Below, piece after piece: positions 1 through 56,677 of a stretch of 56,677 nucleotides of DNA (the first letter of the stretch is position 1; the number at the start of each line of letters is the position of its first letter). This DNA is from Flavobacteriales bacterium (GTDB lineage: Bacteria > Bacteroidota > Bacteroidia > Flavobacteriales_E > Vicingaceae): assembly GCA_905339165.1 (NCBI GenBank), contig CAJPFH010000038.1:1-56677 (forward strand). Reading direction: 5' to 3'. The notes below the pieces were generated by a model. The model had not been told where the DNA came from. It searched no databases and was given only the letters and a program-made list of their open reading frames with translations. The translations under genes were made by a program, and so were the position numbers.

Positions 1-1
1 G

Positions 2-58
2 GCGCAACACCTATTGAAAGGTCGCGCCACCATGAACGAATTGTTCCAAGCATATTAA
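2..58 (+). CDS. possible 3' end of a gene cut by the window edge
   Basis: Reading frame 2 is open from the window edge to a TAA at 56-58 and would give about 18 C-terminal residues ending NELFQAY. I do not recognise the family. Frame 1 is also open, to a TAG at 124-126, but its peptide looks less protein-like and would run almost into the convergent gene that ends at 143. The assignment is tentative. Confidence 0.3.
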   Translation, partial: AQHLLKGRATMNELFQAY

Positions 59-142
59 TTGGTTTTAAGTTTCAGCAAAGATATAAACAAAAATCCTTAG
101 AATATATAACTATAAATCCTTTGTAGGGATAGAAACGAAACT

Positions 143-1333
143 TTATTTCCCATCGTTTCTAAAGGCACTGATTCCTGTAACATCCATGCCGGTAATAAGC
201 ATGTGTACATCGTGGGTTCCTTCGTAGGTAATAACTGATTCAAGGTTCATCATGTGCCTCATTAAAGAGTATTCTCCTGTGATGCCCATAGCACCATGTA
301 TTTGCCGAGCTTCGCGGGCTATCGTTAAAGCCATGTGTACATTATTTCTTTTTGCCATAGAGATTTGTGCCGTAGTGGCTCTGCCTTCATTTCTTAATAC
401 TCCTAGCCTCCATGTTAAGAACTGAGCTTTGGTAATTTCAGTAATCATTTCAGCTAATTTTTTTTGAGTAAGTTGAAACGAGGCAATGGGAACTTCGAAC
501 TGTATTCTTTCTTTGGAGTAACGGAGAGAAGAGTCGTAACAATCCATAGCGGCACCAATAGCTCCCCACGCAATACCAAAGCGGGCAGAATCGAGACAAC
601 CAAGCGGAGCTCCTAAGCCCGATTTATTAGGCAGTAAATTTTCTTTTGGAACCTTTACATTATTAAAAACCAATTCTCCGGTAGCTGAAGCCCTTAAGCT
701 CCATTTTCCGTGCGTTTCGGGAGTGGTAAAGCCTTCCATACCTCTTTCTACAACGAGGCCATGAATACGACCTTGTTCGTTTTTTGCCCATACTACAGCT
801 ATATCGGCTATGGGAGCATTAGTAATCCACATTTTTGCCCCGTTTAAAATGTAGTGGCTGCCAGCATCTTTAAAGTGAGTTACCATCCCGCCAGGATTAG
901 AACCGTGGTCTGGTTCGGTTAAACCAAAACAACCAATCATTTCACCGGTGGCCAGTTTGGGTAAGTATTTTTTCTTTTGTTCTTCGTTGCCGTATTTCCA
1001 AATAGGGTACATCACTAATGAACTTTGCACTGATGCAGTAGATCGTAAACCGGAATCGCATCGTTCTAATTCTTGCATAATAAGTCCGTACGAAATTTGA
1101 TCTAATCCTGCGCCTCCATATTCTTGCGGAATGTATGGCCCGAAAGCTCCTATTTCGGCAAGGCCTCCTATGAGTTGTTTTGGAAATTCGGCACGTTGCG
1201 AGTAGTCTTCGATAATGGGAGATACTTCTTTTTTTACCCATGCACGTACGGTGTCTCTAACCAATTTTTGTTCATCGGTAAGCAAATCGTCTAGTAAATA
1301 ATAATCGGGAGCCTGAAATCTGTCTGTTGCCAT
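143..1333 (-). CDS. gcdH: glutaryl-CoA dehydrogenase (acyl-CoA dehydrogenase family)
   Basis: A 396-aa flavoprotein expected to oxidise and decarboxylate glutaryl-CoA to crotonyl-CoA, passing electrons to ETF, in lysine and tryptophan breakdown. The whole acyl-CoA dehydrogenase fold is present. Two signatures point to the glutaryl-CoA branch: CDSGLRS followed by SVQSSLVMYPI at about residues 92-111 (substrate pocket Arg97/Ser98), and TYEGTHDVH at 369-377, where Glu371 is the expected catalytic base. WITNAPIADI lies in the FAD region. The length is that of the mature family enzyme. The gene stands alone and diverges from the cytochrome-like gene at 1464. The link to the kynurenine-pathway genes at 31.7 and 50.5 kb is inferred from chemistry; lysine breakdown is an equally possible role. 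Confidence 0.9.
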   Translation of the reverse strand: MATDRFQAPDYYLLDDLLTDEQKLVRDTVRAWVKKEVSPIIEDYSQRAEFPKQLIGGLAEIGAFGPYIPQEYGGAGLDQISYGLIMQELERCDSGLRSTASVQSSLVMYPIWKYGNEEQKKKYLPKLATGEMIGCFGLTEPDHGSNPGGMVTHFKDAGSHYILNGAKMWITNAPIADIAVVWAKNEQGRIHGLVVERGMEGFTTPETHGKWSLRASATGELVFNNVKVPKENLLPNKSGLGAPLGCLDSARFGIAWGAIGAAMDCYDSSLRYSKERIQFEVPIASFQLTQKKLAEMITEITKAQFLTWRLGVLRNEGRATTAQISMAKRNNVHMALTIAREARQIHGAMGITGEYSLMRHMMNLESVITYEGTHDVHMLITGMDVTGISAFRNDGK

Positions 1334-1447
1334 TTTTATAAAATTTTTAATGCAACAAATATCTAAATAAAACTTATAAAAAGGCTGAAAAAAAATAACA
1401 AACCGCAGGGATAGTATGATTTAAGGTAAAATGATTTTCAATTTGTT

Positions 1448-1455
1448 TAACTTCG
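1448..1455 (+). promoter_or_regulatory. -7 box (TAACTTCG) before the cytochrome-like gene
   Basis: The sequence matches the Bacteroidota -7 consensus TAnnTTTG/TAnnTTCG. It ends 8 nt before the preferred ATG at 1464, so the transcript would be nearly leaderless. No convincing TTG element is seen about 20 nt upstream. Confidence 0.35.
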
Positions 1456-1463
1456 CTTTTGAA

Positions 1464-1862
1464 ATGAAAGGCTGTATAAAGGAGAAAACAAACATTTATT
1501 TTTTTGTAATTCCAATACTGATGTGGTTTTACACTTCGTGTACTTATCGAATAGATGAATTGCCTGCACCTTCTAATCCTCCACAAAATCCGTTGGTAGA
1601 GGCATGCGATACAGCCACTATAACCTATACGAATTATGTAAAGAATATTTTAGACACAAAATGTAATTCTGTATATTGCCACGGGGGCGGAGCTCCCGGA
1701 AACTTTACTGCATATGTTGGAACAAAGGCCTCGGTAACAAATGGTTCTTTTAAAAAGAGAGTAATTGATGGCGTGCCTTCCTTTATGCCATCCGGTAATC
1801 CGTTGCCACTGCAACAACGCGATTCTATTTTAACATGGATTAATCAGGGAGCATGCGAATAA
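1464..1862 (+). CDS. small lipoprotein with a CX4CH heme c-like motif
   Basis: About 132 aa with the ATG at 1464; an in-frame ATG at 1431 exists but precedes the -7 box. A hydrophobic segment ends in WFYTSC, which resembles a lipoprotein signal. The mature part has an ILDTKCNSVYCHGGG segment, a CX4CH motif, and a later SFMPSGNPLP segment that could supply a distal Met, followed by DSILTWINQGACE. This layout is common in short Bacteroidota and planctomycete cytochrome c-like domains. It is probably a periplasmic or membrane-anchored monoheme protein; heme attachment is inferred. The 3' end overlaps the DUF5777 gene by 10 nt, which suggests translational coupling with that outer-membrane barrel. 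Confidence 0.65.
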   Translation: MKGCIKEKTNIYFFVIPILMWFYTSCTYRIDELPAPSNPPQNPLVEACDTATITYTNYVKNILDTKCNSVYCHGGGAPGNFTAYVGTKASVTNGSFKKRVIDGVPSFMPSGNPLPLQQRDSILTWINQGACE

Positions 1863-2743
1863 AATTTCTTATTCCGTTTTTTTTATGGCCACTTTTAAGT
1901 TTGGCTCAGGAAGATGTTTTACCGGCATTGAAAAAGGAAAAGGTGTACGAAATTTTTTTATCGAATAAAATTGTAAATGCCAATACCACACAAACCCTAA
2001 ACAAGCGAGTACTTGATTTTAGAATTACGCACCGTTTTGGAAGCATGTATATAGATAGCCCTCAGGGAAGGCATACACTGTTTGGTTTTGATAATGCCAG
2101 CAACATTCGTTTCTCTTTCGATTATGGAATTAGTAATAAACTAACCGTAGGAATAGGCAGAAGTAAAACCAAAGAGCATATCGATGCCAATTTTAAAATA
2201 CGTTTAATAGACCAAACAACCGATGCCTCCATGCCTTTGAGTTTAGCATGGTACAGTTGTATGTCGTTTACTCCGGAAGAAGACCCCGATACGAGTTACC
2301 GTGAATTTTCTAATCGATTATCATACACCCATCAACTTATACTGGCGAGCAAGCTAAGTTCTTGGTTGTCGGTAGTGCTTTTGCCCACATACCAACACCG
2401 AAATTATATCAAAGGTTTTATAAATCCAGAAAATCAGGCAAAAGAAACCAACGATCTTTTTGCTTTCGGAACGGGTATTAGGCTGAAGATAAGTAAAACC
2501 ACTTCATTGGTTGCCGATTATTTTCTTACCCACTCGCCTTACAGAAGAAACAATTCTTCTTTAGCATTTTATAATCCGCTTAGTGTGGGCGTGGAAATTG
2601 TAACCGGAGGGCATACCTTTCAGCTGAATATTACCAATGCTACAGGAATTTTAGAAAATGATTTTATTCCGCACACCAACGATACATGGATGAAAGGGGA
2701 GTATAAATTAGGATTTACCATTTCGAGACCCTTTAAGATGTAA
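1853..2743 (+). CDS. DUF5777-type outer-membrane beta-barrel protein
   Basis: A 296-aa protein with a Sec signal peptide (hydrophobic to about residue 18, cleaved near SLAQE). The rest has the alternating aromatic/polar pattern of a beta-barrel, with repeated strands such as LTVGIGRSKTKE and KLGFTISRPF and an aromatic or hydrophobic residue close to the C-terminus. I recognise it as DUF5777-like from the opening RVLDFRITHRFG. No enzymatic function is known to me. It is the second of four overlapping genes (cytochrome-like, this, DUF4271, hemD), so it is probably made together with the heme-motif lipoprotein. Its stop overlaps the next start as TAATG. Confidence 0.7.
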   Translation: MRIKFLIPFFLWPLLSLAQEDVLPALKKEKVYEIFLSNKIVNANTTQTLNKRVLDFRITHRFGSMYIDSPQGRHTLFGFDNASNIRFSFDYGISNKLTVGIGRSKTKEHIDANFKIRLIDQTTDASMPLSLAWYSCMSFTPEEDPDTSYREFSNRLSYTHQLILASKLSSWLSVVLLPTYQHRNYIKGFINPENQAKETNDLFAFGTGIRLKISKTTSLVADYFLTHSPYRRNNSSLAFYNPLSVGVEIVTGGHTFQLNITNATGILENDFIPHTNDTWMKGEYKLGFTISRPFKM

Positions 2744-3642
2744 TGGATATGAATCAAAGTGTTTTGCCAGATAGCATACAAAGCCCCGTTATTACTACTT
2801 TTATTAGCAGTAGCAAGCCAATAGAAAATGCCGATTCTCTGAGGCAAATTTCTTATTTCAACAGGCTCGATTCTGTTTTTAAATCGAATATTTCTACATA
2901 TGATACGCTCATTATTCAAGAACCAGTAAATAAAAATATGCTAATTACCGAACGCATAAGACAAAGCGGTAAGGGATATAAAGAACCTCAGTATAGAGAA
3001 CCTTTTGCAGAAGATTTAGTGTCGGGAATTTTATTGCTTGTTTTTCTGCTTTTGGGCATCACTTCTGCTATTGAAGGAAAACGAATTAAGCAGTTATATA
3101 GGGCGATGCTGGCTGTATCGTTTGCCAATGTGCTTAAACGAGAGGAAAAATTTATATCGCACAGAAGTTCTGTGATGTTGCTTTTGGCTTTTTTGTTAGG
3201 AGTTTCGCTTTGTGTATACAATGGAATTGATTATTACCGATATACAACGGATATTTCCGATAAAACAATACTTTTTATTACACTTTTTTTGGGTTTTATA
3301 TGTGTGTATTTTACAAAAGTAATTACGGTAACCTTTTTGGCTTTTGTATTTGAACAGAAGGAATTAGCTTCTAATTACATATTCAATTTACTGTTATTTA
3401 ATATTGGATCGGGGGTGTTGTTATTTCCTATATTAGTTCTATATACATACACCTTACTGCCTAAAGAAATAGTGTTAATGGTTTCATTTACAATGATTGC
3501 CTTTTTCATTAGTTACAGAACAATTAGAAACATTTATATGTCTATTCAGCAGGGGGCTGTTATGAGTTATATTTTTTTGTACTTTTGTGCACTCGAATTT
3601 TTACCGCTTATGGTGTTGATTAAATTACTAATTGCACCATAA
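2743..3642 (+). CDS. DUF4271 integral membrane protein
   Basis: 299 aa. The first 90 residues are hydrophilic. About seven hydrophobic segments then follow: near 94-112, 143-160, 175-192, 194-206, 214-240, 246-262 and 273-297. This is the architecture of Bacteroidota DUF4271, whose biochemical role is not known to me. The start ATG shares its A with the preceding TAA; a second Met codon two residues later could also serve. It overlaps hemD by 11 nt. DUF4271 next to hemD, rnpA and yidD is a recurring order in this phylum and supports the family assignment. Confidence 0.75.
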   Translation: MDMNQSVLPDSIQSPVITTFISSSKPIENADSLRQISYFNRLDSVFKSNISTYDTLIIQEPVNKNMLITERIRQSGKGYKEPQYREPFAEDLVSGILLLVFLLLGITSAIEGKRIKQLYRAMLAVSFANVLKREEKFISHRSSVMLLLAFLLGVSLCVYNGIDYYRYTTDISDKTILFITLFLGFICVYFTKVITVTFLAFVFEQKELASNYIFNLLLFNIGSGVLLFPILVLYTYTLLPKEIVLMVSFTMIAFFISYRTIRNIYMSIQQGAVMSYIFLYFCALEFLPLMVLIKLLIAP

Positions 3643-4429
3643 AGCAGGTTTAACGGGCAAAATAGAAAACTTTAAGACATTGAAAGTTAAAAGTATTTTA
3701 GTTTCTCAACCGAAACCCGAGACGGAAAAATCTCCGTATTTTGACTTAGCACAAAAATTTAAAGTGAAAATAGATTTTAAACCCTTTATACATTTAGAGG
3801 GCGTGCCTGCAAAAGATTTCAGGAAAGAGAAAATTACATTACAAGAGTATTCTGCCATAATATTTACCAGCCGAAATTCAGTAGATCATTTTTTTAGAAT
3901 TGCCGAAGAAATGAGATATGTTGTTCCCGAAACATTAAAATATTTTTGTATTTCTGAATCTACCGCCTATTACCTCCAAAAGTATGTTGTTTATAGAAAA
4001 AGAAAGATTTTTTATGGCAAACAAACTTTCAATGAGTTGATGGATATTATTAAAAAACATAAAGACGAGTATTTTTTATTGCCATGCTCCGATATTCATA
4101 AGCAAGATATCTCCAAACAATTAAAAGATTCGAATATTAAATTTGAAAAAGCAATACTATACCGAACCGTTTGCAGTGATTTAAAAGATTTAAAAAATGT
4201 AAACTACGATATTCTCGTATTTTTTAGTCCTTCCGGAATCACTTCTTTATTTCAGAATTTTCCAAACTTTAAACAAAGAGATACGAAGGTAGCCGTATTT
4301 GGACATACCACTGCAAAAGCTGCCCTGAAAGCTGGTTTAAAGATAGATATTTCTGCCCCTAACACAGAAGCACCTTCTATGACGATGGCTTTGGAGCAGT
4401 TTATTAAAAGAGAAAGCAAGAAAAAATAA
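3632..4429 (+). CDS. hemD: uroporphyrinogen-III synthase
   Basis: Up to 265 aa; cyclises hydroxymethylbilane to uroporphyrinogen III in cytosolic heme biosynthesis. The two-lobe HemD pattern is visible: ILVSQPKPE at the N-terminus, IIFTSRNSVDHFF around residues 77-89, a hinge near residue 125, and DILVFFSPSGITSLF around 192-206 followed by VAVFGHTTAKAALKAGL. The family is divergent, so the call rests on this spacing. The annotated ATG lies inside the preceding gene; a start nearer the first strand (KVKSILVSQPK) is possible but has no ATG. It closes the four-gene overlapping set. Confidence 0.85.
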   Translation: MHHKAGLTGKIENFKTLKVKSILVSQPKPETEKSPYFDLAQKFKVKIDFKPFIHLEGVPAKDFRKEKITLQEYSAIIFTSRNSVDHFFRIAEEMRYVVPETLKYFCISESTAYYLQKYVVYRKRKIFYGKQTFNELMDIIKKHKDEYFLLPCSDIHKQDISKQLKDSNIKFEKAILYRTVCSDLKDLKNVNYDILVFFSPSGITSLFQNFPNFKQRDTKVAVFGHTTAKAALKAGLKIDISAPNTEAPSMTMALEQFIKRESKKK

Positions 4430-4432
4430 GAC

Positions 4433-4463
4433 TTGTTTTAACTTCTCATTCCTTTTAACTTCG
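4433..4463 (+). promoter_or_regulatory. promoter for rnpA-yidD
   Basis: A TTG at 4433-4435 is followed after 20 nt by TAACTTCG at 4456-4463. This fits the Bacteroidota -33/-7 arrangement well. The predicted transcript begins around 4466-4469, about 20 nt before the TTG start codon of rnpA. Confidence 0.55.
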
Positions 4464-4487
4464 ATAGAATATAAAATATAGGGTATT

Positions 4488-4859
4488 TTGAGAGAAACAT
4501 TACCTAAAGGCGAAATATTGCGATCTAAAAACACCATAGACTTATTATTCAAAAGTGGAATATCTTTAGAAGAAAAGCCAATAAAAATGTTATACCTATT
4601 ATCCGAAAATAACACAGGAATAGAAGTGGGATTTACTGTTCCTAAAAAATGTTTTAAAAAAGCACATCAGCGTAATTTGTTGAGAAGAAGAATGAAAGAG
4701 GCTTTTAGAAAAAACAAAAAACATTTTTTGCCTCATTTACAAGGTAAAAATATTCAACTAAAAATGTTTTTAATTTATACCTCATTTCAGGCCACCGATT
4801 ATAAAACAATAGAGCGTAAAATAATTGTACTTTTACAGCGTTTAATAAAGGTAATTTAA
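4488..4859 (+). CDS. rnpA: ribonuclease P protein component, TTG start
   Basis: A 123-aa basic protein that binds RNase P RNA to process tRNA 5' ends. The RnpA pattern is clear: [20 protein letters not shown] at the N-terminus, GFTVPKK in the middle, and the signature [16 protein letters not shown] around residues 62-77. The start must be TTG at 4488: an in-frame TAG lies at 4479-4481, no ATG occurs before residue 34, and the family N-terminus begins exactly here. The stop overlaps the yidD ATG (TAATG), so the two genes are coupled. Confidence 0.92.
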
Positions 4860-5068
4860 TGAGTCGGTTCTTTATTTTTTTAATAAAATTATATCAGATT
4901 AGTATTTCGCCCTATCTTGGAAATAATTGTCGTTTTTCGCCAACTTGTTCGCAATACTGTATTGAAGCATTAAAAAAATATGGGTTTTTTAAAGGTATGC
5001 GTTATAGTATAAAAAGAATTTCAAAGTGTCACCCATTAGGTAGCAGTGGCTACGACCCTGTTCCCTAA
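4859..5068 (+). CDS. yidD: membrane protein insertion efficiency factor YidD
   Basis: A 69-aa YidD protein, thought to assist YidC-dependent insertion of inner-membrane proteins. The hallmark sequence is nearly complete: [35 protein letters not shown] and, near the end, [13 protein letters not shown], with the conserved cysteines. An amphipathic N-terminal helix is present. It directly follows rnpA with a 1-nt overlap, the usual bacterial order. Confidence 0.95.
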
Positions 5069-5087
5069 TAGTGTTAATATAAAATAT

Positions 5088-6776
5088 ATGAAAAAGATTT
5101 TCGGAAAAAGAATAACCATTATTGCAGTTGCAGTACTTGTTTCAATATCATCGTTTATTTCCTTAGGTTTTGTAAGCAGTTATTTTGAAGTATCTAAAAA
5201 CCTTGACATATTTGCCACGCTCTACCGTGAGCTAAATATTTATTATGTAGAGGATACCGACCCCGGAAAGTTAATGAAAACAGCTATTGACGCCATGTTA
5301 GAATCTTTAGACCCTTACACGGTTTATATTCCGGAGTCGCAAATAGAAGATTTTAAAATGATGATGACCGGGCAATACGGAGGCATAGGGGCCTCCATTC
5401 AAAATAGGGGAGATTATGTTATTATCACCGAACCCTACGAGAATTTTCCGGCACACAAAGCCGGTTTAATGGCCGGTGATAAAATTTTAGAAATAGACGG
5501 AAAGCTACTAAAAGGAAAGACATCATCCGAAGTAAGAGAAATTTTATTAGGGCAACCCAATACACCTGTAAAAATTTTAATTCAACGACCCGGCACAGAA
5601 GGAACCTTTGAAAAAACAGTAATACGAGAAGAAGTAAAAATTAATGATGTACCCTATTTTGGGATGTTAAATAACGAAACCGGATACATTAAACTTACAG
5701 GTTTTACAGAAACTGCCACCAAGGAAGTAAAAACAGCCCTTGTAGAATTAAAGGCAAAACAAGCAAAATCAATAATTTTAGATTTACGCGGAAATGGAGG
5801 AGGCTTGCTAAACGAAGCTGTTAACATTGTAAATTTATTTGTAAACAAAGGAGAGTTAGTGGTTAGTACCAAAGGAAAGGTTAAAGAATGGGAAAAAGAA
5901 TACCGGGCACTCAATACTCCGGTAGATACAGAAATTCCAATGGTTGTACTCGTTGATGGAGGGTCGGCTTCAGCATCGGAAGTGGTAGCCGGGGCGTTGC
6001 AAGATTTAGACCGAGCCATCGTAATTGGTCAAAATACATACGGAAAAGGCCTTGTGCAATCAGCTCGCCCCCTCTCGTATAACTCAAAATTTAAAGTTAC
6101 GGTATCTAAATATTACATACCCAGCGGGCGATGTATTCAGCGATTGGATTATTCTCACAGGGACGATGAAGGTAAAGTGAATGCTATACCCGATTCCCTT
6201 AGAAAAGAGTTTACCACATTAAAAAATAAACGAAAAGTTCTTGATGGGGCTGGTATAGAGCCCGATATTACCGTGGAAGAAGAGAAACCCAGCGAAATAC
6301 TTCAAAGTTTATTTAGTAATCATTTGCTTTTTGATTTTGCTACAGATTTTAGAATCAAGCATTCTTCCATAGAACCTGCTAAAACATTTAGGGTAAGTGA
6401 AAACGAATACAGCAATTTTATGGAATTTCTTAAAGATAAGGAGTATGATTATACCACGGTAAGCGAAGATATGTTGGAAAAACTAAAAGAAGCTTCTATT
6501 GAAGAAAAATATTATGCAAGTATAGAAAAGGAGTTTATTCTGTTAAAAGAGAAACTATCGCATAATAAAAATGAAGATTTGATTCTTTTTAAAAACGAAA
6601 TAAAAAACTTTTTGGAGATAGAAATAATATCCCGCTATTATTATCAGAAAGGACAGGTAGAAAATGCACTATCTAAAGATGATTGTATTAATGCCGCATT
6701 TGAAGTATTAGGAAATAAGCAGAAATACTCCAACATATTAAAAGGAATTGAAAAGGGAGATAAAACAAAAAAATAG
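5088..6776 (+). CDS. S41 carboxyl-terminal processing protease
   Basis: About 562 aa with the ATG at 5088. A GTG at 5046 would extend the frame into yidD and is rejected because the signal-anchor (MKKIFGKRITII...) starts at 5088. After the N-terminal membrane segment comes a CtpA-type N-domain with LDPYTVYIP, a PDZ domain at about 95-175 (GGIGASIQ, AGLMAGDKILEIDG), and the S41 core. The expected dyad is Ser295 in GGSASASE and Lys320 in TYGKGLVQ, with Gln324 also in place. It would cleave periplasmic proteins near their C-termini. The C-terminal 150 residues are charged and helical and look like a Bacteroidota extension. Confidence 0.92.
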   Translation: MKKIFGKRITIIAVAVLVSISSFISLGFVSSYFEVSKNLDIFATLYRELNIYYVEDTDPGKLMKTAIDAMLESLDPYTVYIPESQIEDFKMMMTGQYGGIGASIQNRGDYVIITEPYENFPAHKAGLMAGDKILEIDGKLLKGKTSSEVREILLGQPNTPVKILIQRPGTEGTFEKTVIREEVKINDVPYFGMLNNETGYIKLTGFTETATKEVKTALVELKAKQAKSIILDLRGNGGGLLNEAVNIVNLFVNKGELVVSTKGKVKEWEKEYRALNTPVDTEIPMVVLVDGGSASASEVVAGALQDLDRAIVIGQNTYGKGLVQSARPLSYNSKFKVTVSKYYIPSGRCIQRLDYSHRDDEGKVNAIPDSLRKEFTTLKNKRKVLDGAGIEPDITVEEEKPSEILQSLFSNHLLFDFATDFRIKHSSIEPAKTFRVSENEYSNFMEFLKDKEYDYTTVSEDMLEKLKEASIEEKYYASIEKEFILLKEKLSHNKNEDLILFKNEIKNFLEIEIISRYYYQKGQVENALSKDDCINAAFEVLGNKQKYSNILKGIEKGDKTKK

Positions 6777-6800
6777 TTTTCCATTAGTAAAGGCTATTTA

Positions 6801-8381
6801 ATGTTATCTCAAAAAAATATTTTAAAGCCTGAGAATATTTTATATTTCGGATTAATTCTTGTAGCCATAGGTCTCCCTCTGTCTAAATTTTTAATGAGTG
6901 TGGGGCAAATGTTTATTTTTCTTTCGTGGATATTATTGGGCAATTATAAACAGTTGCTTACAAATTACGTTAAAAGTACCACTGCAATAGCCGTAAGTGT
7001 ACTTTTTCTGTTACACTTATTAGGACTTCTATTTACCTCTGATTTTAAATATGCCCTTCAAGACATTCGGGTAAAGTTGCCTCTGTTTTTATTCCCATTG
7101 GTACTCTCTTCGTTTCGCCCGCTTACAAAAAATCAGTTTAAATGGATATTTTACATTCTTTCGCTATCTGTAATTTTATCTACTTTAATAGGCTTAATGC
7201 GATACTTCGGATGGTTTGGTTATGAGGTAATAGATAAAAGGGAAATTTCTGTTTTCATTTCTCATATTCGTTTTGGGCTTATTATGGTGGTGGCCATTAT
7301 TGCTTTAGCGTATTTTTTCAAAACCGAAAGCAGAATATTTAAAGTTTTTATTGCTACAGCCATTGTATGGTTGTGTTTTTTTATGTTAAGTATGGGTTTT
7401 CTTACGGGTTTAAGCGTATTATTTATTTTTTTAGGCATTTATTTTTTGAAGAAAATTTTTACGAAATATAAAACATCTCAATTGAAAACACCCATTATTC
7501 TCTTTCTTCTGTTAGCTATGCCATTTGGATTTATCTATTATACTATAACAGACTATTATAATATTAATAAACCCAAGCAAATCACTCTCTTAACTCGTAC
7601 AAAAGGAGGTGAAGCGTACTACCAAGATTTAACAGGCCAGCATAAAAACGCGGTAGAAAACGGTTATTTAATTTACAGAAATATTGCATGGAAAGAGTTG
7701 AAAGAGAGTTGGAATAATCGTAGTCAAATAGAGTATGATGGATTAGACTTAAACAATCAGCAAATTAAAAACACACTTCTACGTTTTCTAACATCAAAAG
7801 GATTAAATAAAGATGCCGAGGGTGTGGCCTCGTTGAGTTATAGCGAAATAAAAGCCATTGAAAATGGAATTGCCAACGTAAATTATACGCATCAGTCGGC
7901 TATTAAAACCCGATTACATCAGATTATTTGGGAAATAGATAATTATTTGCAAGGCAGAGATTATAATGGGCATTCAATAGTAATGCGATGGATATACTGG
8001 AAAACAGGTTTTAAAATTGTAAAAGAAAATTTTTTGTTAGGTGTTGGGACAGGAGATGTACAAAACGAATTTCAGAAAATGTATGAAAAAGAAAATTCTA
8101 TTCTTAGACCAGAGTTTCGACTAAGAGCACACAATCAGTTTATCACTTTTGCTATTACTTTTGGAGTGTTAGGATTGTTAGTATTTATAATAGCTTTATT
8201 CTACCCTTTATATAAACTAAAATTATATAATCGGTTTATTTATTTAGGTTTTTTTGTGGTAGTGGTAGCTTCCTTTATTACAGAAGATACGTTAGAGTCG
8301 CAAGCCGGTGTTACTTTTTATATTTTTATGCATAGTTTATTATGCTGGCTTTATCCTATAGAGCTTGATGATGATTTTTGA
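6801..8381 (+). CDS. O-antigen ligase/polymerase-like membrane protein
   Basis: 526 aa with about 10-12 hydrophobic segments split by a large hydrophilic loop (about residues 260-420), the layout of Wzy/WaaL proteins. The Wzy_C signature is in and after the loop: NFLLGVGTGDVQNEF followed by RAHNQFITFAITFGVLGLL, with the conserved His of the ligase family. Likely acts at the periplasmic face of the inner membrane on lipid-linked glycans. The convergent glycosyltransferase downstream overlaps its 3' end by 31 nt and supports a role in surface polysaccharide synthesis. Ligase versus polymerase cannot be decided. Confidence 0.8.
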   Translation: MLSQKNILKPENILYFGLILVAIGLPLSKFLMSVGQMFIFLSWILLGNYKQLLTNYVKSTTAIAVSVLFLLHLLGLLFTSDFKYALQDIRVKLPLFLFPLVLSSFRPLTKNQFKWIFYILSLSVILSTLIGLMRYFGWFGYEVIDKREISVFISHIRFGLIMVVAIIALAYFFKTESRIFKVFIATAIVWLCFFMLSMGFLTGLSVLFIFLGIYFLKKIFTKYKTSQLKTPIILFLLLAMPFGFIYYTITDYYNINKPKQITLLTRTKGGEAYYQDLTGQHKNAVENGYLIYRNIAWKELKESWNNRSQIEYDGLDLNNQQIKNTLLRFLTSKGLNKDAEGVASLSYSEIKAIENGIANVNYTHQSAIKTRLHQIIWEIDNYLQGRDYNGHSIVMRWIYWKTGFKIVKENFLLGVGTGDVQNEFQKMYEKENSILRPEFRLRAHNQFITFAITFGVLGLLVFIIALFYPLYKLKLYNRFIYLGFFVVVVASFITEDTLESQAGVTFYIFMHSLLCWLYPIELDDDF

Positions 8382-9124
8382 ATATGTAAGAGTTTTTTAT
8401 ATTTCAAAAAGGTTTCGTAAGCCATCAATTTAGAGATAATAAATCCGTTTTTTCCATCTAGGAAGCCTCTTTTAATAAAGTAGGCTTTAATAAATTTGGC
8501 GAGGGGTTTAAATAGCAGATGAAGTATACTGCTACTCTTCTTTAGGTTGTACATGGCTTTTGCCGAAACAGTACTGAAGTACTCTAATTGCTTGTAATGT
8601 TCTTCTATGGTGTAATACGAGTAATGTAAAATATTTCCTCTAAGATGTTTTATCTTGGTGTTTTCATTTAATTCGTAACGGTCGTGTGGATTAATTCCTT
8701 TCCACTGCCCTTTTCGGCTGTCCCACAACCTTAATTTTGTATCAGGATACCAGCCACAGTGTTTAATCCACTGACCGCAATAGTTGGTTAGGCGATTCAT
8801 TTTGTAGCCATCAAATGCCCAATGGTTTTTTATTGAAGCAATTTCTTGTTTCAGTGTATCGTCTAGAGCTTCATCAGCATCGAGAGAAAGGATAAAGGGG
8901 AATTTAGCTTGTGTAATGGCCCAGTTTTTCTGTTCTATATGCCCGTTAAATGCATGTTCTATAAATCGGGCTCCGTGTTGCAGGCATATTTCTTTTGTTT
9001 TGTCGGTAGAGAAAGAATCGACCACCACAACGTCATCAGCAATATCTTTTACCGAAAGAAGGCAACGCGCAATGTTTTTTTCTTCGTTGAACGTGATGAT
9101 TACTACCGAGAGTTCAATTTTCAT
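8351..9124 (-). CDS. family 2 glycosyltransferase (WaaE/KdtX-like)
   Basis: 257 aa. GT-A fold with VVIITFNEEKNIARCL at the N-terminus, VVVDSFSTDKTKEI around 33-46, and the metal/nucleotide motif LSLDADEAL near residue 80. The IEQKNWAI segment and the later LRGNILHYSYYTIEEH are typical of the lipopolysaccharide-core GT2 group related to WaaE. It probably adds a sugar to lipid A core or a related surface glycan at the cytoplasmic side. It follows the cyclase gene by 6 nt on the same strand, so it may be co-transcribed with it. Confidence 0.82.
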   Translation of the reverse strand: MKIELSVVIITFNEEKNIARCLLSVKDIADDVVVVDSFSTDKTKEICLQHGARFIEHAFNGHIEQKNWAITQAKFPFILSLDADEALDDTLKQEIASIKNHWAFDGYKMNRLTNYCGQWIKHCGWYPDTKLRLWDSRKGQWKGINPHDRYELNENTKIKHLRGNILHYSYYTIEEHYKQLEYFSTVSAKAMYNLKKSSSILHLLFKPLAKFIKAYFIKRGFLDGKNGFIISKLMAYETFLKYKKLLHIQKSSSSSIG

Positions 9125-9130
9125 TTAATA

Positions 9131-12100
9131 TTAGTTTGTATAGTTGGCGAGTCGGTTCTTAATTTCTTCAATGTTTTTAAGTTTTTTATCTTGTCTTAAT
9201 TGAATGGCCGATGGGGTAAAATAATGGTGTGCTTCTAAAAATTTAATTTGAATTTCGTCCCATTGTTTATCGTTCTGAATTTTGTTTCGTTCCAATAATT
9301 CAAGTTTTAAGTTATCGGCTATGGAATGAAAATCGTCTCTTCCGAGGTAATCTAAATCGGCATCACAAATAATTTGTTCGAGGTGGTTTTGGGGTTGTTG
9401 TGGTACTTTGGTGGCTAAAATAAGTTGTTGTACAATTTCTATTTGTTCTTGTGTATAACCGAACTGGTGTAGTGCTTCTTTGGCCATATCGGCTCCAATG
9501 GCTTCGTTGGTTTCGTACTGCTGAACAAATCCCGAATCATGATAAAGTGCGGCTGTTTTGAGTAAGAATAATTCTTCGCCTACTACTCCTTCCATTAGTG
9601 CAATGCGTTCAATGGCCTGACAGACGTCTTTTGTATGAGCAATGCTGTGGTAATGAAGATTAGAAGGTAATTTTTCTTCCAGCATTTTTAAAATAAATTT
9701 TTCAGCTTTTCTGTAGTTTATGCTGCTGTAGAGAATAAGATTTACATATTTCCAAAAGTTTTCGTTTGGCTCTATACCTTCTCCGTTAACAGAAAGTTCG
9801 GGCTTTATTGAGTTTACAAAGTACATGTCAATAAAACCTTTGTTTTTGGCTTTTACTTTTCCTCGGTACTCGCACACAAAAAAATCTTTTATGTGTTCGT
9901 AGGTGGCCCCCGAGATGTTTACTTTATCTTCTTCGCCCGAAGATTCCATTCGGCTGGCAATGTTTACGGTGTCGCCCCAAATATCGTAGGCAAATCGTTT
10001 TATCCCCACTACACCGGCTATCAGTTCTCCGGTGTTAATGCCAATGCGTAAACTCCAGGCATTTTCTCCTTTTATTTTTTTTATTTCTTGTATGTATCGT
10101 TGTATTTCAAGGCCGGACAGCACTATGTCAATAGGATTGCTTTTATTTCTGATAGGGATTCCTCCTGCACACATGTAGGAATCGCCCATGGTTTTTATTT
10201 TCTCTATATTGTATTTTTGAATGATTTCGTCAAATTTTATGAAATAACTATCGAGTTCGGTAAGCAATTCTTTGGGGCGGAATTTTTCGGCCAGTTTTGT
10301 AAATCCTTTAAAATCGGTAAACATTACTGAAACGGTGCGATAGCTGCGGGCACTTGCTTTTCCTTTTGATTTTAATTCTTCAACGGTATCTTCTGGTAAA
10401 ATATTTAGCAGTAGTTTTTCTACTTTATTTTTTTCTACTTCCAGCAATCTTTTTTGTTCTTCTATTTTTTCTTTTTGTTTTATTATTTCGGCTGTACGTT
10501 GTTGCACTTGCCATTCCAGTTCAAGTTTTTGTGCCTCAATAGCGTTTAAGCGAACTTTGTATATTACATAAATGGTTAAAAGAATAATGCAAATACCTGT
10601 AATTTTAAACCACCATGTTTTCCAAATGGGAGGGGTAACAATAATTTTTAGCTGAGCGGTTTCCTTGCTCCATATTCCATCGCTGTTGCAGGCCCTTACC
10701 ATAAAAATATATTCGCCCGGATCGAGGTTGGTAAAATTTGCTTTTCGTTCGGTTCCTGCATTTATCCAATTTTCGTCAAACCCTTCTAGTTTGTATTGAT
10801 AGTTATTTTTTTCGGAATAGGAGTAGTGTAAGCCGGCATATTCAATACTAATTACATTTTGCTTGTAATTTAGGTTAATTTGAGCTTCTTTGAGAAAAGA
10901 GCCGTTTATGATTTTATGATTTTCAGTAATAGGGTTATTAAAAAGATAAAACCCGGTAATATTAATTTTAGGGGGTATTAAATTTTTTTGTATTTCAGAA
11001 GGGTAAAAAGAGTTGAGGCCATTGATGCCTCCAAAAAAGAATTCGCCATCGTTTGATGCAAAGTAAGCTCCAACATTAAATTCGTTGCTTTGTAAACCAT
11101 CGTTTTGTTCGAAATTCAGGAAGTGTTTGCTGTTTTTATCGTAGCGGCAAATGCCTCTGTTGGTACTCAGCCACAGTTGTTGTTCTTTATCTTCTAGCAC
11201 TCCGTACACCACGTTGTTGGCCAGTCCGTCTTTTTGGGTAATGCTTTCAAATTTTTCGGTGGTTGGATTGAATTTGTTTAAACCGCCTCCGAATGTGCCT
11301 ATCCATAAAATGCCTTGTTTGTCTACATGAATAGATAAAACGGTGTTGTTTGAAATAGAGCTTGGGTTTTCGAACTGATGTGTGAATGCTTTAAACTGTA
11401 TGTTGGAGTAATCAGCATTTTGAACGATGGCTTTGCATAAGCCTCCATTATCAATTCCTAACCAGATGTTTCCTTTTTTATCTTTTTTAATTGTACGAAT
11501 GGTATTACCGCTAAGACCTAATATCGTATTTTCTAATTGCTGATATAAAAAATGTTGGTTTCTTGCCGGATTAATGAGAATTAAACCTTCTTTGGTGCCA
11601 ATCCATAAATAATGATTTCGGTCTTCGTAAATGGAGTAAACTCTATGGGTAAGTTCTATAAATTTTGAGTTTAAATGAAACGGAATTATTTTTTCTTGTT
11701 GTTCATCGAAAAAATGTAATCCTAAATCGGTGCCAGTCCATAAAATGTTTTTGCTATCGCGGTAAATGCTGTAAATACCTTTTTTTGCCTGAAGGTTTTT
11801 GTTGGTTAAGGGAATTGTATGGTTGGTTATTTTTTTAGTGAGGGCATTTATTTTATCTAGACCCTCATCAGTACCAACATAAATGGTGTTTTTATCTTTA
11901 AATACGGACCATATCAGGTTGTTGCTTAAACTATTTTCGTTATCTGCTCTTTTCTGATAGAGATTAAAAAATTGTTTATTGATATCGAATTTATTTATAC
12001 CTACTTCTGTACCTATCCACACACTGCCTGTAAAATCTTTGTAAAAAGAAAGAATAACATTATTACTTATGGTATGTAATAGTGTATTGTTGTGTTTAAA

Positions 12101-13024
12101 AGAAACAATGTTTTTATATTTCAGATTATACTTAAATACTCCGGCTCCGTTTGTGCCTATCCAAAGGTTTCCGTTGTGGTCGTTGAATAATGATTTTATA
12201 GTGCTTTCCGAAGAATTCGGATTTAATTTTAATTCGTTGAAATGTTCAAATTTATTCAGGTTTTCGTAGTAAATATCTAGTCCGCTGTTGGTGCCAATCC
12301 AAAAAGTATTTTTTTCTGTTTCGGTTATACTCCATACGTGGTTATTTCTAAGCACATTGTTATTGGTGTTTGCAAGGAGGTGAATTATTTCTTGAGACGT
12401 GGGGTTGTAGCAGTATATTCCATTTCCTTCGGTAGCAATCCAAATTCTATTTTTAGAATCTTCGAATAACGAGCGTATTTTTAAGTTTTTTCCGGTAAGA
12501 GGCGAGAGATTTATTTCTGTAAATTTTTTTTCTGTGTAATTAAAATGAAGCAATCCTTTTTCGGTGCCTATCCAGTATTGGTTTTTATTTGTCTTTAATA
12601 CGCTCCAAATATTATTGTGGTTCAATCCTGAATTTTTATCTTCGAAGAAGTAAGTAAATCTATTGGTAAATGGATTGTATAAGTTAAGCCCTCGCTCTGT
12701 TCCTATAAGCAAAAGAGAATCGTGTGTGGCGGTAATAGAATGAATAAAATTGTTTGAGAGAGATTGTTTGTTTGCTAAGTCGTGCTGAAAAATTTTAAAG
12801 GTATATCCATCGTACTGGTTTAAGCCGTCTTGCGTTCCAAACCAAAGAAATCCGAAAGGGTCTTGCGTTATACAGTTTACAGAACTTTGCGATAATCCAT
12901 CGTTTAAGGCCAGTTTCTTAAAGTGAATAGTAGAATGGTTTTGTGTAAAATATGTTGGAGAAAGGAAAAATAAGAAAACAAATATGCCGAAGCGAAAGAA
13001 AGCTTCGGCATATGTAAAGTACAT
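9131..13024 (-). CDS. sensor: two Reg_prop propellers, Y_Y_Y, TM, class III adenylate cyclase, HD domain
   Basis: 1297 aa from the ATG at 13024. An upstream in-frame ATG at 13075 is rejected because it lies inside the previous gene; from 13024 the spacing is 4 nt and a signal peptide follows. About 14 Reg_prop blades (LWIGTxxGL pattern) fill residues 40-690, enough for two seven-bladed propellers, then a Y_Y_Y domain and one TM segment near 805-825. A coiled coil (840-880) leads to a class III cyclase: metal Asp904 (FTDFKGF) and Asp948 (KTMGDSYM), adenine-type Lys944 and Asp1014 (YDIWGD), transition-state Asn1021/Arg1025. The C-terminus is an HD domain (His1126, His1162-Asp1163). Likely makes cAMP in response to a periplasmic signal; the HD substrate is unknown. 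Last gene of the fibre operon. Confidence 0.88.
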   Translation of the reverse strand: MYFTYAEAFFRFGIFVFLFFLSPTYFTQNHSTIHFKKLALNDGLSQSSVNCITQDPFGFLWFGTQDGLNQYDGYTFKIFQHDLANKQSLSNNFIHSITATHDSLLLIGTERGLNLYNPFTNRFTYFFEDKNSGLNHNNIWSVLKTNKNQYWIGTEKGLLHFNYTEKKFTEINLSPLTGKNLKIRSLFEDSKNRIWIATEGNGIYCYNPTSQEIIHLLANTNNNVLRNNHVWSITETEKNTFWIGTNSGLDIYYENLNKFEHFNELKLNPNSSESTIKSLFNDHNGNLWIGTNGAGVFKYNLKYKNIVSFKHNNTLLHTISNNVILSFYKDFTGSVWIGTEVGINKFDINKQFFNLYQKRADNENSLSNNLIWSVFKDKNTIYVGTDEGLDKINALTKKITNHTIPLTNKNLQAKKGIYSIYRDSKNILWTGTDLGLHFFDEQQEKIIPFHLNSKFIELTHRVYSIYEDRNHYLWIGTKEGLILINPARNQHFLYQQLENTILGLSGNTIRTIKKDKKGNIWLGIDNGGLCKAIVQNADYSNIQFKAFTHQFENPSSISNNTVLSIHVDKQGILWIGTFGGGLNKFNPTTEKFESITQKDGLANNVVYGVLEDKEQQLWLSTNRGICRYDKNSKHFLNFEQNDGLQSNEFNVGAYFASNDGEFFFGGINGLNSFYPSEIQKNLIPPKINITGFYLFNNPITENHKIINGSFLKEAQINLNYKQNVISIEYAGLHYSYSEKNNYQYKLEGFDENWINAGTERKANFTNLDPGEYIFMVRACNSDGIWSKETAQLKIIVTPPIWKTWWFKITGICIILLTIYVIYKVRLNAIEAQKLELEWQVQQRTAEIIKQKEKIEEQKRLLEVEKNKVEKLLLNILPEDTVEELKSKGKASARSYRTVSVMFTDFKGFTKLAEKFRPKELLTELDSYFIKFDEIIQKYNIEKIKTMGDSYMCAGGIPIRNKSNPIDIVLSGLEIQRYIQEIKKIKGENAWSLRIGINTGELIAGVVGIKRFAYDIWGDTVNIASRMESSGEEDKVNISGATYEHIKDFFVCEYRGKVKAKNKGFIDMYFVNSIKPELSVNGEGIEPNENFWKYVNLILYSSINYRKAEKFILKMLEEKLPSNLHYHSIAHTKDVCQAIERIALMEGVVGEELFLLKTAALYHDSGFVQQYETNEAIGADMAKEALHQFGYTQEQIEIVQQLILATKVPQQPQNHLEQIICDADLDYLGRDDFHSIADNLKLELLERNKIQNDKQWDEIQIKFLEAHHYFTPSAIQLRQDKKLKNIEEIKNRLANYTN

Positions 13025-13028
13025 CTTT

Positions 13029-15338
13029 TTATTGCAGGGCAATAACTTTAAATTCGGTTCTTCTGTTTTTGCCATGTTCTTCTTCAGTGCATTCTATTCC
13101 GTTGCTGCATTTGTTCATCAGACGAGTTTCTCCGTAGCCTTTTCCAAAAATTCTTTTCTTTTCTATTCCTTTCGAAATGATATATTCGGCAGCAGCATCG
13201 GCTCTTTTTTGTGATAATTTTAGGTTGTAATCATCGGAGGCTCTGGAATCGGTGTGTGAACTAAGTTCAACGGCAATGTGTTTATTTTTTTTCAAAATAG
13301 TTACCAGTTTATCTAGCTCTTTTGCTGCAGCGGGGTTTATATCGGATTTATCGTAATCATAATAAATGTTTGATATAATAAAGTTTTCGTTTACTTTAAT
13401 TCTAATTACCACGTCTTCTTCATTAAGGAGTGTAATGCTTTTTTTATCGGGATCTAACCTAACGTAAACGTAATCTTTTCCTTTTTTAGAAGTAGATTCT
13501 AAAATTTCTCCATTTTCGGTAAGCATCACAATTTTTAAACTGCCATCTTCTTCTTCGGTTCTAAAAAAGTATTTTGCATCGGGCGATAATTTTGGAAAAT
13601 AAAATTTGCCGTCTTTGTCAGTTCTTGTGGTGGCTACAATTTTTCCGTCATCATCTACAACGTATAATTCCATTTGCTTGTTAAAATCTCCGGGTAGTTG
13701 TTGGTAAACTTGGCCATATAGACCAATGGTAAATAAACTCTCATCTTTTTCTTGAAGAATAGGCATTTGAGCATATCTATCGGCAGGTAGTGCCTGAAAG
13801 GTAAATACTCCGCTTTTTATTTTGTTGGCGAGTAATACTTTTTCTCCATTTTTATTGGTTAGGTACACTTTACCATTGGTAAGTACTCCTTCGTCTTTGG
13901 TGTCTACCAATACCATGTATTTTTGGTCGGCATTAAGTTTATCGAAAGTAAATTTTCCGGAATTATCCGTTTTAGTAACCTGAAGCACATTATCGTTTTC
14001 GTCTAATAATTTTACGGTCATTCCGCTAATCGGTAGTTGCTGATATTCCAGTAATCCCTGCATACTCGTTTTTTCAACGGTTTTAATACCCAAAAAGTTA
14101 AAACGATAAATATCATCACCCCCTAGTCCTCCATTTCTATCGGAAGAGAAGAAACCATTTTTATCATCAATCCAGCAAATTCCAAAGTCATCAGTATTTG
14201 AGTTTAATGGGGTGCGAAAGTTTATGGATGTTTCAAAATTGTCAATTAGTTTCGACACAAATATATCGAGCCCTCCGTAGCCGGGTAAACCATTCGAAGA
14301 AAAATAAAGTTCTCCGTTTCTGAAAGAAGGAAATACTTCATCTTGTGAGGAGTTCACACCATTCCCTAAATTTTGAGGTTTTGTCCATTGGTTGTTTTCC
14401 CAACGACACATATATATGTCCATTCCTCCCAATCCTCCGGGCATATCCGAAGCAAAAAATAACAGTTTCCCATCTTCTGAAATAGCAGGGTGTGCTGTAT
14501 TATATTCGTTGCTGTTGTATGGAAAGGGGTATGGTTTTGTCCACGACTTACCGGTATTATTTGCGTAATAAATTTTTATTTTGTTTTCTTTATTTCCTTT
14601 TAATTCTCTTGCCGATCGGCTAAAATAAAGCACATTACTTGTTTTAGAAAAGCTTGCTGGTCCATCATGATAGGGAGATTTGAGTGAAGAAGCAAATCTT
14701 TTGGGTTTAGAAAAAGAACGAAAATCGTTATCGTTTGCTTTGGCTGAAAAAAGAGTTAGGTAAGGTTTATGGTTAGCTCCGTTTTGGTTTTCGTTTACAT
14801 AATCTTCTTCTCTTTCGGTTGTAAATACAACAGAATTATTAATAACGGTTGGAGAGAAATCTGCCCATTCAGAGTTTAAATCATCTTGCCTAGATACTGT
14901 AAACCATGCCGGTTCGCTTTCCCATGTTTTTACATCGTTGATGGATTGTAACAACAATTTACCTAACAGTGAGGATGGTTTTTTTTGTACATACAACTCA
15001 AACTGTTCTTTTGCTTCAGCAAATTTTTTATTGCTTTTTAATGCTTGACCGTACAATAAATGTTGCTCAGCATCTGCATTAGGAAGGTTTACTGCCTTTG
15101 CATAATATTCTTCGGCTTTTGTATAATCTTTTAAAATGCGGTAGCAACTGGCAAGTTTTGATATGGCCTCGTAATTTGTGCTTTCTTTTTTTACAATTTT
15201 TTCAAACGCTTTGGCAGCGTCTATATATCTGCCTTGGGTGTAAAGAGTGTTGGCGCGACTCATTTGAGCCGAAGCAGAAAGGTTAAAGGAGAATAAACCG
15301 AAAAGAAAAAAAAGAAGTATAATGTGTGCTCTGTTCAT
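13029..15338 (-). CDS. PorE-like TPR-PD40-carboxypeptidase regulatory-OmpA protein
   Basis: 769 aa. A signal peptide (to about 24) is followed by TPR repeats (about 28-140), WD40-like PD40 repeats (about 165-405; SNGLPGYGGLDIF, SSDRNGGLGGDDIY), a carboxypeptidase regulatory-like domain (about 425-500), a second similar segment near 560-650, and a C-terminal OmpA peptidoglycan-binding domain (about 655-768; HTDSRASDDYNLKLSQKRADA, GYGETR). This matches the order of PorE, the T9SS component thought to tie the outer-membrane machine to peptidoglycan. It follows porP/sprF by 9 nt, a pairing known for T9SS. Whether it is the core PorE or a paralogue for local cargo cannot be decided. Confidence 0.87.
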   Translation of the reverse strand: MNRAHIILLFFLFGLFSFNLSASAQMSRANTLYTQGRYIDAAKAFEKIVKKESTNYEAISKLASCYRILKDYTKAEEYYAKAVNLPNADAEQHLLYGQALKSNKKFAEAKEQFELYVQKKPSSLLGKLLLQSINDVKTWESEPAWFTVSRQDDLNSEWADFSPTVINNSVVFTTEREEDYVNENQNGANHKPYLTLFSAKANDNDFRSFSKPKRFASSLKSPYHDGPASFSKTSNVLYFSRSARELKGNKENKIKIYYANNTGKSWTKPYPFPYNSNEYNTAHPAISEDGKLLFFASDMPGGLGGMDIYMCRWENNQWTKPQNLGNGVNSSQDEVFPSFRNGELYFSSNGLPGYGGLDIFVSKLIDNFETSINFRTPLNSNTDDFGICWIDDKNGFFSSDRNGGLGGDDIYRFNFLGIKTVEKTSMQGLLEYQQLPISGMTVKLLDENDNVLQVTKTDNSGKFTFDKLNADQKYMVLVDTKDEGVLTNGKVYLTNKNGEKVLLANKIKSGVFTFQALPADRYAQMPILQEKDESLFTIGLYGQVYQQLPGDFNKQMELYVVDDDGKIVATTRTDKDGKFYFPKLSPDAKYFFRTEEEDGSLKIVMLTENGEILESTSKKGKDYVYVRLDPDKKSITLLNEEDVVIRIKVNENFIISNIYYDYDKSDINPAAAKELDKLVTILKKNKHIAVELSSHTDSRASDDYNLKLSQKRADAAAEYIISKGIEKKRIFGKGYGETRLMNKCSNGIECTEEEHGKNRRTEFKVIALQ

Positions 15339-15347
15339 TTAATCATT

Positions 15348-16292
15348 CTAAAAATAACGTGGTGATGTAACTTTTGATTTAAATACATTAAAGTCGTATC
15401 CAATAAATATTTCGTGCGAACCACTATTTGTGTTAGCCAATCCATTCGTATTTAAATCATATGCATAGCCTAGTCTAAATTGTGGAGTAATGTTGTATTC
15501 AAGCATTAAGCCTGGTCCGTATTTAGAACGGAAAAATACACCGGCCCATAATTTATTGTGAAAAAGAAAACACAAATTTAAATCGCCAATTCCTTCCATT
15601 TTTCCTGCCCCACGCAAAATAAATGAGGGTTTAAAAACGATGCTTTCGCTTATACGAAAGGCTTTTCCCATAATAAAGGTACCGTGCCTAAAGAGACGTG
15701 CAACTCCACCGGAATCGTTGGTGGCAGAAGAGTCGGAAAAATATAACTCCGGTGCATTCAAGTGTTGAATCTCAAATCCGGCATAAAAGGAATTCGTATT
15801 ATAATATATTCCAAAATCAAAATTTGGAACCGTTAACGAATTTACTCCGTAAGTAGGAATGTTGTCGCTTGTATTTTTATACTCTATTTTATCCCACTTA
15901 ATTTGGTGGTTTTGAACTCCTGCTTTTAAGCCAAATGCAAGCTTCCCTGCTCCTAATTTTATTCTATAGGCATAAGAGGCAGCCGCACTAATAGTAGAAT
16001 GAGGGCCTACCACATCATTCATTAGTATTAAACCTAAGCCCATGTTTTTGTTTTTCATGGGTGAGTGTAGTGCCAATGTTTGAGTGCTTGGGGCCCCGTC
16101 AAAGCCCACCCATTGGCTTCTGTGCAACATTACTAAACTCAATGCTTCCCTGCTTCCGGTGTAACCGGCATTCACACCAAGTGGGTTAAACATATACTGC
16201 GAATAGTGGGGGTCTTGTTGTGCTATCATAGAGTTGCTTTGCAAGGCTACAAGGCAGCACAAAATGAATTTTATTTTCAACCTATTTTTCAA
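15348..16292 (-). CDS. PorP/SprF family type IX secretion membrane protein
   Basis: 314 aa. Signal peptide to about residue 25 (IAQQDPHYSQYMFN), then the family opening FNPLGVNAGYTGSREALSL and SQWVGFDGAPSTQTLALHSPM. The beta-barrel strands end with LEYNITPQFRLGYAYD and HEIFIGYDF. SprF-like proteins are reported to be needed for secretion or surface attachment of neighbouring type B cargo. Here the upstream gene (16303-17046) encodes such a cargo, 10 nt away, and the downstream gene is PorE-like. The start ATG is directly followed by a Lys/Arg-rich n-region. Confidence 0.92.
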   Translation of the reverse strand: MKNRLKIKFILCCLVALQSNSMIAQQDPHYSQYMFNPLGVNAGYTGSREALSLVMLHRSQWVGFDGAPSTQTLALHSPMKNKNMGLGLILMNDVVGPHSTISAAASYAYRIKLGAGKLAFGLKAGVQNHQIKWDKIEYKNTSDNIPTYGVNSLTVPNFDFGIYYNTNSFYAGFEIQHLNAPELYFSDSSATNDSGGVARLFRHGTFIMGKAFRISESIVFKPSFILRGAGKMEGIGDLNLCFLFHNKLWAGVFFRSKYGPGLMLEYNITPQFRLGYAYDLNTNGLANTNSGSHEIFIGYDFNVFKSKVTSPRYF

Positions 16293-16302
16293 TATGCTTT
16301 TT

Positions 16303-17046
16303 TTAACGTGTTAATTCTACCCAACCTTTGTAAATAATATCTTGCACCTTGGCTACATAAAAATAGGTGCCATCGGGCAAGGGTATATCTTTACGGTATT
16401 CCCTGCCTACCCACTTTACTGTATTATTATCATAGTTTTCTCCTGTCCACACCAAATCGCCCCAACGGTTAAATACGCTGATGCTATTGGGCTGAAAAAC
16501 TTCTATATTTTCTATATGCCAATAATCGTTGCCTCCATCTTTGTTTGGGGTAAAGCCCGAGTAAAATTTAAGTACACAAGGATCTTCGCTTTCTAAGCCA
16601 ATGGTAATGGTATCGCGGATGGTATCGAGTGGAGCTGATAAACAAACAAAATTGGCAATGTAAGTGCCGGCAGGTAAATTGGTTCTTATACGAGAAGTAT
16701 CGCCATCGCTCCAAAAGAAATTTTGTAGCACAGAAAGAGTGCAATTAGGTACACTAATAATTCGTATTAGTCCATCTTTTGAATCTTTGCAGGTGGCATT
16801 TTGTTTTTCGTACACAATGCTATCGGGCGAAGTAAATTTTTCGGGTTGCTGAAAACCTTGAGTAAGGATATTGCTGCCTGTTGTTTCTGTGGTAACAACA
16901 CATTCCCCTATGGTGTAGGAAATATCAATAGAACCTATTGTTTCGGCTTTGCCGGCAGTGCCAAAAACCTGACGCTCGATGCTGGTTTGGGAAAAAGCAG
17001 CAGGAACACTTCCTATTAAGGATAGTATAAAAAGTAGTTTTTGCAT
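16303..17046 (-). CDS. small secreted protein with type B (gliding-associated) T9SS C-terminal domain
   Basis: 247 aa. A signal peptide (to about 19) is followed by a short N-terminal module with ISYTIGECVVTTE and ILTQGFQQPE, a pattern seen in many Bacteroidota cargos. A middle beta-rich part has CxDSKDGLIRI. The last 85 residues are a type B sorting domain: FYSGFTPNKDGGNDYWHIEN, ISVFNRWGDLVW, DGTYFYVAKV and the final YKGWVELTR. It shares that ending with the cargo at 22242-24818. The start shares one base with the upstream stop (TAATG), tying it to the collagen-like fibre gene. It could be a surface anchor or assembly factor for the fibre; that is inference. Confidence 0.87.
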   Translation of the reverse strand: MQKLLFILSLIGSVPAAFSQTSIERQVFGTAGKAETIGSIDISYTIGECVVTTETTGSNILTQGFQQPEKFTSPDSIVYEKQNATCKDSKDGLIRIISVPNCTLSVLQNFFWSDGDTSRIRTNLPAGTYIANFVCLSAPLDTIRDTITIGLESEDPCVLKFYSGFTPNKDGGNDYWHIENIEVFQPNSISVFNRWGDLVWTGENYDNNTVKWVGREYRKDIPLPDGTYFYVAKVQDIIYKGWVELTR

Positions 17047-19895
17047 TATTTGTTTTTTAATTCTTCTACTTGTTTTTTCAATTCTTCTATTTGTATTTGT
17101 TGTTCTTGTATGGCTTTGATGAGAAGAGGATATAAGCGGTCGTAATTTACACCCTTCATTTTCACTTCTTCGTTTATTACTTTTCCATTTTCATCTACAT
17201 TTCCTGGAAAACCTACTTCTCGTATCATTTCTGGAATAACTTCTTCCACTTCCTGAGCAATAAATCCCCATTGTTTTGTAGTGGGTAAATTCATGAAGGA
17301 ATATTCATTATATCTATATTCATATTCTTTAGGCTTAAGTTTCATTATGGTTTCAATGGCATTTATGTTTAAATTCTCAATATGGTTTTTCATTTTTCTA
17401 TCGGAAATAACCGTCCAATTTGCGGATGTTGTAGATATTTGGTTTCCGTTTGAGTATACTGCATAATTGTTTGTTCCGTTTCCTGCTTGTCCCCACAAAC
17501 CAATTGCATTAGAGCCACCCCAACCATATCCAAAAACACCATAATTGTAGGTGGTTGCATTTTGAGCTACACCATAAACTCCATAACTATTTGTCCCCCC
17601 CTGCCCATCTCCTCTTATTCCATAATTATTGGTTGCACTGGTAGCTTCTCCTATAATTGCATACCTTGTACCTGAACCAGCAGTTACAACCGAAGACTTA
17701 ATTCCTTGCCCTCCAGTTGTTGAACTGTTCTCCACATAGAATGTAGGAAATGTAGTAGTTCCATATACATACATTTTATCATACGACCAAGTAGGGGATG
17801 TTGTCCCTACCAACACTTTATCATTTGCATAAACATTCCCTGCAGCAAAATATGCAGACCAATTAACAGTGCCACCAATCACATTGGCATAATAACCATA
17901 ATTGTTGGTACCCCCTCCTGAAATATCAGCACGTACACCGTAGTTATTTCCCGCACTATTTAATATAAAAGAATGCACTCCATAATTGTTTGCAGAAGCT
18001 GCGTTTATTACATTAAATGCTCCGGCTTTATTATCTCCGGTACCTAATGGGTTATTAACAATGCCTGAAATACAAGGTTTTGAACTTGCTGAATTGGCTC
18101 CATTAGTTTCAAAATATCCCGCACGAATATTTGTGGTAGTGTAAACATGTAATGGAAAAGTTGGAGAAATCCCAATTCCCAAGTTGTTCTGAATAAACAC
18201 ATTTCCTCCATCAAAATACCCCGCCCAGTTGGTAGTTCCACCTACGGCACTGCTTCGCAATGCATAGTTTGTTCCGGTTCCGGTAGCTGCTCCATAAAGT
18301 CCGGTTTTTGTTCCGCTGTTACCTGCAGCACTTCCGTATACTGCGTAGTTATCGATTGTACTACCCGTAACATAGAAATAACCCCCATAATTAGAGCCTG
18401 CTCCAGAGCTATTGTTGTAGCTATTTATACCATATTTCGGTGATGCAGAATTTAAGGTGGTTTGAATATCAACGCTCGTTAATGCTGTTGTATTATTAAT
18501 TTGTAGCTTGGCACCGGGTGTTGAGGTGCCAATTCCTACATTTCCGGCATTAATGTAAGAAAAAGTGCTTGGATCTGCATCGAGATTAATGGCAGAACTT
18601 CCATTATTATAAAGAAGCATACGACCACGGGTAGCATATCCAAAAATCCGAGCAGCTTCACCTCCATTGTCCGATTCTTTAATCGTTAATGAAAATCCGT
18701 CTATTGGTGAACGAACCACTAAGGGGTCCCCTGCACCATCTCCTAAAATATTGGTATTACCATTTACATCTAATTTTTGAGAGGGAATACCGGTTCCAAT
18801 TCCTACTTTTCCATTTCCATCAATGGTTACATAATCAGTTAATGAACCACCTGTTCCATCAGCACCACCCCTTATGTGAAATCCCATGTTATCAGAGTAA
18901 ACTTCCCAATCGAACATATTCAAACCAGATCTTTCTAGCCTAAATATAGGAGAAGTAGCATGAGATAAGGTGAATTGTTGAAGAGGATTAATCGTTCCTA
19001 TTCCTACATTTCCAGTAGACAAAATTCTCATTCTCTCTGTATTAGATGTTCTGAAAATGATAGGTTGAGCGTCTGTAGTGCCTAAGAAGTGTGAAACAGG
19101 ATTTATACCTGCGTTTCCAACAATTGACCAAACATTCGCATTCGTTGCATCGGTAGCATTTGCCGGAGCGGGTCCTGTGGGTCCGGTTAAACCAGTAGTA
19201 CCAGCAACACCTGTAGTGCCGGTAGCTCCGGTAAGTCCAGTAGTACCGGTAGCTCCTGTAGCACCCTGAACCCCTTGTAATCCTGTAGTTCCTGTTGGTC
19301 CTGTAACACCCATAGCCCCCGTTGTTCCGGTGGCTCCTGTAACACCTTGAATTCCTTGTAATCCAGTAGTTCCTGTTGGTCCTGTAATGCCCATAGCACC
19401 AGTTGTTCCTGTAGTTCCTGTAACACCCGTGGCTCCTTTTGCTCCACTAGGCCCCGTAACTCCTTGTGGCCCGGTAGGGCCTTGTACTCCTCCATTCCCT
19501 GAATTATCGGCATAAAAAGCATAGGGAACCGATAATAGCTGTATAAGGGAAGAAGCTTGTCCGTCTATTTCAAATTTTATAAAATGTGCTTGGTTGCCCC
19601 AAGCTAAAGATTTTATTTGAAAATTACTGCTTGGAAATCTATTACCCCCTGTTCCAATAACCAGTGTAAATAACCCAAACTGGTTGGTTGTAACATTGTG
19701 TTCTTCGCTGTAAAAGGTGGTTAATCCAGTGGCGTTGGTAATAAAAATTTTAACATTTATATTTTGATTAGCCAAAGGTTCGCCTGCCAAATCTCTGGCA
19801 ACCGCCTGATAATTGATTCCATTGGGGCTGCCTTGTGCAAAAAGGTAGGCAGAGCCAAACAAGAAAGAGAAAATGAGAATTATGTTTCTTTTCAT
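17046..19895 (-). CDS. collagen-like fibre protein with C-terminal S74 intramolecular chaperone
   Basis: 949 aa. Signal peptide to about residue 20 (LFAQGSPNG); a 115-aa N-terminal domain shared with the next gene upstream; a Gly-X-Y collagen-like stretch at 136-242 rich in Gly-Thr-Thr and Gly-Pro-Thr; then many NVGIGTxxP beta-repeats; finally a tail-fibre type S74 chaperone from about 831 with SDRKMKN (self-cleavage Ser831, Lys836), [15 protein letters not shown], and a closing coiled coil. S74 domains trimerise a fibre and cut themselves off. No T9SS sorting domain is visible, so export beyond Sec is open. First gene of a five-gene operon. Confidence 0.88.
19170..19490 (-). repeat. collagen-like Gly-X-Y repeat-coding region (S74 fibre gene)
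   Basis: About 36 consecutive Gly-X-Y triplets encoded by a GC-richer, internally repetitive tract made of near-identical 9- to 54-nt units. Such tracts change length readily by slippage or recombination. The sister gene has a shorter tract at 21558-21782. Confidence 0.85.
19491..19835 (-). repeat. N-terminal domain segment nearly identical to 21783-22127
   Basis: By eye the two segments differ at roughly one base in twenty, often at third codon positions, whereas the parts after the collagen tracts differ strongly. This suggests recent duplication or continuing gene conversion of the stalk base. Confidence 0.75.
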
Positions 19896-19923
19896 CGATG
19901 ATTGATTGTTAGCGGAATGTATG

Positions 19924-19931
19924 CAAATATA
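19924..19931 (-). promoter_or_regulatory. -7 box for the fibre-T9SS-cyclase operon
   Basis: On the minus strand the sequence is TATATTTG, a full TAnnTTTG match, 28 nt before the ATG at 19895. No good TTG element is seen at the expected distance. It is the only such box in the 63-nt gap and would drive the five-gene operon. Confidence 0.45.
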
Positions 19932-19958
19932 GTATTATTCAAATCAAAAAAAGATACT

Positions 19959-22187
19959 TTAATAAGAATAAACAAGATGTCCGTTAAACCATGAAGTTAA
20001 TGATGCTCCACTAACACTAATAAGATTAGCTTGATTATAAACTCTAATTTTAACGGTAGAACCAGAAGTTAAATAAAGAGTATGGCTAATTGTGGCTGTA
20101 AATTGCCCAGACGGAACTTGGTCATACGCCCCAATCACATCATTTCCATTTACATTTACCAAGATTGTTGGACGACCGTAGGCACTTGGGTAATATAAGC
20201 CGGCATCAAATGAATACACTCCGTTTACCGGAGCTGTAAAAACTCCTGTGGCGGGGTTGTATGCATTTCCATGGTCAAAATCTTCTACTTCATAAATAAT
20301 ATCAGAATAGCTGTTTATAGGTAGATTTTGCGATACAACTTTTTTAGCAGTAAAGGCCACTTGTCTAACAGCCCATGAGGCATTCCCTGAGGCATCTGAA
20401 GTTAAAAGTTTGCCAGCCCCTTGAGTCCCATCGGTTAGCTTAAAGGTGCCGCTTACATCGAGTTTTGCAGTTGGACTGGCATTTCCAATTCCCACATTTC
20501 CACTATTTAAAATTTTTACAATGTTTGTGCCCGAAGCATTGTTAAAATCAATACCACCGGTGGCATACATTCGAAAAGGTGTAAAAGTTGCACCACTCTT
20601 TTTTACAATTAAAAAATCATTTCCATCAACTCCGGCAGCCCATTCGGTAGTATGTTGCATAGAAATAAATGAAGACCATAATCCATTGCCCGAAATGTGC
20701 AACCTACTTGCCGGAGAATTGGTTCCTATTCCGATATCTCCGGCAGATGTAATATACATCTTTTCTGAATTATTAGTCCAAAAGGTCATCATATTACTAG
20801 CATTATTATATTGTATCAGTCCTTTGTTATATTGAGCCGGAGTTCCAAAAGCTAAGTACATATTTGCATTATTGGGAGCAAGCATACTAATGGAATGGTC
20901 TGTATTATGTTCAACTTGCAGGCGTTGGGTAGGTGTATTCGTTCCAATTCCCACATTTCCATTTTGGTCAAAAACCATGCGGGGAAGAGTACCATCGGCT
21001 ATGGCAAAATTTTCTGAAGCACCAAAGGCCCCATCGTTTCGGGAACCTATTATCCATTCATTTTGAGGTGTGGTGAAAACTGTTTGTACCCCTGCACCTG
21101 AGTTAGAAGATGTTTGTATTTTTAAACTTTCATAACTTGTTCCTAGCAAATGTAATCGAGTATCTGGATTTGTTGTGCCTATGCCAACATTTCCGACAGC
21201 AGTAATAATCATCCTGTCTAGGCTATTAGTTCTGATATAAAAATCATGGTTTGTTAATGTGCCAATGTAACCACCTACTTGGCCACCACCAAAAAATGCA
21301 GTGGCTCCACCATTTCTTATAGACCTTACCTGAGCATTAATATCTGAAACTCCTTGCAATTCTAGTTTTGCTGTAGGAATAGATGTTCCTATTCCAATTT
21401 CCCCTGTATTTAGAATTCTCATTCTCTCTGCATTCCAAGTTTTGAAAAGGATAGGTTGCCCGTCTGTGGTACCTAAGAAGTGTGAAGCCGGAAAGGTGTT
21501 GGCATTTCCTAAAATAGACCAAACATTGGCACTGGTGGCTTCTGTGGAATTTGCCGGAGCGGGTCCTGTAGTTCCTGTAATACCTGTGGGGCCTGTAACG
21601 CCTATAGCTCCTGTTGTTCCGGGGGCTCCTGTAATACCCTGAATTCCTTGCAATCCAGTAGTTCCTGTAATACCTGTGGGGCCTGTAACGCCTATAGCTC
21701 CTGTTGTTCCGGTGGCTCCTGTAGCTCCTTTTGCACCACTGGGTCCGGTAACTCCTTGTGGCCCGGTAGGGCCTTGTACCCCACCATTACCTGAATTATC
21801 GGCATAAAAAGCGTAGGGAACCGATAATAGCTGTATAAGGGAAGAAGCTTGTCCGTCTATTTCAAATTTTATAAAATGAGCTTGGGTACCCCAAGCTAAA
21901 GATTTTATTTGAAAATTACTGTTTGGAAATCTATTACCCCCTGTTCCAATAACCAGTGTAAACAATCCAAACTGGTTGGTTGTAACATTGTGCTCTTCAC
22001 TGTAAAAGGTGGTTAATCCTGTGGCATTGGTAATAAAAATTTTAACATTCAGGTTTTGATTAGCCAAAGGTTCGCCCGCCAAATCTCTAGCAACCGCCTG
22101 ATAATTGATACCATTGGGGCTACCTTGTGAGTAGGCTTGAATAAAAGAAAAAAATACTACAGCAATTAGGGTAAAAATCTTTTTCAT
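19959..22187 (-). CDS. collagen-like protein with C1q/TNF-like C-terminal domain
   Basis: 742 aa from the ATG at 22187; an upstream in-frame ATG at 22220 would put 11 polar residues before the signal peptide and lies before the -7 box. The N-terminal domain (21-135) is nearly identical to that of the S74 fibre gene. A Gly-X-Y stretch covers 136-210, followed by NVGIGTxxP repeats. The last 135 residues replace the S74 chaperone with a C1q-like jelly roll: [59 protein letters not shown]. Collagen plus C1q trimers are best known in animals, with scattered bacterial examples. Probably an exported trimeric adhesin or fibre; ligand unknown. Confidence 0.85.
21558..21782 (-). repeat. collagen-like Gly-X-Y repeat-coding region (C1q-tipped gene)
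   Basis: About 25 Gly-X-Y triplets. A unit encoding [16 protein letters not shown] occurs twice almost unchanged. It is shorter than the matching tract at 19170-19490. Confidence 0.85.
21783..22127 (-). repeat. N-terminal domain segment nearly identical to 19491-19835
   Basis: Partner of the duplicated stalk-base segment. Both copies also share the start of the mature protein ([20 protein letters not shown]) but have different signal peptides. Confidence 0.75.
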
Positions 22188-22207
22188 TTTTGGACAATTT
22201 TGAAGCA

Positions 22208-22215
22208 CAAATGTA
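22208..22215 (-). promoter_or_regulatory. -7 box for the C1q-tipped collagen-like gene
   Basis: The minus strand reads TACATTTG, 20 nt before the ATG at 22187. It supports that start and a transcription unit separate from the large cargo gene upstream. No clear -33 element. Confidence 0.45.
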
Positions 22216-22241
22216 TGCAATATAAAGAATATGTTTGTTAA

Positions 22242-24818
22242 TTAACGGGTTAATTCAACCCAGCCTTTGTATTTTTTTGTGCCAATATCTACTATATAAT
22301 AATAAGTTCCGGAAGGCAAATTATTGCCCTCTTTATTTTTTCCCTTCCATACATTTTGCTGGTTATCGTAGTTTTTTACTGCAAATACATTGGTTCCCCA
22401 ACGGTTAAATATTTTAACATTATTGTCGGGGTATAGACGGATTCCGTCAATAAGCCATGTGTCGTTTTTACCATCAATATTGGGTGTAAAACCCGAATAT
22501 ATTTTTAAATCGCATTCAGGATTGTTTTCAATAGTAATGAGAACAGAATCTATACCATTACAACCATCGTTACTTTTGGCATAAGCATAATACATTATGG
22601 TTTTTTCTGGCGAGGCAATGGTATTAAAGGCTGTACTATCGGAAAGTCCTTTCCCCGGTTGCCAAAGTATTTCAGAAGCACTACCTTTTGCTTCAAGCAA
22701 TGCAGTGTGTCCGAAGCAGATGGTTTGGTTTTCTCCGGCATCTATGTTCCCTCCATTTTTAATGGTTACGGTTAATGTGGTAGGATTACTGTAACACCCC
22801 GTAATCGGATCGTAAGAAACCACGTAAATAGTAACTTGTCCAGTATTTGTAAATGAGGGAACATAGAATAAACCTGTTGCAACTATGTTTAAGTTTTGAT
22901 CTAACCAAACAACGGTAGTGCCCGGAGGGTTATTAAATGCAAAAATGGTATCGGTAAAGGTATTAATGCAATATTCTACCGCGTTTTTAGAAAGAGTAGG
23001 GGGTGACGGAGGAGACTGAACAGTAATTTTAAAAGAAGCAGTATCTCCGCATTTATTCGAATTGGTTTCGGAGTTGTATATTATAAAATAGGTGTTAGGT
23101 GTAGATGAAGAGAAGATTATTTCTCCGGTTGAAGGGTTTAAACTTAATCCACTCGGACTTGATGTAAAAGAGCCTCCCGAAGGAGAAAACGTGGGAGTAG
23201 CTGCTGCACTGTTGGTGCAAAAAACGGTATTGGAATAGGAAAGGATGGCATTATCTTTTGGTTTATCAAAAATAAAAATCTCTTTTTCTGCAACACATCC
23301 GTTCTTGTCTTTTACTCTAACATTATAAACTCCACCAGGCATGTTTGTTGCTGTATTAGATGGGTTATAGGCAAGAAAATATGGGGGGAAAAGAGGCAAA
23401 CTTTCCCATTCGTACGAATAAGGAGCCCTATTTAACAGTTGAGGGTAAGTGGGTAAAGCAGAAGCTTCGTTTTTTTCTTCTCCTACGCAACCAAAAACAT
23501 TTTGTAATGCCAATACGCTATCATTTTCCAATACTTCGAAGGAGAGTGTGTTGGTGCAAGCAATAGCATCTATAAATAAAGTATATTTATTTGCACAGAG
23601 ATTCTGAAACAGACAACTTTGCCCAAACTGGGAGGAGCCTATTGTATTGTTGTTGGCATCTTTGAGTGTAAAAGTGGCATTGTTGCCTGTTTGGGTTAGC
23701 TGAACTTTTGCATCGCATAAACCTTTGCAAGAAGTTTTTGTAACATTAAGTTGTTGGGGAGCTCCGCAACAATTACGAACAGCAAAAAACGAAAGTTGGT
23801 TTCCTTCTGCCGGACAGAAATTGTTATTTGGAAAATCTGATCCGGTTTCGGCATCATTGTGCCACTTGGCAAATACGTTTAAGTTATTATTGGTTTGATT
23901 GCAGGTATTATCGGTTTTGGTTCTTATTTTGAAACAAAAAACCCAAATAGAGGTATTATTTCCTTGGTCGCCCTTGTTATCGGAAGGGTCTCCGTTACTC
24001 GAAAAGTATGGTTCGAAGAAGTAACCTTTGTAATTAGTTCCATGTAGGGCTACTGATGGATAAAAATCCCATGCCCCTGTACCACTTACAGAGTACGGGA
24101 GGGTAAGATTGGAAAAGGTACTCATATCCCATCCGTTTCCAAAATTTAACGATAATCCATGCAGTTGGTTTGGACTGGCAGGGTTGTACCCCACAACAGA
24201 AATACAAAACTGAACTTCTGTGTTGGGTGGATAATTGCCCATGCCACTTCCGGGCTTAACATCCATAGAAGTGTGTAAAATACAAGAAGTGCAAAAATCG
24301 TATGAGGAAAAACTGATTTGAAAATTACCTTTATCGTTTATATCTTTTCCTGCTATTTGAATGTAATATTTTGTAAGCGGAATGAGGCCAAAAATGGTAT
24401 CACTTAAGGTGTTCGTTGTTCCTATTTTGCATTGAATGGGTACTAAAGAATTACAGTTTCCGTTGTATTGGTAAATGGTATACCGGACTTGGTCTAAATA
24501 GGGGGCAAACATTCCTTGTGTTAGGTTTAAAACCAAATTTTTTTGAGTGGGAATAACTCTGAACCAAACATCGGCAACCGGGGTGGTAAAAGTGCCGCCC
24601 TTACAACCTGTAAATTGTGGCCCCGTATTTTCCCAGTTTGCGGTAAGGTTATTAAAGGAATAACCTGTAGATTGTGTTGGAGTATTACACACGGAAGGTA
24701 TAACGGGCAAAGTTGTATCGGCATTACAAGGAGTGTCGTTAATGTTGCAGTAGAGGCTGTTGGAATATATTAGCGTAAAGAAAAGTGCAAACAGAAATTT
24801 GAAAGAGGATTGTTTCAT
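22242..24818 (-). CDS. large T9SS cargo with type B C-terminal domain
   Basis: 858 aa. Signal peptide to about residue 25, then a Cys-rich N-terminal half of adhesin-like beta domains (about 30-340) and repeated bacterial Ig-like modules. The C-terminal 85 residues form a gliding-associated type B sorting domain: KIYSGFTPNIDGKNDTWLIDGI, KIFNRWGTNVFAV, LPSGTYYYIVDIG, and the end YKGWVELTR shared with the cargo at 16303. Expected to be secreted through T9SS and retained on or released from the surface with help from PorP/SprF. The function of the body is not recognisable. Confidence 0.85.
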   Translation of the reverse strand: MKQSSFKFLFALFFTLIYSNSLYCNINDTPCNADTTLPVIPSVCNTPTQSTGYSFNNLTANWENTGPQFTGCKGGTFTTPVADVWFRVIPTQKNLVLNLTQGMFAPYLDQVRYTIYQYNGNCNSLVPIQCKIGTTNTLSDTIFGLIPLTKYYIQIAGKDINDKGNFQISFSSYDFCTSCILHTSMDVKPGSGMGNYPPNTEVQFCISVVGYNPASPNQLHGLSLNFGNGWDMSTFSNLTLPYSVSGTGAWDFYPSVALHGTNYKGYFFEPYFSSNGDPSDNKGDQGNNTSIWVFCFKIRTKTDNTCNQTNNNLNVFAKWHNDAETGSDFPNNNFCPAEGNQLSFFAVRNCCGAPQQLNVTKTSCKGLCDAKVQLTQTGNNATFTLKDANNNTIGSSQFGQSCLFQNLCANKYTLFIDAIACTNTLSFEVLENDSVLALQNVFGCVGEEKNEASALPTYPQLLNRAPYSYEWESLPLFPPYFLAYNPSNTATNMPGGVYNVRVKDKNGCVAEKEIFIFDKPKDNAILSYSNTVFCTNSAAATPTFSPSGGSFTSSPSGLSLNPSTGEIIFSSSTPNTYFIIYNSETNSNKCGDTASFKITVQSPPSPPTLSKNAVEYCINTFTDTIFAFNNPPGTTVVWLDQNLNIVATGLFYVPSFTNTGQVTIYVVSYDPITGCYSNPTTLTVTIKNGGNIDAGENQTICFGHTALLEAKGSASEILWQPGKGLSDSTAFNTIASPEKTIMYYAYAKSNDGCNGIDSVLITIENNPECDLKIYSGFTPNIDGKNDTWLIDGIRLYPDNNVKIFNRWGTNVFAVKNYDNQQNVWKGKNKEGNNLPSGTYYYIVDIGTKKYKGWVELTR

Positions 24819-24864
24819 AACTGATTATGCTTTAATATAGAACAAAACATAAAGTTATATAAAT

Positions 24865-26655
24865 TTATGAAATACGCAAACCAATTACAAGAATATCATC
24901 AACTTGTTCGAGTTTATCTTTCCAGTTTTCAATGTAGTTATTAAGGTGAGCCTGCTGTTCGTACGTATTTAGGGCTGCATTTTCGATAAGTATTTGCCTA
25001 AATTTTTTGTACATGAGTTTTTTCCCTTTTGCACCTCCAAATTGGTCGGCATACCCATCGGAAAAGATGTAAACCATATCTTCTTTTTGAACCTCTATCA
25101 CATGATTGGTAAATTCTTTAGTTTCCTCTTCATTGTAGGAGCCTATGGCTTGTTTATTGGGTTTTGTTTCTAAAACTTGACCATTTCGTACAATGTACAA
25201 CGCATTGTTTGCTCCGGCATATTCGATGTAGTTGTTGTTTTTTTCTATGGCACAAATAGCCATATCCATTCCATCGCGAGTATTTCCTTCTTTTTGGTGT
25301 AACGATTTTGTAATGCCTTTGTTTAAAGCGTTTAATATGCTTGCAGGAGTGTTATTGGTGGGGTCGTTAAATGCTGTTTGTATATTGTTGTACGCTACAA
25401 TACTCATAAAAGCTCCCGGTACACCATGCCCGGTACAATCTACAGCGGAGTAGTAAACTTTTCCGTTTTTTTCGTCCATCCAATAAAAGTCTCCGCTCAC
25501 AATGTCTTTGGGTTTATATAAAATAAAGCAGTTGGGAAGTAATTTTTTTACGGTGGTAGGAGGTGGAAGAATGGCTTCTTGCAAGCGTTTTGCATAACGA
25601 ATACTGTCGGTAACTTGTGTGTAAAGTTCTCCAATGCGTTTGCTTTGTTGTTCCAGTTCTTCTTTTTGTTTTACAACCTCAGCTGTTCTTTCTTTCACCT
25701 TATTTTCTAGTTCCCTTTCGTTCACTTCTAAGTCATCACGCATTTTTATAAGGGCATGTCCTAAATCATCGGCTTCGCTAAGGGGTTGGTATTCCCACTC
25801 AAAATTCCCTGAACCTACTTGTTCTGCAAAATCTTTGGTGCGTTTTAAACCTTCTACTAAGGTGTCCATTGCTTCTACCATTTCGCCAATTTCATCGTTC
25901 CTTGGTTTTAATTTTTGAGAAGGGAAAATGCCTTTACTTAAACCCAGCAAAATGTTTTTAAGAGAATAAACGGGTTTAACAATGGTACGTGTAGTAAAAA
26001 TGGCAATTAAGATACCTCCAATAACAAGCCCTATACCGAGATAGCGAACTAGAAATTGCAGCAAATCAAAAGAAGAAATCATTTCTTCGGTAACCTTGTT
26101 TGATTTTAGTTTTTGGCGTTTTATAAGGTCATCGAGTTGAAAAATGATTTCATCGGTTTTTTCATAAATTCTTCCTCCTTCTCCAATTTCAAATTCTGCT
26201 AAAAATTTATTTTCGGAATCGTTGTAACTTTCAAAAGAGTTGAGAAGTGATTTAATTTCATTATGATAATTCCAAAGTTCTTCGAAATCGGAAAATACCG
26301 AAGTAATCATAAACTGCTCGTCTTTGGTCCAGTGTTCAGAAAGTTCGAACAATCTTTTTTTAATTCTGGGAAAATCTTGAAAGGTAAGGTTGTTTAGACG
26401 AAGTTTATCGGGGTTATCGTCTGTTGAACTAGGAGAGTATACCCATGTGTAAATAAGCAGTTTTGAACGATAGCCCAACAGTTTTAACTCTTCGAGAGCT
26501 GCAACAGAAGGGTTATAAATATCATTTATTTGATCGTTTATTTGTTTGCTTTGGTTTAGAGTGGTGTTTGTAATCATAAATACACCCACGGTAAGAATAA
26601 TAAGAACCCCAAAGCCTAAGCCAATTTTTTTACCAATAGTAAACCTAAAACTCAT
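24865..26655 (-). CDS. membrane HAMP-SpoIIE (PP2C) serine phosphatase
   Basis: 596 aa. TM1 at about 11-31, an extracytoplasmic four-helix sensor (about 32-200), TM2 near 205-225, HAMP to about 285, a coiled coil (about 310-345), and a SpoIIE phosphatase domain (about 375-595). Metal-binding motifs are present: DIVSGDFYW, AVDCTGHGVPGAFMS, DGMDMAICAI, YIFSDGYADQFGG and VDDILVIGLRI. It would dephosphorylate a phosphoserine protein, usually an anti-anti-sigma factor, but no such partner is in the window. It follows the TPR gene by 5 nt and ends the YfiR-TPR-SpoIIE operon. Confidence 0.9.
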   Translation of the reverse strand: MSFRFTIGKKIGLGFGVLIILTVGVFMITNTTLNQSKQINDQINDIYNPSVAALEELKLLGYRSKLLIYTWVYSPSSTDDNPDKLRLNNLTFQDFPRIKKRLFELSEHWTKDEQFMITSVFSDFEELWNYHNEIKSLLNSFESYNDSENKFLAEFEIGEGGRIYEKTDEIIFQLDDLIKRQKLKSNKVTEEMISSFDLLQFLVRYLGIGLVIGGILIAIFTTRTIVKPVYSLKNILLGLSKGIFPSQKLKPRNDEIGEMVEAMDTLVEGLKRTKDFAEQVGSGNFEWEYQPLSEADDLGHALIKMRDDLEVNERELENKVKERTAEVVKQKEELEQQSKRIGELYTQVTDSIRYAKRLQEAILPPPTTVKKLLPNCFILYKPKDIVSGDFYWMDEKNGKVYYSAVDCTGHGVPGAFMSIVAYNNIQTAFNDPTNNTPASILNALNKGITKSLHQKEGNTRDGMDMAICAIEKNNNYIEYAGANNALYIVRNGQVLETKPNKQAIGSYNEEETKEFTNHVIEVQKEDMVYIFSDGYADQFGGAKGKKLMYKKFRQILIENAALNTYEQQAHLNNYIENWKDKLEQVDDILVIGLRIS

Positions 26656-26660
26656 TGTAG

Positions 26661-27569
26661 TTATTCGTTTTCTTCGAGCATTTTAAGTTCCTTTCTAAAC
26701 TGCTCCGATTTCTCGTTATCGTTTAAACTGAGGTAAATATACGATAATCCTACAATTGTTTCTTTTCTTTTGGGTTCTAATTCGTAGGCTTTTTTCATGT
26801 AGGGCAGTGCCTTCAGGAAAAGTTCTATAGAATAATCGAGCGACTTGTTTAGTTTTTCCAAGTCTTCATCGTAATCGAGTGTGTTGATTATATCAACCGC
26901 TTCGTTGTAGTAAATGATTCCCACATTATATAAAGCGGAAACATTATTGTTATCTAGTTCAAGCACCTTTCCAAAATAGAGCTCGGCATACTTGCCACTT
27001 TTTTTATCGGCAAATTTTGAAGAATCGTATTTTAAATGATATGCAGATCCTAGTTGGTAGTAGAAGGATATATCTCGCTCTGTATTATCGAAATTTGGTT
27101 CGGATATTTTTTTAAGTTCTTTGTAACGAGCATAATTTGTGATGGCTTTGTTGATAATATTGGTGTCGATATTTACGTTGAATGTGGCTTGATTTAATAT
27201 GGTTCCGGCAATGTTGTAATATTGAATGGCAAGGTAGTTTATTCCTAAAATATTATTATTTTTTTCGGGGTGATTATTGTCCATTTCTAATGCTTTTAAG
27301 TATGCATTAGAAGCTGTTTCAAGGTTGGTTGAGTTAATATTTCCTACATCATTGGCCTTATAAAGTTCTTTGTAAACATAACCATAGTAAAACCAGGTGG
27401 TGGCTTTTTGATTATATAAATCTAACTGAATGGCTTTATCTACAAGTTCTTTTGCACTTTCCAATTCGTTGTTTTGAAGGTGCATTAAAGCTTGTTGGAC
27501 AATATCCTGCCCTTTTAGCTGTGTTCCGGCTAAGAGGGTAAAGAGTAATATGTATGCCCATTTACGCAT
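26661..27569 (-). CDS. exported TPR protein
   Basis: 302 aa with a signal peptide (to about 20, LKGQD). The rest is all-helical with tetratricopeptide units: ALMHLQNNELESAKELVDKAIQLD (about 27-50), ATTWFYYGYVYKELY (57-71), LYFGKVLELDNNNVSALYNVGIIYYNEA and ALPYMKKAYELEPKRKETIVGLSYIYLSL toward the C-terminus. It is probably a periplasmic scaffold between the YfiR-like protein upstream (11 nt) and the sensor part of the phosphatase downstream (5 nt). That role is inferred from gene order. Confidence 0.82.
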   Translation of the reverse strand: MRKWAYILLFTLLAGTQLKGQDIVQQALMHLQNNELESAKELVDKAIQLDLYNQKATTWFYYGYVYKELYKANDVGNINSTNLETASNAYLKALEMDNNHPEKNNNILGINYLAIQYYNIAGTILNQATFNVNIDTNIINKAITNYARYKELKKISEPNFDNTERDISFYYQLGSAYHLKYDSSKFADKKSGKYAELYFGKVLELDNNNVSALYNVGIIYYNEAVDIINTLDYDEDLEKLNKSLDYSIELFLKALPYMKKAYELEPKRKETIVGLSYIYLSLNDNEKSEQFRKELKMLEENE

Positions 27570-27580
27570 ATCTGTGTGTT

Positions 27581-28102
27581 TTAGTTAACCACAATGGCTA
27601 ACGATTCTAAACTGCTGTTTACCTTTAAATTGTATTTTTCTACGTTGGTTTTACTTAGTTCAAATTTTTGTTTATTGGTTTGCACAATAAAATTAATAGC
27701 GGCTCCCTCTTTGGTTAAACCCTCTTTTTCGGTAATGATGAGGGTACTGTTCTTTTTTACCTGTTTAATGGCGTTATTTAATTCGTCCGAGCGGTCCGGA
27801 GGGATAATTAAAATATGGCAATTTGAAATGGCTTTCGAATCGTTGAATTTAACTAATTCAATATCTTGGTTGGCTACTTTCTTGGTTTTAGCCATATTTT
27901 CAAGTTCTTTATACAGGGAACTTTCTCCAAGAACACCTACTATGAAATTGCCTTGGCGGTAGTTTTTTGGCCACTCAATGTACTTGGTAAAGTTGTAAAT
28001 AAACACCGATTTTATTTTTGCATTGGTATCGTAACCTGGTCCTTGCGGAGGAGTTGCCGAAACGAGGGTAAGAAAGGATATTATGTAAATAATTCTTTTC
28101 AC
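27581..28102 (-). CDS. YfiR family (DUF4154) periplasmic protein
   Basis: About 173 aa with a GTG start at 28102, chosen because a clean signal peptide (RIIYIISFLTLVSA) follows; an ATG at 28156 would add 18 hydrophobic residues and cannot be excluded. The mature protein has the YfiR pattern: KIKSVFIYNFTKYIEWP near residue 30, GVLGESSLYKEL, a central NCHILIIPPDRSDEL, LIITEKEGLTKEGAAINFI, and a SLESLAIVV end. In Pseudomonas YfiR binds and represses a diguanylate cyclase. Here the operon partner is a SpoIIE phosphatase. Confidence 0.82.
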   Translation of the reverse strand: MKRIIYIISFLTLVSATPPQGPGYDTNAKIKSVFIYNFTKYIEWPKNYRQGNFIVGVLGESSLYKELENMAKTKKVANQDIELVKFNDSKAISNCHILIIPPDRSDELNNAIKQVKKNSTLIITEKEGLTKEGAAINFIVQTNKQKFELSKTNVEKYNLKVNSSLESLAIVVN

Positions 28103-28180
28103 GAGGTTTTTCCAATTCAAAAAGTAGGCCAAAGTTAATAAACAATTAAAAAACAAGCATAGTAAAAGAGGCGGTTTTCA

Positions 28181-28510
28181 CTATTTCTTTTTTCCTTTTC
28201 CGTCTTGCCTTCCTCCACCACTCGATTTTTTAGAACCTCCTGCAAAAGCTTCTTTATTTCCTTGTTTTATTGTTTTATGGTATCTTCTTTTTGTAGCAAA
28301 AGTGGCAGTGGCATCATTATTTCTTTTCGAGGAGCCGGGGCGTCCGGAATTTATTCTAGGGCCTTTTTTTGATTTTCGTTTAAAGGCATCTTCATAGTCT
28401 ACCACACTGGGTTTGGTAGCTCGGTTCGAAGCGGCGGTTTTTCTGCGTTGAGCATTTGCCGCAGAAACTAAAAAAAGCAAGAATATAAAAAATAGAAATA
28501 CCCTTTTCAA
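28181..28510 (-). CDS. small exported, highly basic protein
   Basis: 109 aa. A clear signal peptide (about 1-20, ending ANAQ) is followed by a disordered, Lys/Arg/Gly/Ser-rich chain (RKSKKGPRINSGRPGSSKR, a KKSSGGGRQDGKGKKK tail). I know no function. The charge suggests binding to nucleic acid, lipopolysaccharide or peptidoglycan outside the cytoplasm. No partner gene overlaps it. Confidence 0.65.
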   Translation of the reverse strand: MKRVFLFFIFLLFLVSAANAQRRKTAASNRATKPSVVDYEDAFKRKSKKGPRINSGRPGSSKRNNDATATFATKRRYHKTIKQGNKEAFAGGSKKSSGGGRQDGKGKKK

Positions 28511-28574
28511 GAATTCAGCCTTTAAATAATAGGTGGTAAAAATATTAAAAAATAACCTGTTAAAAAATGCAGAT

Positions 28575-28599
28575 TATAAAATATGTGAAATATTTTATA
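28575..28599. terminator. AT-rich hairpin after ferritin
   Basis: A perfect 10-bp stem (TATAAAATAT/ATATTTTATA) with a 5-nt loop, 13 nt past the ferritin stop. There is no strong T-run on either strand, so this is a weak terminator candidate or an RNA-end stabiliser. Confidence 0.3.
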
Positions 28600-28611
28600 G
28601 TAAGATATGAA

Positions 28612-29130
28612 TCAGGCTGTTTTGGGGCTCGGAACCGGGGCGTTTGCCAAGGTTTGAATATCTCGGTCGAATAAGTAGAGACCTCCCTTATCGTTTCCAA
28701 TTAATTTTAACTTATCCATAATGGTTCTTGCCAAAGCTTCTTCTTCAATTTGTTCGGCTACATACCATTGCATAAAATGGTGGGTTGTATAATCTTTATC
28801 TTCAAGACAGGCTCCTACCACTTTGTTTATTTCTTTGGTTACGTTTATTTCGTGTTTTAGTAAACTCTCAAAAATATGAGAGAGAGACTGGAAAGAGGTG
28901 GGAGGTTGCTGAATAGAGGGGATTATCGCTTTTCCTCCACGTTCGTTTACATAATGAACTAGTTTAAGCATATGCATTCTTTCTTCGTCAGAATGGCGAT
29001 ACAAAAAAGAGGCTGCTCCGTTTAGTCCATTGTGTTCGGCCCATGATGCCATTGCTAAGTAAAACTGAGAAGAATCTGCTTCAAGTTTAATTTGATGGTT
29101 TAATGCGTTTTCAATTTTTTTCGATAACAT
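28612..29130 (-). CDS. ftnA: bacterial ferritin (FtnA type)
   Basis: 172 aa, a 24-mer iron-storage ferritin with a ferroxidase centre. Expected ligands are visible: Glu in KLEADSSQFYLAMASWAE (about 16-33), ESLLKHE and the DEERMHMLKLV segment around 48-58, and QWYVAEQIEEE around 125-135. The length and the closing helix match bacterial FtnA. A TAnnTTTG box lies about 35 nt upstream. It sits alone between the regulator gene and the basic-protein gene. Confidence 0.93.
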   Translation of the reverse strand: MLSKKIENALNHQIKLEADSSQFYLAMASWAEHNGLNGAASFLYRHSDEERMHMLKLVHYVNERGGKAIIPSIQQPPTSFQSLSHIFESLLKHEINVTKEINKVVGACLEDKDYTTHHFMQWYVAEQIEEEALARTIMDKLKLIGNDKGGLYLFDRDIQTLANAPVPSPKTA

Positions 29131-29164
29131 ATTTTTTCAATTTTTGTGTTTCAGTATAACGAAA

Positions 29165-29172
29165 CAAAGATA
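29165..29172 (-). promoter_or_regulatory. -7 box for ferritin
   Basis: The minus strand reads TATCTTTG, a full TAnnTTTG match, 35 nt upstream of the ferritin ATG. A TTG at 29188-29190 (minus strand) is closer than the usual 19-21 nt. Confidence 0.45.
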
Positions 29173-29179
29173 CTTGGTT

Positions 29180-29878
29180 TTAGTTTACAAGAAGTTTAAA
29201 TCCTTTTCCGTGTATGTTAATTATTTCTACTTGCGGGTCGGCTTTAAGGTATTTACGAAGTTTTGCGATGTACACATCCATGCTGCGGGCGTTGAAATAA
29301 CTGTCGTCTTCCCATATTTTTTTCAGGGCAAAAGTTCGGTCTAGAATGCCGTTTTGTGAGAGGCAAAGCAAACGGAGCAATTCATTTTCTTTCGAAGTTA
29401 ATTTTTGTTCGCTTTGAGATGTTTTTAAGAGTTGTTTATTGTAGTCGAAATGAAATTTACCTATTTCGAAAAGGGTTTGTTCTAGTTCTTTTGTTTGGTT
29501 TTGCGTGCGTTTTAGTAAGGCTTTAATGCGGTATAAAAGCTCTTCCATGCTAAAAGGCTTGGTAAGATAATCATCGGCTCCGGATTTGAAGCCTTCCAGT
29601 GTATCTTCTTTTAATGATTTAGCCGTTAAAAATAGAATAGGTATTTCTTCGTTATGTTTTCTAATTTCTTTTGCAAGGGTAAAACCATCTTTCAGAGGCA
29701 TCATTACATCGAAGATGCATAGATTGAAATTATTTTTAAAAAAGGCATCAAAGGCTTCTTGCCCATTTCGGGTAAGTGTGGTAGAATAACCTTTTAAAGA
29801 GAGGTATTCCGAAAGGAGCGTGCCGAGGTTTTGGTCGTCTTCAGCTAGTAGTATTTTTGATTTTGTTTCGTTTTCCAT
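29180..29878 (-). CDS. OmpR/PhoB-type response regulator
   Basis: 232 aa. Receiver domain (about 8-120) with acidic pocket EDD (14-16), phospho-acceptor Asp in CIFDVMMPLKDG (about residue 56), LTAKS and YLTKPF. The winged-helix DNA-binding domain follows (about 135-230; LTSKENELLRLL, SMDVYIAKLRKYLKADP). It follows the histidine kinase gene by 5 nt, so the two form a two-component system resembling Bacteroides RprX/RprY. Targets are unknown; ferritin is the next gene but has its own -7 box. Confidence 0.93.
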   Translation of the reverse strand: MENETKSKILLAEDDQNLGTLLSEYLSLKGYSTTLTRNGQEAFDAFFKNNFNLCIFDVMMPLKDGFTLAKEIRKHNEEIPILFLTAKSLKEDTLEGFKSGADDYLTKPFSMEELLYRIKALLKRTQNQTKELEQTLFEIGKFHFDYNKQLLKTSQSEQKLTSKENELLRLLCLSQNGILDRTFALKKIWEDDSYFNARSMDVYIAKLRKYLKADPQVEIINIHGKGFKLLVN

Positions 29879-29883
29879 GTTTA

Positions 29884-31464
29884 TTAGAGTTTAGAGGGTA
29901 ATATAATTTCAAAGCAACTTCCTTTGTTTACTTCGCTTTTAACCGTTATTTGTCCTTTGTGTTTTTCTACAATGGCTTTTACGTAGTTTAGGCCTAATCC
30001 GAATCCTTTTACATTGTGAATATTTCCGGTGGGAACGCGGTAAAATTTGTCAAATATTTTTTTTTGGTGTTCCTTGCTAATGCCTATGCCGTTGTCTTTA
30101 ACGGCAATTTTTAAATAATTGTTATGAGTAGTTGTTTCTACTACTATTTCGGGTGTTTTAATGGTGTATTTTATAGCGTTATCAATTAAATTAAAGAAAA
30201 GGTTTGTTATGTGTACTTTGTCAGCAGAAACCTTAGCGTTTTCTGCTAAAAAGCGTTTTTCTATTTTACCGCCTTTTACCTGAACTTGCAAGGATAGGCT
30301 ATTTATAATTTCTGTTAATACTTCGTGTATATTTAGTGTTTCAAAATGCAGTTTAAAATCGGGTTTATCCCATAGAGCACTTTTTAGTACATTTTCTACC
30401 ATCATGGCCAGGCGTTTATTCTCGTCTTTTATCATATTCAGGTAATTTGTTCGAAAAGAACTGTTGTTACTTATTTCAGGGTCGGAAAGGGCTTCGGCAG
30501 CCAATGATATGGTGGAGATAGGGGTTTTTAATTCGTGTGTCATGTTATTTATAAAATCGTTTTTAATAATGCTTAATTTTTTTTGTTTCAGTATGGTAAG
30601 TATGGTATAGGTAAACGAAGCAATGACAAACAACATAATTATTACGGAAGAAGCAAGAATAAGCCCCATTGATTTTAAAAGGTAGCTTTTTTGTTTCGGA
30701 AAATAAATGCTCAAAAAATGGGGTTTTTCTATAATGTCCGATGGGTACAATTTCATGTTGTACGATAGGGTTTGAAATTTTTCGAGTTGGTTTTTATGCA
30801 ATTCAAACAAAGGGTTGCCGTAATAGTCGAACACATTGTAATCGTATGGAGTGTTTATGCCAGCCAATAACAATTCGTTTTTTAGCAGAGAATCCAATAA
30901 ATCTTTGTTAAGTCTTTCTTTTATAGGTTTAATGTTTTCGGGTTCGTACATTTTTTCCACTAAATCGCTGATGAGATTGCTTCGTTTTTCTTTTTGCAAC
31001 AGATATACGCTATCGTTAATGGTAGCGGTAATACTATTGTGGTTGTACGCATTTAGGTTTAGTTTAAAGTCGTAGCTGTTTTTTCCGATTTTGCTGTTGC
31101 CTTCAATACTTTGTGAAATTATTTTTTTTGACGAGTCAAGCGTTTTTCCTTCCACCACTTTTATTTCCATATCTTCATCACGGAATGTTTTTATGGTATC
31201 GTAGAATAGGGTATTGCCAATAATGGGATTGTCTAGTGCATTCATTTTTTCCCATTGCTCATTAGAAACAGACTGGATATGCTGCATGGTTTCTATTTTT
31301 TCTAACTTGTTGGAAACCTGAAAAAGAACAAATGTTACTTTTCTGTAAAACTCATCTTCGCGAAGTGTAATAGCATTTTTAATCCAGTATAATTGTATAA
31401 ATACCAACCCAAGAAGTGCCGCAGAAATGATAACAATTAAAATGCTGATGTAGTTTTTCTTCAT
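29884..31464 (-). CDS. sensor histidine kinase (RprX-like)
   Basis: 526 aa from the ATG at 31464; a TTG three codons upstream is rejected. TM1 at about 5-26, a periplasmic sensor of about 240 residues without a recognised fold, and TM2 near 263-288. No HAMP domain follows; the chain goes straight to the dimerisation domain with the H-box FINNMTHELKTPISTISL. ATPase motifs: N-box LIDNAIKYT, G1 VKDNGIGIS, G2 GFGLGLNYVKAI. It would phosphorylate the regulator encoded 5 nt downstream. Confidence 0.93.
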   Translation of the reverse strand: MKKNYISILIVIISAALLGLVFIQLYWIKNAITLREDEFYRKVTFVLFQVSNKLEKIETMQHIQSVSNEQWEKMNALDNPIIGNTLFYDTIKTFRDEDMEIKVVEGKTLDSSKKIISQSIEGNSKIGKNSYDFKLNLNAYNHNSITATINDSVYLLQKEKRSNLISDLVEKMYEPENIKPIKERLNKDLLDSLLKNELLLAGINTPYDYNVFDYYGNPLFELHKNQLEKFQTLSYNMKLYPSDIIEKPHFLSIYFPKQKSYLLKSMGLILASSVIIMLFVIASFTYTILTILKQKKLSIIKNDFINNMTHELKTPISTISLAAEALSDPEISNNSSFRTNYLNMIKDENKRLAMMVENVLKSALWDKPDFKLHFETLNIHEVLTEIINSLSLQVQVKGGKIEKRFLAENAKVSADKVHITNLFFNLIDNAIKYTIKTPEIVVETTTHNNYLKIAVKDNGIGISKEHQKKIFDKFYRVPTGNIHNVKGFGLGLNYVKAIVEKHKGQITVKSEVNKGSCFEIILPSKL

Positions 31465-31470
31465 TTTATA

Positions 31471-31504
31471 CAAAGGTAGTTGTGTCGGTTTTAATGGCAG
31501 GCAA
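31471..31504 (-). promoter_or_regulatory. promoter for the histidine kinase/regulator pair
   Basis: On the minus strand TTG (31504-31502) is followed after 23 nt by TACCTTTG (31478-31471). The box ends 6 nt before the ATG at 31464, so the mRNA would have almost no leader. Confidence 0.45.
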
Positions 31505-31548
31505 CTTAACTTTTTTTAACACTTATTATATTTCTGTTAACAGGTAAT

Positions 31549-31681
31549 ACTGCAATTTGAAAGGATATTTGCAGTGTAATTAGATTAGGTTTAGTTACAC
31601 ATTGTTTTTTCATGTTTTCTCACTTTCTGTGAGAATTGTTTTGTGCAAAGGAGATACTTTTAATAAGTATCTCCTTTTTTT
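31549..31681 (+). ncRNA. candidate structured small RNA with terminator
   Basis: Three hairpins stand in series on the + strand in a 287-nt gap: ACTGCAA/TTGCAGT (31549-31575), TCTCAC/GTGAGA (31618-31634), and a 13-bp stem starting AAAGGAGATACTT (31647-31677) that runs into seven T. No protein gene precedes this terminator on the + strand for several kb. A 5' end near 31540 is possible (TATATTTC at 31527-31534 is an imperfect -7 box). The alternative is a leader element for the dehydrogenase gene at 31752. Confidence 0.3.
31647..31681 (+). terminator. strong intrinsic terminator-like hairpin
   Basis: A perfect 13-bp stem with a TTAAT loop is followed by T7 (31675-31681). It lies upstream of the dehydrogenase gene and downstream of no + strand protein gene. 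Confidence 0.7.
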
Positions 31682-31751
31682 ATGTTGTTTGATTTTAGTA
31701 AAATAAGCCACACAAGTTTTATTATTAATTTTATCGAAATTACTTTTATTT

Positions 31752-33194
31752 ATGCAGCAAATTAAAAATTACATTAATGGGCAGTTGCTCGATTCGGTGA
31801 GTGGAAAGAAATTAGAAAATTACAATCCGGCTACGGGAGAAGTATATTCATTTTTGCCCGATTCCAATGAAAAAGATGTGGAAATAGCTGTGCAAGCTGC
31901 TCTGCAAGCCTTTCCTGCGTGGTCGGTGGCTGGCATAGAAAAGCGGTCGAATATTCTATTGAAAATAGCCGATTTAATTGAACAAAATTTAGAAAAATTT
32001 GCCTTAGCCGAAACGAACGATAACGGAAAGCCTCTTTGGCTTTCAAGAAAAGTTGATATCCCAAGAGCTTCAAGCAACTTTAGATTTTATGCAACAGCCA
32101 TTCTTCACCATTCAACCGAAACACATTATTTAGAGAGTAATGCATTAAACTATACATTACGTTCGCCCATTGGTGTAGCAGGATGCATTTCTCCATGGAA
32201 TTTGCCCTTGTATTTATTTACATGGAAAATAGCTCCGGCCTTAGCTACCGGCAATTGTGTAGTTGCAAAACCCTCTGAAATTACTCCTATGACAGCCTTT
32301 TTGCTTTCCGAAATATGCATAGAGGCAGGCTTGCCTGCAGGTGTACTAAACATTGTGCATGGATTAGGTCATAAAGTAGGAGCCGCCATAAGTGGGCATC
32401 CGCAAATACCGGTAATTTCTTTTACCGGAGGCACCTCTACCGGAGCACAAATAGCATCGGTAGCAGCTCCAATGTTTAAAAAAATGTCGTTGGAATTGGG
32501 CGGTAAAAATCCGAATATCCTTTTCTCTGACTGCAATTTTGAAGCGGCTTTAAGTACTACCGTTCAATCCTCTTTTGCTAATCAGGGACAAATTTGTTTA
32601 TGTGGTTCTAGAATATTTGTGGAGAGACCACTTTATGAAAAATTTAAAAATGTGTTTGTGCAAAAGGTTTCCGAGATGCAGGTGGGCGACCCGCTTTTAG
32701 ACGAAAGTAAATTAGGTGCCGTAGTATCCAAACAGCACATGGAAAAAGTATTATCATACATTGAATTGGCAAAGCATGAAGGAGGTCTCATTTTGTGTGG
32801 AGGCCAGCAAACTTCTTTTACTGGCCGATGCGAAAAGGGTTGGTTTATCAAGCCTACTGTAATAGAAGGATTGCCCTTTAACTGCCGTACGAATCAAGAG
32901 GAAATTTTTGGGCCTGTGGTTACCATTATGCCTTTTGATACAGAAGAAGAGGTGCTTATGTACGCTAATTCTACCAAGTATGGATTGGCTGCTACATTGT
33001 GGACAAACAATCTTACCCGAGCACACCGTATGGCTGAAAAATTACACTCCGGTATAGTATGGATTAATTGCTGGTTATTACGCGATTTGAGAACTCCATT
33101 TGGCGGAGTTAAAAACTCGGGTGTGGGAAGAGAGGGAGGTTTCGAAGCCATAGAGTTTTTTACGGAACCTAAAAATGTATGCATTAAATTATAA
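31752..33194 (+). CDS. aldehyde dehydrogenase, 2-aminomuconate/2-hydroxymuconate semialdehyde type
   Basis: 480 aa, a complete NAD-dependent aldehyde dehydrogenase. Catalytic Cys282 lies in NQGQICLCGSR, the general base Glu248 in SLELGGKNP, Asn150 in SPWNLP, and the cofactor loop in FTGGTSTGAQI. The NQGQICLC and WINCWLLRDLRTPFGGVKNSGVGREGG segments are typical of the ALDH8A1/AMSDH/HMSDH branch, which oxidises semialdehydes from aromatic ring cleavage. With 3-hydroxyanthranilate dioxygenase and ACMSD at 50.5-52.1 kb, a role converting 2-aminomuconate semialdehyde to 2-aminomuconate is likely. It has no operon partner here and ends at a terminator. Confidence 0.88.
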   Translation: MQQIKNYINGQLLDSVSGKKLENYNPATGEVYSFLPDSNEKDVEIAVQAALQAFPAWSVAGIEKRSNILLKIADLIEQNLEKFALAETNDNGKPLWLSRKVDIPRASSNFRFYATAILHHSTETHYLESNALNYTLRSPIGVAGCISPWNLPLYLFTWKIAPALATGNCVVAKPSEITPMTAFLLSEICIEAGLPAGVLNIVHGLGHKVGAAISGHPQIPVISFTGGTSTGAQIASVAAPMFKKMSLELGGKNPNILFSDCNFEAALSTTVQSSFANQGQICLCGSRIFVERPLYEKFKNVFVQKVSEMQVGDPLLDESKLGAVVSKQHMEKVLSYIELAKHEGGLILCGGQQTSFTGRCEKGWFIKPTVIEGLPFNCRTNQEEIFGPVVTIMPFDTEEEVLMYANSTKYGLAATLWTNNLTRAHRMAEKLHSGIVWINCWLLRDLRTPFGGVKNSGVGREGGFEAIEFFTEPKNVCIKL

Positions 33195-33225
33195 AAAAAA
33201 AGGCGGTGTTCTCCGCCCTTTTTTT
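33193..33225. terminator. bidirectional terminator between convergent genes
   Basis: GGCGG/CCGCC stem (33202-33217) flanked by A9 on the left and T7 on the right. It can stop the dehydrogenase transcript (+) and the type A cargo transcript (-). Confidence 0.75.
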
Positions 33226-33242
33226 ATAGCTCTTTATATGAG

Positions 33243-34286
33243 TTATTCTATTCGTAGTTTTATCGTTTTCAAACTCTCCGAATTTTCTATAGTAATAAAA
33301 TAGATACCGCTTTTTAGTTGCTCTGTTTCTATGGTAAAAGTATTGTTTCCTGCATTTAATGTTCCGCTAAACACGGTACTTACTTTTTGTCCGAGTATAT
33401 TTTTTAAAAGAATGTGGGCTGTATTGCTTTTTGAGGAATAAAAGCTCAATTGAGTGTGTTGGTTTGCAGGATTCGGAAACAAAGAGATATTATGAAACGC
33501 ACCATTCTCTGTTACTGAAGCTCCCGCATTAAGAGGATACTTGCAGTAAGCCATATTACTTTGCGTTCCATTTAATGTCGAATTAATAATACGAAGTATG
33601 GGGTATTTGCTGGTACCGGGTTCATAAAACGAATAAATGGTAGAAGAAATATTAACCGGCCCGAAGCCCGGGATATTAGCCGAAGCATTTTCTGTGGTAA
33701 CAACTCTTAGTACATTGCTTAAGGTTACAGAAAATGGAAGCATTAGTGTTCCATGTCCATCTCCTTGCACATTAACAGAACCGCTAATAGCGGCAGTTAA
33801 TGGGGTTCCTAATACGGTATAGTGCAGGGTTCCGGAATAATTATCATTAAAACTGGTGCTGTAGGTAAATGGAAACTGCATTATTTTTTCGTCATTGATA
33901 TCCCATTCAATAACCGATGAACCGGTGTATGGATTTACAAATACATACCCTTTGTTTATCATTTCATTGCTATTGGCTGTGTAATAGGTAATGTTTTTCC
34001 CTGCTGAAGTATCGGCAAATTGAGAACTTCCGAAATAAACAGGCCCCTGTGGGGTTAAGGCCGGGTTTACAATATAAATGGTTTCTGTGGGCACAGCATA
34101 TCCTTTTAAGGTGGAAAAATCCCATGTGATGTTAGCTCCACTGCCTCCCGGATTAGCCAAGGAATCGGCCACATAGTAGGTGTAAGTTTCGCCAATAGAG
34201 GGTACCATATTGGCATTGGTAAGTGTAGGTTGTGCCTGTAAACTTATGCCGGTAATCAATCCTAAAAAAAGTAAGAATTTGTTCAT
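33243..34286 (-). CDS. secreted protein with type A T9SS C-terminal domain
   Basis: 347 aa. Signal peptide to about residue 18 (SLQAQP). The body (about 25-260) is beta-rich and opens GETYTYYVADS; I do not recognise its function. The last 75 residues are a type A sorting domain: ISLFPNPANQHTQLSFYSS, LLKNILGQKVSTVF, GIYFITIENSESLKTIKLRIE. Expected to be exported by T9SS and anchored through modified LPS. It is monocistronic, convergent with the dehydrogenase. Confidence 0.87.
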   Translation of the reverse strand: MNKFLLFLGLITGISLQAQPTLTNANMVPSIGETYTYYVADSLANPGGSGANITWDFSTLKGYAVPTETIYIVNPALTPQGPVYFGSSQFADTSAGKNITYYTANSNEMINKGYVFVNPYTGSSVIEWDINDEKIMQFPFTYSTSFNDNYSGTLHYTVLGTPLTAAISGSVNVQGDGHGTLMLPFSVTLSNVLRVVTTENASANIPGFGPVNISSTIYSFYEPGTSKYPILRIINSTLNGTQSNMAYCKYPLNAGASVTENGAFHNISLFPNPANQHTQLSFYSSKSNTAHILLKNILGQKVSTVFSGTLNAGNNTFTIETEQLKSGIYFITIENSESLKTIKLRIE

Positions 34287-34327
34287 ATAGATGTATTTTA
34301 AAGTGTACGAAAAGAGAAACGAAGATA

Positions 34328-34618
34328 CTAAAAGTATTCTTCTTTTAAAAATTCTTCGTAGGGCATAAGATTGGCGATGGCCTGAAGCTGCATATACTTG
34401 TTGTGAAAGGCTGCATCTGATTTTATTTTTTTAAGTTGATTGATTCTGTACCTGTCAAAATTTTTTAATGCCAAACGATGTTGGGGAGTAATTTCAATGT
34501 TATTGAATTCCATGTCTCGTAAATCGTTAATAGTGGTAATTCCAAGTAGCGATTTGCTCGAACTTCTTCTTAAAATATCATTGAGATACTTATCGTTTGT
34601 ATTAAATCCGGATGTCAA
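34328..34618 (-). CDS. conserved-looking 96-aa hypothetical protein, TTG start
   Basis: 96 aa, mostly helical and charged, with no signal peptide or membrane segment. The start is TTG at 34618 because no ATG lies near and a TAACTTTG box sits just upstream. Segments such as SLLGITTINDLRDMEFNNIEITPQHRLALKNFDRY look constrained and argue for a real cytoplasmic protein. Function unknown. Confidence 0.6.
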   Translation of the reverse strand: MTSGFNTNDKYLNDILRRSSSKSLLGITTINDLRDMEFNNIEITPQHRLALKNFDRYRINQLKKIKSDAAFHNKYMQLQAIANLMPYEEFLKEEYF

Positions 34619-34638
34619 AATTTCTAATATATTGTTGG

Positions 34639-34646
34639 CAAAGTTA
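34639..34646 (-). promoter_or_regulatory. -7 box before the 96-aa gene
   Basis: The minus strand reads TAACTTTG, 20 nt before the TTG start at 34618. It supports that start. No clear -33 element. Confidence 0.4.
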
Positions 34647-34741
34647 ACTTATTTCTCTTGTACGTTAATTTTGACGAATGGTTTTATGTTAACAAATTGC
34701 TGTTTATTAATGACGATAAAAAGAGTCCTTCAGTTGCTTTA

Positions 34742-35359
34742 CTAAAGCACAATGAGTAGTTGCCAAAAAAGCCCAATCAAAAAACCTGCATACACTTGTT
34801 TTGGGTTATGAGCTTTTAACAATATTCTTGAAGCACCAACGAAACCAGATACAATGATGGTTAAGAGAATGAATAGGAGCATATCGGTTTGAAGTTTATG
34901 ACTGATGCAGATAAGAGTTCCGCATAATCCTCCCATACCAATCATGTGTGCACTTAATTTCCAAAAAAAGTTAATAATTAGTGCAGTAAGTACAGAGGCG
35001 GCAGCACCTATCATAAATAAAAATACTAAGGCAGGCACATACACATCTTTGAGTAGATAGAGAGTTAGTAGATAAAATATGATTGTTCCGATGTAAGGTA
35101 ATGTTCTTTCTTTTTGGTTTTCCATTTTAATACTCGTAATCATTCCTTTCCAAAGCAAAAATGAGCTAATTACCACAGGCATTAAAATGGTGTTAAGTAT
35201 TATTAGCAAATAAATGGCATTTTTAAGTTCCGGGTGTATAGTGTAGTTCAGATAGGTGTTGGAATGAAAGATAAATGCAATACCTATGAGGGGAATAAAA
35301 ATGGGGTGAAACAGTACAGAAAAGAGTTTTGCCAGTCCTCCGATAAAAATTCTAATCAT
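34742..35359 (-). CDS. PAP2-like integral membrane protein with altered active site
   Basis: 205 aa with about six TM helices. The three PAP2 phosphatase motifs can be aligned but are changed: KX6RP appears as KMENQKERT (about 79-87), PSGH as LSAH near 134-137, and SRX5HX3D as SRILLKAHNPKQ (about 176-187), where the last Asp is Gln. Lys, Arg, both His and the SR pair remain. It may be a weak or non-catalytic lipid-phosphatase relative. The first codon overlaps the rpoN stop by 4 nt, so the two are coupled. Confidence 0.7.
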   Translation of the reverse strand: MIRIFIGGLAKLFSVLFHPIFIPLIGIAFIFHSNTYLNYTIHPELKNAIYLLIILNTILMPVVISSFLLWKGMITSIKMENQKERTLPYIGTIIFYLLTLYLLKDVYVPALVFLFMIGAAASVLTALIINFFWKLSAHMIGMGGLCGTLICISHKLQTDMLLFILLTIIVSGFVGASRILLKAHNPKQVYAGFLIGLFWQLLIVL

Positions 35360-36816
35360 AATTCCTTTCTCATTCTGGCTACAGGTATATCAAGTTGTTC
35401 GCGGTATTTAGCAACGGTTCTACGGGCTATATTATAGCCTTTTTGTTTTAACACTTTGGCTAAATGGTCGTCTGTAAGTGGTTTTTTCTTGCTTTCTTTT
35501 CCAATTTCTTCCTGTAGTATTTTTTTTACTTCCCGGGTAGAAACCTCTTCTCCGCTATCGGTAGAAAGAGACTCGGAGAAGAACGATTTTAGAAGAAAGG
35601 TGCCGTAGGGTGTTTGAACGTATTTGCTGTTTACTACCCTCGAAACGGTAGAAATATCCAATCCTACTATGTCGGCAATATCTTTCAGAATCATAGGTTT
35701 TAACTTGGTTTCATCTCCTTCTAAAAAATATTCTTTTTGGTAGGAGGCAATGGCTTCCATGGTGTAAAGCAGAGTGTTTTGGCGTTGCTGTATGGCATCG
35801 ATAAACCACTTGGCGGCATCTAGTTTTTGTTTCACAAACATTACGGCATCGCGTTGTGATTTCGATTTTTCTTTCGAACGGCTATAATCTTCCAGCATAT
35901 TGGCGTATGTTCTGCTAATTTTCAATTCCGGAGCGTTACGCGAATTCATGGCAATGATAATTTCGTCTTCTTCTATTGTTAGCAAATAATCGGGCACAAT
36001 TTGCAAAGCACTTTTGCTTACTTCGCCAATGGAATTGCCGGGTTTTGGGTTTAGTTTAAGTATTTCAGCAATGGCATCTTTCAGTTCGCTGGCACTTGCA
36101 TTAAAATATTTAGAAATTTTATCGAAGTGTTTTTTTGTAAATTCCTCAAATTTTTCTTGCAAAATTTCTCTTGCCAAAATAACGGAGGGCTTTTTATTGT
36201 CTTTACGTTTTATTTGTAAAAGCAGGCATTCTTGCAGGTTGCGGGCTCCCACCCCTGGAGGGTCTAGTTGCTGAATGATGGCAAGGGCTTCTTGTAATTC
36301 GTTGAGGTTGGTGCTTATATTTTGTGTAAAAGCCAAATCGTCAATAATGGCCGAAAGATCTCTGCGTAGATATCCGGAATCATCTAAACTTCCGATTAAA
36401 TGTTTGGCCACATTCATTTTGTTTTCGCCAAGTGGGGTAAGCCTAAGCTGTGCTTCTAACACTTCGTGAAATGTAACCCCCCCGGTAACGGGCATTTGGT
36501 GAGTTTCTTCGTCTTTCCCTTTATTGTTTGCGTAAAGTTTATAGTCGGGGGTATCGTCATCGTTGGAATATTCGTAATAATCAAATTCTTTCTCGGCTTC
36601 CGAAACCGGTGAATCATCATCGTAATCATTGCTGTCTATGTCATCTTGTACTGTATCGTCTTCATCTTTTCCTTCATCGAGTGCAGGGTTTATTTCCAGT
36701 TCTTCTTTTATGCGTTGTTCTAAAGCAACCGTGGGAAGTTGCAATAGTTTCATAAGTTGTATCTGTTGTGGAGACAACTTCTGCAGCATTTTCTGTTGTA
36801 AGGTTTGTTTTAGCAT
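35356..36816 (-). CDS. rpoN: RNA polymerase sigma-54 factor
   Basis: 486 aa. Region I (QKLSPQQIQLMKLLQLPTVALEQRIKEELEINPAL) activates via enhancer-binding proteins; an acidic region II follows (about 48-100). The core-binding region (about 110-300) and the HTH (about 375-400; ADIVGLDISTVSRVVNSKYVQTP) lead to the RpoN box ARRTVAKYRE at 464-473. Full length for the family. It recognises -24/-12 promoters; no enhancer-binding activator is in the window. Confidence 0.96.
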   Translation of the reverse strand: MLKQTLQQKMLQKLSPQQIQLMKLLQLPTVALEQRIKEELEINPALDEGKDEDDTVQDDIDSNDYDDDSPVSEAEKEFDYYEYSNDDDTPDYKLYANNKGKDEETHQMPVTGGVTFHEVLEAQLRLTPLGENKMNVAKHLIGSLDDSGYLRRDLSAIIDDLAFTQNISTNLNELQEALAIIQQLDPPGVGARNLQECLLLQIKRKDNKKPSVILAREILQEKFEEFTKKHFDKISKYFNASASELKDAIAEILKLNPKPGNSIGEVSKSALQIVPDYLLTIEEDEIIIAMNSRNAPELKISRTYANMLEDYSRSKEKSKSQRDAVMFVKQKLDAAKWFIDAIQQRQNTLLYTMEAIASYQKEYFLEGDETKLKPMILKDIADIVGLDISTVSRVVNSKYVQTPYGTFLLKSFFSESLSTDSGEEVSTREVKKILQEEIGKESKKKPLTDDHLAKVLKQKGYNIARRTVAKYREQLDIPVARMRKEL

Positions 36817-36848
36817 GTTTTAAAATTAAGGCTTCATTTTAATTAAAC

Positions 36849-36856
36849 CAAAATTA
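36849..36856 (-). promoter_or_regulatory. -7-like box before rpoN
   Basis: The minus strand reads TAATTTTG, 32 nt before the rpoN ATG, in a 48-nt AT-rich gap after asnS. A second TAATTTTG overlaps the asnS stop (36860-36867). Both fit TAnnTTTG, but AT-richness makes chance matches likely. Confidence 0.3.
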
Positions 36857-36864
36857 TTCCAAAA

Positions 36865-38310
36865 TTAAAATTCGGCACTTTTAGGAAAACGAGGGAAAGG
36901 TATTACGTCTCGTATGTTGGTCATTCCGGTAACAAAAAGCACCAAACGTTCAAAACCTAATCCAAAACCAGCATGGGGGGCAGAGCCAAATCTGCGGGTG
37001 TCTAAATACCAGTACATTTCTTCGGCAGGTATGTTCATGGCTTTCATTTTGTTTTCTAAAATGTCTAATCGTTCTTCGCGTTGCGAACCTCCAATAATTT
37101 CACCAATTCCGGGAAATAAAATATCCATGGCTCTTACGGTTTTATTATCATCATTCAGCCGCATATAAAAAGCTTTTATTTCTTTAGGATAGTCGGTAAG
37201 AATTACCGGTTTTTTAAAGTGTTTTTCTACCAAAAAGCGTTCGTGTTCCGATTGTAAATCTACTCCCCACTCGTTTATGAGATATTGAAATTTTTTCTTT
37301 TTGTTGGGCGTACTGTTTTTTAGTATCTCAATAGCTTCGGTATACGTAATGCGTTCAAATTGATTATCGGTGCAGAAATGTAGTTTTTGTAACAAATCCA
37401 GTTCGGCACGTTCTTGTTGGGGTTTAGTTTTCTCCTCTTCTAAAAAGCGATTGTTTAAAAATTCCAAATCGTCTTTGCAGTTGTCCAGTACGTATCGCAT
37501 TACGTATTTTAGTAAATCTTCTGCCAAATCCATATCATCGTTTAAATTGGCAAAAGCTACTTCCGGTTCAATCATCCAAAATTCGGCAAGGTGGCGGGTG
37601 GTATTTGAGTTTTCTGCTCTAAAAGTAGGGCCAAAGGTGTACACTTCGCCCAATGCCATTGCTCCTAATTCAGCTTCTAGTTGACCGGAAACGGTAAGGT
37701 GAGTTTCTTTTCCAAAAAAATCTTCTTTAAAATCTATTTTTCCTGTTTCGTTTCGTGGCGGATTAGCTACGTTTAGTGAGGTAACATGGAACATTTCGCC
37801 TGCACCCTCGGCATCGGAGGCGGTAATAATAGGGGTATTTAGATACACAAACCCCCTTTTATTAAAAAAATCGTGAATAGCAAATGCCAAGGCATGCCGT
37901 ATTCTGAAAATGGCCGAGAATGTGTTTGTTCTAAAACGCAGATGTGCATTTTCTCTTAGGTATTCTAAACTGGGTCTGTTTTTTAATTGAAGAGGGTATT
38001 TCTCCGGGTCGCAATCGCCCAGTATTTCCAATGCTTCTGCTTGCAATTCCATAGTTTGCCCTTTACCTAACGAAGGCACCAACTTGCCGGTAATACTAAG
38101 GGCGGCACCGGTGGTAATGCGTTTTAAGGTTTCTGAAGCGGTGTTTTCGAAGTTTATAACCGCTTGCAGGTTATGTATGGTAGAGCCATCGTTTAGGCTT
38201 ATAAACTGGTTATTTCTAAAGGTGCGTACCCAGCCTTTTACATTTACTTCCCGTCCATCGGGCTTTGAGGTGAGCAGGTCTTTAATTTTAGTTCTTTTTA
38301 TGGTTTCCAC
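36865..38310 (-). CDS. asnS: asparagine-tRNA ligase, GTG start
   Basis: 481 aa, class II aminoacyl-tRNA synthetase charging tRNA-Asn. OB-fold anticodon-binding domain (about 15-105; [22 protein letters not shown]) then the catalytic domain with motif 2 [21 protein letters not shown] (about 231-251) and motif 3 [17 protein letters not shown] (about 446-462). The start is GTG at 38308-38310; no ATG lies nearby and the N-terminus matches the family. It is divergent from the small CxxC gene at 38465. Confidence 0.96.
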
Positions 38311-38449
38311 GGGTATTGTAATTTACTGCAAAAGAAACAAGAATTAAGGAACTGAACAATATTTGAAAAATTAAAACAAAATGAATCTTTTAAGTAATTG
38401 CGACCATTCAGTAAACAATTTCTATGATAATACTGTATATTCTTTTAAC

Positions 38450-38457
38450 TAACTTTG
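38450..38457 (+). promoter_or_regulatory. -7 box before the CxxC protein-metH unit
   Basis: TAACTTTG, a full match, ends 7 nt before the ATG at 38465, again implying a very short leader. It may drive the small gene, metH and the OmpA gene together. Confidence 0.45.
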
Positions 38458-38464
38458 TAAAGGA

Positions 38465-38722
38465 ATGAATAAAAGAGTTTTTTTATTATTTGCAGTAATA
38501 CTTCTGTTTGGCAACCATCTATTTTCGCAATGCTCTATTTGCAAAGCAGTAGTAGAGTCGAACGGACAAGCAGGAGGAAATGTTGCAGAAGGCGTTAACA
38601 ACGGTATTTTGTACTTAATGTTTATTCCTTATGTTTTGTTTGTGGTAATTGGTTACCTTATTTATAGAAATAACCAAAAAGCAAAAGAGATTAGCCACCC
38701 TTCCCCGAATAATGAACATTAG
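38465..38722 (+). CDS. small exported membrane protein with CSICK motif
   Basis: 85 aa. A signal sequence (to about 20) ends before [10 protein letters not shown], a CxxC that could bind metal or form a disulfide outside the cytoplasm. After a Gly/Asn-rich stretch ([11 protein letters not shown]) one TM helix (about 49-67) follows, then a short basic tail. This layout recurs in Bacteroidota, but I know no function. The last 11 nt overlap the start of metH, which suggests translational coupling. Confidence 0.72.
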
Positions 38723-41700
38723 AGAGCTTCTTCAACAAAAAATAATGGTGATAGATGGTGCCATGGGCACCATGATTCAGCACCACAAACTCGAAGAAAC
38801 CGATTACCGTGGCAATCGTTTTAAAAACTGGCAAAGCGATTTAAAAGGTAACAACGATTTGCTGGTTTTAACTCAAGCCGAAATAATAAAAAACATACAC
38901 CTACAGTATTTACAGGCCGGTGCCAATATTATAGAAACCAATACCTTTAACGCACAGCGTATTTCATTAGCCGATTACAATATGCAAGAGTTGGCCTACG
39001 AAATAAATCTGGAAGCGGCTAAAATAGCTCGCCAAGCGGCAAACGAGTTTAAAACTTCCAATAACAGAGAAGATATTTTTGTTGCCGGAGCCATTGGCCC
39101 AACCAATCGAACCCTTTCACTTTCGCCCGATGTAAACAACCCGGGTTATCGGGCTATAACATGGAACGAACTAGTTGATGCCTATAAGGAACAGGTAGCA
39201 GGTTTAATAGAAGGCGGAGTAGATCTTTTACTCGCAGAAACCATTTTCGATACCTTAAATGCAAAAGCAACATTGTTTGCTATTCAAACCGTATTTGAAG
39301 AAAAAGGAATAGAACTTCCTATTATGGTTTCGGGTACCATTACCGATGCCAGCGGAAGAACACTTAGCGGGCAAACCGTTGAAGCCTTTTTAAATTCTGT
39401 ATCGCATGTAAATTTGTTAAGCATAGGTTTAAATTGTGCACTAGGGGCAAAAGAAATGCGTCCCTATTTAAAAGAACTTTCGGAAAAAGCTCCTTTTTTT
39501 ATTAGTGCTTATCCCAATGCGGGTTTGCCCAACCAGTTTGGCGAATACGATGAAACCCCGCACGATATGGCCTGCCAGATACACGATTTTTTAGAAAGCG
39601 GTTTTGTAAATATTGTGGGCGGTTGCTGCGGTACCACACCCGAACACATTTCACATATTGCACAGGAAGCCGCTAAAGTCAGGCCCCGAAAAATTCCGCT
39701 TATAAAACCATACCTTCGTTTAAGCGGATTAGAGGCGGTAACGCTTACCCCCGAAAGCAATTTTATGAATATTGGCGAGCGCACCAATGTTACTGGCTCT
39801 AAAAAATTTGCACGCCTTATTTTAGAAAATAAATACGATGAGGCTCTTTCGGTAGCCCGCGAGCAAGTGGAAGGTGGGGCACAGGTAATCGATATTTGTA
39901 TGGACGAAGCCATGCTCGATGCCGAAGAGGCTATGTGTGCTTTTTTGAACTTGATTGCCGCAGAGCCCGATATTTCGCGTGTTCCTATAATGATAGATTC
40001 TTCTAAATTTAGTGTAATTGAAAAGGGTTTGCAGTGTATACAAGGGAAAGGGATTGTAAATTCTATTTCTTTAAAAGAAGGCGAAAAAGAATTTATCCGT
40101 CAGGCTAACCTCATTAAGAAATACGGGGCAGCCGTAGTGGTGATGGCTTTCGATGAACAAGGACAAGCCGATACTCTGCAGCGAAGAATAGATATTTGTC
40201 AAAGAGCATATTATATTTTAGTAAACGAGGTGCATTTCCCTGCACAAGATATTATTTTCGATCCCAATATTTTTCCCGTTGCCACCGGAATGGAAGAACA
40301 TCGCAAAAATGCAATCGAATTTTTTGAAGCCACTAAATGGATAAAGCAAAACCTTCCGCTAGCTAAGGTAAGCGGAGGGGTGAGTAATGTTTCTTTTTCT
40401 TTTAGAGGAAACGACCCTATGCGAGAAGCCATTCATGCCGCTTTTCTATATCATGGCATACAGGCCGGAATGGATATGGGTATAGTAAACCCTTCACAGT
40501 TGCGTGTGTACGAAAATATTGATAAGAATTTTTTGCAATTAATAGAAGATGTATTGTTTAATAAAAGCCATGATGTTACCGAAAAGTTAGTAAGTTATGC
40601 CGAGCAGGTAAAAGATAAAAGCGTAGAAAAAAGTAAAAAAGACGAAGAGTGGAGAAGTACTACTTTACAAAACAGAATAACCCATTCGTTGGTAAACGGC
40701 ATTACCGATTTTATTGAGGCGGATATGTGCGAAGCCCTAAAGACTTTTGATGCTCCATTAAAAATTATAGAAGGGCCGCTAATGGCAGGCATGAACGTGG
40801 TAGGCGATTTGTTTGGCAGCGGAAAAATGTTTCTGCCCCAGGTGGTAAAAAGTGCTCGTGTAATGAAAAAGGCAGTGGCTTATTTGCAGCCTTTTATCGA
40901 AGTCTCCAATCAAAAAGGCGTTAGCTCCAATGCGAAGAAAATTCTATTAGCCACCGTAAAAGGCGATGTACACGATATTGGAAAAAATATTGTGGCCGTT
41001 GTGTTAGCTTGCAATAACTACGAAGTGATAGATTTAGGGGTAATGGTGCCAACCGAAAAAATTTTAGAAACAGCCAAAAGAGAGAAGGTCGATGCCATTG
41101 GCTTAAGCGGATTAATAACCCCTTCGCTTGATGAAATGGTAAACGTAGCCAAAGAAATGCAACAACAACATATTGCCATTCCTCTTTTAATTGGAGGAGC
41201 TACTACCTCTAAAGTACATACCGCTGTAAAGATTGAACCTCATTATTCAAATGCTCAAACCGTGTATGTGTCCGATGCTTCGCGTTCGGTGCCGGTACTT
41301 ACCAATTTGCTTGCAACCAACCATTCCGGTTTTGTAAATGAGGTAAAAACCGAATATGCACAGCTACGCAAACAACACGCAAACCGCTCTGCCTTTAAAG
41401 ATAAAGTTTCGCTTGCCAATGCCAGAAAAAATAAATTTCCAATAGATTGGAAGGTGTCGGAAATTTCTACCCCTCATTTTTTAGGAATAAAAACATTCAA
41501 ACATTTCGATATTTCTACCTTTCTGCATTTGATAGATTGGACACCCTTTTTTCAAACCTGGGAGTTAAAGGGCCGATACCCCGAAATATTACAGGATGAA
41601 AAAGTGGGCAACGAAGCAAGCAAATTGTTTAACGATGCCCAAAAAATGCTTCAGAAAATAATAAGTGAAAACTGGCTTACAGCCAATGCCGTAGTAGGAA

Positions 41701-42380
41701 TTTTTCCGGCCAATACGGTAAACGATGACGATATAGAAATATATACCAACGAAAACAGAAACGAAACTCTTGCCGTCAATCATAATCTTCGTCAACAAAC
41801 CAAAAAAGCAGGTGGGGCTTACAATATGTGCTTGGCCGATTTTGTTGCACCTAAACAAAGTGGGCAAAAGGATTATATAGGTTGTTTTGTAGTAACCTGC
41901 GGAATAGGCATTGAAAAATACCTGAAAATATTTGAAGAGCAGCATGATGATTATAGCAGCATTATGCTAAAAGCCCTTGCCGACAGGCTGGCCGAAGCCC
42001 TTGCCGAATACATGCATGCGTATGTACGTAAGGAGTTATGGGCTTATGCTCCAAACGAAAATTGGAATGCCGAAGAGTTGATAAAAGAAAATTACAGGGG
42101 CATAAGACCTGCACCCGGATATCCGGCATGCCCCGACCATACCGAAAAAATAAAAATATTTACTTTATTAAATGCCGAAAGGAATTCAGGTGTTACTTTA
42201 ACCGAAAGTTTAGCCATGTATCCGGCTGCTTCGGTTAGTGGTTGGTATTTTGCCCATCCGCAGGCAAAATATTTCGGAGTAGGTAAAATAGAAAAAGACC
42301 AGGTTGAAGAGTTGGCTAAAAGAAAGGCTGCATCTTTCCAAGAAACCGAAAAATGGCTCTCTTCAGCATTAAATTATTAA
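38712..42380 (+). CDS. metH: cobalamin-dependent methionine synthase
   Basis: 1222 aa with the ATG at 38712, which aligns with the family N-terminus; an ATG at 38649 would lie inside the preceding gene. All four modules are present: homocysteine-binding domain with zinc ligands Cys242, Cys305 and Cys306; pterin-binding domain ([14 protein letters not shown] near 353); cobalamin domain with DVHDIG (His754 as lower ligand) after its helical cap; and the AdoMet reactivation domain ending before residue 1222. It transfers methyl from methyl-tetrahydrofolate to homocysteine. Length and ligand spacing match E. coli MetH with an offset of 5. Confidence 0.96.
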
Positions 42381-42383
42381 AGT

Positions 42384-43622
42384 ATGAAAGAAAAGTGTTT
42401 AATCTTATTAATACTTTTTACGAATTCAGTTTTTGCACAACAACATTTCAGCGACTGTCATTCGGCTGTTGTTTTACTCGATTCCATTTACCAAACAGGG
42501 CCTGTGCTAAATTTTGGAAATAAAAAAGAAATTACTAATAATCCACTTCGTCATCCGTACTTATTTCCCGAAGAGGAGCAATCGGTTTGGTATAAAATAC
42601 CCATTGCCCAAAACGGAGAGTTTATCTTTGAGTTAATTCCCGATGATGCCAATGATGACTGGGATTTTTTAGTGTATGTTTCAGAAAAAAATGCCGATTG
42701 CAATTCCATTACAGCACTTAAGCCCCATAGAGCCAACATCTCTAGGGTTGATAAAAATAATGGGGGCAAAACGGGCTTGTCAAAAAATGCAAAAAGCCAA
42801 TTTGTGCCCTCGGGAGTAGGTAACGCCTATTCCGCTTCAATATTTGTAAAAGAAAATCAACAAATAATTATTGCAACAAACAATTGGAGCAAATCGGGGA
42901 AAGGGCATACGCTAGTAGTGGAGAAGTTAAACAAAAATATTCTAAAGCCAGTAGTGAAAGAAAATATTGAAATAAAAACAGAAAAGTTGAAGGCGGTAGA
43001 AGAAGAAAAGAAAGCAGAAGTAATTATTCGGATTACTGAAACCGACAAAAAAACGCCACTCATTGCCAATTTAGATTTGATGGGTTTAGCTTCCCGAAAC
43101 GATACATCGTTGCAAGCCAGCGAATACAAGTTTATGGTAAATAACTACGAATCTTTTACTGTTAATGTTTCTGCACCGGGATATATGTTCGAAAGCAAAG
43201 CGGTGGTTGCAGGAAATAAGGGTAGTAAAGAAATTGTGCAAATTTCTTTAGCTCCTTTAAAAGAAGGAGAAAAAGTGAATCTTACCAACATACAGTTTTA
43301 TGGAAATGTAGCCACTTTTTTACCAAGCTCGAAACCCTCCTTACATGCCTTATTAAACTTTATGACACAAAATGAAAATGCGACAATTCATATTATAGGC
43401 CATGTAAATGGCCCAAATGAAAGTAATAACAGCATGTACCGTAAATTGTCGGAAAACAGGGCAGAAGCAGTAAAACAATTCTTAATAGAAAATGGTATCG
43501 AAGAAAAAAGGTTAAAAACTTCCGGATACGGAAACTCTAAAATGCTTTATCCAAACCCTGTTACCGAAAGCCAACATGCAGCCAATCGAAGGGTGGAAAT
43601 TGTGATTCTGAAGTTGAAATGA
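42384..43622 (+). CDS. OmpA family cell-envelope protein
   Basis: 412 aa. Signal peptide to about 18 (VFAQQH), an N-terminal beta domain (about 20-185) with SVWYKIPIAQNGEFIFEL and DWDFLVYVSE, a short charged linker, a prealbumin/carboxypeptidase-like beta domain (about 210-290), and a C-terminal OmpA peptidoglycan-binding domain (about 298-410; LTNIQFYGNVATFLPSSKPSL, LSENRAEAVKQFLIENGI, GYGNSK). Anchors the outer membrane to peptidoglycan. It starts 3 nt after metH, so it is probably co-transcribed, though unrelated in function. Confidence 0.87.
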   Translation: MKEKCLILLILFTNSVFAQQHFSDCHSAVVLLDSIYQTGPVLNFGNKKEITNNPLRHPYLFPEEEQSVWYKIPIAQNGEFIFELIPDDANDDWDFLVYVSEKNADCNSITALKPHRANISRVDKNNGGKTGLSKNAKSQFVPSGVGNAYSASIFVKENQQIIIATNNWSKSGKGHTLVVEKLNKNILKPVVKENIEIKTEKLKAVEEEKKAEVIIRITETDKKTPLIANLDLMGLASRNDTSLQASEYKFMVNNYESFTVNVSAPGYMFESKAVVAGNKGSKEIVQISLAPLKEGEKVNLTNIQFYGNVATFLPSSKPSLHALLNFMTQNENATIHIIGHVNGPNESNNSMYRKLSENRAEAVKQFLIENGIEEKRLKTSGYGNSKMLYPNPVTESQHAANRRVEIVILKLK

Positions 43623-43626
43623 AATA

Positions 43627-43831
43627 ACCCATAGTGCATTTAGAAGAATTTTCAATAAAAAAAAGTGTCAGTTCGAGTATTTCTGAAAGAAAATTTAAGT
43701 TCATACTGAGTTTATCGAAGTAAGAACAACACTTTTTGTTTCGAAAATTTGTATTCTCGATGCTAATTTCAGTCATTTCAATCGTGGAATTCACTCGAAT
43801 TGACAAATTTCCTTTCAAATGCATTACGGGT
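43627..43831. repeat. MITE-like palindromic repeat, copy 1
   Basis: About 205 bp, ending in imperfect inverted repeats (ACCCATAGTGCATTT at the left, AAATGCATTACGGGT at the right). Read in the opposite direction it matches 56191-56385 over nearly its whole length, including the core TTTCTGAAAGAAAATTTAAG and CATACTGAGTTTATCGAAG. The arms hold further TTCGAGT/ACTCGAA inverted motifs. It encodes no protein. It starts 5 nt after the OmpA stop and probably folds into a long hairpin. Confidence 0.8.
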
Positions 43832-44016
43832 ATGAAATAGTATTTCTATACACTTGCTCGGTACGGCCAAGCGAGTGGGAAGAAGTAAGAAAGAACCTCA
43901 TTTCGTTTTTTTTTTATGATTTGCGTTTATAAAGCAAAACATTTCTCTTTATCTCTCTTGGAGTTATAAATTTATTTTTATAAATTAGCAGTTGAAACTT
44001 TTAAAACCCAAAAACC
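43832..44016 (+). other. intergenic stretch with a hairpin
   Basis: An 11-bp imperfect stem (CACTTGCTCGG/CCAAGCGAGTG, 43851-43877) without a T-run, then AT-rich sequence leading to the ATG at 44017. No protein gene is visible. Confidence 0.5.
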
Positions 44017-44033
44017 ATGGAAACCAAAAACTT

Positions 44034-44041
44034 AAAAAAAA
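44034..44041 (+). repeat. A8 tract in a disrupted signal-peptide region
   Basis: Eight A residues follow ATGGAAACCAAAAACTT at 44017-44033. Loss of one A would move the frame of the ATG at 44017 past the TAG at 44050-44052. Confidence 0.7.
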
Positions 44042-44064
44042 GTAGCGTGTAGGTGGTTGAATAG

Positions 44065-44084
44065 TCTATCTATCTATCTATCTA
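44065..44084 (+). repeat. tetranucleotide SSR, TCTA x5
   Basis: Five perfect TCTA units fall within what looks like a hydrophobic signal-peptide core in the frame of the downstream gene (IYLLVLPIHSKGQ). Each unit gained or lost shifts the frame. Confidence 0.9.
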
Positions 44085-44135
44085 TTAGTCTTACCCATTC
44101 ATTCTAAGGGGCAATTAAACGAAACCAATGTAGTA

Positions 44136-45635
44136 ATGCTTGAACCGGCACAATCACAAGGTTATTTAGTAATTAATTATCCGCAGTTCGAAAATATTGC
44201 GAGGTGGGAAATGGAGATTTATAAAAAGACTGGACTAGATAGCCTTGATTACAAACTCGGAGAAGTAATAACTCTTAGAAATAGCACCTATCATTATTTC
44301 GATTCTACGTATTTTCAAGTACCCGGGAAGTACCAATATAAAATAAATTTATACAATACCAATAATCAACTTATCGCTTGGCAGGGCAATACCAATCTAA
44401 GCATGGACGATCCCTTAAAATGCGATGGTTGCGGTACTTTTAATAAACTATGTGTACACAAATGCGTAGGTTCAGATTATGCCTACGAATTGCAACGGTG
44501 GTTTCACCCCAACAATGGCAGCAGTACGTTTAAATTAATGAGTACATTTAATTATTTCGATAATCAAAGCCAAACAGCCATACCTTATTATGAGTATATG
44601 GGGCAAACTCAATTTAGTATTTACACACATCCCAATAATACTAGCTATATGCACCTTTATAGGGCTGTTACTGTTGGAGACATTGCAAATTTTCAACAAG
44701 ATGGGTATTTAGCAAATAACAAGATAATTAAGTTCTCAAATCCATACCCTAACGTAATATATACCGATAAAGATGGGAATGCCATTACTCCTAATGGTCA
44801 AACTGTATACGGAGTACAAAAATATTTAGGAAAATGGAATACTTATGTTGGAGTAGAAACCCCTATTTTATTGCACAATAATACCACCTGTGCGAACAAT
44901 GTACAATGGGCATCGGATGTATTTAACGATTATGCCGATGTGCCCGGAAATCAAAATTTAGGTATGCCACAGGCTGATGAATTAATTTGTTCGGGATTAT
45001 CTGTAGGAGGTGCATCTGCTGGTAATGATATTGTGCCATGTATAAATAAAACTGTTTTTGATACGATTGTCAGTGGTTTTTATACAATTATTTTTTCTTC
45101 AAATCCATGTTTAAATTTTATTGGTGACAGTGGAAAAAAAATCATTGATGTTATTCATGAAGTTCAATTTGTACGATTAGATACACTTAATTTTTCGGCT
45201 ACTCTTACAAATAATCAAATCATCAGCCCTAGCGGAGAAATTATTGCACCCGATATTTCCTTAAATAAAGGCTTGTACCGATTAAATTTATTTACCGATG
45301 AATTAGGTTTAATAACATGGGTTTTTGAAGTAGAAAAAAACACAGTAATAAGCAGTAACCAAGCCGATTTTTTAACACCTACTATTTATCCTGTTCCCAT
45401 TACCGAAAACCAGTTTCAGTTAAAAATGGAAGCTGCGGCAAAAGTAAAGTTTATCTATAAGTTATATGATAGTTATATGAACGAAATTTACAGTAAAAAC
45501 TTTGTACTGCAAAAAGGAGAAGAACGTACTCATACCATAAAACCACAAGGAAACGGAAGCATACCGCAAGGCTTTTTATATAATAAATTTATATTTGAAG
45601 ACGGCTCTTTAAAAACAATGACAATCATTAAATAA
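44136..45635 (+). CDS. secreted T9SS-type protein, signal peptide out of frame
   Basis: 499 aa from the first in-frame ATG. The frame is open further upstream, to a TGA at 44058, and codes there for VYLSIYLLVLPIHSKGQLNETN, a signal-peptide core and cleavage region with no start codon. An ATG at 44017 (METKNLKK) would join only after one base is lost from A8 and one TCTA unit from the SSR. The body is rich in Asn, Tyr and Cys pairs (CDGCGTFNKLCVHKC) and unrecognised; the end resembles a type A sorting domain (IYPVPITENQFQLKM... MTIIK). As sequenced, the product from 44136 would lack a signal peptide, so the gene is off or decaying. Confidence 0.65.
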   Translation: MLEPAQSQGYLVINYPQFENIARWEMEIYKKTGLDSLDYKLGEVITLRNSTYHYFDSTYFQVPGKYQYKINLYNTNNQLIAWQGNTNLSMDDPLKCDGCGTFNKLCVHKCVGSDYAYELQRWFHPNNGSSTFKLMSTFNYFDNQSQTAIPYYEYMGQTQFSIYTHPNNTSYMHLYRAVTVGDIANFQQDGYLANNKIIKFSNPYPNVIYTDKDGNAITPNGQTVYGVQKYLGKWNTYVGVETPILLHNNTTCANNVQWASDVFNDYADVPGNQNLGMPQADELICSGLSVGGASAGNDIVPCINKTVFDTIVSGFYTIIFSSNPCLNFIGDSGKKIIDVIHEVQFVRLDTLNFSATLTNNQIISPSGEIIAPDISLNKGLYRLNLFTDELGLITWVFEVEKNTVISSNQADFLTPTIYPVPITENQFQLKMEAAAKVKFIYKLYDSYMNEIYSKNFVLQKGEERTHTIKPQGNGSIPQGFLYNKFIFEDGSLKTMTIIK

Positions 45636-45642
45636 CAAGCAC

Positions 45643-45674
45643 CTCCTAGCTAAAACTTGCGAGGAGTTTGTTTT
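45643..45674 (+). terminator. terminator after the 44136 gene
   Basis: CTCCTAGC (45643-45650) pairs with GCGAGGAG (45659-45666), with one mismatch, and is followed by TTTGTTTT. It ends just before the next gene's ATG at 45687. Confidence 0.55.
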
Positions 45675-45686
45675 AAACCTAAACGT

Positions 45687-46917
45687 ATGAAAACAATACA
45701 ATATACAGTAGTTTTATATTTATTACTATTCGTTTCCTCTGTACAAGCCCAATTTTTTAATATTTTAAATCAAAGGCTTTATGGTACAACAGATGGAGTA
45801 GATATAAGAAATATAGATACGATTAATGCCAATATAGTAATAGGTTTTTCTGGAGGGGGGGGGGATGTAAACAACTATAAAACATGTGCGATTGGAAACT
45901 CTGATGCATGGGTTAGCTTATTTAATAACAATTTAGATGAAATTTGGCAGAACTGCTATGGTGGTTTGCAAAACGATTTACTCTTTGATATTATAGTTAA
46001 TCATTCGGCTAACGAAATTCTTATAGCTGCAACATCTCAATCAGGTATAAGCGGCAATAAAACAACAAGCAATTTTGGTAATTCAGATTTTTGGTTGTTA
46101 AAAACCGATGCGAACGGAGCCATATTAGACCAATACACCTACGGAGGTAGCGGTGATGACACTTTCTTTAAAATACTTTTACTCGATGATGACTATTTGT
46201 TATGTGGCATTTCCGATTCGCCAGTGTCAGGCAATAAATTATCCCCTAACAGAGGGAATTCAGATTACTGGGTAATAAAAACAGATTTTAACGGAAACAT
46301 TATTTGGGATAATATTTATGGTGGGGAATGCAGGTGATGGAATTAGGAGTGCACACATTTCGGACAATAAAATCTGACTTGGTTGCACTTCTAGTTCTAA
46401 CATTTCGGGTATTAAAACAGAGAACTCGCGAGGAATGTCAGATTACTGGTTTTTGGCTATTGATTCTAGTGCCAATATATTGTATCAAAAAACTGTTGGT
46501 GGCATGCAAACAGATGCGTTACATACCATGAGTTTTACGTCTTCAAATTCTATTTTATTAGCTGGTTCGTCTACCTCACCTGTTTCTGGAGAAAAAACAC
46601 TTGCACCCTTTGGAACGGAAGATTTATGGTTTGTGCATGCAGCAATAAGTGTGGGAGTAGAAGAAAATAGTGCAAGCAATGCCTACAAAGTATATCCCAA
46701 CCCCACCAATAATAATGTATATATTCAAAACGAAAAAAGTGAAAATATAAAAATGGAATTGTATGATGTAACAGGTAGATTAATTTTGGAAACCGAGAAT
46801 ATAAAAAAATCTACTTTAACCGAAATAAACCTTAGCCTTATAAATAAAGGTTATTATGTACTTCGGCTAACCGATAGTGAAAATGTAACAACTAGTTATA
46901 AATTAATAAAACAATAA
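45687..46917 (+). pseudogene. broken secreted protein with type A T9SS domain
   Basis: The gene starts at ATG 45687 with a signal peptide (VSSVQAQ) and repeats of the NSDYWVIKTDFNGNIIWDNIYGG type (three or more copies, likely propeller blades). The frame ends at a TGA at 46335. Dropping one G from the G4 at 46323-46326 restores the repeats (NAGDGIRSAHIS) until a TGA at 46375-46377; after that the same frame resumes with NSRGMSDYWFLAIDSSANILYQKTVGG and runs to a normal type A sorting domain (YKVYPNPTNNNVYIQN) and stop at 46917. So there is one frameshift and one nonsense codon. It also holds a G10 tract. Confidence 0.8.
45855..45864 (+). repeat. G10 homopolymer inside coding sequence
   Basis: Ten G encode part of SGGGGD. 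The frame is kept at this length; a change of one base would truncate the product about 55 residues after the signal peptide region. Confidence 0.9.
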
Positions 46918-47559
46918 ATGCAAGGAATAAAAACTATATTTATTGCAATGTGCCTTATTTTATTTTCTGCTAAACATACACTAGGGCAAAAGGCAGAAAA
47001 AGTTTCTAAAAAAACATTACTTAAAGAAATAGAAGAAAGTAAAAAGGAGTATTATTCCAATGCGGTTTTTCAAGTACCGTATAAAACAGTAGCCGATTTA
47101 AGTGCAGTATATTTTATTAAACACATTGGTTTTAAGTTATACAATAACAACGCGAACGAAATATGTTTCCGAGGGTATTATTCGGCTGCCAATCAAGAAG
47201 ATTATACTATTGTGCATACAAGTAAAGACAGTAGAGGATTGCCGGTTACCGAAACACGAAACGGACTTAGATACAGGAGTGTTCCATATCGGGTTTGTAT
47301 ATCTTATGCGAGAGAGAACGAAACAGAGTCTAGAATAATGCTTTATGAAAAAGAAAATTTTGTATTGGGACAAACTGTAAATACTCCTTTTTACATACAT
47401 ATTCAAAAGCAATTTAACGAAGATGATTTTTTTGAATACCTAAACGAAAAAATACGGGGTAAATGGCAACCAACACAAGAATTACAAACTAAAATAGATA
47501 GGTACAACGATACTACATTGCGTACAAAAAGAAAAATAACAGAAGGAAAAGACTATTAA
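46918..47559 (+). CDS. exported hypothetical protein, 213 aa
   Basis: Signal peptide to about residue 23 (HTLGQ). The mature protein is mixed alpha/beta and charged, with LLKEIEESKKEYYSNAVFQVPYKTV near the start and FFEYLNEKIRGKWQPTQELQTKIDRYNDTT at the end. No T9SS sorting domain and no recognised fold. The ATG follows the preceding stop directly. The degraded copy at 47641-48250 is clearly homologous, so this is the surviving member of a tandem pair. Confidence 0.7.
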   Translation: MQGIKTIFIAMCLILFSAKHTLGQKAEKVSKKTLLKEIEESKKEYYSNAVFQVPYKTVADLSAVYFIKHIGFKLYNNNANEICFRGYYSAANQEDYTIVHTSKDSRGLPVTETRNGLRYRSVPYRVCISYARENETESRIMLYEKENFVLGQTVNTPFYIHIQKQFNEDDFFEYLNEKIRGKWQPTQELQTKIDRYNDTTLRTKRKITEGKDY

Positions 47560-47640
47560 AGAGTGTTCTGCAAGAAATATTTTATAATACCATAATCACT
47601 TCTGCGGCTTTGTCTAATGAGAGGAAGTATGCCAACTAAA

Positions 47641-48250
47641 ATGAAAAGAAATGAAGAGTATAAAATAATACAAAGTCTGCTGATAATTTTTCTATTGGGC
47701 TTGGAATAAGGTTTATGCACAACAGCATAAGCACGAATGTAAACGCAAATTAATACACGAACTCAAAATAGAAAAAACCAATTACTACAAGAATACTATT
47801 TTTAACCTGCCCTTGGAAGAATTAAAACACCACACCAAAAATTATTTTGAGGGCAAGAAAAATATTAAATACCAAAACGAAACGCTAAACAAAATTTGTT
47901 ATCGTACTTACGATTATACTTACCCTTATACTACCTATACAAGCGATTTAATGGGTAATCTGCAAACGGTCAGATCCTCTTCACAAAAATTACATGTTAT
48001 ATTTATCTGAATTTTTTTCGATGCGATGATAATGTCTTTGCCATAGAATCGGAAGTGTATAGCGGAATTATTTTGCATAAGTAAACCAGTGCTAGAGAAA
48101 CCTTTAAATTAAATGATTTGCTGTTGTATTTAAATAAAAAGATATACGGTGCATGGGAAGCCAAGCAAAGTATTAAAAATTAAAATAGAGCAATACAACG
48201 AATCAAGAAAAAGAAACGGCCAAAAAATTAAAATCGAAAAATATCTTTAA
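47641..48250 (+). pseudogene. decayed tandem paralogue of the 213-aa exported protein
   Basis: Pieces in three frames line up in order with the gene at 46918. There is a signal peptide start MKRNEEYKIIQSLLIIFLLG at 47641; after a frameshift VYAQQHKHECKRKLIHELKIEKTNYYKNTIFNLPLEEL (matching LLKEIEESKKEYYSNAVFQVPYKTV); after another shift near 48009 FRCDDNVFAIESEVYSG; a nonsense TAA near 48081; then ETFKLNDLLLYLNKKIYGAWEAKQ (matching the EDDFFEYLNEKIRGKWQPTQ segment); then a last shift to KIEQYNESRKRNGQKI and the stop at 48250. Confidence 0.8.
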
Positions 48251-48256
48251 ACTTTT

Positions 48257-48694
48257 TTACTCTTTTTTGGCCTCTTTCATTAGTAGATTAAAAATATCAA
48301 CAATTTTTTGAGGTGGAAAAGCGCTGGGGCTCCCCCACGTTACCCTGTAGGTAGTGCCATTCGTTTTTAGTTCAATGTAGGAACTCATGTTGCCCGGTTT
48401 ATTAAAATCCACACCCTTAATATCTGCCTCATCAAGCTGATTAAAAAAAGATTTTGTTTGCGTATCAGAAAAGTTTTTTTTCAAAATCCAGCGTTCCGTT
48501 TTGCTGTCAAGATATTTTAATTCTCCGGTTTCTAAAAGTTGAAACTCTTCATACATTCCTGTAAATCCACCTCCTTCGCCAAACTGTATTATTCTATCGG
48601 CTTTTGCAGTAGTTGTAGAAGTAACAACCGGTTTTGTTTTACAAGAGAAAAAAACAACCAATATAAGAGCAGATAAAAATATTTTTTTAGACAT
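48257..48694 (-). CDS. small lipoprotein
   Basis: 145 aa from the ATG at 48694; an upstream in-frame ATG at 48721 would add nine residues before the signal peptide. The signal ends in VFFSCKTK, a lipobox-like FFSC. The mature protein has IIQFGEGGGFTGMYEEFQLLETGELKYL and TYRVTWGSPSAFPPQKIVDIFNLL, a pattern I have seen in small Bacteroidota lipoproteins of unknown function. Convergent with the pseudogene; the start is 86 nt from the divergent tonB-like gene. Confidence 0.75.
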   Translation of the reverse strand: MSKKIFLSALILVVFFSCKTKPVVTSTTTAKADRIIQFGEGGGFTGMYEEFQLLETGELKYLDSKTERWILKKNFSDTQTKSFFNQLDEADIKGVDFNKPGNMSSYIELKTNGTTYRVTWGSPSAFPPQKIVDIFNLLMKEAKKE

Positions 48695-48780
48695 GGTATG
48701 GAATTTTAAATGAGACAGCATCTACACAATAATTAAACCGCTAATGTAGTTATATATTTTAAACTTAACCCCCCAAAGCC

Positions 48781-49503
48781 ATGGAAACCAAAAAAAATGC
48801 CTCACAAACATTAGAAAATAAAAAGTTTATATTTTTTCAGTTAGGTTTAATCCTTTCGTTAGGTCTTGTTTTCTTAGCTTTTGAGTGGAAAAGTTCGTAT
48901 ATCCTTTTTAAATTCGAACCTAAAGAAACACCCATTACAGAAGATTTTGTAATACCCAATACCTTTTTTAATGAAACAAAACCCGAAGCTCCCAAAGTGA
49001 ATAAACAACACCTAGCACGCTCACTGCAATTTGTACCGGTTGCCAACACTGCGGTAATAAACACCGATAATACACCCAATTCAAATTCAATTACGAATAA
49101 TACCACTATTGTTCCCATAGAAACAGAAAAAATAGATGAACCCGATGTGCCTGTTTTTCATGCCGAGCATTTTGCTCATACCAAAAGTTGTAAAAATATT
49201 GAAGACGAAGAGCAACGTAAACTCTGCACATTTGATGAGATTAATAAAGTGCTTCAAAAAAATTTAAAATATCCTGCCGATATGAAAAAAGCCGAAATAG
49301 AAGGCACCGTTTTTATACGTTTTGTGGTAAATAAATCAGGCGATATAGAAAACATCGAAGTGTTACGAACGCCACATGCACAACTCAGCAACGAAGCAAT
49401 ACGTGTTTTAAAGATGTTTCCTGAATTTTTTCCGGCCAAGCAAAACGGCAGAGCTGTAAGCCAATACTACACTTTGCCTGTGGTGTTTAAATTAAAAGGA
49501 TAG
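48781..49503 (+). CDS. TonB family energy-transducing protein
   Basis: 240 aa. One N-terminal membrane helix (about 17-36; FQLGLILSLGLVFLAFEW), a periplasmic linker (about 50-145) with two Cys (CKNIEDEEQRKLC), and a TonB C-terminal domain (about 160-240; AEIEGTVFIRFVVNKSGDIENIEVLR, LPVVFKL). Passes proton-motive force to TonB-dependent outer-membrane receptors; no receptor or ExbBD gene is next to it. The start region ATGGAAACCAAAAA is the same as at 44017. Confidence 0.88.
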   Translation: METKKNASQTLENKKFIFFQLGLILSLGLVFLAFEWKSSYILFKFEPKETPITEDFVIPNTFFNETKPEAPKVNKQHLARSLQFVPVANTAVINTDNTPNSNSITNNTTIVPIETEKIDEPDVPVFHAEHFAHTKSCKNIEDEEQRKLCTFDEINKVLQKNLKYPADMKKAEIEGTVFIRFVVNKSGDIENIEVLRTPHAQLSNEAIRVLKMFPEFFPAKQNGRAVSQYYTLPVVFKLKG

Positions 49504-49696
49504 CCGGTTAACTAGATAACGAGTGAATGAAAGGCATAAATAACTAATGAAAGTTTCCTTTTCCTAAAAAGTATTTATCTAAAAACGTAGAATATAAAAG
49601 GTTTTACAAAAAGAACTCAAAAGTTTTTCAATTTAAACAATTTTTGGTTTTTAAAATTTCAAATTTTCACTTTTCCACATTTCATCTTTCATATTT
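49504..49696. other. AT-rich intergenic stretch
   Basis: Between two convergent gene ends. No conserved element, strong hairpin or reading frame is visible. Confidence 0.5.
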
Positions 49697-50485
49697 CTAC
49701 AAACAACCGGTTCTTCCTCCATCTACCGGAATGTTGATTCCATTAATATAAGATGCGGCCGGAGAGGCTAAAAATGCAATGGCAGCCGCTACTTCTTCTG
49801 GGCTTGCAATGCGTTTCATCGGTATTTCAGTTTCCATTTCTCTCAATAATTCTTCCACAGATTTTCCTGTACTTTTTGCTTTATTTTCCAGTAAATGTTG
49901 CAATCGCTGTGTATGGGTAGCACCAGGTAGTACATTGTTTACTGTAATGTTGTATTGCCCTAATTCATTTGCTAATGTTTTAGCCCAACTAGCTACCGCA
50001 CCTCTTATGGTATTCGAAACCCCTAATCCTTTTAGAGGAATTTTTACCGAAGTGGAAATAATATTTATAATTCTACCATAATTGCTTTTTTTCATACCCG
50101 GAATTACGGCTTGTGCCAGTAAATGGTTGCAAATTAAATGACTGTTGAAGGCATGAAGAAAATCATCGGTTTTGGCTTCAGAAACGAGGCCACCCTGTGG
50201 CCCTCCGGTGTTATTTACTAAAATATCTATTTGCGGATTTATTTCTAAGTAATTTTCAACGGCAAGTTTTACTTCGGGAGGAAAAGTAAAATCGGCCGAA
50301 ATAAAATGGTGTTTCTGATTCTGAGATGTATTAAGCAGTTTTTGAACCTCTTTTAATTTTTCGGTGTTTCTGGCCAGCAGCACTATATTGGCCCCCATTT
50401 CGGCCAGCATCACAGCTGCCGCCTTACCTATGCCTTGCGTACTTCCGCAAACTAAGGCCGTTTTGTCTTTCAAATCTATATTCAT
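49697..50485 (-). CDS. SDR family protein without the YxxxK catalytic pair
   Basis: 262 aa from the ATG at 50485; a longer frame to 50683 runs into the divergent dioxygenase gene and is rejected. Rossmann fold with ALVCGSTQGIGKAAA (cofactor loop), NNTGGP, and RIINIISTSVKIP (where the catalytic Ser would lie). The usual Tyr-x-x-x-Lys is replaced by SNTIR in LGVSNTIRGAVASWAKTLANEL. This SNxxR version is known from a subgroup of SDR proteins annotated as 3-oxoacyl-ACP reductase-like. Its position, divergent from the dioxygenase gene with 64 nt between starts, suggests a role in the same catabolic pathway. Confidence 0.85.
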   Translation of the reverse strand: MNIDLKDKTALVCGSTQGIGKAAAVMLAEMGANIVLLARNTEKLKEVQKLLNTSQNQKHHFISADFTFPPEVKLAVENYLEINPQIDILVNNTGGPQGGLVSEAKTDDFLHAFNSHLICNHLLAQAVIPGMKKSNYGRIINIISTSVKIPLKGLGVSNTIRGAVASWAKTLANELGQYNITVNNVLPGATHTQRLQHLLENKAKSTGKSVEELLREMETEIPMKRIASPEEVAAAIAFLASPAASYINGINIPVDGGRTGCL

Positions 50486-50549
50486 AAAATATCTGTATTT
50501 TCGGGGTGAACAAAGCGAAGTTAAACTTGTTTTTTTAAAAAACGATTTT

Positions 50550-51077
50550 ATGGAAATAAAACCCCCTTTCAACTTGCACCAATGGATTGAAGAAAACCGA
50601 CATTTACTAAAACCCCCTGTCGCTAATAAAAACCTGTATGTAGAAGCGGGCGATTTTATTGTAATGATAGTGGGAGGCCCCAATGCTCGTAAAGATTACC
50701 ACTACAACGAATCGGAAGAATTATTTTACCAAATTGAAGGCGATGTAAATGTGCGTATTCAGGTAGATAACCAACCCATTGATATACCCATTAAACAGGG
50801 CGAAATGTTTCTGCTTCCACCCAAAGTGCCACACTCTCCCATGCGAGGCGAAAACACCGTAGGATTGGTTATTGAAAAAGTGCGAAAAGAAAACGATACC
50901 GATGGTCTGCTTTGGTTCTGCGAAAAATGCAATACGAAACTGCACGAATCATATTTTAAACTGATTAATATCGAAAACGATTTTCTCTCGCGTTTTAAAG
51001 AGTTTTACTCTTCTAACGCTTTGAGAACATGTAAAAAATGCGGGCATACAATGGAAGCCGATGCAAGATTCGTATAG
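50550..51077 (+). CDS. 3-hydroxyanthranilate 3,4-dioxygenase
   Basis: 175 aa from the ATG at 50550, which gives the family N-terminus. A cupin that opens 3-hydroxyanthranilate to 2-amino-3-carboxymuconate semialdehyde. Iron ligands His51, Glu57 and His95 and the pocket arginines Arg47 and Arg99 sit at the same positions I recall for the Cupriavidus enzyme. The C-terminus has the bacterial rubredoxin-like second metal site, two CxxC motifs (Cys124/127 and Cys161/164). It is the first gene of a pair with ACMSD, one base apart. Confidence 0.95.
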   Translation: MEIKPPFNLHQWIEENRHLLKPPVANKNLYVEAGDFIVMIVGGPNARKDYHYNESEELFYQIEGDVNVRIQVDNQPIDIPIKQGEMFLLPPKVPHSPMRGENTVGLVIEKVRKENDTDGLLWFCEKCNTKLHESYFKLINIENDFLSRFKEFYSSNALRTCKKCGHTMEADARFV

Positions 51078-51078
51078 T

Positions 51079-52086
51079 ATGAGCAAGTTTTTTACCATAG
51101 ACATACACACACATATTTTGCCCGAAAAAATTCCACATTTCAAAGAAAAATTCGGATATGGAGGATTTATTCATTTAGAGCATCACAAACCCTGCTGTGC
51201 CCGTATGATGATGGATAATACGTTTTTCAGAGAAATACAATCGAACGCATGGAATGCGGAAGTACGCACAAAAGAATGTAATCTCCATCATGTAGATTTA
51301 CAGGTTTTATCCACGGTTCCGGTCATGTTTAATTACTGGGCTAAACCTCAACATACCTTAGAAATTGCTCAATTTTTAAACGATCATATAGCCGGAATAG
51401 TAAATGATTTTCCTTCTCGTTTTGCAGGCTTGGGTACCTTGCCCATGCAAGATGAAAAACTTGCCATACAAGAACTTCAACGATGTAAAAAAATAGGATT
51501 AAAAGGTATTCAAATAGGTTCTCATATTAACGATTGGAATTTGAATGACGAGCATCTCTTTCCTGTTTTTGAAGCGGTGCAGGAGTTAGATATGTGCGTT
51601 TTTGTTCACCCTTGGGATATGATGGGTAAAGACAAAATGCAAAAATACTGGCTGCCTTGGTTAGTGGGTATGCCGGCCGAATCCTCTTTAGCCATTTGTT
51701 CTATGATTTTTGGAGGCGTGTTTGAACGCTTGCCTAAATTAAGGGTCGCTTTTGCTCACGGAGGGGGGGCCTTCCCTTCTTCTATTGGCCGCATAGAACA
51801 TGGGTTTCAAGTACGTCCTGATTTATGTGCAATTGATAACAAAATAAATCCGAAAAATTATTTGGGAAAATTTTGGTTAGATAGTTTGGTACATGATGAG
51901 AAAATGCTCGATTACATCGTAAATTTAGTAGGTGCCGATAAAGTAGCCCTAGGTTCTGATTACCCTTTTCCCTTGGGCGAATTAGAGCCAGGTAAGTTGA
52001 TTCGCAGTATGCCCTACACCGATGATACTAAGAAAATGCTGCTTAGTGGAAGTGCATTAAAATGGCTGAATATGGAAAAAATTTAA
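51079..52086 (+). CDS. 2-amino-3-carboxymuconate-6-semialdehyde decarboxylase (ACMSD)
   Basis: 335 aa from the ATG at 51079; an ATG at 51061 would overlap the dioxygenase by 17 nt. Amidohydrolase fold with zinc ligands His10 and His12 (DIHTHILP), His177 (FVHPWD), His227 (FAHGGG) and Asp294 (LGSDYPFP), and the substrate arginines Arg51 and Arg238. These positions match the Pseudomonas ACMSD almost exactly. It removes CO2 from the dioxygenase product and steers the pathway to 2-aminomuconate instead of quinolinate. A G7 run here encodes a conserved HGGG and keeps the frame. Confidence 0.93.
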   Translation: MSKFFTIDIHTHILPEKIPHFKEKFGYGGFIHLEHHKPCCARMMMDNTFFREIQSNAWNAEVRTKECNLHHVDLQVLSTVPVMFNYWAKPQHTLEIAQFLNDHIAGIVNDFPSRFAGLGTLPMQDEKLAIQELQRCKKIGLKGIQIGSHINDWNLNDEHLFPVFEAVQELDMCVFVHPWDMMGKDKMQKYWLPWLVGMPAESSLAICSMIFGGVFERLPKLRVAFAHGGGAFPSSIGRIEHGFQVRPDLCAIDNKINPKNYLGKFWLDSLVHDEKMLDYIVNLVGADKVALGSDYPFPLGELEPGKLIRSMPYTDDTKKMLLSGSALKWLNMEKI

Positions 52087-52112
52087 GGGCTATTTTCTAA
52101 TCACCTCGTTTT

Positions 52113-55100
52113 TTACTTAATCAAATTCACGTGCCCTGTAGCTTGCTTGCTCACATTGGCATCATCGGTGTAAAATACTTTCCAAATGTAAGTGCCCAAT
52201 TGGCAAGGATTTCCTTTGTATTTTCCATCCCAGCCTTTTACCAACTCTGTACTTTCGAAAAGGAACTCACCCCAACGGTTGAAGATAAACATTTTAAAAT
52301 TTTTCAGATTGTAACCGTAGGCATAAAAAATATCATTTATACCATCTCCGTCTGGCGTAAAAGTATTGGGTATATAAAGATTTCCTTTAACAACCACTTT
52401 AATGGTGTCTGAATTTTTGCATCCATTGGTATCAGTAATGGTAAAAACATATTCGGTAGTTACTTCGGGTCTTGCCCATGGTTTAAAGCAGTTGGTGCAA
52501 CTTAAAAAGTAATCGGGGCTCCAGTGCGGAAGTCCGTTTCCATACCCGTGTAATTGGTATTCATCGTAAAATTCGATAACCGTGTCGGCACCTGCCGAAA
52601 CATACGGACGAGGCAGGGTATCAACCTTTACGGTTGCAATATCTTTGCAACCCAACGCATTGCTTACTTCAACATTAAATACAGTGGGCAAGTAGATGGT
52701 AGCCGTTGGATTAGAAATAGAAGCATCGTTGAGGGGAGCAGCCGGTTTCCATTCATAAAAATCTCCTCCTCCGGCATATAAGGTTGCCTGAGAGCCTATG
52801 CAAATAGCGGTGTCGTTACAAACTATGGCATCAACAAATACAACGGTAATATGCAAGCTATCTAAATCTTGTCCGCAGGCATTTTTAGCAATTAAATAAT
52901 AAGTAGTAGAAACAAGCGGAAACACCTGAGCCGTATCATTAAAAGCGTTGATGATATTATAGTTTGGATACCAATTATAACTTGAGCCACCAGAGCCGTA
53001 TACAAAGATGGTATCGCCTCTGCAAATCGTAGTATCGTTTAACGCCAAGGCATTTGGTAAAATTGTATCAACCGTAATGGTTACATCTTGTTGCCATTCG
53101 CAACCGTTGGCATCAGTAATGTGGATGGTATAGTGCGTTGTATTAGTGGGAGTGCATTGCGGATTGGCAATATTGGGGTTGCTCAAAAAGGTGGCAGGAA
53201 CCCACTGGTAGCTCACTCCTCCAGATGTGCTTAATTGAATACTTTGTCCTATACAAATGGCCGTATCAGCCATGGCTGATGTAGGGTCAGTAAACACTGA
53301 AATGGTAACTTCGGCAGTATCAAAACCGCAAAAATTTCCAACTATCACTTTATAAGTAGTGGTAGAATTGGGAGAGGCTTTGGGGTTTGGAATATTTGCA
53401 TTGCTTAGTCCTGCTGATGGTATCCAAAGATAAGTATCGCCTCCTGAAGAGGAGAGTTGAGTGCTATCTCCGGGACAAATACTAACGGAGGTACTTACTT
53501 CTGCTTCGGGAGGGCCAACTACTTTTATGGTTGTATAAGCCGTATCGGAAAGCAAACAAGAGAGAGAATCCATGGCTATCAACATAATGGTGTATACACC
53601 GGTATCGTTGTAGGTATGTGTGGGATTGGTGGCTGTAGAAGTATTGCCATCGCCAAAATCCCAAAAATATTGGTTTCCTCCGTTGCTGTTGTTCGTAAAC
53701 GTAACGGTTCCGGGTGGGGCACAAATAACCGGAGGAACATTGTTCGATATAGCGGCATTTAGCTGAGCCATATCGAATTTTAAGGCAGCCAAATTGCAAT
53801 TTGAACTGCTATTGGTGGTAGACCAAGCTCCTGGCGTAGAAGGAAAATTAGAATTTCCACCACAACCGGCACATACGGCTTGGTACACAATTCCTTTTTT
53901 ATCAAAGCGGCTGGTACCCCCGTCAACATGTTCTTGCCCCGGTCCACCAAAAAAGGTGGCATATAAAAGTTGACTGGCATTCGTGTCTAACACCATCAGG
54001 TAAAAGTCGCTTCCATCGGTGGTGGGTTTATATGAACCAACGGTAGTGGATAGTCCGTTCGTAGAACTTTGTGGAGGGCCTCCATTTAGTGAATTGATAG
54101 AGCCTCCCCAACCTGATACATAAATATGATCACAATCATTTACCAAAAAGGCATTGAGCGAAATATCGAGTTTGCTTAATCCCGAGCCAAAAGTGGTAGA
54201 AAATTTTGTAGTGCTAAGATTTGAATTGAGTTTATGAATGTATTGCCCGCTATTGGGATTGCTGTAAACTCCCGGAGTGATAGGGTAAGTGCCTTCGGTT
54301 TGCCCTATTACATATACATCATCGAACATATCGATTTGCACAAAATAATTTTGGTCGTACTGGGGTGTACCCATGTAGGTAGAAGCAGTTAGAGCAGAGC
54401 CGGTAGGGTTTAGGCGGCATAAGAAACCATCTGTACTTCCTTGTAGATTTGTGAACAGGGCACCGGGTGTAGTAGGAAAATTGTTGCTTAAAGTTCCACC
54501 CGAAACGTAAGGTATTCCTGCACTATTCAGTTGAATGCCGTAAGCCGCATCGGCTGCAGTTCCGCCAATATATGTACTCCATGCCATTCCTGAAAGGTCT
54601 TGGTTTAGTTTAAATACTACGGCATCTTGAAGACCTCCTCCGTAGACTGTTTGGAAACTGCCGGGTGTAGCCGGGAAGTTAATCGAGTTGGTAGTAGAAG
54701 CTACAAATACGTTATTAGCCGCATCGCAAATAACCTCCCCTCTAAACTGGTCTCCGTAGTTGTATCGTAGGCCGGGTGCGGTATTATTTCCATCGTTACC
54801 TGTTCCGCCTACAAAGGTAGACCCTATTAAAGCAGTACCCGACACATTAAATTTTGTAACCACAATATCTACTCCGTTGGCATAATTTACAGAATAGAAA
54901 CTAAAGGGAGTTCCTCCGTTAAAAGTTTGGTCGTAAGCATTTCCTGTAGTTGGAAAATTGGGGCTGCTGCTTGTGCCTAAAATAACTAATTGGTCGGCAT
55001 TATCTACTACTAAGCTATGCGGAGCTTCTGCACTGTTTCCTCCAAGGTAGGTGGAGTAAAGCAGGGCATTTCCTATGCTGTTAAATTTCGAAATAGCAAT

Positions 55101-55994
55101 ATCGGTGCTTCCCAAGGCAAAGGTAGTTTGAAAAGCTCCAACAGTGGTGGGGTATCCAAAGTTAAAACAGATGCCACCAGCATACAAGTTGCCTTGAGAA
55201 TCGTAGGTGGCTGTAAAGCCCCAGTTATCGGCCGATGAGCCTGTATAGGTAGAAAAAATTAACACAGGATCTATAATCAGTTCGTAGTTTTTATCGTATC
55301 CTACCGGAAATGAGAACGATAGCGTGTTTCCTCTCAATACGTAATTACAAGGTATTTGCCTCAGTTGTCCGTTTACTTTTTGAAAAGCAAAAGGTTTTTT
55401 TTCTATTATTTCGTTTACCGAAGTTTTAATGTATAAGCTGCCGCGTTTAAGGAATAATTTATCTGCTCCGGTGTATTTGAGTTTAATATCGGAGGTATTG
55501 GCTCCCGCTTTTACTACAAGGTCGTATTTCATTTCGCCTTTTGTGAAATACATTTTCATGTCTATGCCTTGGTACAACGATTGGCAGGTTAACTCTCTAT
55601 ATTGTTTAACACCACCTGCCCATTTTGCCGAATTGTTACCAATAAAGTAGTTTACATAATCGGGAGTTGTTTTGTTGGTTTTAAATGTAGCATTGGGGTT
55701 GCTGTTTTCGAACTGTATTTTATAGGCGTGCATTCTTATCTGCAGGTCTTTTTCGCTTGGGTTGGGGTAGTGGCCGTGGTGAATATCGTGTATTCGATGA
55801 ATATCTTCTTCGTGAACAAAAGTGTAAGTAAGGGTTCCGTTTTCTACAAAAAGTTTACCGGAAGGAATTTGAGCCATATAGTGAATTTTTTTATCCCACT
55901 GGCCCTTGTTTTCTTGAAATTTAAGAGGAGAATTTTCGTTTGCTTTAGCAAACAGAATAGTAAAGAGAAATATATGTGTTAAAGTAAATTTCAA
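52113..55994 (-). CDS. giant secreted SBBP-PKD-Ig repeat protein with type B T9SS domain
   Basis: 1293 aa. Signal peptide to about residue 17 (LFAKANENS), an N-terminal domain typical of such cargos (QENKGQWDKKIHYMAQ, about 20-240), SBBP-type beta-propeller repeats (about 245-730; STYLGGNSAEAPHSLVVD, VGGTGND, STYIGGTAADAAYG), a PKD domain (about 745-825; FWDFGDGNTSTATNPTHTYNDTG), four Ig-like repeats of about 80 residues (CPGDSTQLSSSGGDTYLW pattern), and a type B sorting domain (IPNTFTPDGDGINDIFYAYG, MFIFNRWGEFLF, LGTYIWKVFYTDD). Probably a surface adhesin or gliding-related protein. It is monocistronic; no PorP/SprF gene is adjacent. Confidence 0.9.
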   Translation of the reverse strand: MKFTLTHIFLFTILFAKANENSPLKFQENKGQWDKKIHYMAQIPSGKLFVENGTLTYTFVHEEDIHRIHDIHHGHYPNPSEKDLQIRMHAYKIQFENSNPNATFKTNKTTPDYVNYFIGNNSAKWAGGVKQYRELTCQSLYQGIDMKMYFTKGEMKYDLVVKAGANTSDIKLKYTGADKLFLKRGSLYIKTSVNEIIEKKPFAFQKVNGQLRQIPCNYVLRGNTLSFSFPVGYDKNYELIIDPVLIFSTYTGSSADNWGFTATYDSQGNLYAGGICFNFGYPTTVGAFQTTFALGSTDIAISKFNSIGNALLYSTYLGGNSAEAPHSLVVDNADQLVILGTSSSPNFPTTGNAYDQTFNGGTPFSFYSVNYANGVDIVVTKFNVSGTALIGSTFVGGTGNDGNNTAPGLRYNYGDQFRGEVICDAANNVFVASTTNSINFPATPGSFQTVYGGGLQDAVVFKLNQDLSGMAWSTYIGGTAADAAYGIQLNSAGIPYVSGGTLSNNFPTTPGALFTNLQGSTDGFLCRLNPTGSALTASTYMGTPQYDQNYFVQIDMFDDVYVIGQTEGTYPITPGVYSNPNSGQYIHKLNSNLSTTKFSTTFGSGLSKLDISLNAFLVNDCDHIYVSGWGGSINSLNGGPPQSSTNGLSTTVGSYKPTTDGSDFYLMVLDTNASQLLYATFFGGPGQEHVDGGTSRFDKKGIVYQAVCAGCGGNSNFPSTPGAWSTTNSSSNCNLAALKFDMAQLNAAISNNVPPVICAPPGTVTFTNNSNGGNQYFWDFGDGNTSTATNPTHTYNDTGVYTIMLIAMDSLSCLLSDTAYTTIKVVGPPEAEVSTSVSICPGDSTQLSSSGGDTYLWIPSAGLSNANIPNPKASPNSTTTYKVIVGNFCGFDTAEVTISVFTDPTSAMADTAICIGQSIQLSTSGGVSYQWVPATFLSNPNIANPQCTPTNTTHYTIHITDANGCEWQQDVTITVDTILPNALALNDTTICRGDTIFVYGSGGSSYNWYPNYNIINAFNDTAQVFPLVSTTYYLIAKNACGQDLDSLHITVVFVDAIVCNDTAICIGSQATLYAGGGDFYEWKPAAPLNDASISNPTATIYLPTVFNVEVSNALGCKDIATVKVDTLPRPYVSAGADTVIEFYDEYQLHGYGNGLPHWSPDYFLSCTNCFKPWARPEVTTEYVFTITDTNGCKNSDTIKVVVKGNLYIPNTFTPDGDGINDIFYAYGYNLKNFKMFIFNRWGEFLFESTELVKGWDGKYKGNPCQLGTYIWKVFYTDDANVSKQATGHVNLIK

Positions 55995-56190
55995 AATAAA
56001 ATATAAAAACGTACTAAAGTAAGAAGTTTTGCAATACTCAGACGTTTTTTTTTAAGTTAGTTGCTTTGGAATTTTTAAACTTCTGCGGCATATTAGAAAA
56101 ATTTTTTCTTGAAAATTTAAAATGTTAATAGAATGGATACTTTTTTAATCTTTGTTTTACGCAGTATTTCTTTTCAAAATATATTTTATA
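55995..56190. other. AT-rich gap upstream of the giant cargo gene
   Basis: No clear -7 box was found on the minus strand (TACTTTAG near 56010 is imperfect) and no reading frame worth reporting. Confidence 0.4.
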
Positions 56191-56385
56191 ACCCGTTGTG
56201 CATTTGAAAGAAAATTTGTCCATTCGAGTGTTTCGCAGCATTGCGGAATGTATCGAGAATACAAATTTTCAATAAAAAAAGCGTGTTCTTACTTCGATAA
56301 ACTCAGTATGAACTTAAATTTTCTTTCAGAAAAACTCGAACTGACAGCCTTTTTTATTAAAAATTCTTCTAAATGCACAACGGGT
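56191..56385. repeat. MITE-like palindromic repeat, copy 2
   Basis: 195 bp bounded by perfect 15-bp inverted repeats: ACCCGTTGTGCATTT (56191-56205) and AAATGCACAACGGGT (56371-56385). Internal TTCGAGT/ACTCGAA motifs mirror each other. It is the reverse complement of copy 1 at 43627-43831. It encodes no protein. The flanks do not show an obvious target-site duplication. Confidence 0.85.
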
Positions 56386-56447
56386 ATTTTTTGAATAAGT
56401 AAAAAATGAGCCAACACCAAAAGAAATAAGAATTGCAAAATAATTCT

Positions 56448-56477
56448 TGTTCTCTTATTTATTTTTCTCTACCTTCG
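56448..56477 (+). promoter_or_regulatory. promoter of the poly-C gene
   Basis: TTG at 56448-56450, 19 nt, then TACCTTCG at 56470-56477. The ATG follows at 56495, giving a leader of about 12-15 nt. This supports a real gene start directly before the C10 tract. Confidence 0.55.
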
Positions 56478-56494
56478 TATTAAATCTTTATAAA

Positions 56495-56677
56495 ATGCTC
56501 ATTATAAAGCACTTTCCACCCCCCCCCCATTTTTGAAACACTAAAAACTCTTGTGTTTGCGATATTTATTAATGTTACAAGCATGCTCCATACACAAAAC
56601 AACAACTCTTGCCAAACGGCAGCCATTTTAAATCCGGTATTGGAATGTAACAGCCCGCAAACTTTTATTTTTGGTAA
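56495..56677 (+). CDS. start of a secreted protein, frame broken by a C10 tract; cut by window edge
   Basis: From the ATG at 56495 the frame reads MLIIKHFPPPPHF and stops at 56534-56536. After the C10 tract another frame is open to the window end and reads IFETLKTLVFAIFINVTSM followed by LHTQNNNSCQTAAILNPVL, a signal-peptide core and the start of a mature exported domain. With nine C instead of ten the two parts join into one protein with a normal signal peptide. A well-spaced promoter precedes the ATG. As sequenced the gene is out of frame. The rest of the protein lies outside the window and the family is not known. Confidence 0.6.
56519..56528 (+). repeat. C10 homopolymer near the start of a secreted-protein gene
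   Basis: Ten C codons' worth of Pro (PPPP) sit between the ATG at 56495 and the signal-peptide core. Loss of one C or gain of two puts the gene in frame. Confidence 0.9.

Follow-up and report, generated by a model that had tools for sequence, protein, structure and literature searches.

The genes described here may constitute a T9SS-anchored fibre system with swappable tips that is coupled to trans-envelope signalling, a reading for and against which we consider the case to be evenly balanced. Gene content, gene order and its conservation, two genomic contexts, catalytic residues, and the variability of the fibre tips are direct observations; we infer the fibre-TB1, PorE-YfiR, and PorE-CYC contacts, as well as a signal from the fibre to a phosphatase or to cAMP. 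Comparison with relatives indicates that the locus is composed of a fibre/TB1/PorP/PorE module, a YfiR-TPR-SpoIIE cassette, and CYC, a propeller-adenylate cyclase-HD protein. Labels given to fibre, TB1, PorE, PorP, YfiR, TPR, and SpoIIE genes in relatives come from profiles built from family members rather than from curated models. The features in the window (the whole stretch of DNA analysed, 56,677 nucleotides) are as follows.

27581..28156, minus strand: YfiR/HmsC-like periplasmic protein (DUF4154; PF13689, E 4.3e-31)
26661..27569, minus strand: secreted or periplasmic TPR protein (weak TPR matches; signal peptide-like start)
24865..26655, minus strand: inner-membrane sensor phosphatase, HAMP-like plus SpoIIE/PP2C (PF07228, E 1.1e-15)
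22242..24818, minus strand: TB2, large type B T9SS cargo (TIGR04131, 57.5 bits against a cut-off of 35)
19959..22220, minus strand: fibre 1, with MAT-like N-domain, collagen, and C1q tip (PF01391, PF00386; NF053851 below cut-off)
17046..19895, minus strand: fibre 2, with MAT-like N-domain, collagen at 133-243, S74 chaperone tip, and coiled coil (PF01391, PF13884)
16303..17046, minus strand: TB1, small type B T9SS cargo, the proposed fibre base (TIGR04131, 52.8 bits against a cut-off of 35)
15348..16292, minus strand: PorP/SprF outer-membrane shuttle (PF11751, E 1.3e-73; TIGR03519, 250 bits against 90.55)
13029..15338, minus strand: PorE-like protein with TPR, PD40 propeller, CarboxypepD/SdrD_B, and OmpA domains (domain matches)
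9131..13024, minus strand: CYC, with periplasmic Reg_prop/Y_Y_Y propeller, TM, coiled coil, class III adenylate cyclase, and HD (domain matches)
13013-12982, minus strand: 12-bp hairpin with T-rich tail over the first CYC codons (fold computation)

The sequence-only reading had treated the five minus-strand genes from fibre 2 through CYC, with gaps of -1, 10, 9, and 4 nt, as a closed unit. Coordinates and domain searches agree with these genes and gaps, but the closed unit is ruled out by genes conserved in relatives: the same-strand run continues upstream of fibre 2 through, in 5' to 3' order, YfiR, TPR, HAMP-SpoIIE, TB2, and fibre 1 (gaps of 11, 5, 46, 21, and 63 nt from YfiR to fibre 2), and conservation places these genes in the locus. 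Six nucleotides downstream of CYC lies an ORF (8351-9124) that is presumably glycosyltransferase-like. An Rfam scan returned no match at the gathering score.

The MAT N-domain model NF053851 reaches 47.8 bits against a cut-off of 60, and Bdello_MAT_N is matched at E values up to 0.01 by 31 of 31 aligned fibre N-domains, which were picked by our own search. The S74 domain of fibre 2 carries an SDxxxK motif at S831/K836, and its coiled coil was read from the sequence; this S74 SDxxxK tip is absent from fibre 1 and from both G001 fibres. Tips are of the S74, C1q, phage-depolymerase-like, or unrecognised kind and vary even inside the window's genus, and of 35 MAT-type fibre ORFs in the family, 6 contain an uninterrupted collagen stretch as defined by a pattern of our own. 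Collagen and S74 both vary among these fibres; neither they nor self-cleavage define the system, which changes the earlier reading. As described in the Bdellovibrio report (PMC10769870), MAT fibres share with the window fibres a signal peptide, an apparently related N-domain, and variable tips that include self-cleaving S74 with SDxxxK, all recognised here from sequence alone; the window fibres differ in having collagen stalks and a T9SS type B cargo partner, and in falling below the NF053851 cut-off. That report does not say what the N-domain binds at the cell surface (PMC10769870).

The candidate anchor for such fibres begins with TB1, whose alignment (A2) has 28 members; 13 show a SprB-repeat match at E values up to 1, and the window copy shows none. 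The window PorE has the TPR-propeller-CarboxypepD-OmpA order found in the PorE-PorP-type B complex. It scores below the cut-offs of the curated PorE (NF052230, 377 against 600) and CHU_0125 (NF053607, 463 against 620) models, and is a relative of the named PorE family, not a member. No lipoprotein cysteine is evident at the end of its signal peptide, the first Cys being residue 65. Experiments have established such a complex in P. gingivalis (PorE-PorP-PG1035; PMC9143113), and F. johnsoniae has five PorE/type B/SprF operons (PMC12618676). Shared with both are the type B CTD cargo, the cognate PorP as shuttle and anchor, and the PorE architecture; the window adds trimeric-type fibres, YfiR-TPR-SpoIIE, and the cyclase, and its PorE departs in the missing cysteine. 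Comparison lends good support to the earlier proposal of a dedicated fibre anchored by PorP and PorE. The position of TB2 after SpoIIE is likewise occupied by a type B gene, 800-876 aa long, in L222, L274, L285-L287, L289, L290, and L296.

Fibres with a MAT-like N-domain recur together with TB1, PorP, and PorE as a module across many families of the class. Among the 20 PorE loci analysed outside the window's family (of 40 found), a TB1-type protein precedes PorP-PorE in 18, directly or with one ORF between, and CYC is present in none. Among the loci analysed, the cyclase follows PorE in the window's family only, which revises the earlier reading of it as an integral part. One observation fits less easily: locus L282, from another family, has a 111-aa cyclase-like ORF near a contig end, next to a distant PorE relative but on the other strand.

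In 21 of 46 outside loci (46 analysed of 66), representing nine families, YfiR-TPR-SpoIIE has a same-strand link to MAT-type fibres or to a PorP-PorE pair; in 11 of the 21 the link is with the PorP-PorE pair. Both orders occur, L243 presenting the opposite one. By our criterion 22 of the 46 show no link, and three more break off less than 1 kb from SpoIIE. Strong PorE and SpoIIE matches are found together in 44 of 47 PorE genomes, compared with 74 of 247 genomes overall, although probabilities attached to such counts are overstated because the genomes are related. These distributions indicate that YfiR-TPR-SpoIIE, absent from the five genes of the sequence-only reading, is the wider and presumably older signalling partner of the module and that the cyclase is lineage-specific.

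Inside the family, 37 of 43 loci have a PorE (intact, contig-cut, or remnant) as the immediate upstream neighbour of CYC; together with the split G027 they span 15 genera, and 23 of these 37 loci have a gap between -4 and 9 nt. Of the 42 informative relatives, 38 have PorE immediately before CYC if remnants are counted: the 37 loci and G027, which is divided between two contigs. Here L061 served solely to supply the other half of G027, G032 breaks off at its contig end, and the PorE remnants in L067, L069, and L183 and the contig-cut PorE in L186 were counted as PorE. The comparison indicates that this adjacency exceeds chance. A lack of conserved gene order in relatives had been named in advance as refuting, and this outcome did not occur: type B-PorP-PorE-cyclase recurs across the family and runs uninterrupted in 28 of the 43 loci. 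CYC occurs without the module in four of the 42 informative relatives (G007, G011, G023, and G025) and beside a decayed PorE in three g12 genomes, and no CYC match at the search threshold was found in family genomes G035 and G067. Because CYC persists where the module has been lost or has decayed, it is a conserved but accessory partner.

The fibre-TB1-PorP-PorE-CYC block occupies two contexts, following YfiR-TPR-SpoIIE in 11 family loci besides the window and, by homology, following an M23 peptidase gene in g6, g8, and g9. In g3, g6, g7, g8, g11, g12, g14, and g15 the cassette is separated from the module or from CYC, and SpoIIE-CYC is found without fibres in L076, L080, and L304. Insertion of the module into an ancestral SpoIIE-CYC pair was considered and set aside: gain and loss cannot be polarised, because outgroup copies fall among family copies in the CYC tree with weak support.

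In relatives, YfiR is the first gene of the cassette and the TPR gene between it and SpoIIE is conserved. The window YfiR scores 30.7 against 85 with the YfiR model and 108.8 against 125 with the TOL_0243 YfiR-like model. Two hydrophobic segments of the SpoIIE protein (11-29 and 201-219) correspond to two TM with a periplasmic part of ~170 aa between them, and its HAMP match has an E value of 0.0064 (17.2 against a cut-off of 25). PorE is far larger than YfiB. The YfiBNR system of Pseudomonas aeruginosa (PMC4887326) combines an outer-membrane peptidoglycan-binding (OmpA) protein, periplasmic YfiR, and an inner-membrane enzyme, a layout that the locus appears to follow; here the output is SpoIIE/PP2C instead of a diguanylate cyclase (GGDEF), and a TPR protein is added. 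With the SiaA/SiaC partner switch (PMC7647112), the locus shares a PP2C phosphatase, and the window's genome has five SiaC genes; however, the curated SiaA model gives 218.6 against 700, and no SiaC gene lies within the run from YfiR to CYC. PorA-PorXY-SigP of Porphyromonas gingivalis also has a surface CTD protein acting on an inner-membrane sensor, but it uses a histidine kinase and a sigma factor, and the pathway as described includes no fibre, PorE, or cyclase (PMC7712824). Among the openly accessible papers listed first by our literature searches, and judged from titles, abstract openings, and passages, none showed a fibre module combined with these signalling machines.

CYC is taken to begin with the ATG at 13024 (its longest ORF would begin at 13075), which places its TM at residues 808-826. 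All class III adenylate cyclase residues are present in the window copy (D97, D141, K137, D207, N214, and R218 of a 490-aa segment), which we take to be two metal Asp, Lys and Asp for adenine, and Asn and Arg for the transition state. Among 13 propeller-less relatives, however, 9 have another residue in place of the transition-state Arg, and it may be that not every family member produces cAMP. An identity of CYC with PorZ was rejected (curated score 131.2 against 260, with the best stretch in the propeller).

In the mechanism we propose, trimeric fibres would be held at the surface through TB1, the cognate PorP would carry and anchor TB1, and PorE would hold PorP to peptidoglycan. Two inner-membrane outputs would receive the state of the fibre or cell wall across the periplasm: a class-wide YfiR-TPR-HAMP/SpoIIE system, whose PP2C phosphatase probably targets a SiaC-like partner, and, in the window's family only, the propeller-adenylate cyclase-HD protein encoded beside PorE. 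The gene run suggests that the cell might sense what its fibres touch. A bolder version, which we regard as doubtful, is that contact sensing of this kind is widespread in Bacteroidota, running from fibre through TB1-PorP-PorE to a YfiR-gated PP2C (plus the cyclase-HD protein of one family), with touch setting cytoplasmic phosphorylation and cAMP through a mechanical or steric link and with TB1 as the missing anchor of MAT-type fibres. If the proposed coupling is real, type B T9SS cargo would report on the surface, beyond being glued or propelled, PorE would gain a signalling role, and MAT-type fibres would gain an anchor. How Bacteroidota sense adhesion targets would become testable, relatives with and without the cyclase offering a natural comparison.

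Co-regulation without a physical link is a real, if lesser, possibility, wherein CYC and/or SpoIIE sense something else (a polymer or stress) and control fibre timing. Reg_prop/Y_Y_Y propellers often sense ligands, and the occurrence of CYC without the module or beside PorE remnants, like that of SpoIIE-CYC without fibres, fits a regulator beside its target. Yet propeller-less CYC, found in seven genera, keeps its pairing with PorE despite having almost no periplasmic part of its own (judged from the sequence of L065), and the cassette is linked to the module in both orders. It is quite improbable that we are dealing with an ordinary PorE-PorP-type B adhesin locus beside unrelated signalling genes, with adjacency reflecting inherited synteny without function. 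PorE-PorP-type B operons are common, as the F. johnsoniae set illustrates, the window's genome has 12 PorP copies, and common descent gives related genomes the same synteny; nine genera also have the gene 3' of CYC in common. In the other seven genera, however, no two share that neighbour, and the PorE-CYC pair is kept in six of them; the block occurs in two contexts, neither CYC nor a MAT-type fibre lies near the other 11 PorP copies (14-20 kb stretch around each), and MAT-type fibres occur in 0 of 79 background loci.

Unlikely as well is a main output through HD, with a cyclase that in some family members serves regulation or has degenerated. All 13 propeller-less copies retain the tested HD residues, and this is the same set in which the Arg is mostly replaced, and HD homologues standing alone exist; the window and propeller-bearing copies nonetheless keep every tested cyclase residue, except one unreadable letter in L179. 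Matches of HD to solved HD proteins, class I phosphodiesterases included, are weak, and HD was accordingly not named a phosphodiesterase.

A Bacteroidota-type promoter pattern matches the minus strand twice in the whole window, less often than in shuffles, and does not occur in the gaps of the run; sigma-70-like sites number 58, compared with 62.2 in shuffles. The 81-nt region at the PorE/CYC junction folds at -21.4 kcal/mol (z -4.96), and 0 of 200 shuffles are as stable. Its hairpin is also present in G001, and the arm pair occurs once in the window's genome. For the best 45-nt fold at this junction, G001 reaches -22.3 kcal/mol, against -4.6 to -17.3 kcal/mol in the other 36 loci folded, and these weaker folds exclude the hairpin as a general feature of the junction. 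In the window's genus, this strong terminator-like hairpin may end or attenuate transcription at the junction, and it speaks against simple co-transcription of PorE and CYC there.

The window comprises contig C38, one of the 136 contigs in which a 3.16-Mb genome is assembled. The sequence-only reading described a five-gene operon here, and the five genes do stand at the positions given there, with the domains assigned to them. The reported gaps of -1, 10, 9 and 4 nt also hold, provided that the cyclase gene starts with the ATG at 13024. These genes do not constitute the whole run: same-strand genes continue upstream, and another ORF, which we take from its sequence to be glycosyltransferase-like, lies 6 nt downstream of the cyclase gene.

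Gene run in the window, 5' to 3'
27581-28156, minus strand, YfiR-like protein, 11-nt gap to the next gene
26661-27569, minus strand, TPR protein, 5-nt gap
24865-26655, minus strand, HAMP-SpoIIE protein, 46-nt gap
22242-24818, minus strand, large type B T9SS cargo (TB2), 21-nt gap
19959-22220, minus strand, collagen-like fibre with C1q tip (fibre 1), 63-nt gap
17046-19895, minus strand, collagen-like fibre with S74 (fibre 2)
16303-17046, minus strand, small type B cargo (TB1)
15348-16292, minus strand, PorP/SprF
13029-15338, minus strand, PorE-like OmpA protein
9131-13024, minus strand, propeller-cyclase-HD protein (CYC)

A small basic, secreted-looking ORF (28190-28510) sits between ferritin and YfiR, and ORFs of 121-142 aa, matched by place only, occupy the equivalent position in L050, L176 and L178. 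A further large type B T9SS protein (DUF7948, PKD, CHU_C) is encoded at 52113-55994.

The fibre N-domain is a relative of the N-domain of MAT, a Bdellovibrio fibre type: model NF053851 matched 31 of 31 aligned domains, the window copy falling under the model cut-off. Among the tips we recognise S74, C1q and Phage_depo_C, while others match nothing known to us. When the window is compared with G001, the second genome of its genus, CYC is 97% identical, PorP is identical at 311/314 positions, TB1 from residue 71 at 175/177, and the fibre 2 N-domain at 106/112. Residues 601-820 of fibre 2 are identical at only 41 of 157 aligned positions, only 14 of the 129 residues with S74 align, and both G001 fibres are without S74 or C1q. 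A constant base with a changing tip is the behaviour of receptor-binding fibres. The emphasis placed on collagen and S74 moves to a base of MAT type whose tips are exchangeable. The window's genome carries a second collagen locus (L197, contig C3), where two proteins are collagen-like, one of 685 aa and one of 443 aa.

The arrangement is real and conserved, and it is more widespread than the sequence-only reading proposed; what shifts is the emphasis on the cyclase, which moves to the YfiR-TPR-SpoIIE cassette. Within the window's family (46 genomes, 16 genera), a CYC match is present in 44 genomes and in 32/32 of good quality, and for each of the 43 relatives that gave such a match the genes around CYC were examined. 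PorE lies directly upstream of CYC in 37 of the 43; this count takes in three PorE remnants (L067, L069, L183) as well as L186, where a contig end truncates PorE. Among these 37 loci, 23 have PorE and CYC separated by -4 to 9 nt. Elsewhere, the PorE-CYC arrangement of G027 is divided between two contigs (L060, L061), a contig end interrupts the G032 locus, and no PorE stands beside CYC in G007, G011, G023 or G025. The order type B-PorP-PorE-CYC is uninterrupted in 28 of the 43 relatives, the remainder being partly loci cut by contig ends. As a control, we considered the gene 3' of CYC, which is common to nine genera (g2, g3, g6, g8-g12, g15). Among the remaining seven genera this gene is never the same in two, and therefore the upstream order kept there does not reflect general synteny. 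The stretches read around the other 11 PorP copies of the window's genome hold no CYC or MAT-type fibre.

The module of fibre, TB1, PorP and PorE genes occupies two genomic contexts in the family. Apart from the window, 11 loci of the family (g1, g4, g5, g13) show it after SpoIIE, and fibre or type B genes likewise follow SpoIIE in G024 and G016. In the second context, it follows the M23 peptidase gene of a dUTPase-NTP transferase-TPR-DUF4292-M23 block (homology: G006, G008, G009) and precedes common downstream genes; the YfiR cassette of this group is at another location in G003, G006, G008, G012, G015 and G020. CYC can outlive the module: in G011 and G025 the M23 block is followed by CYC and these downstream genes, and fibre, TB1, PorP and PorE are all missing from the interval, whereas their congener G020 carries TB1-PorP-PorE-CYC ahead of those downstream genes. 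Three g12 genomes carry an intact CYC beside PorE remnants. The CYC tree cannot polarise module gain versus loss.

To look beyond the family, we searched 247 genomes of the class for PorE; 47 had a strong match, 40 of them non-family, and 20 of these 40 loci were examined. In all but two of the 20 (L257, L258), PorP-PorE is preceded by a TB1-type protein, which is either adjacent or separated by a single ORF. MAT-type fibres occur in 10 of the 20, and CYC in none. The module follows the SpoIIE cassette in L240, L241, L242, L251 and L254; L243 has the reverse order. In the same sample, SpoIIE was found in 74 genomes (66 outside the family), and YfiR and TPR directly precede it in 42 of 46 outside loci examined from the 66; of the four exceptions, two run into the edge of the locus, another is due to ORF calls that overlap, and L303 is without the arrangement. 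The cassette is linked on the same strand to MAT-type fibres or a PorP-PorE pair in 21 of the 46 loci, from nine families (PorP-PorE pair in 11, collagen stretch in 15); 22 are unlinked by this criterion, and 3 more end within 1 kb of SpoIIE. A background set of 79 loci (1.26 Mb; CYC relatives from named records, taxonomy unmatched) contained no MAT-type fibre and no strong PorE. A SpoIIE orthologue is present in 44 of the 47 PorE genomes versus 74 of 247 overall (Fisher p 4e-25, overstated because the genomes are related). Given the linked fibre loci, together with L304, L076 and L080, in which CYC directly follows SpoIIE without fibres, the slot 3' of SpoIIE is taken by fibres in many families and by a cyclase in some, and part of the window's family has the two together. 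An awkward case is a 111-aa cyclase-like ORF in another family (L282, 9959-10294, near a contig end), whose neighbour is a distant relative of PorE encoded on the other strand.

CYC consists of a signal peptide, Reg_prop propeller, Y_Y_Y, one TM segment, a coiled coil (read from sequence), a class III cyclase and HD. Because all metal, adenine and transition-state residues are present, the window CYC is expected to be an adenylate cyclase; the HD residues examined are also kept. Seven genera (g2, g3, g6, g8, g9, g12, g15) have a propeller-less CYC of 509-521 aa, beside which PorE, where intact, is about 1100-1140 aa. One of these long PorE proteins (L065) was scanned, and CarboxypepD-type domains account for its additional length. 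Since G010 and G020 have both long PorE and propeller, these are not strict substitutes. Of 13 propeller-less copies, 9 (L062, L064-L068, L070, L185, L186) carry Ala, Thr or His in place of the transition-state Arg, and their cyclase may be weakened with HD retained. A stand-alone homologue of the CYC HD domain (36% identical) lies elsewhere in the window's genome (C14:31940-32521).

Counting against simple co-transcription of PorE and CYC is a 12-bp perfect hairpin with a T-rich tail at their junction (13013-12982), inside the first CYC codons. This hairpin might terminate or attenuate transcription, or, lying over those codons, control translation. The region has 19 terminator-like sites versus 18.1 in shuffles, and therefore only the hairpin's own strength counts; its stem is the longest among them, tied with a site at 9961. 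The arm pair occurs once in the genome, and the hairpin is kept in G001; only these two genomes, both of this genus, show it. Folding the junction in the other 36 loci gave no fold as stable. No promoter evidence was found. The 63-nt gap before the S74 fibre (19896-19958) contains TATATTTG, which we take to resemble the Bacteroidota -7 motif, with an upstream TTTG spaced too short for a full match.

Published studies describe PorE binding PorP, PorP binding type B cargo at the surface and PorE being tied to peptidoglycan (PMC9143113), propose that type B cargo is static when it has a PorE partner (PMC12618676), and describe outer-membrane YfiB sequestering YfiR and freeing the inner-membrane enzyme YfiN (PMC4887326). 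Laid on these plans, the window proteins would form a chain fibre-TB1-PorP-PorE-YfiR-SpoIIE, and CYC would provide another output at the inner membrane. Homology predicts the TB1-PorP-PorE step; gene order suggests the fibre-TB1, PorE-YfiR and PorE-CYC steps. Elsewhere in the genome are five SiaC-type genes, possible targets of SpoIIE phosphatases.
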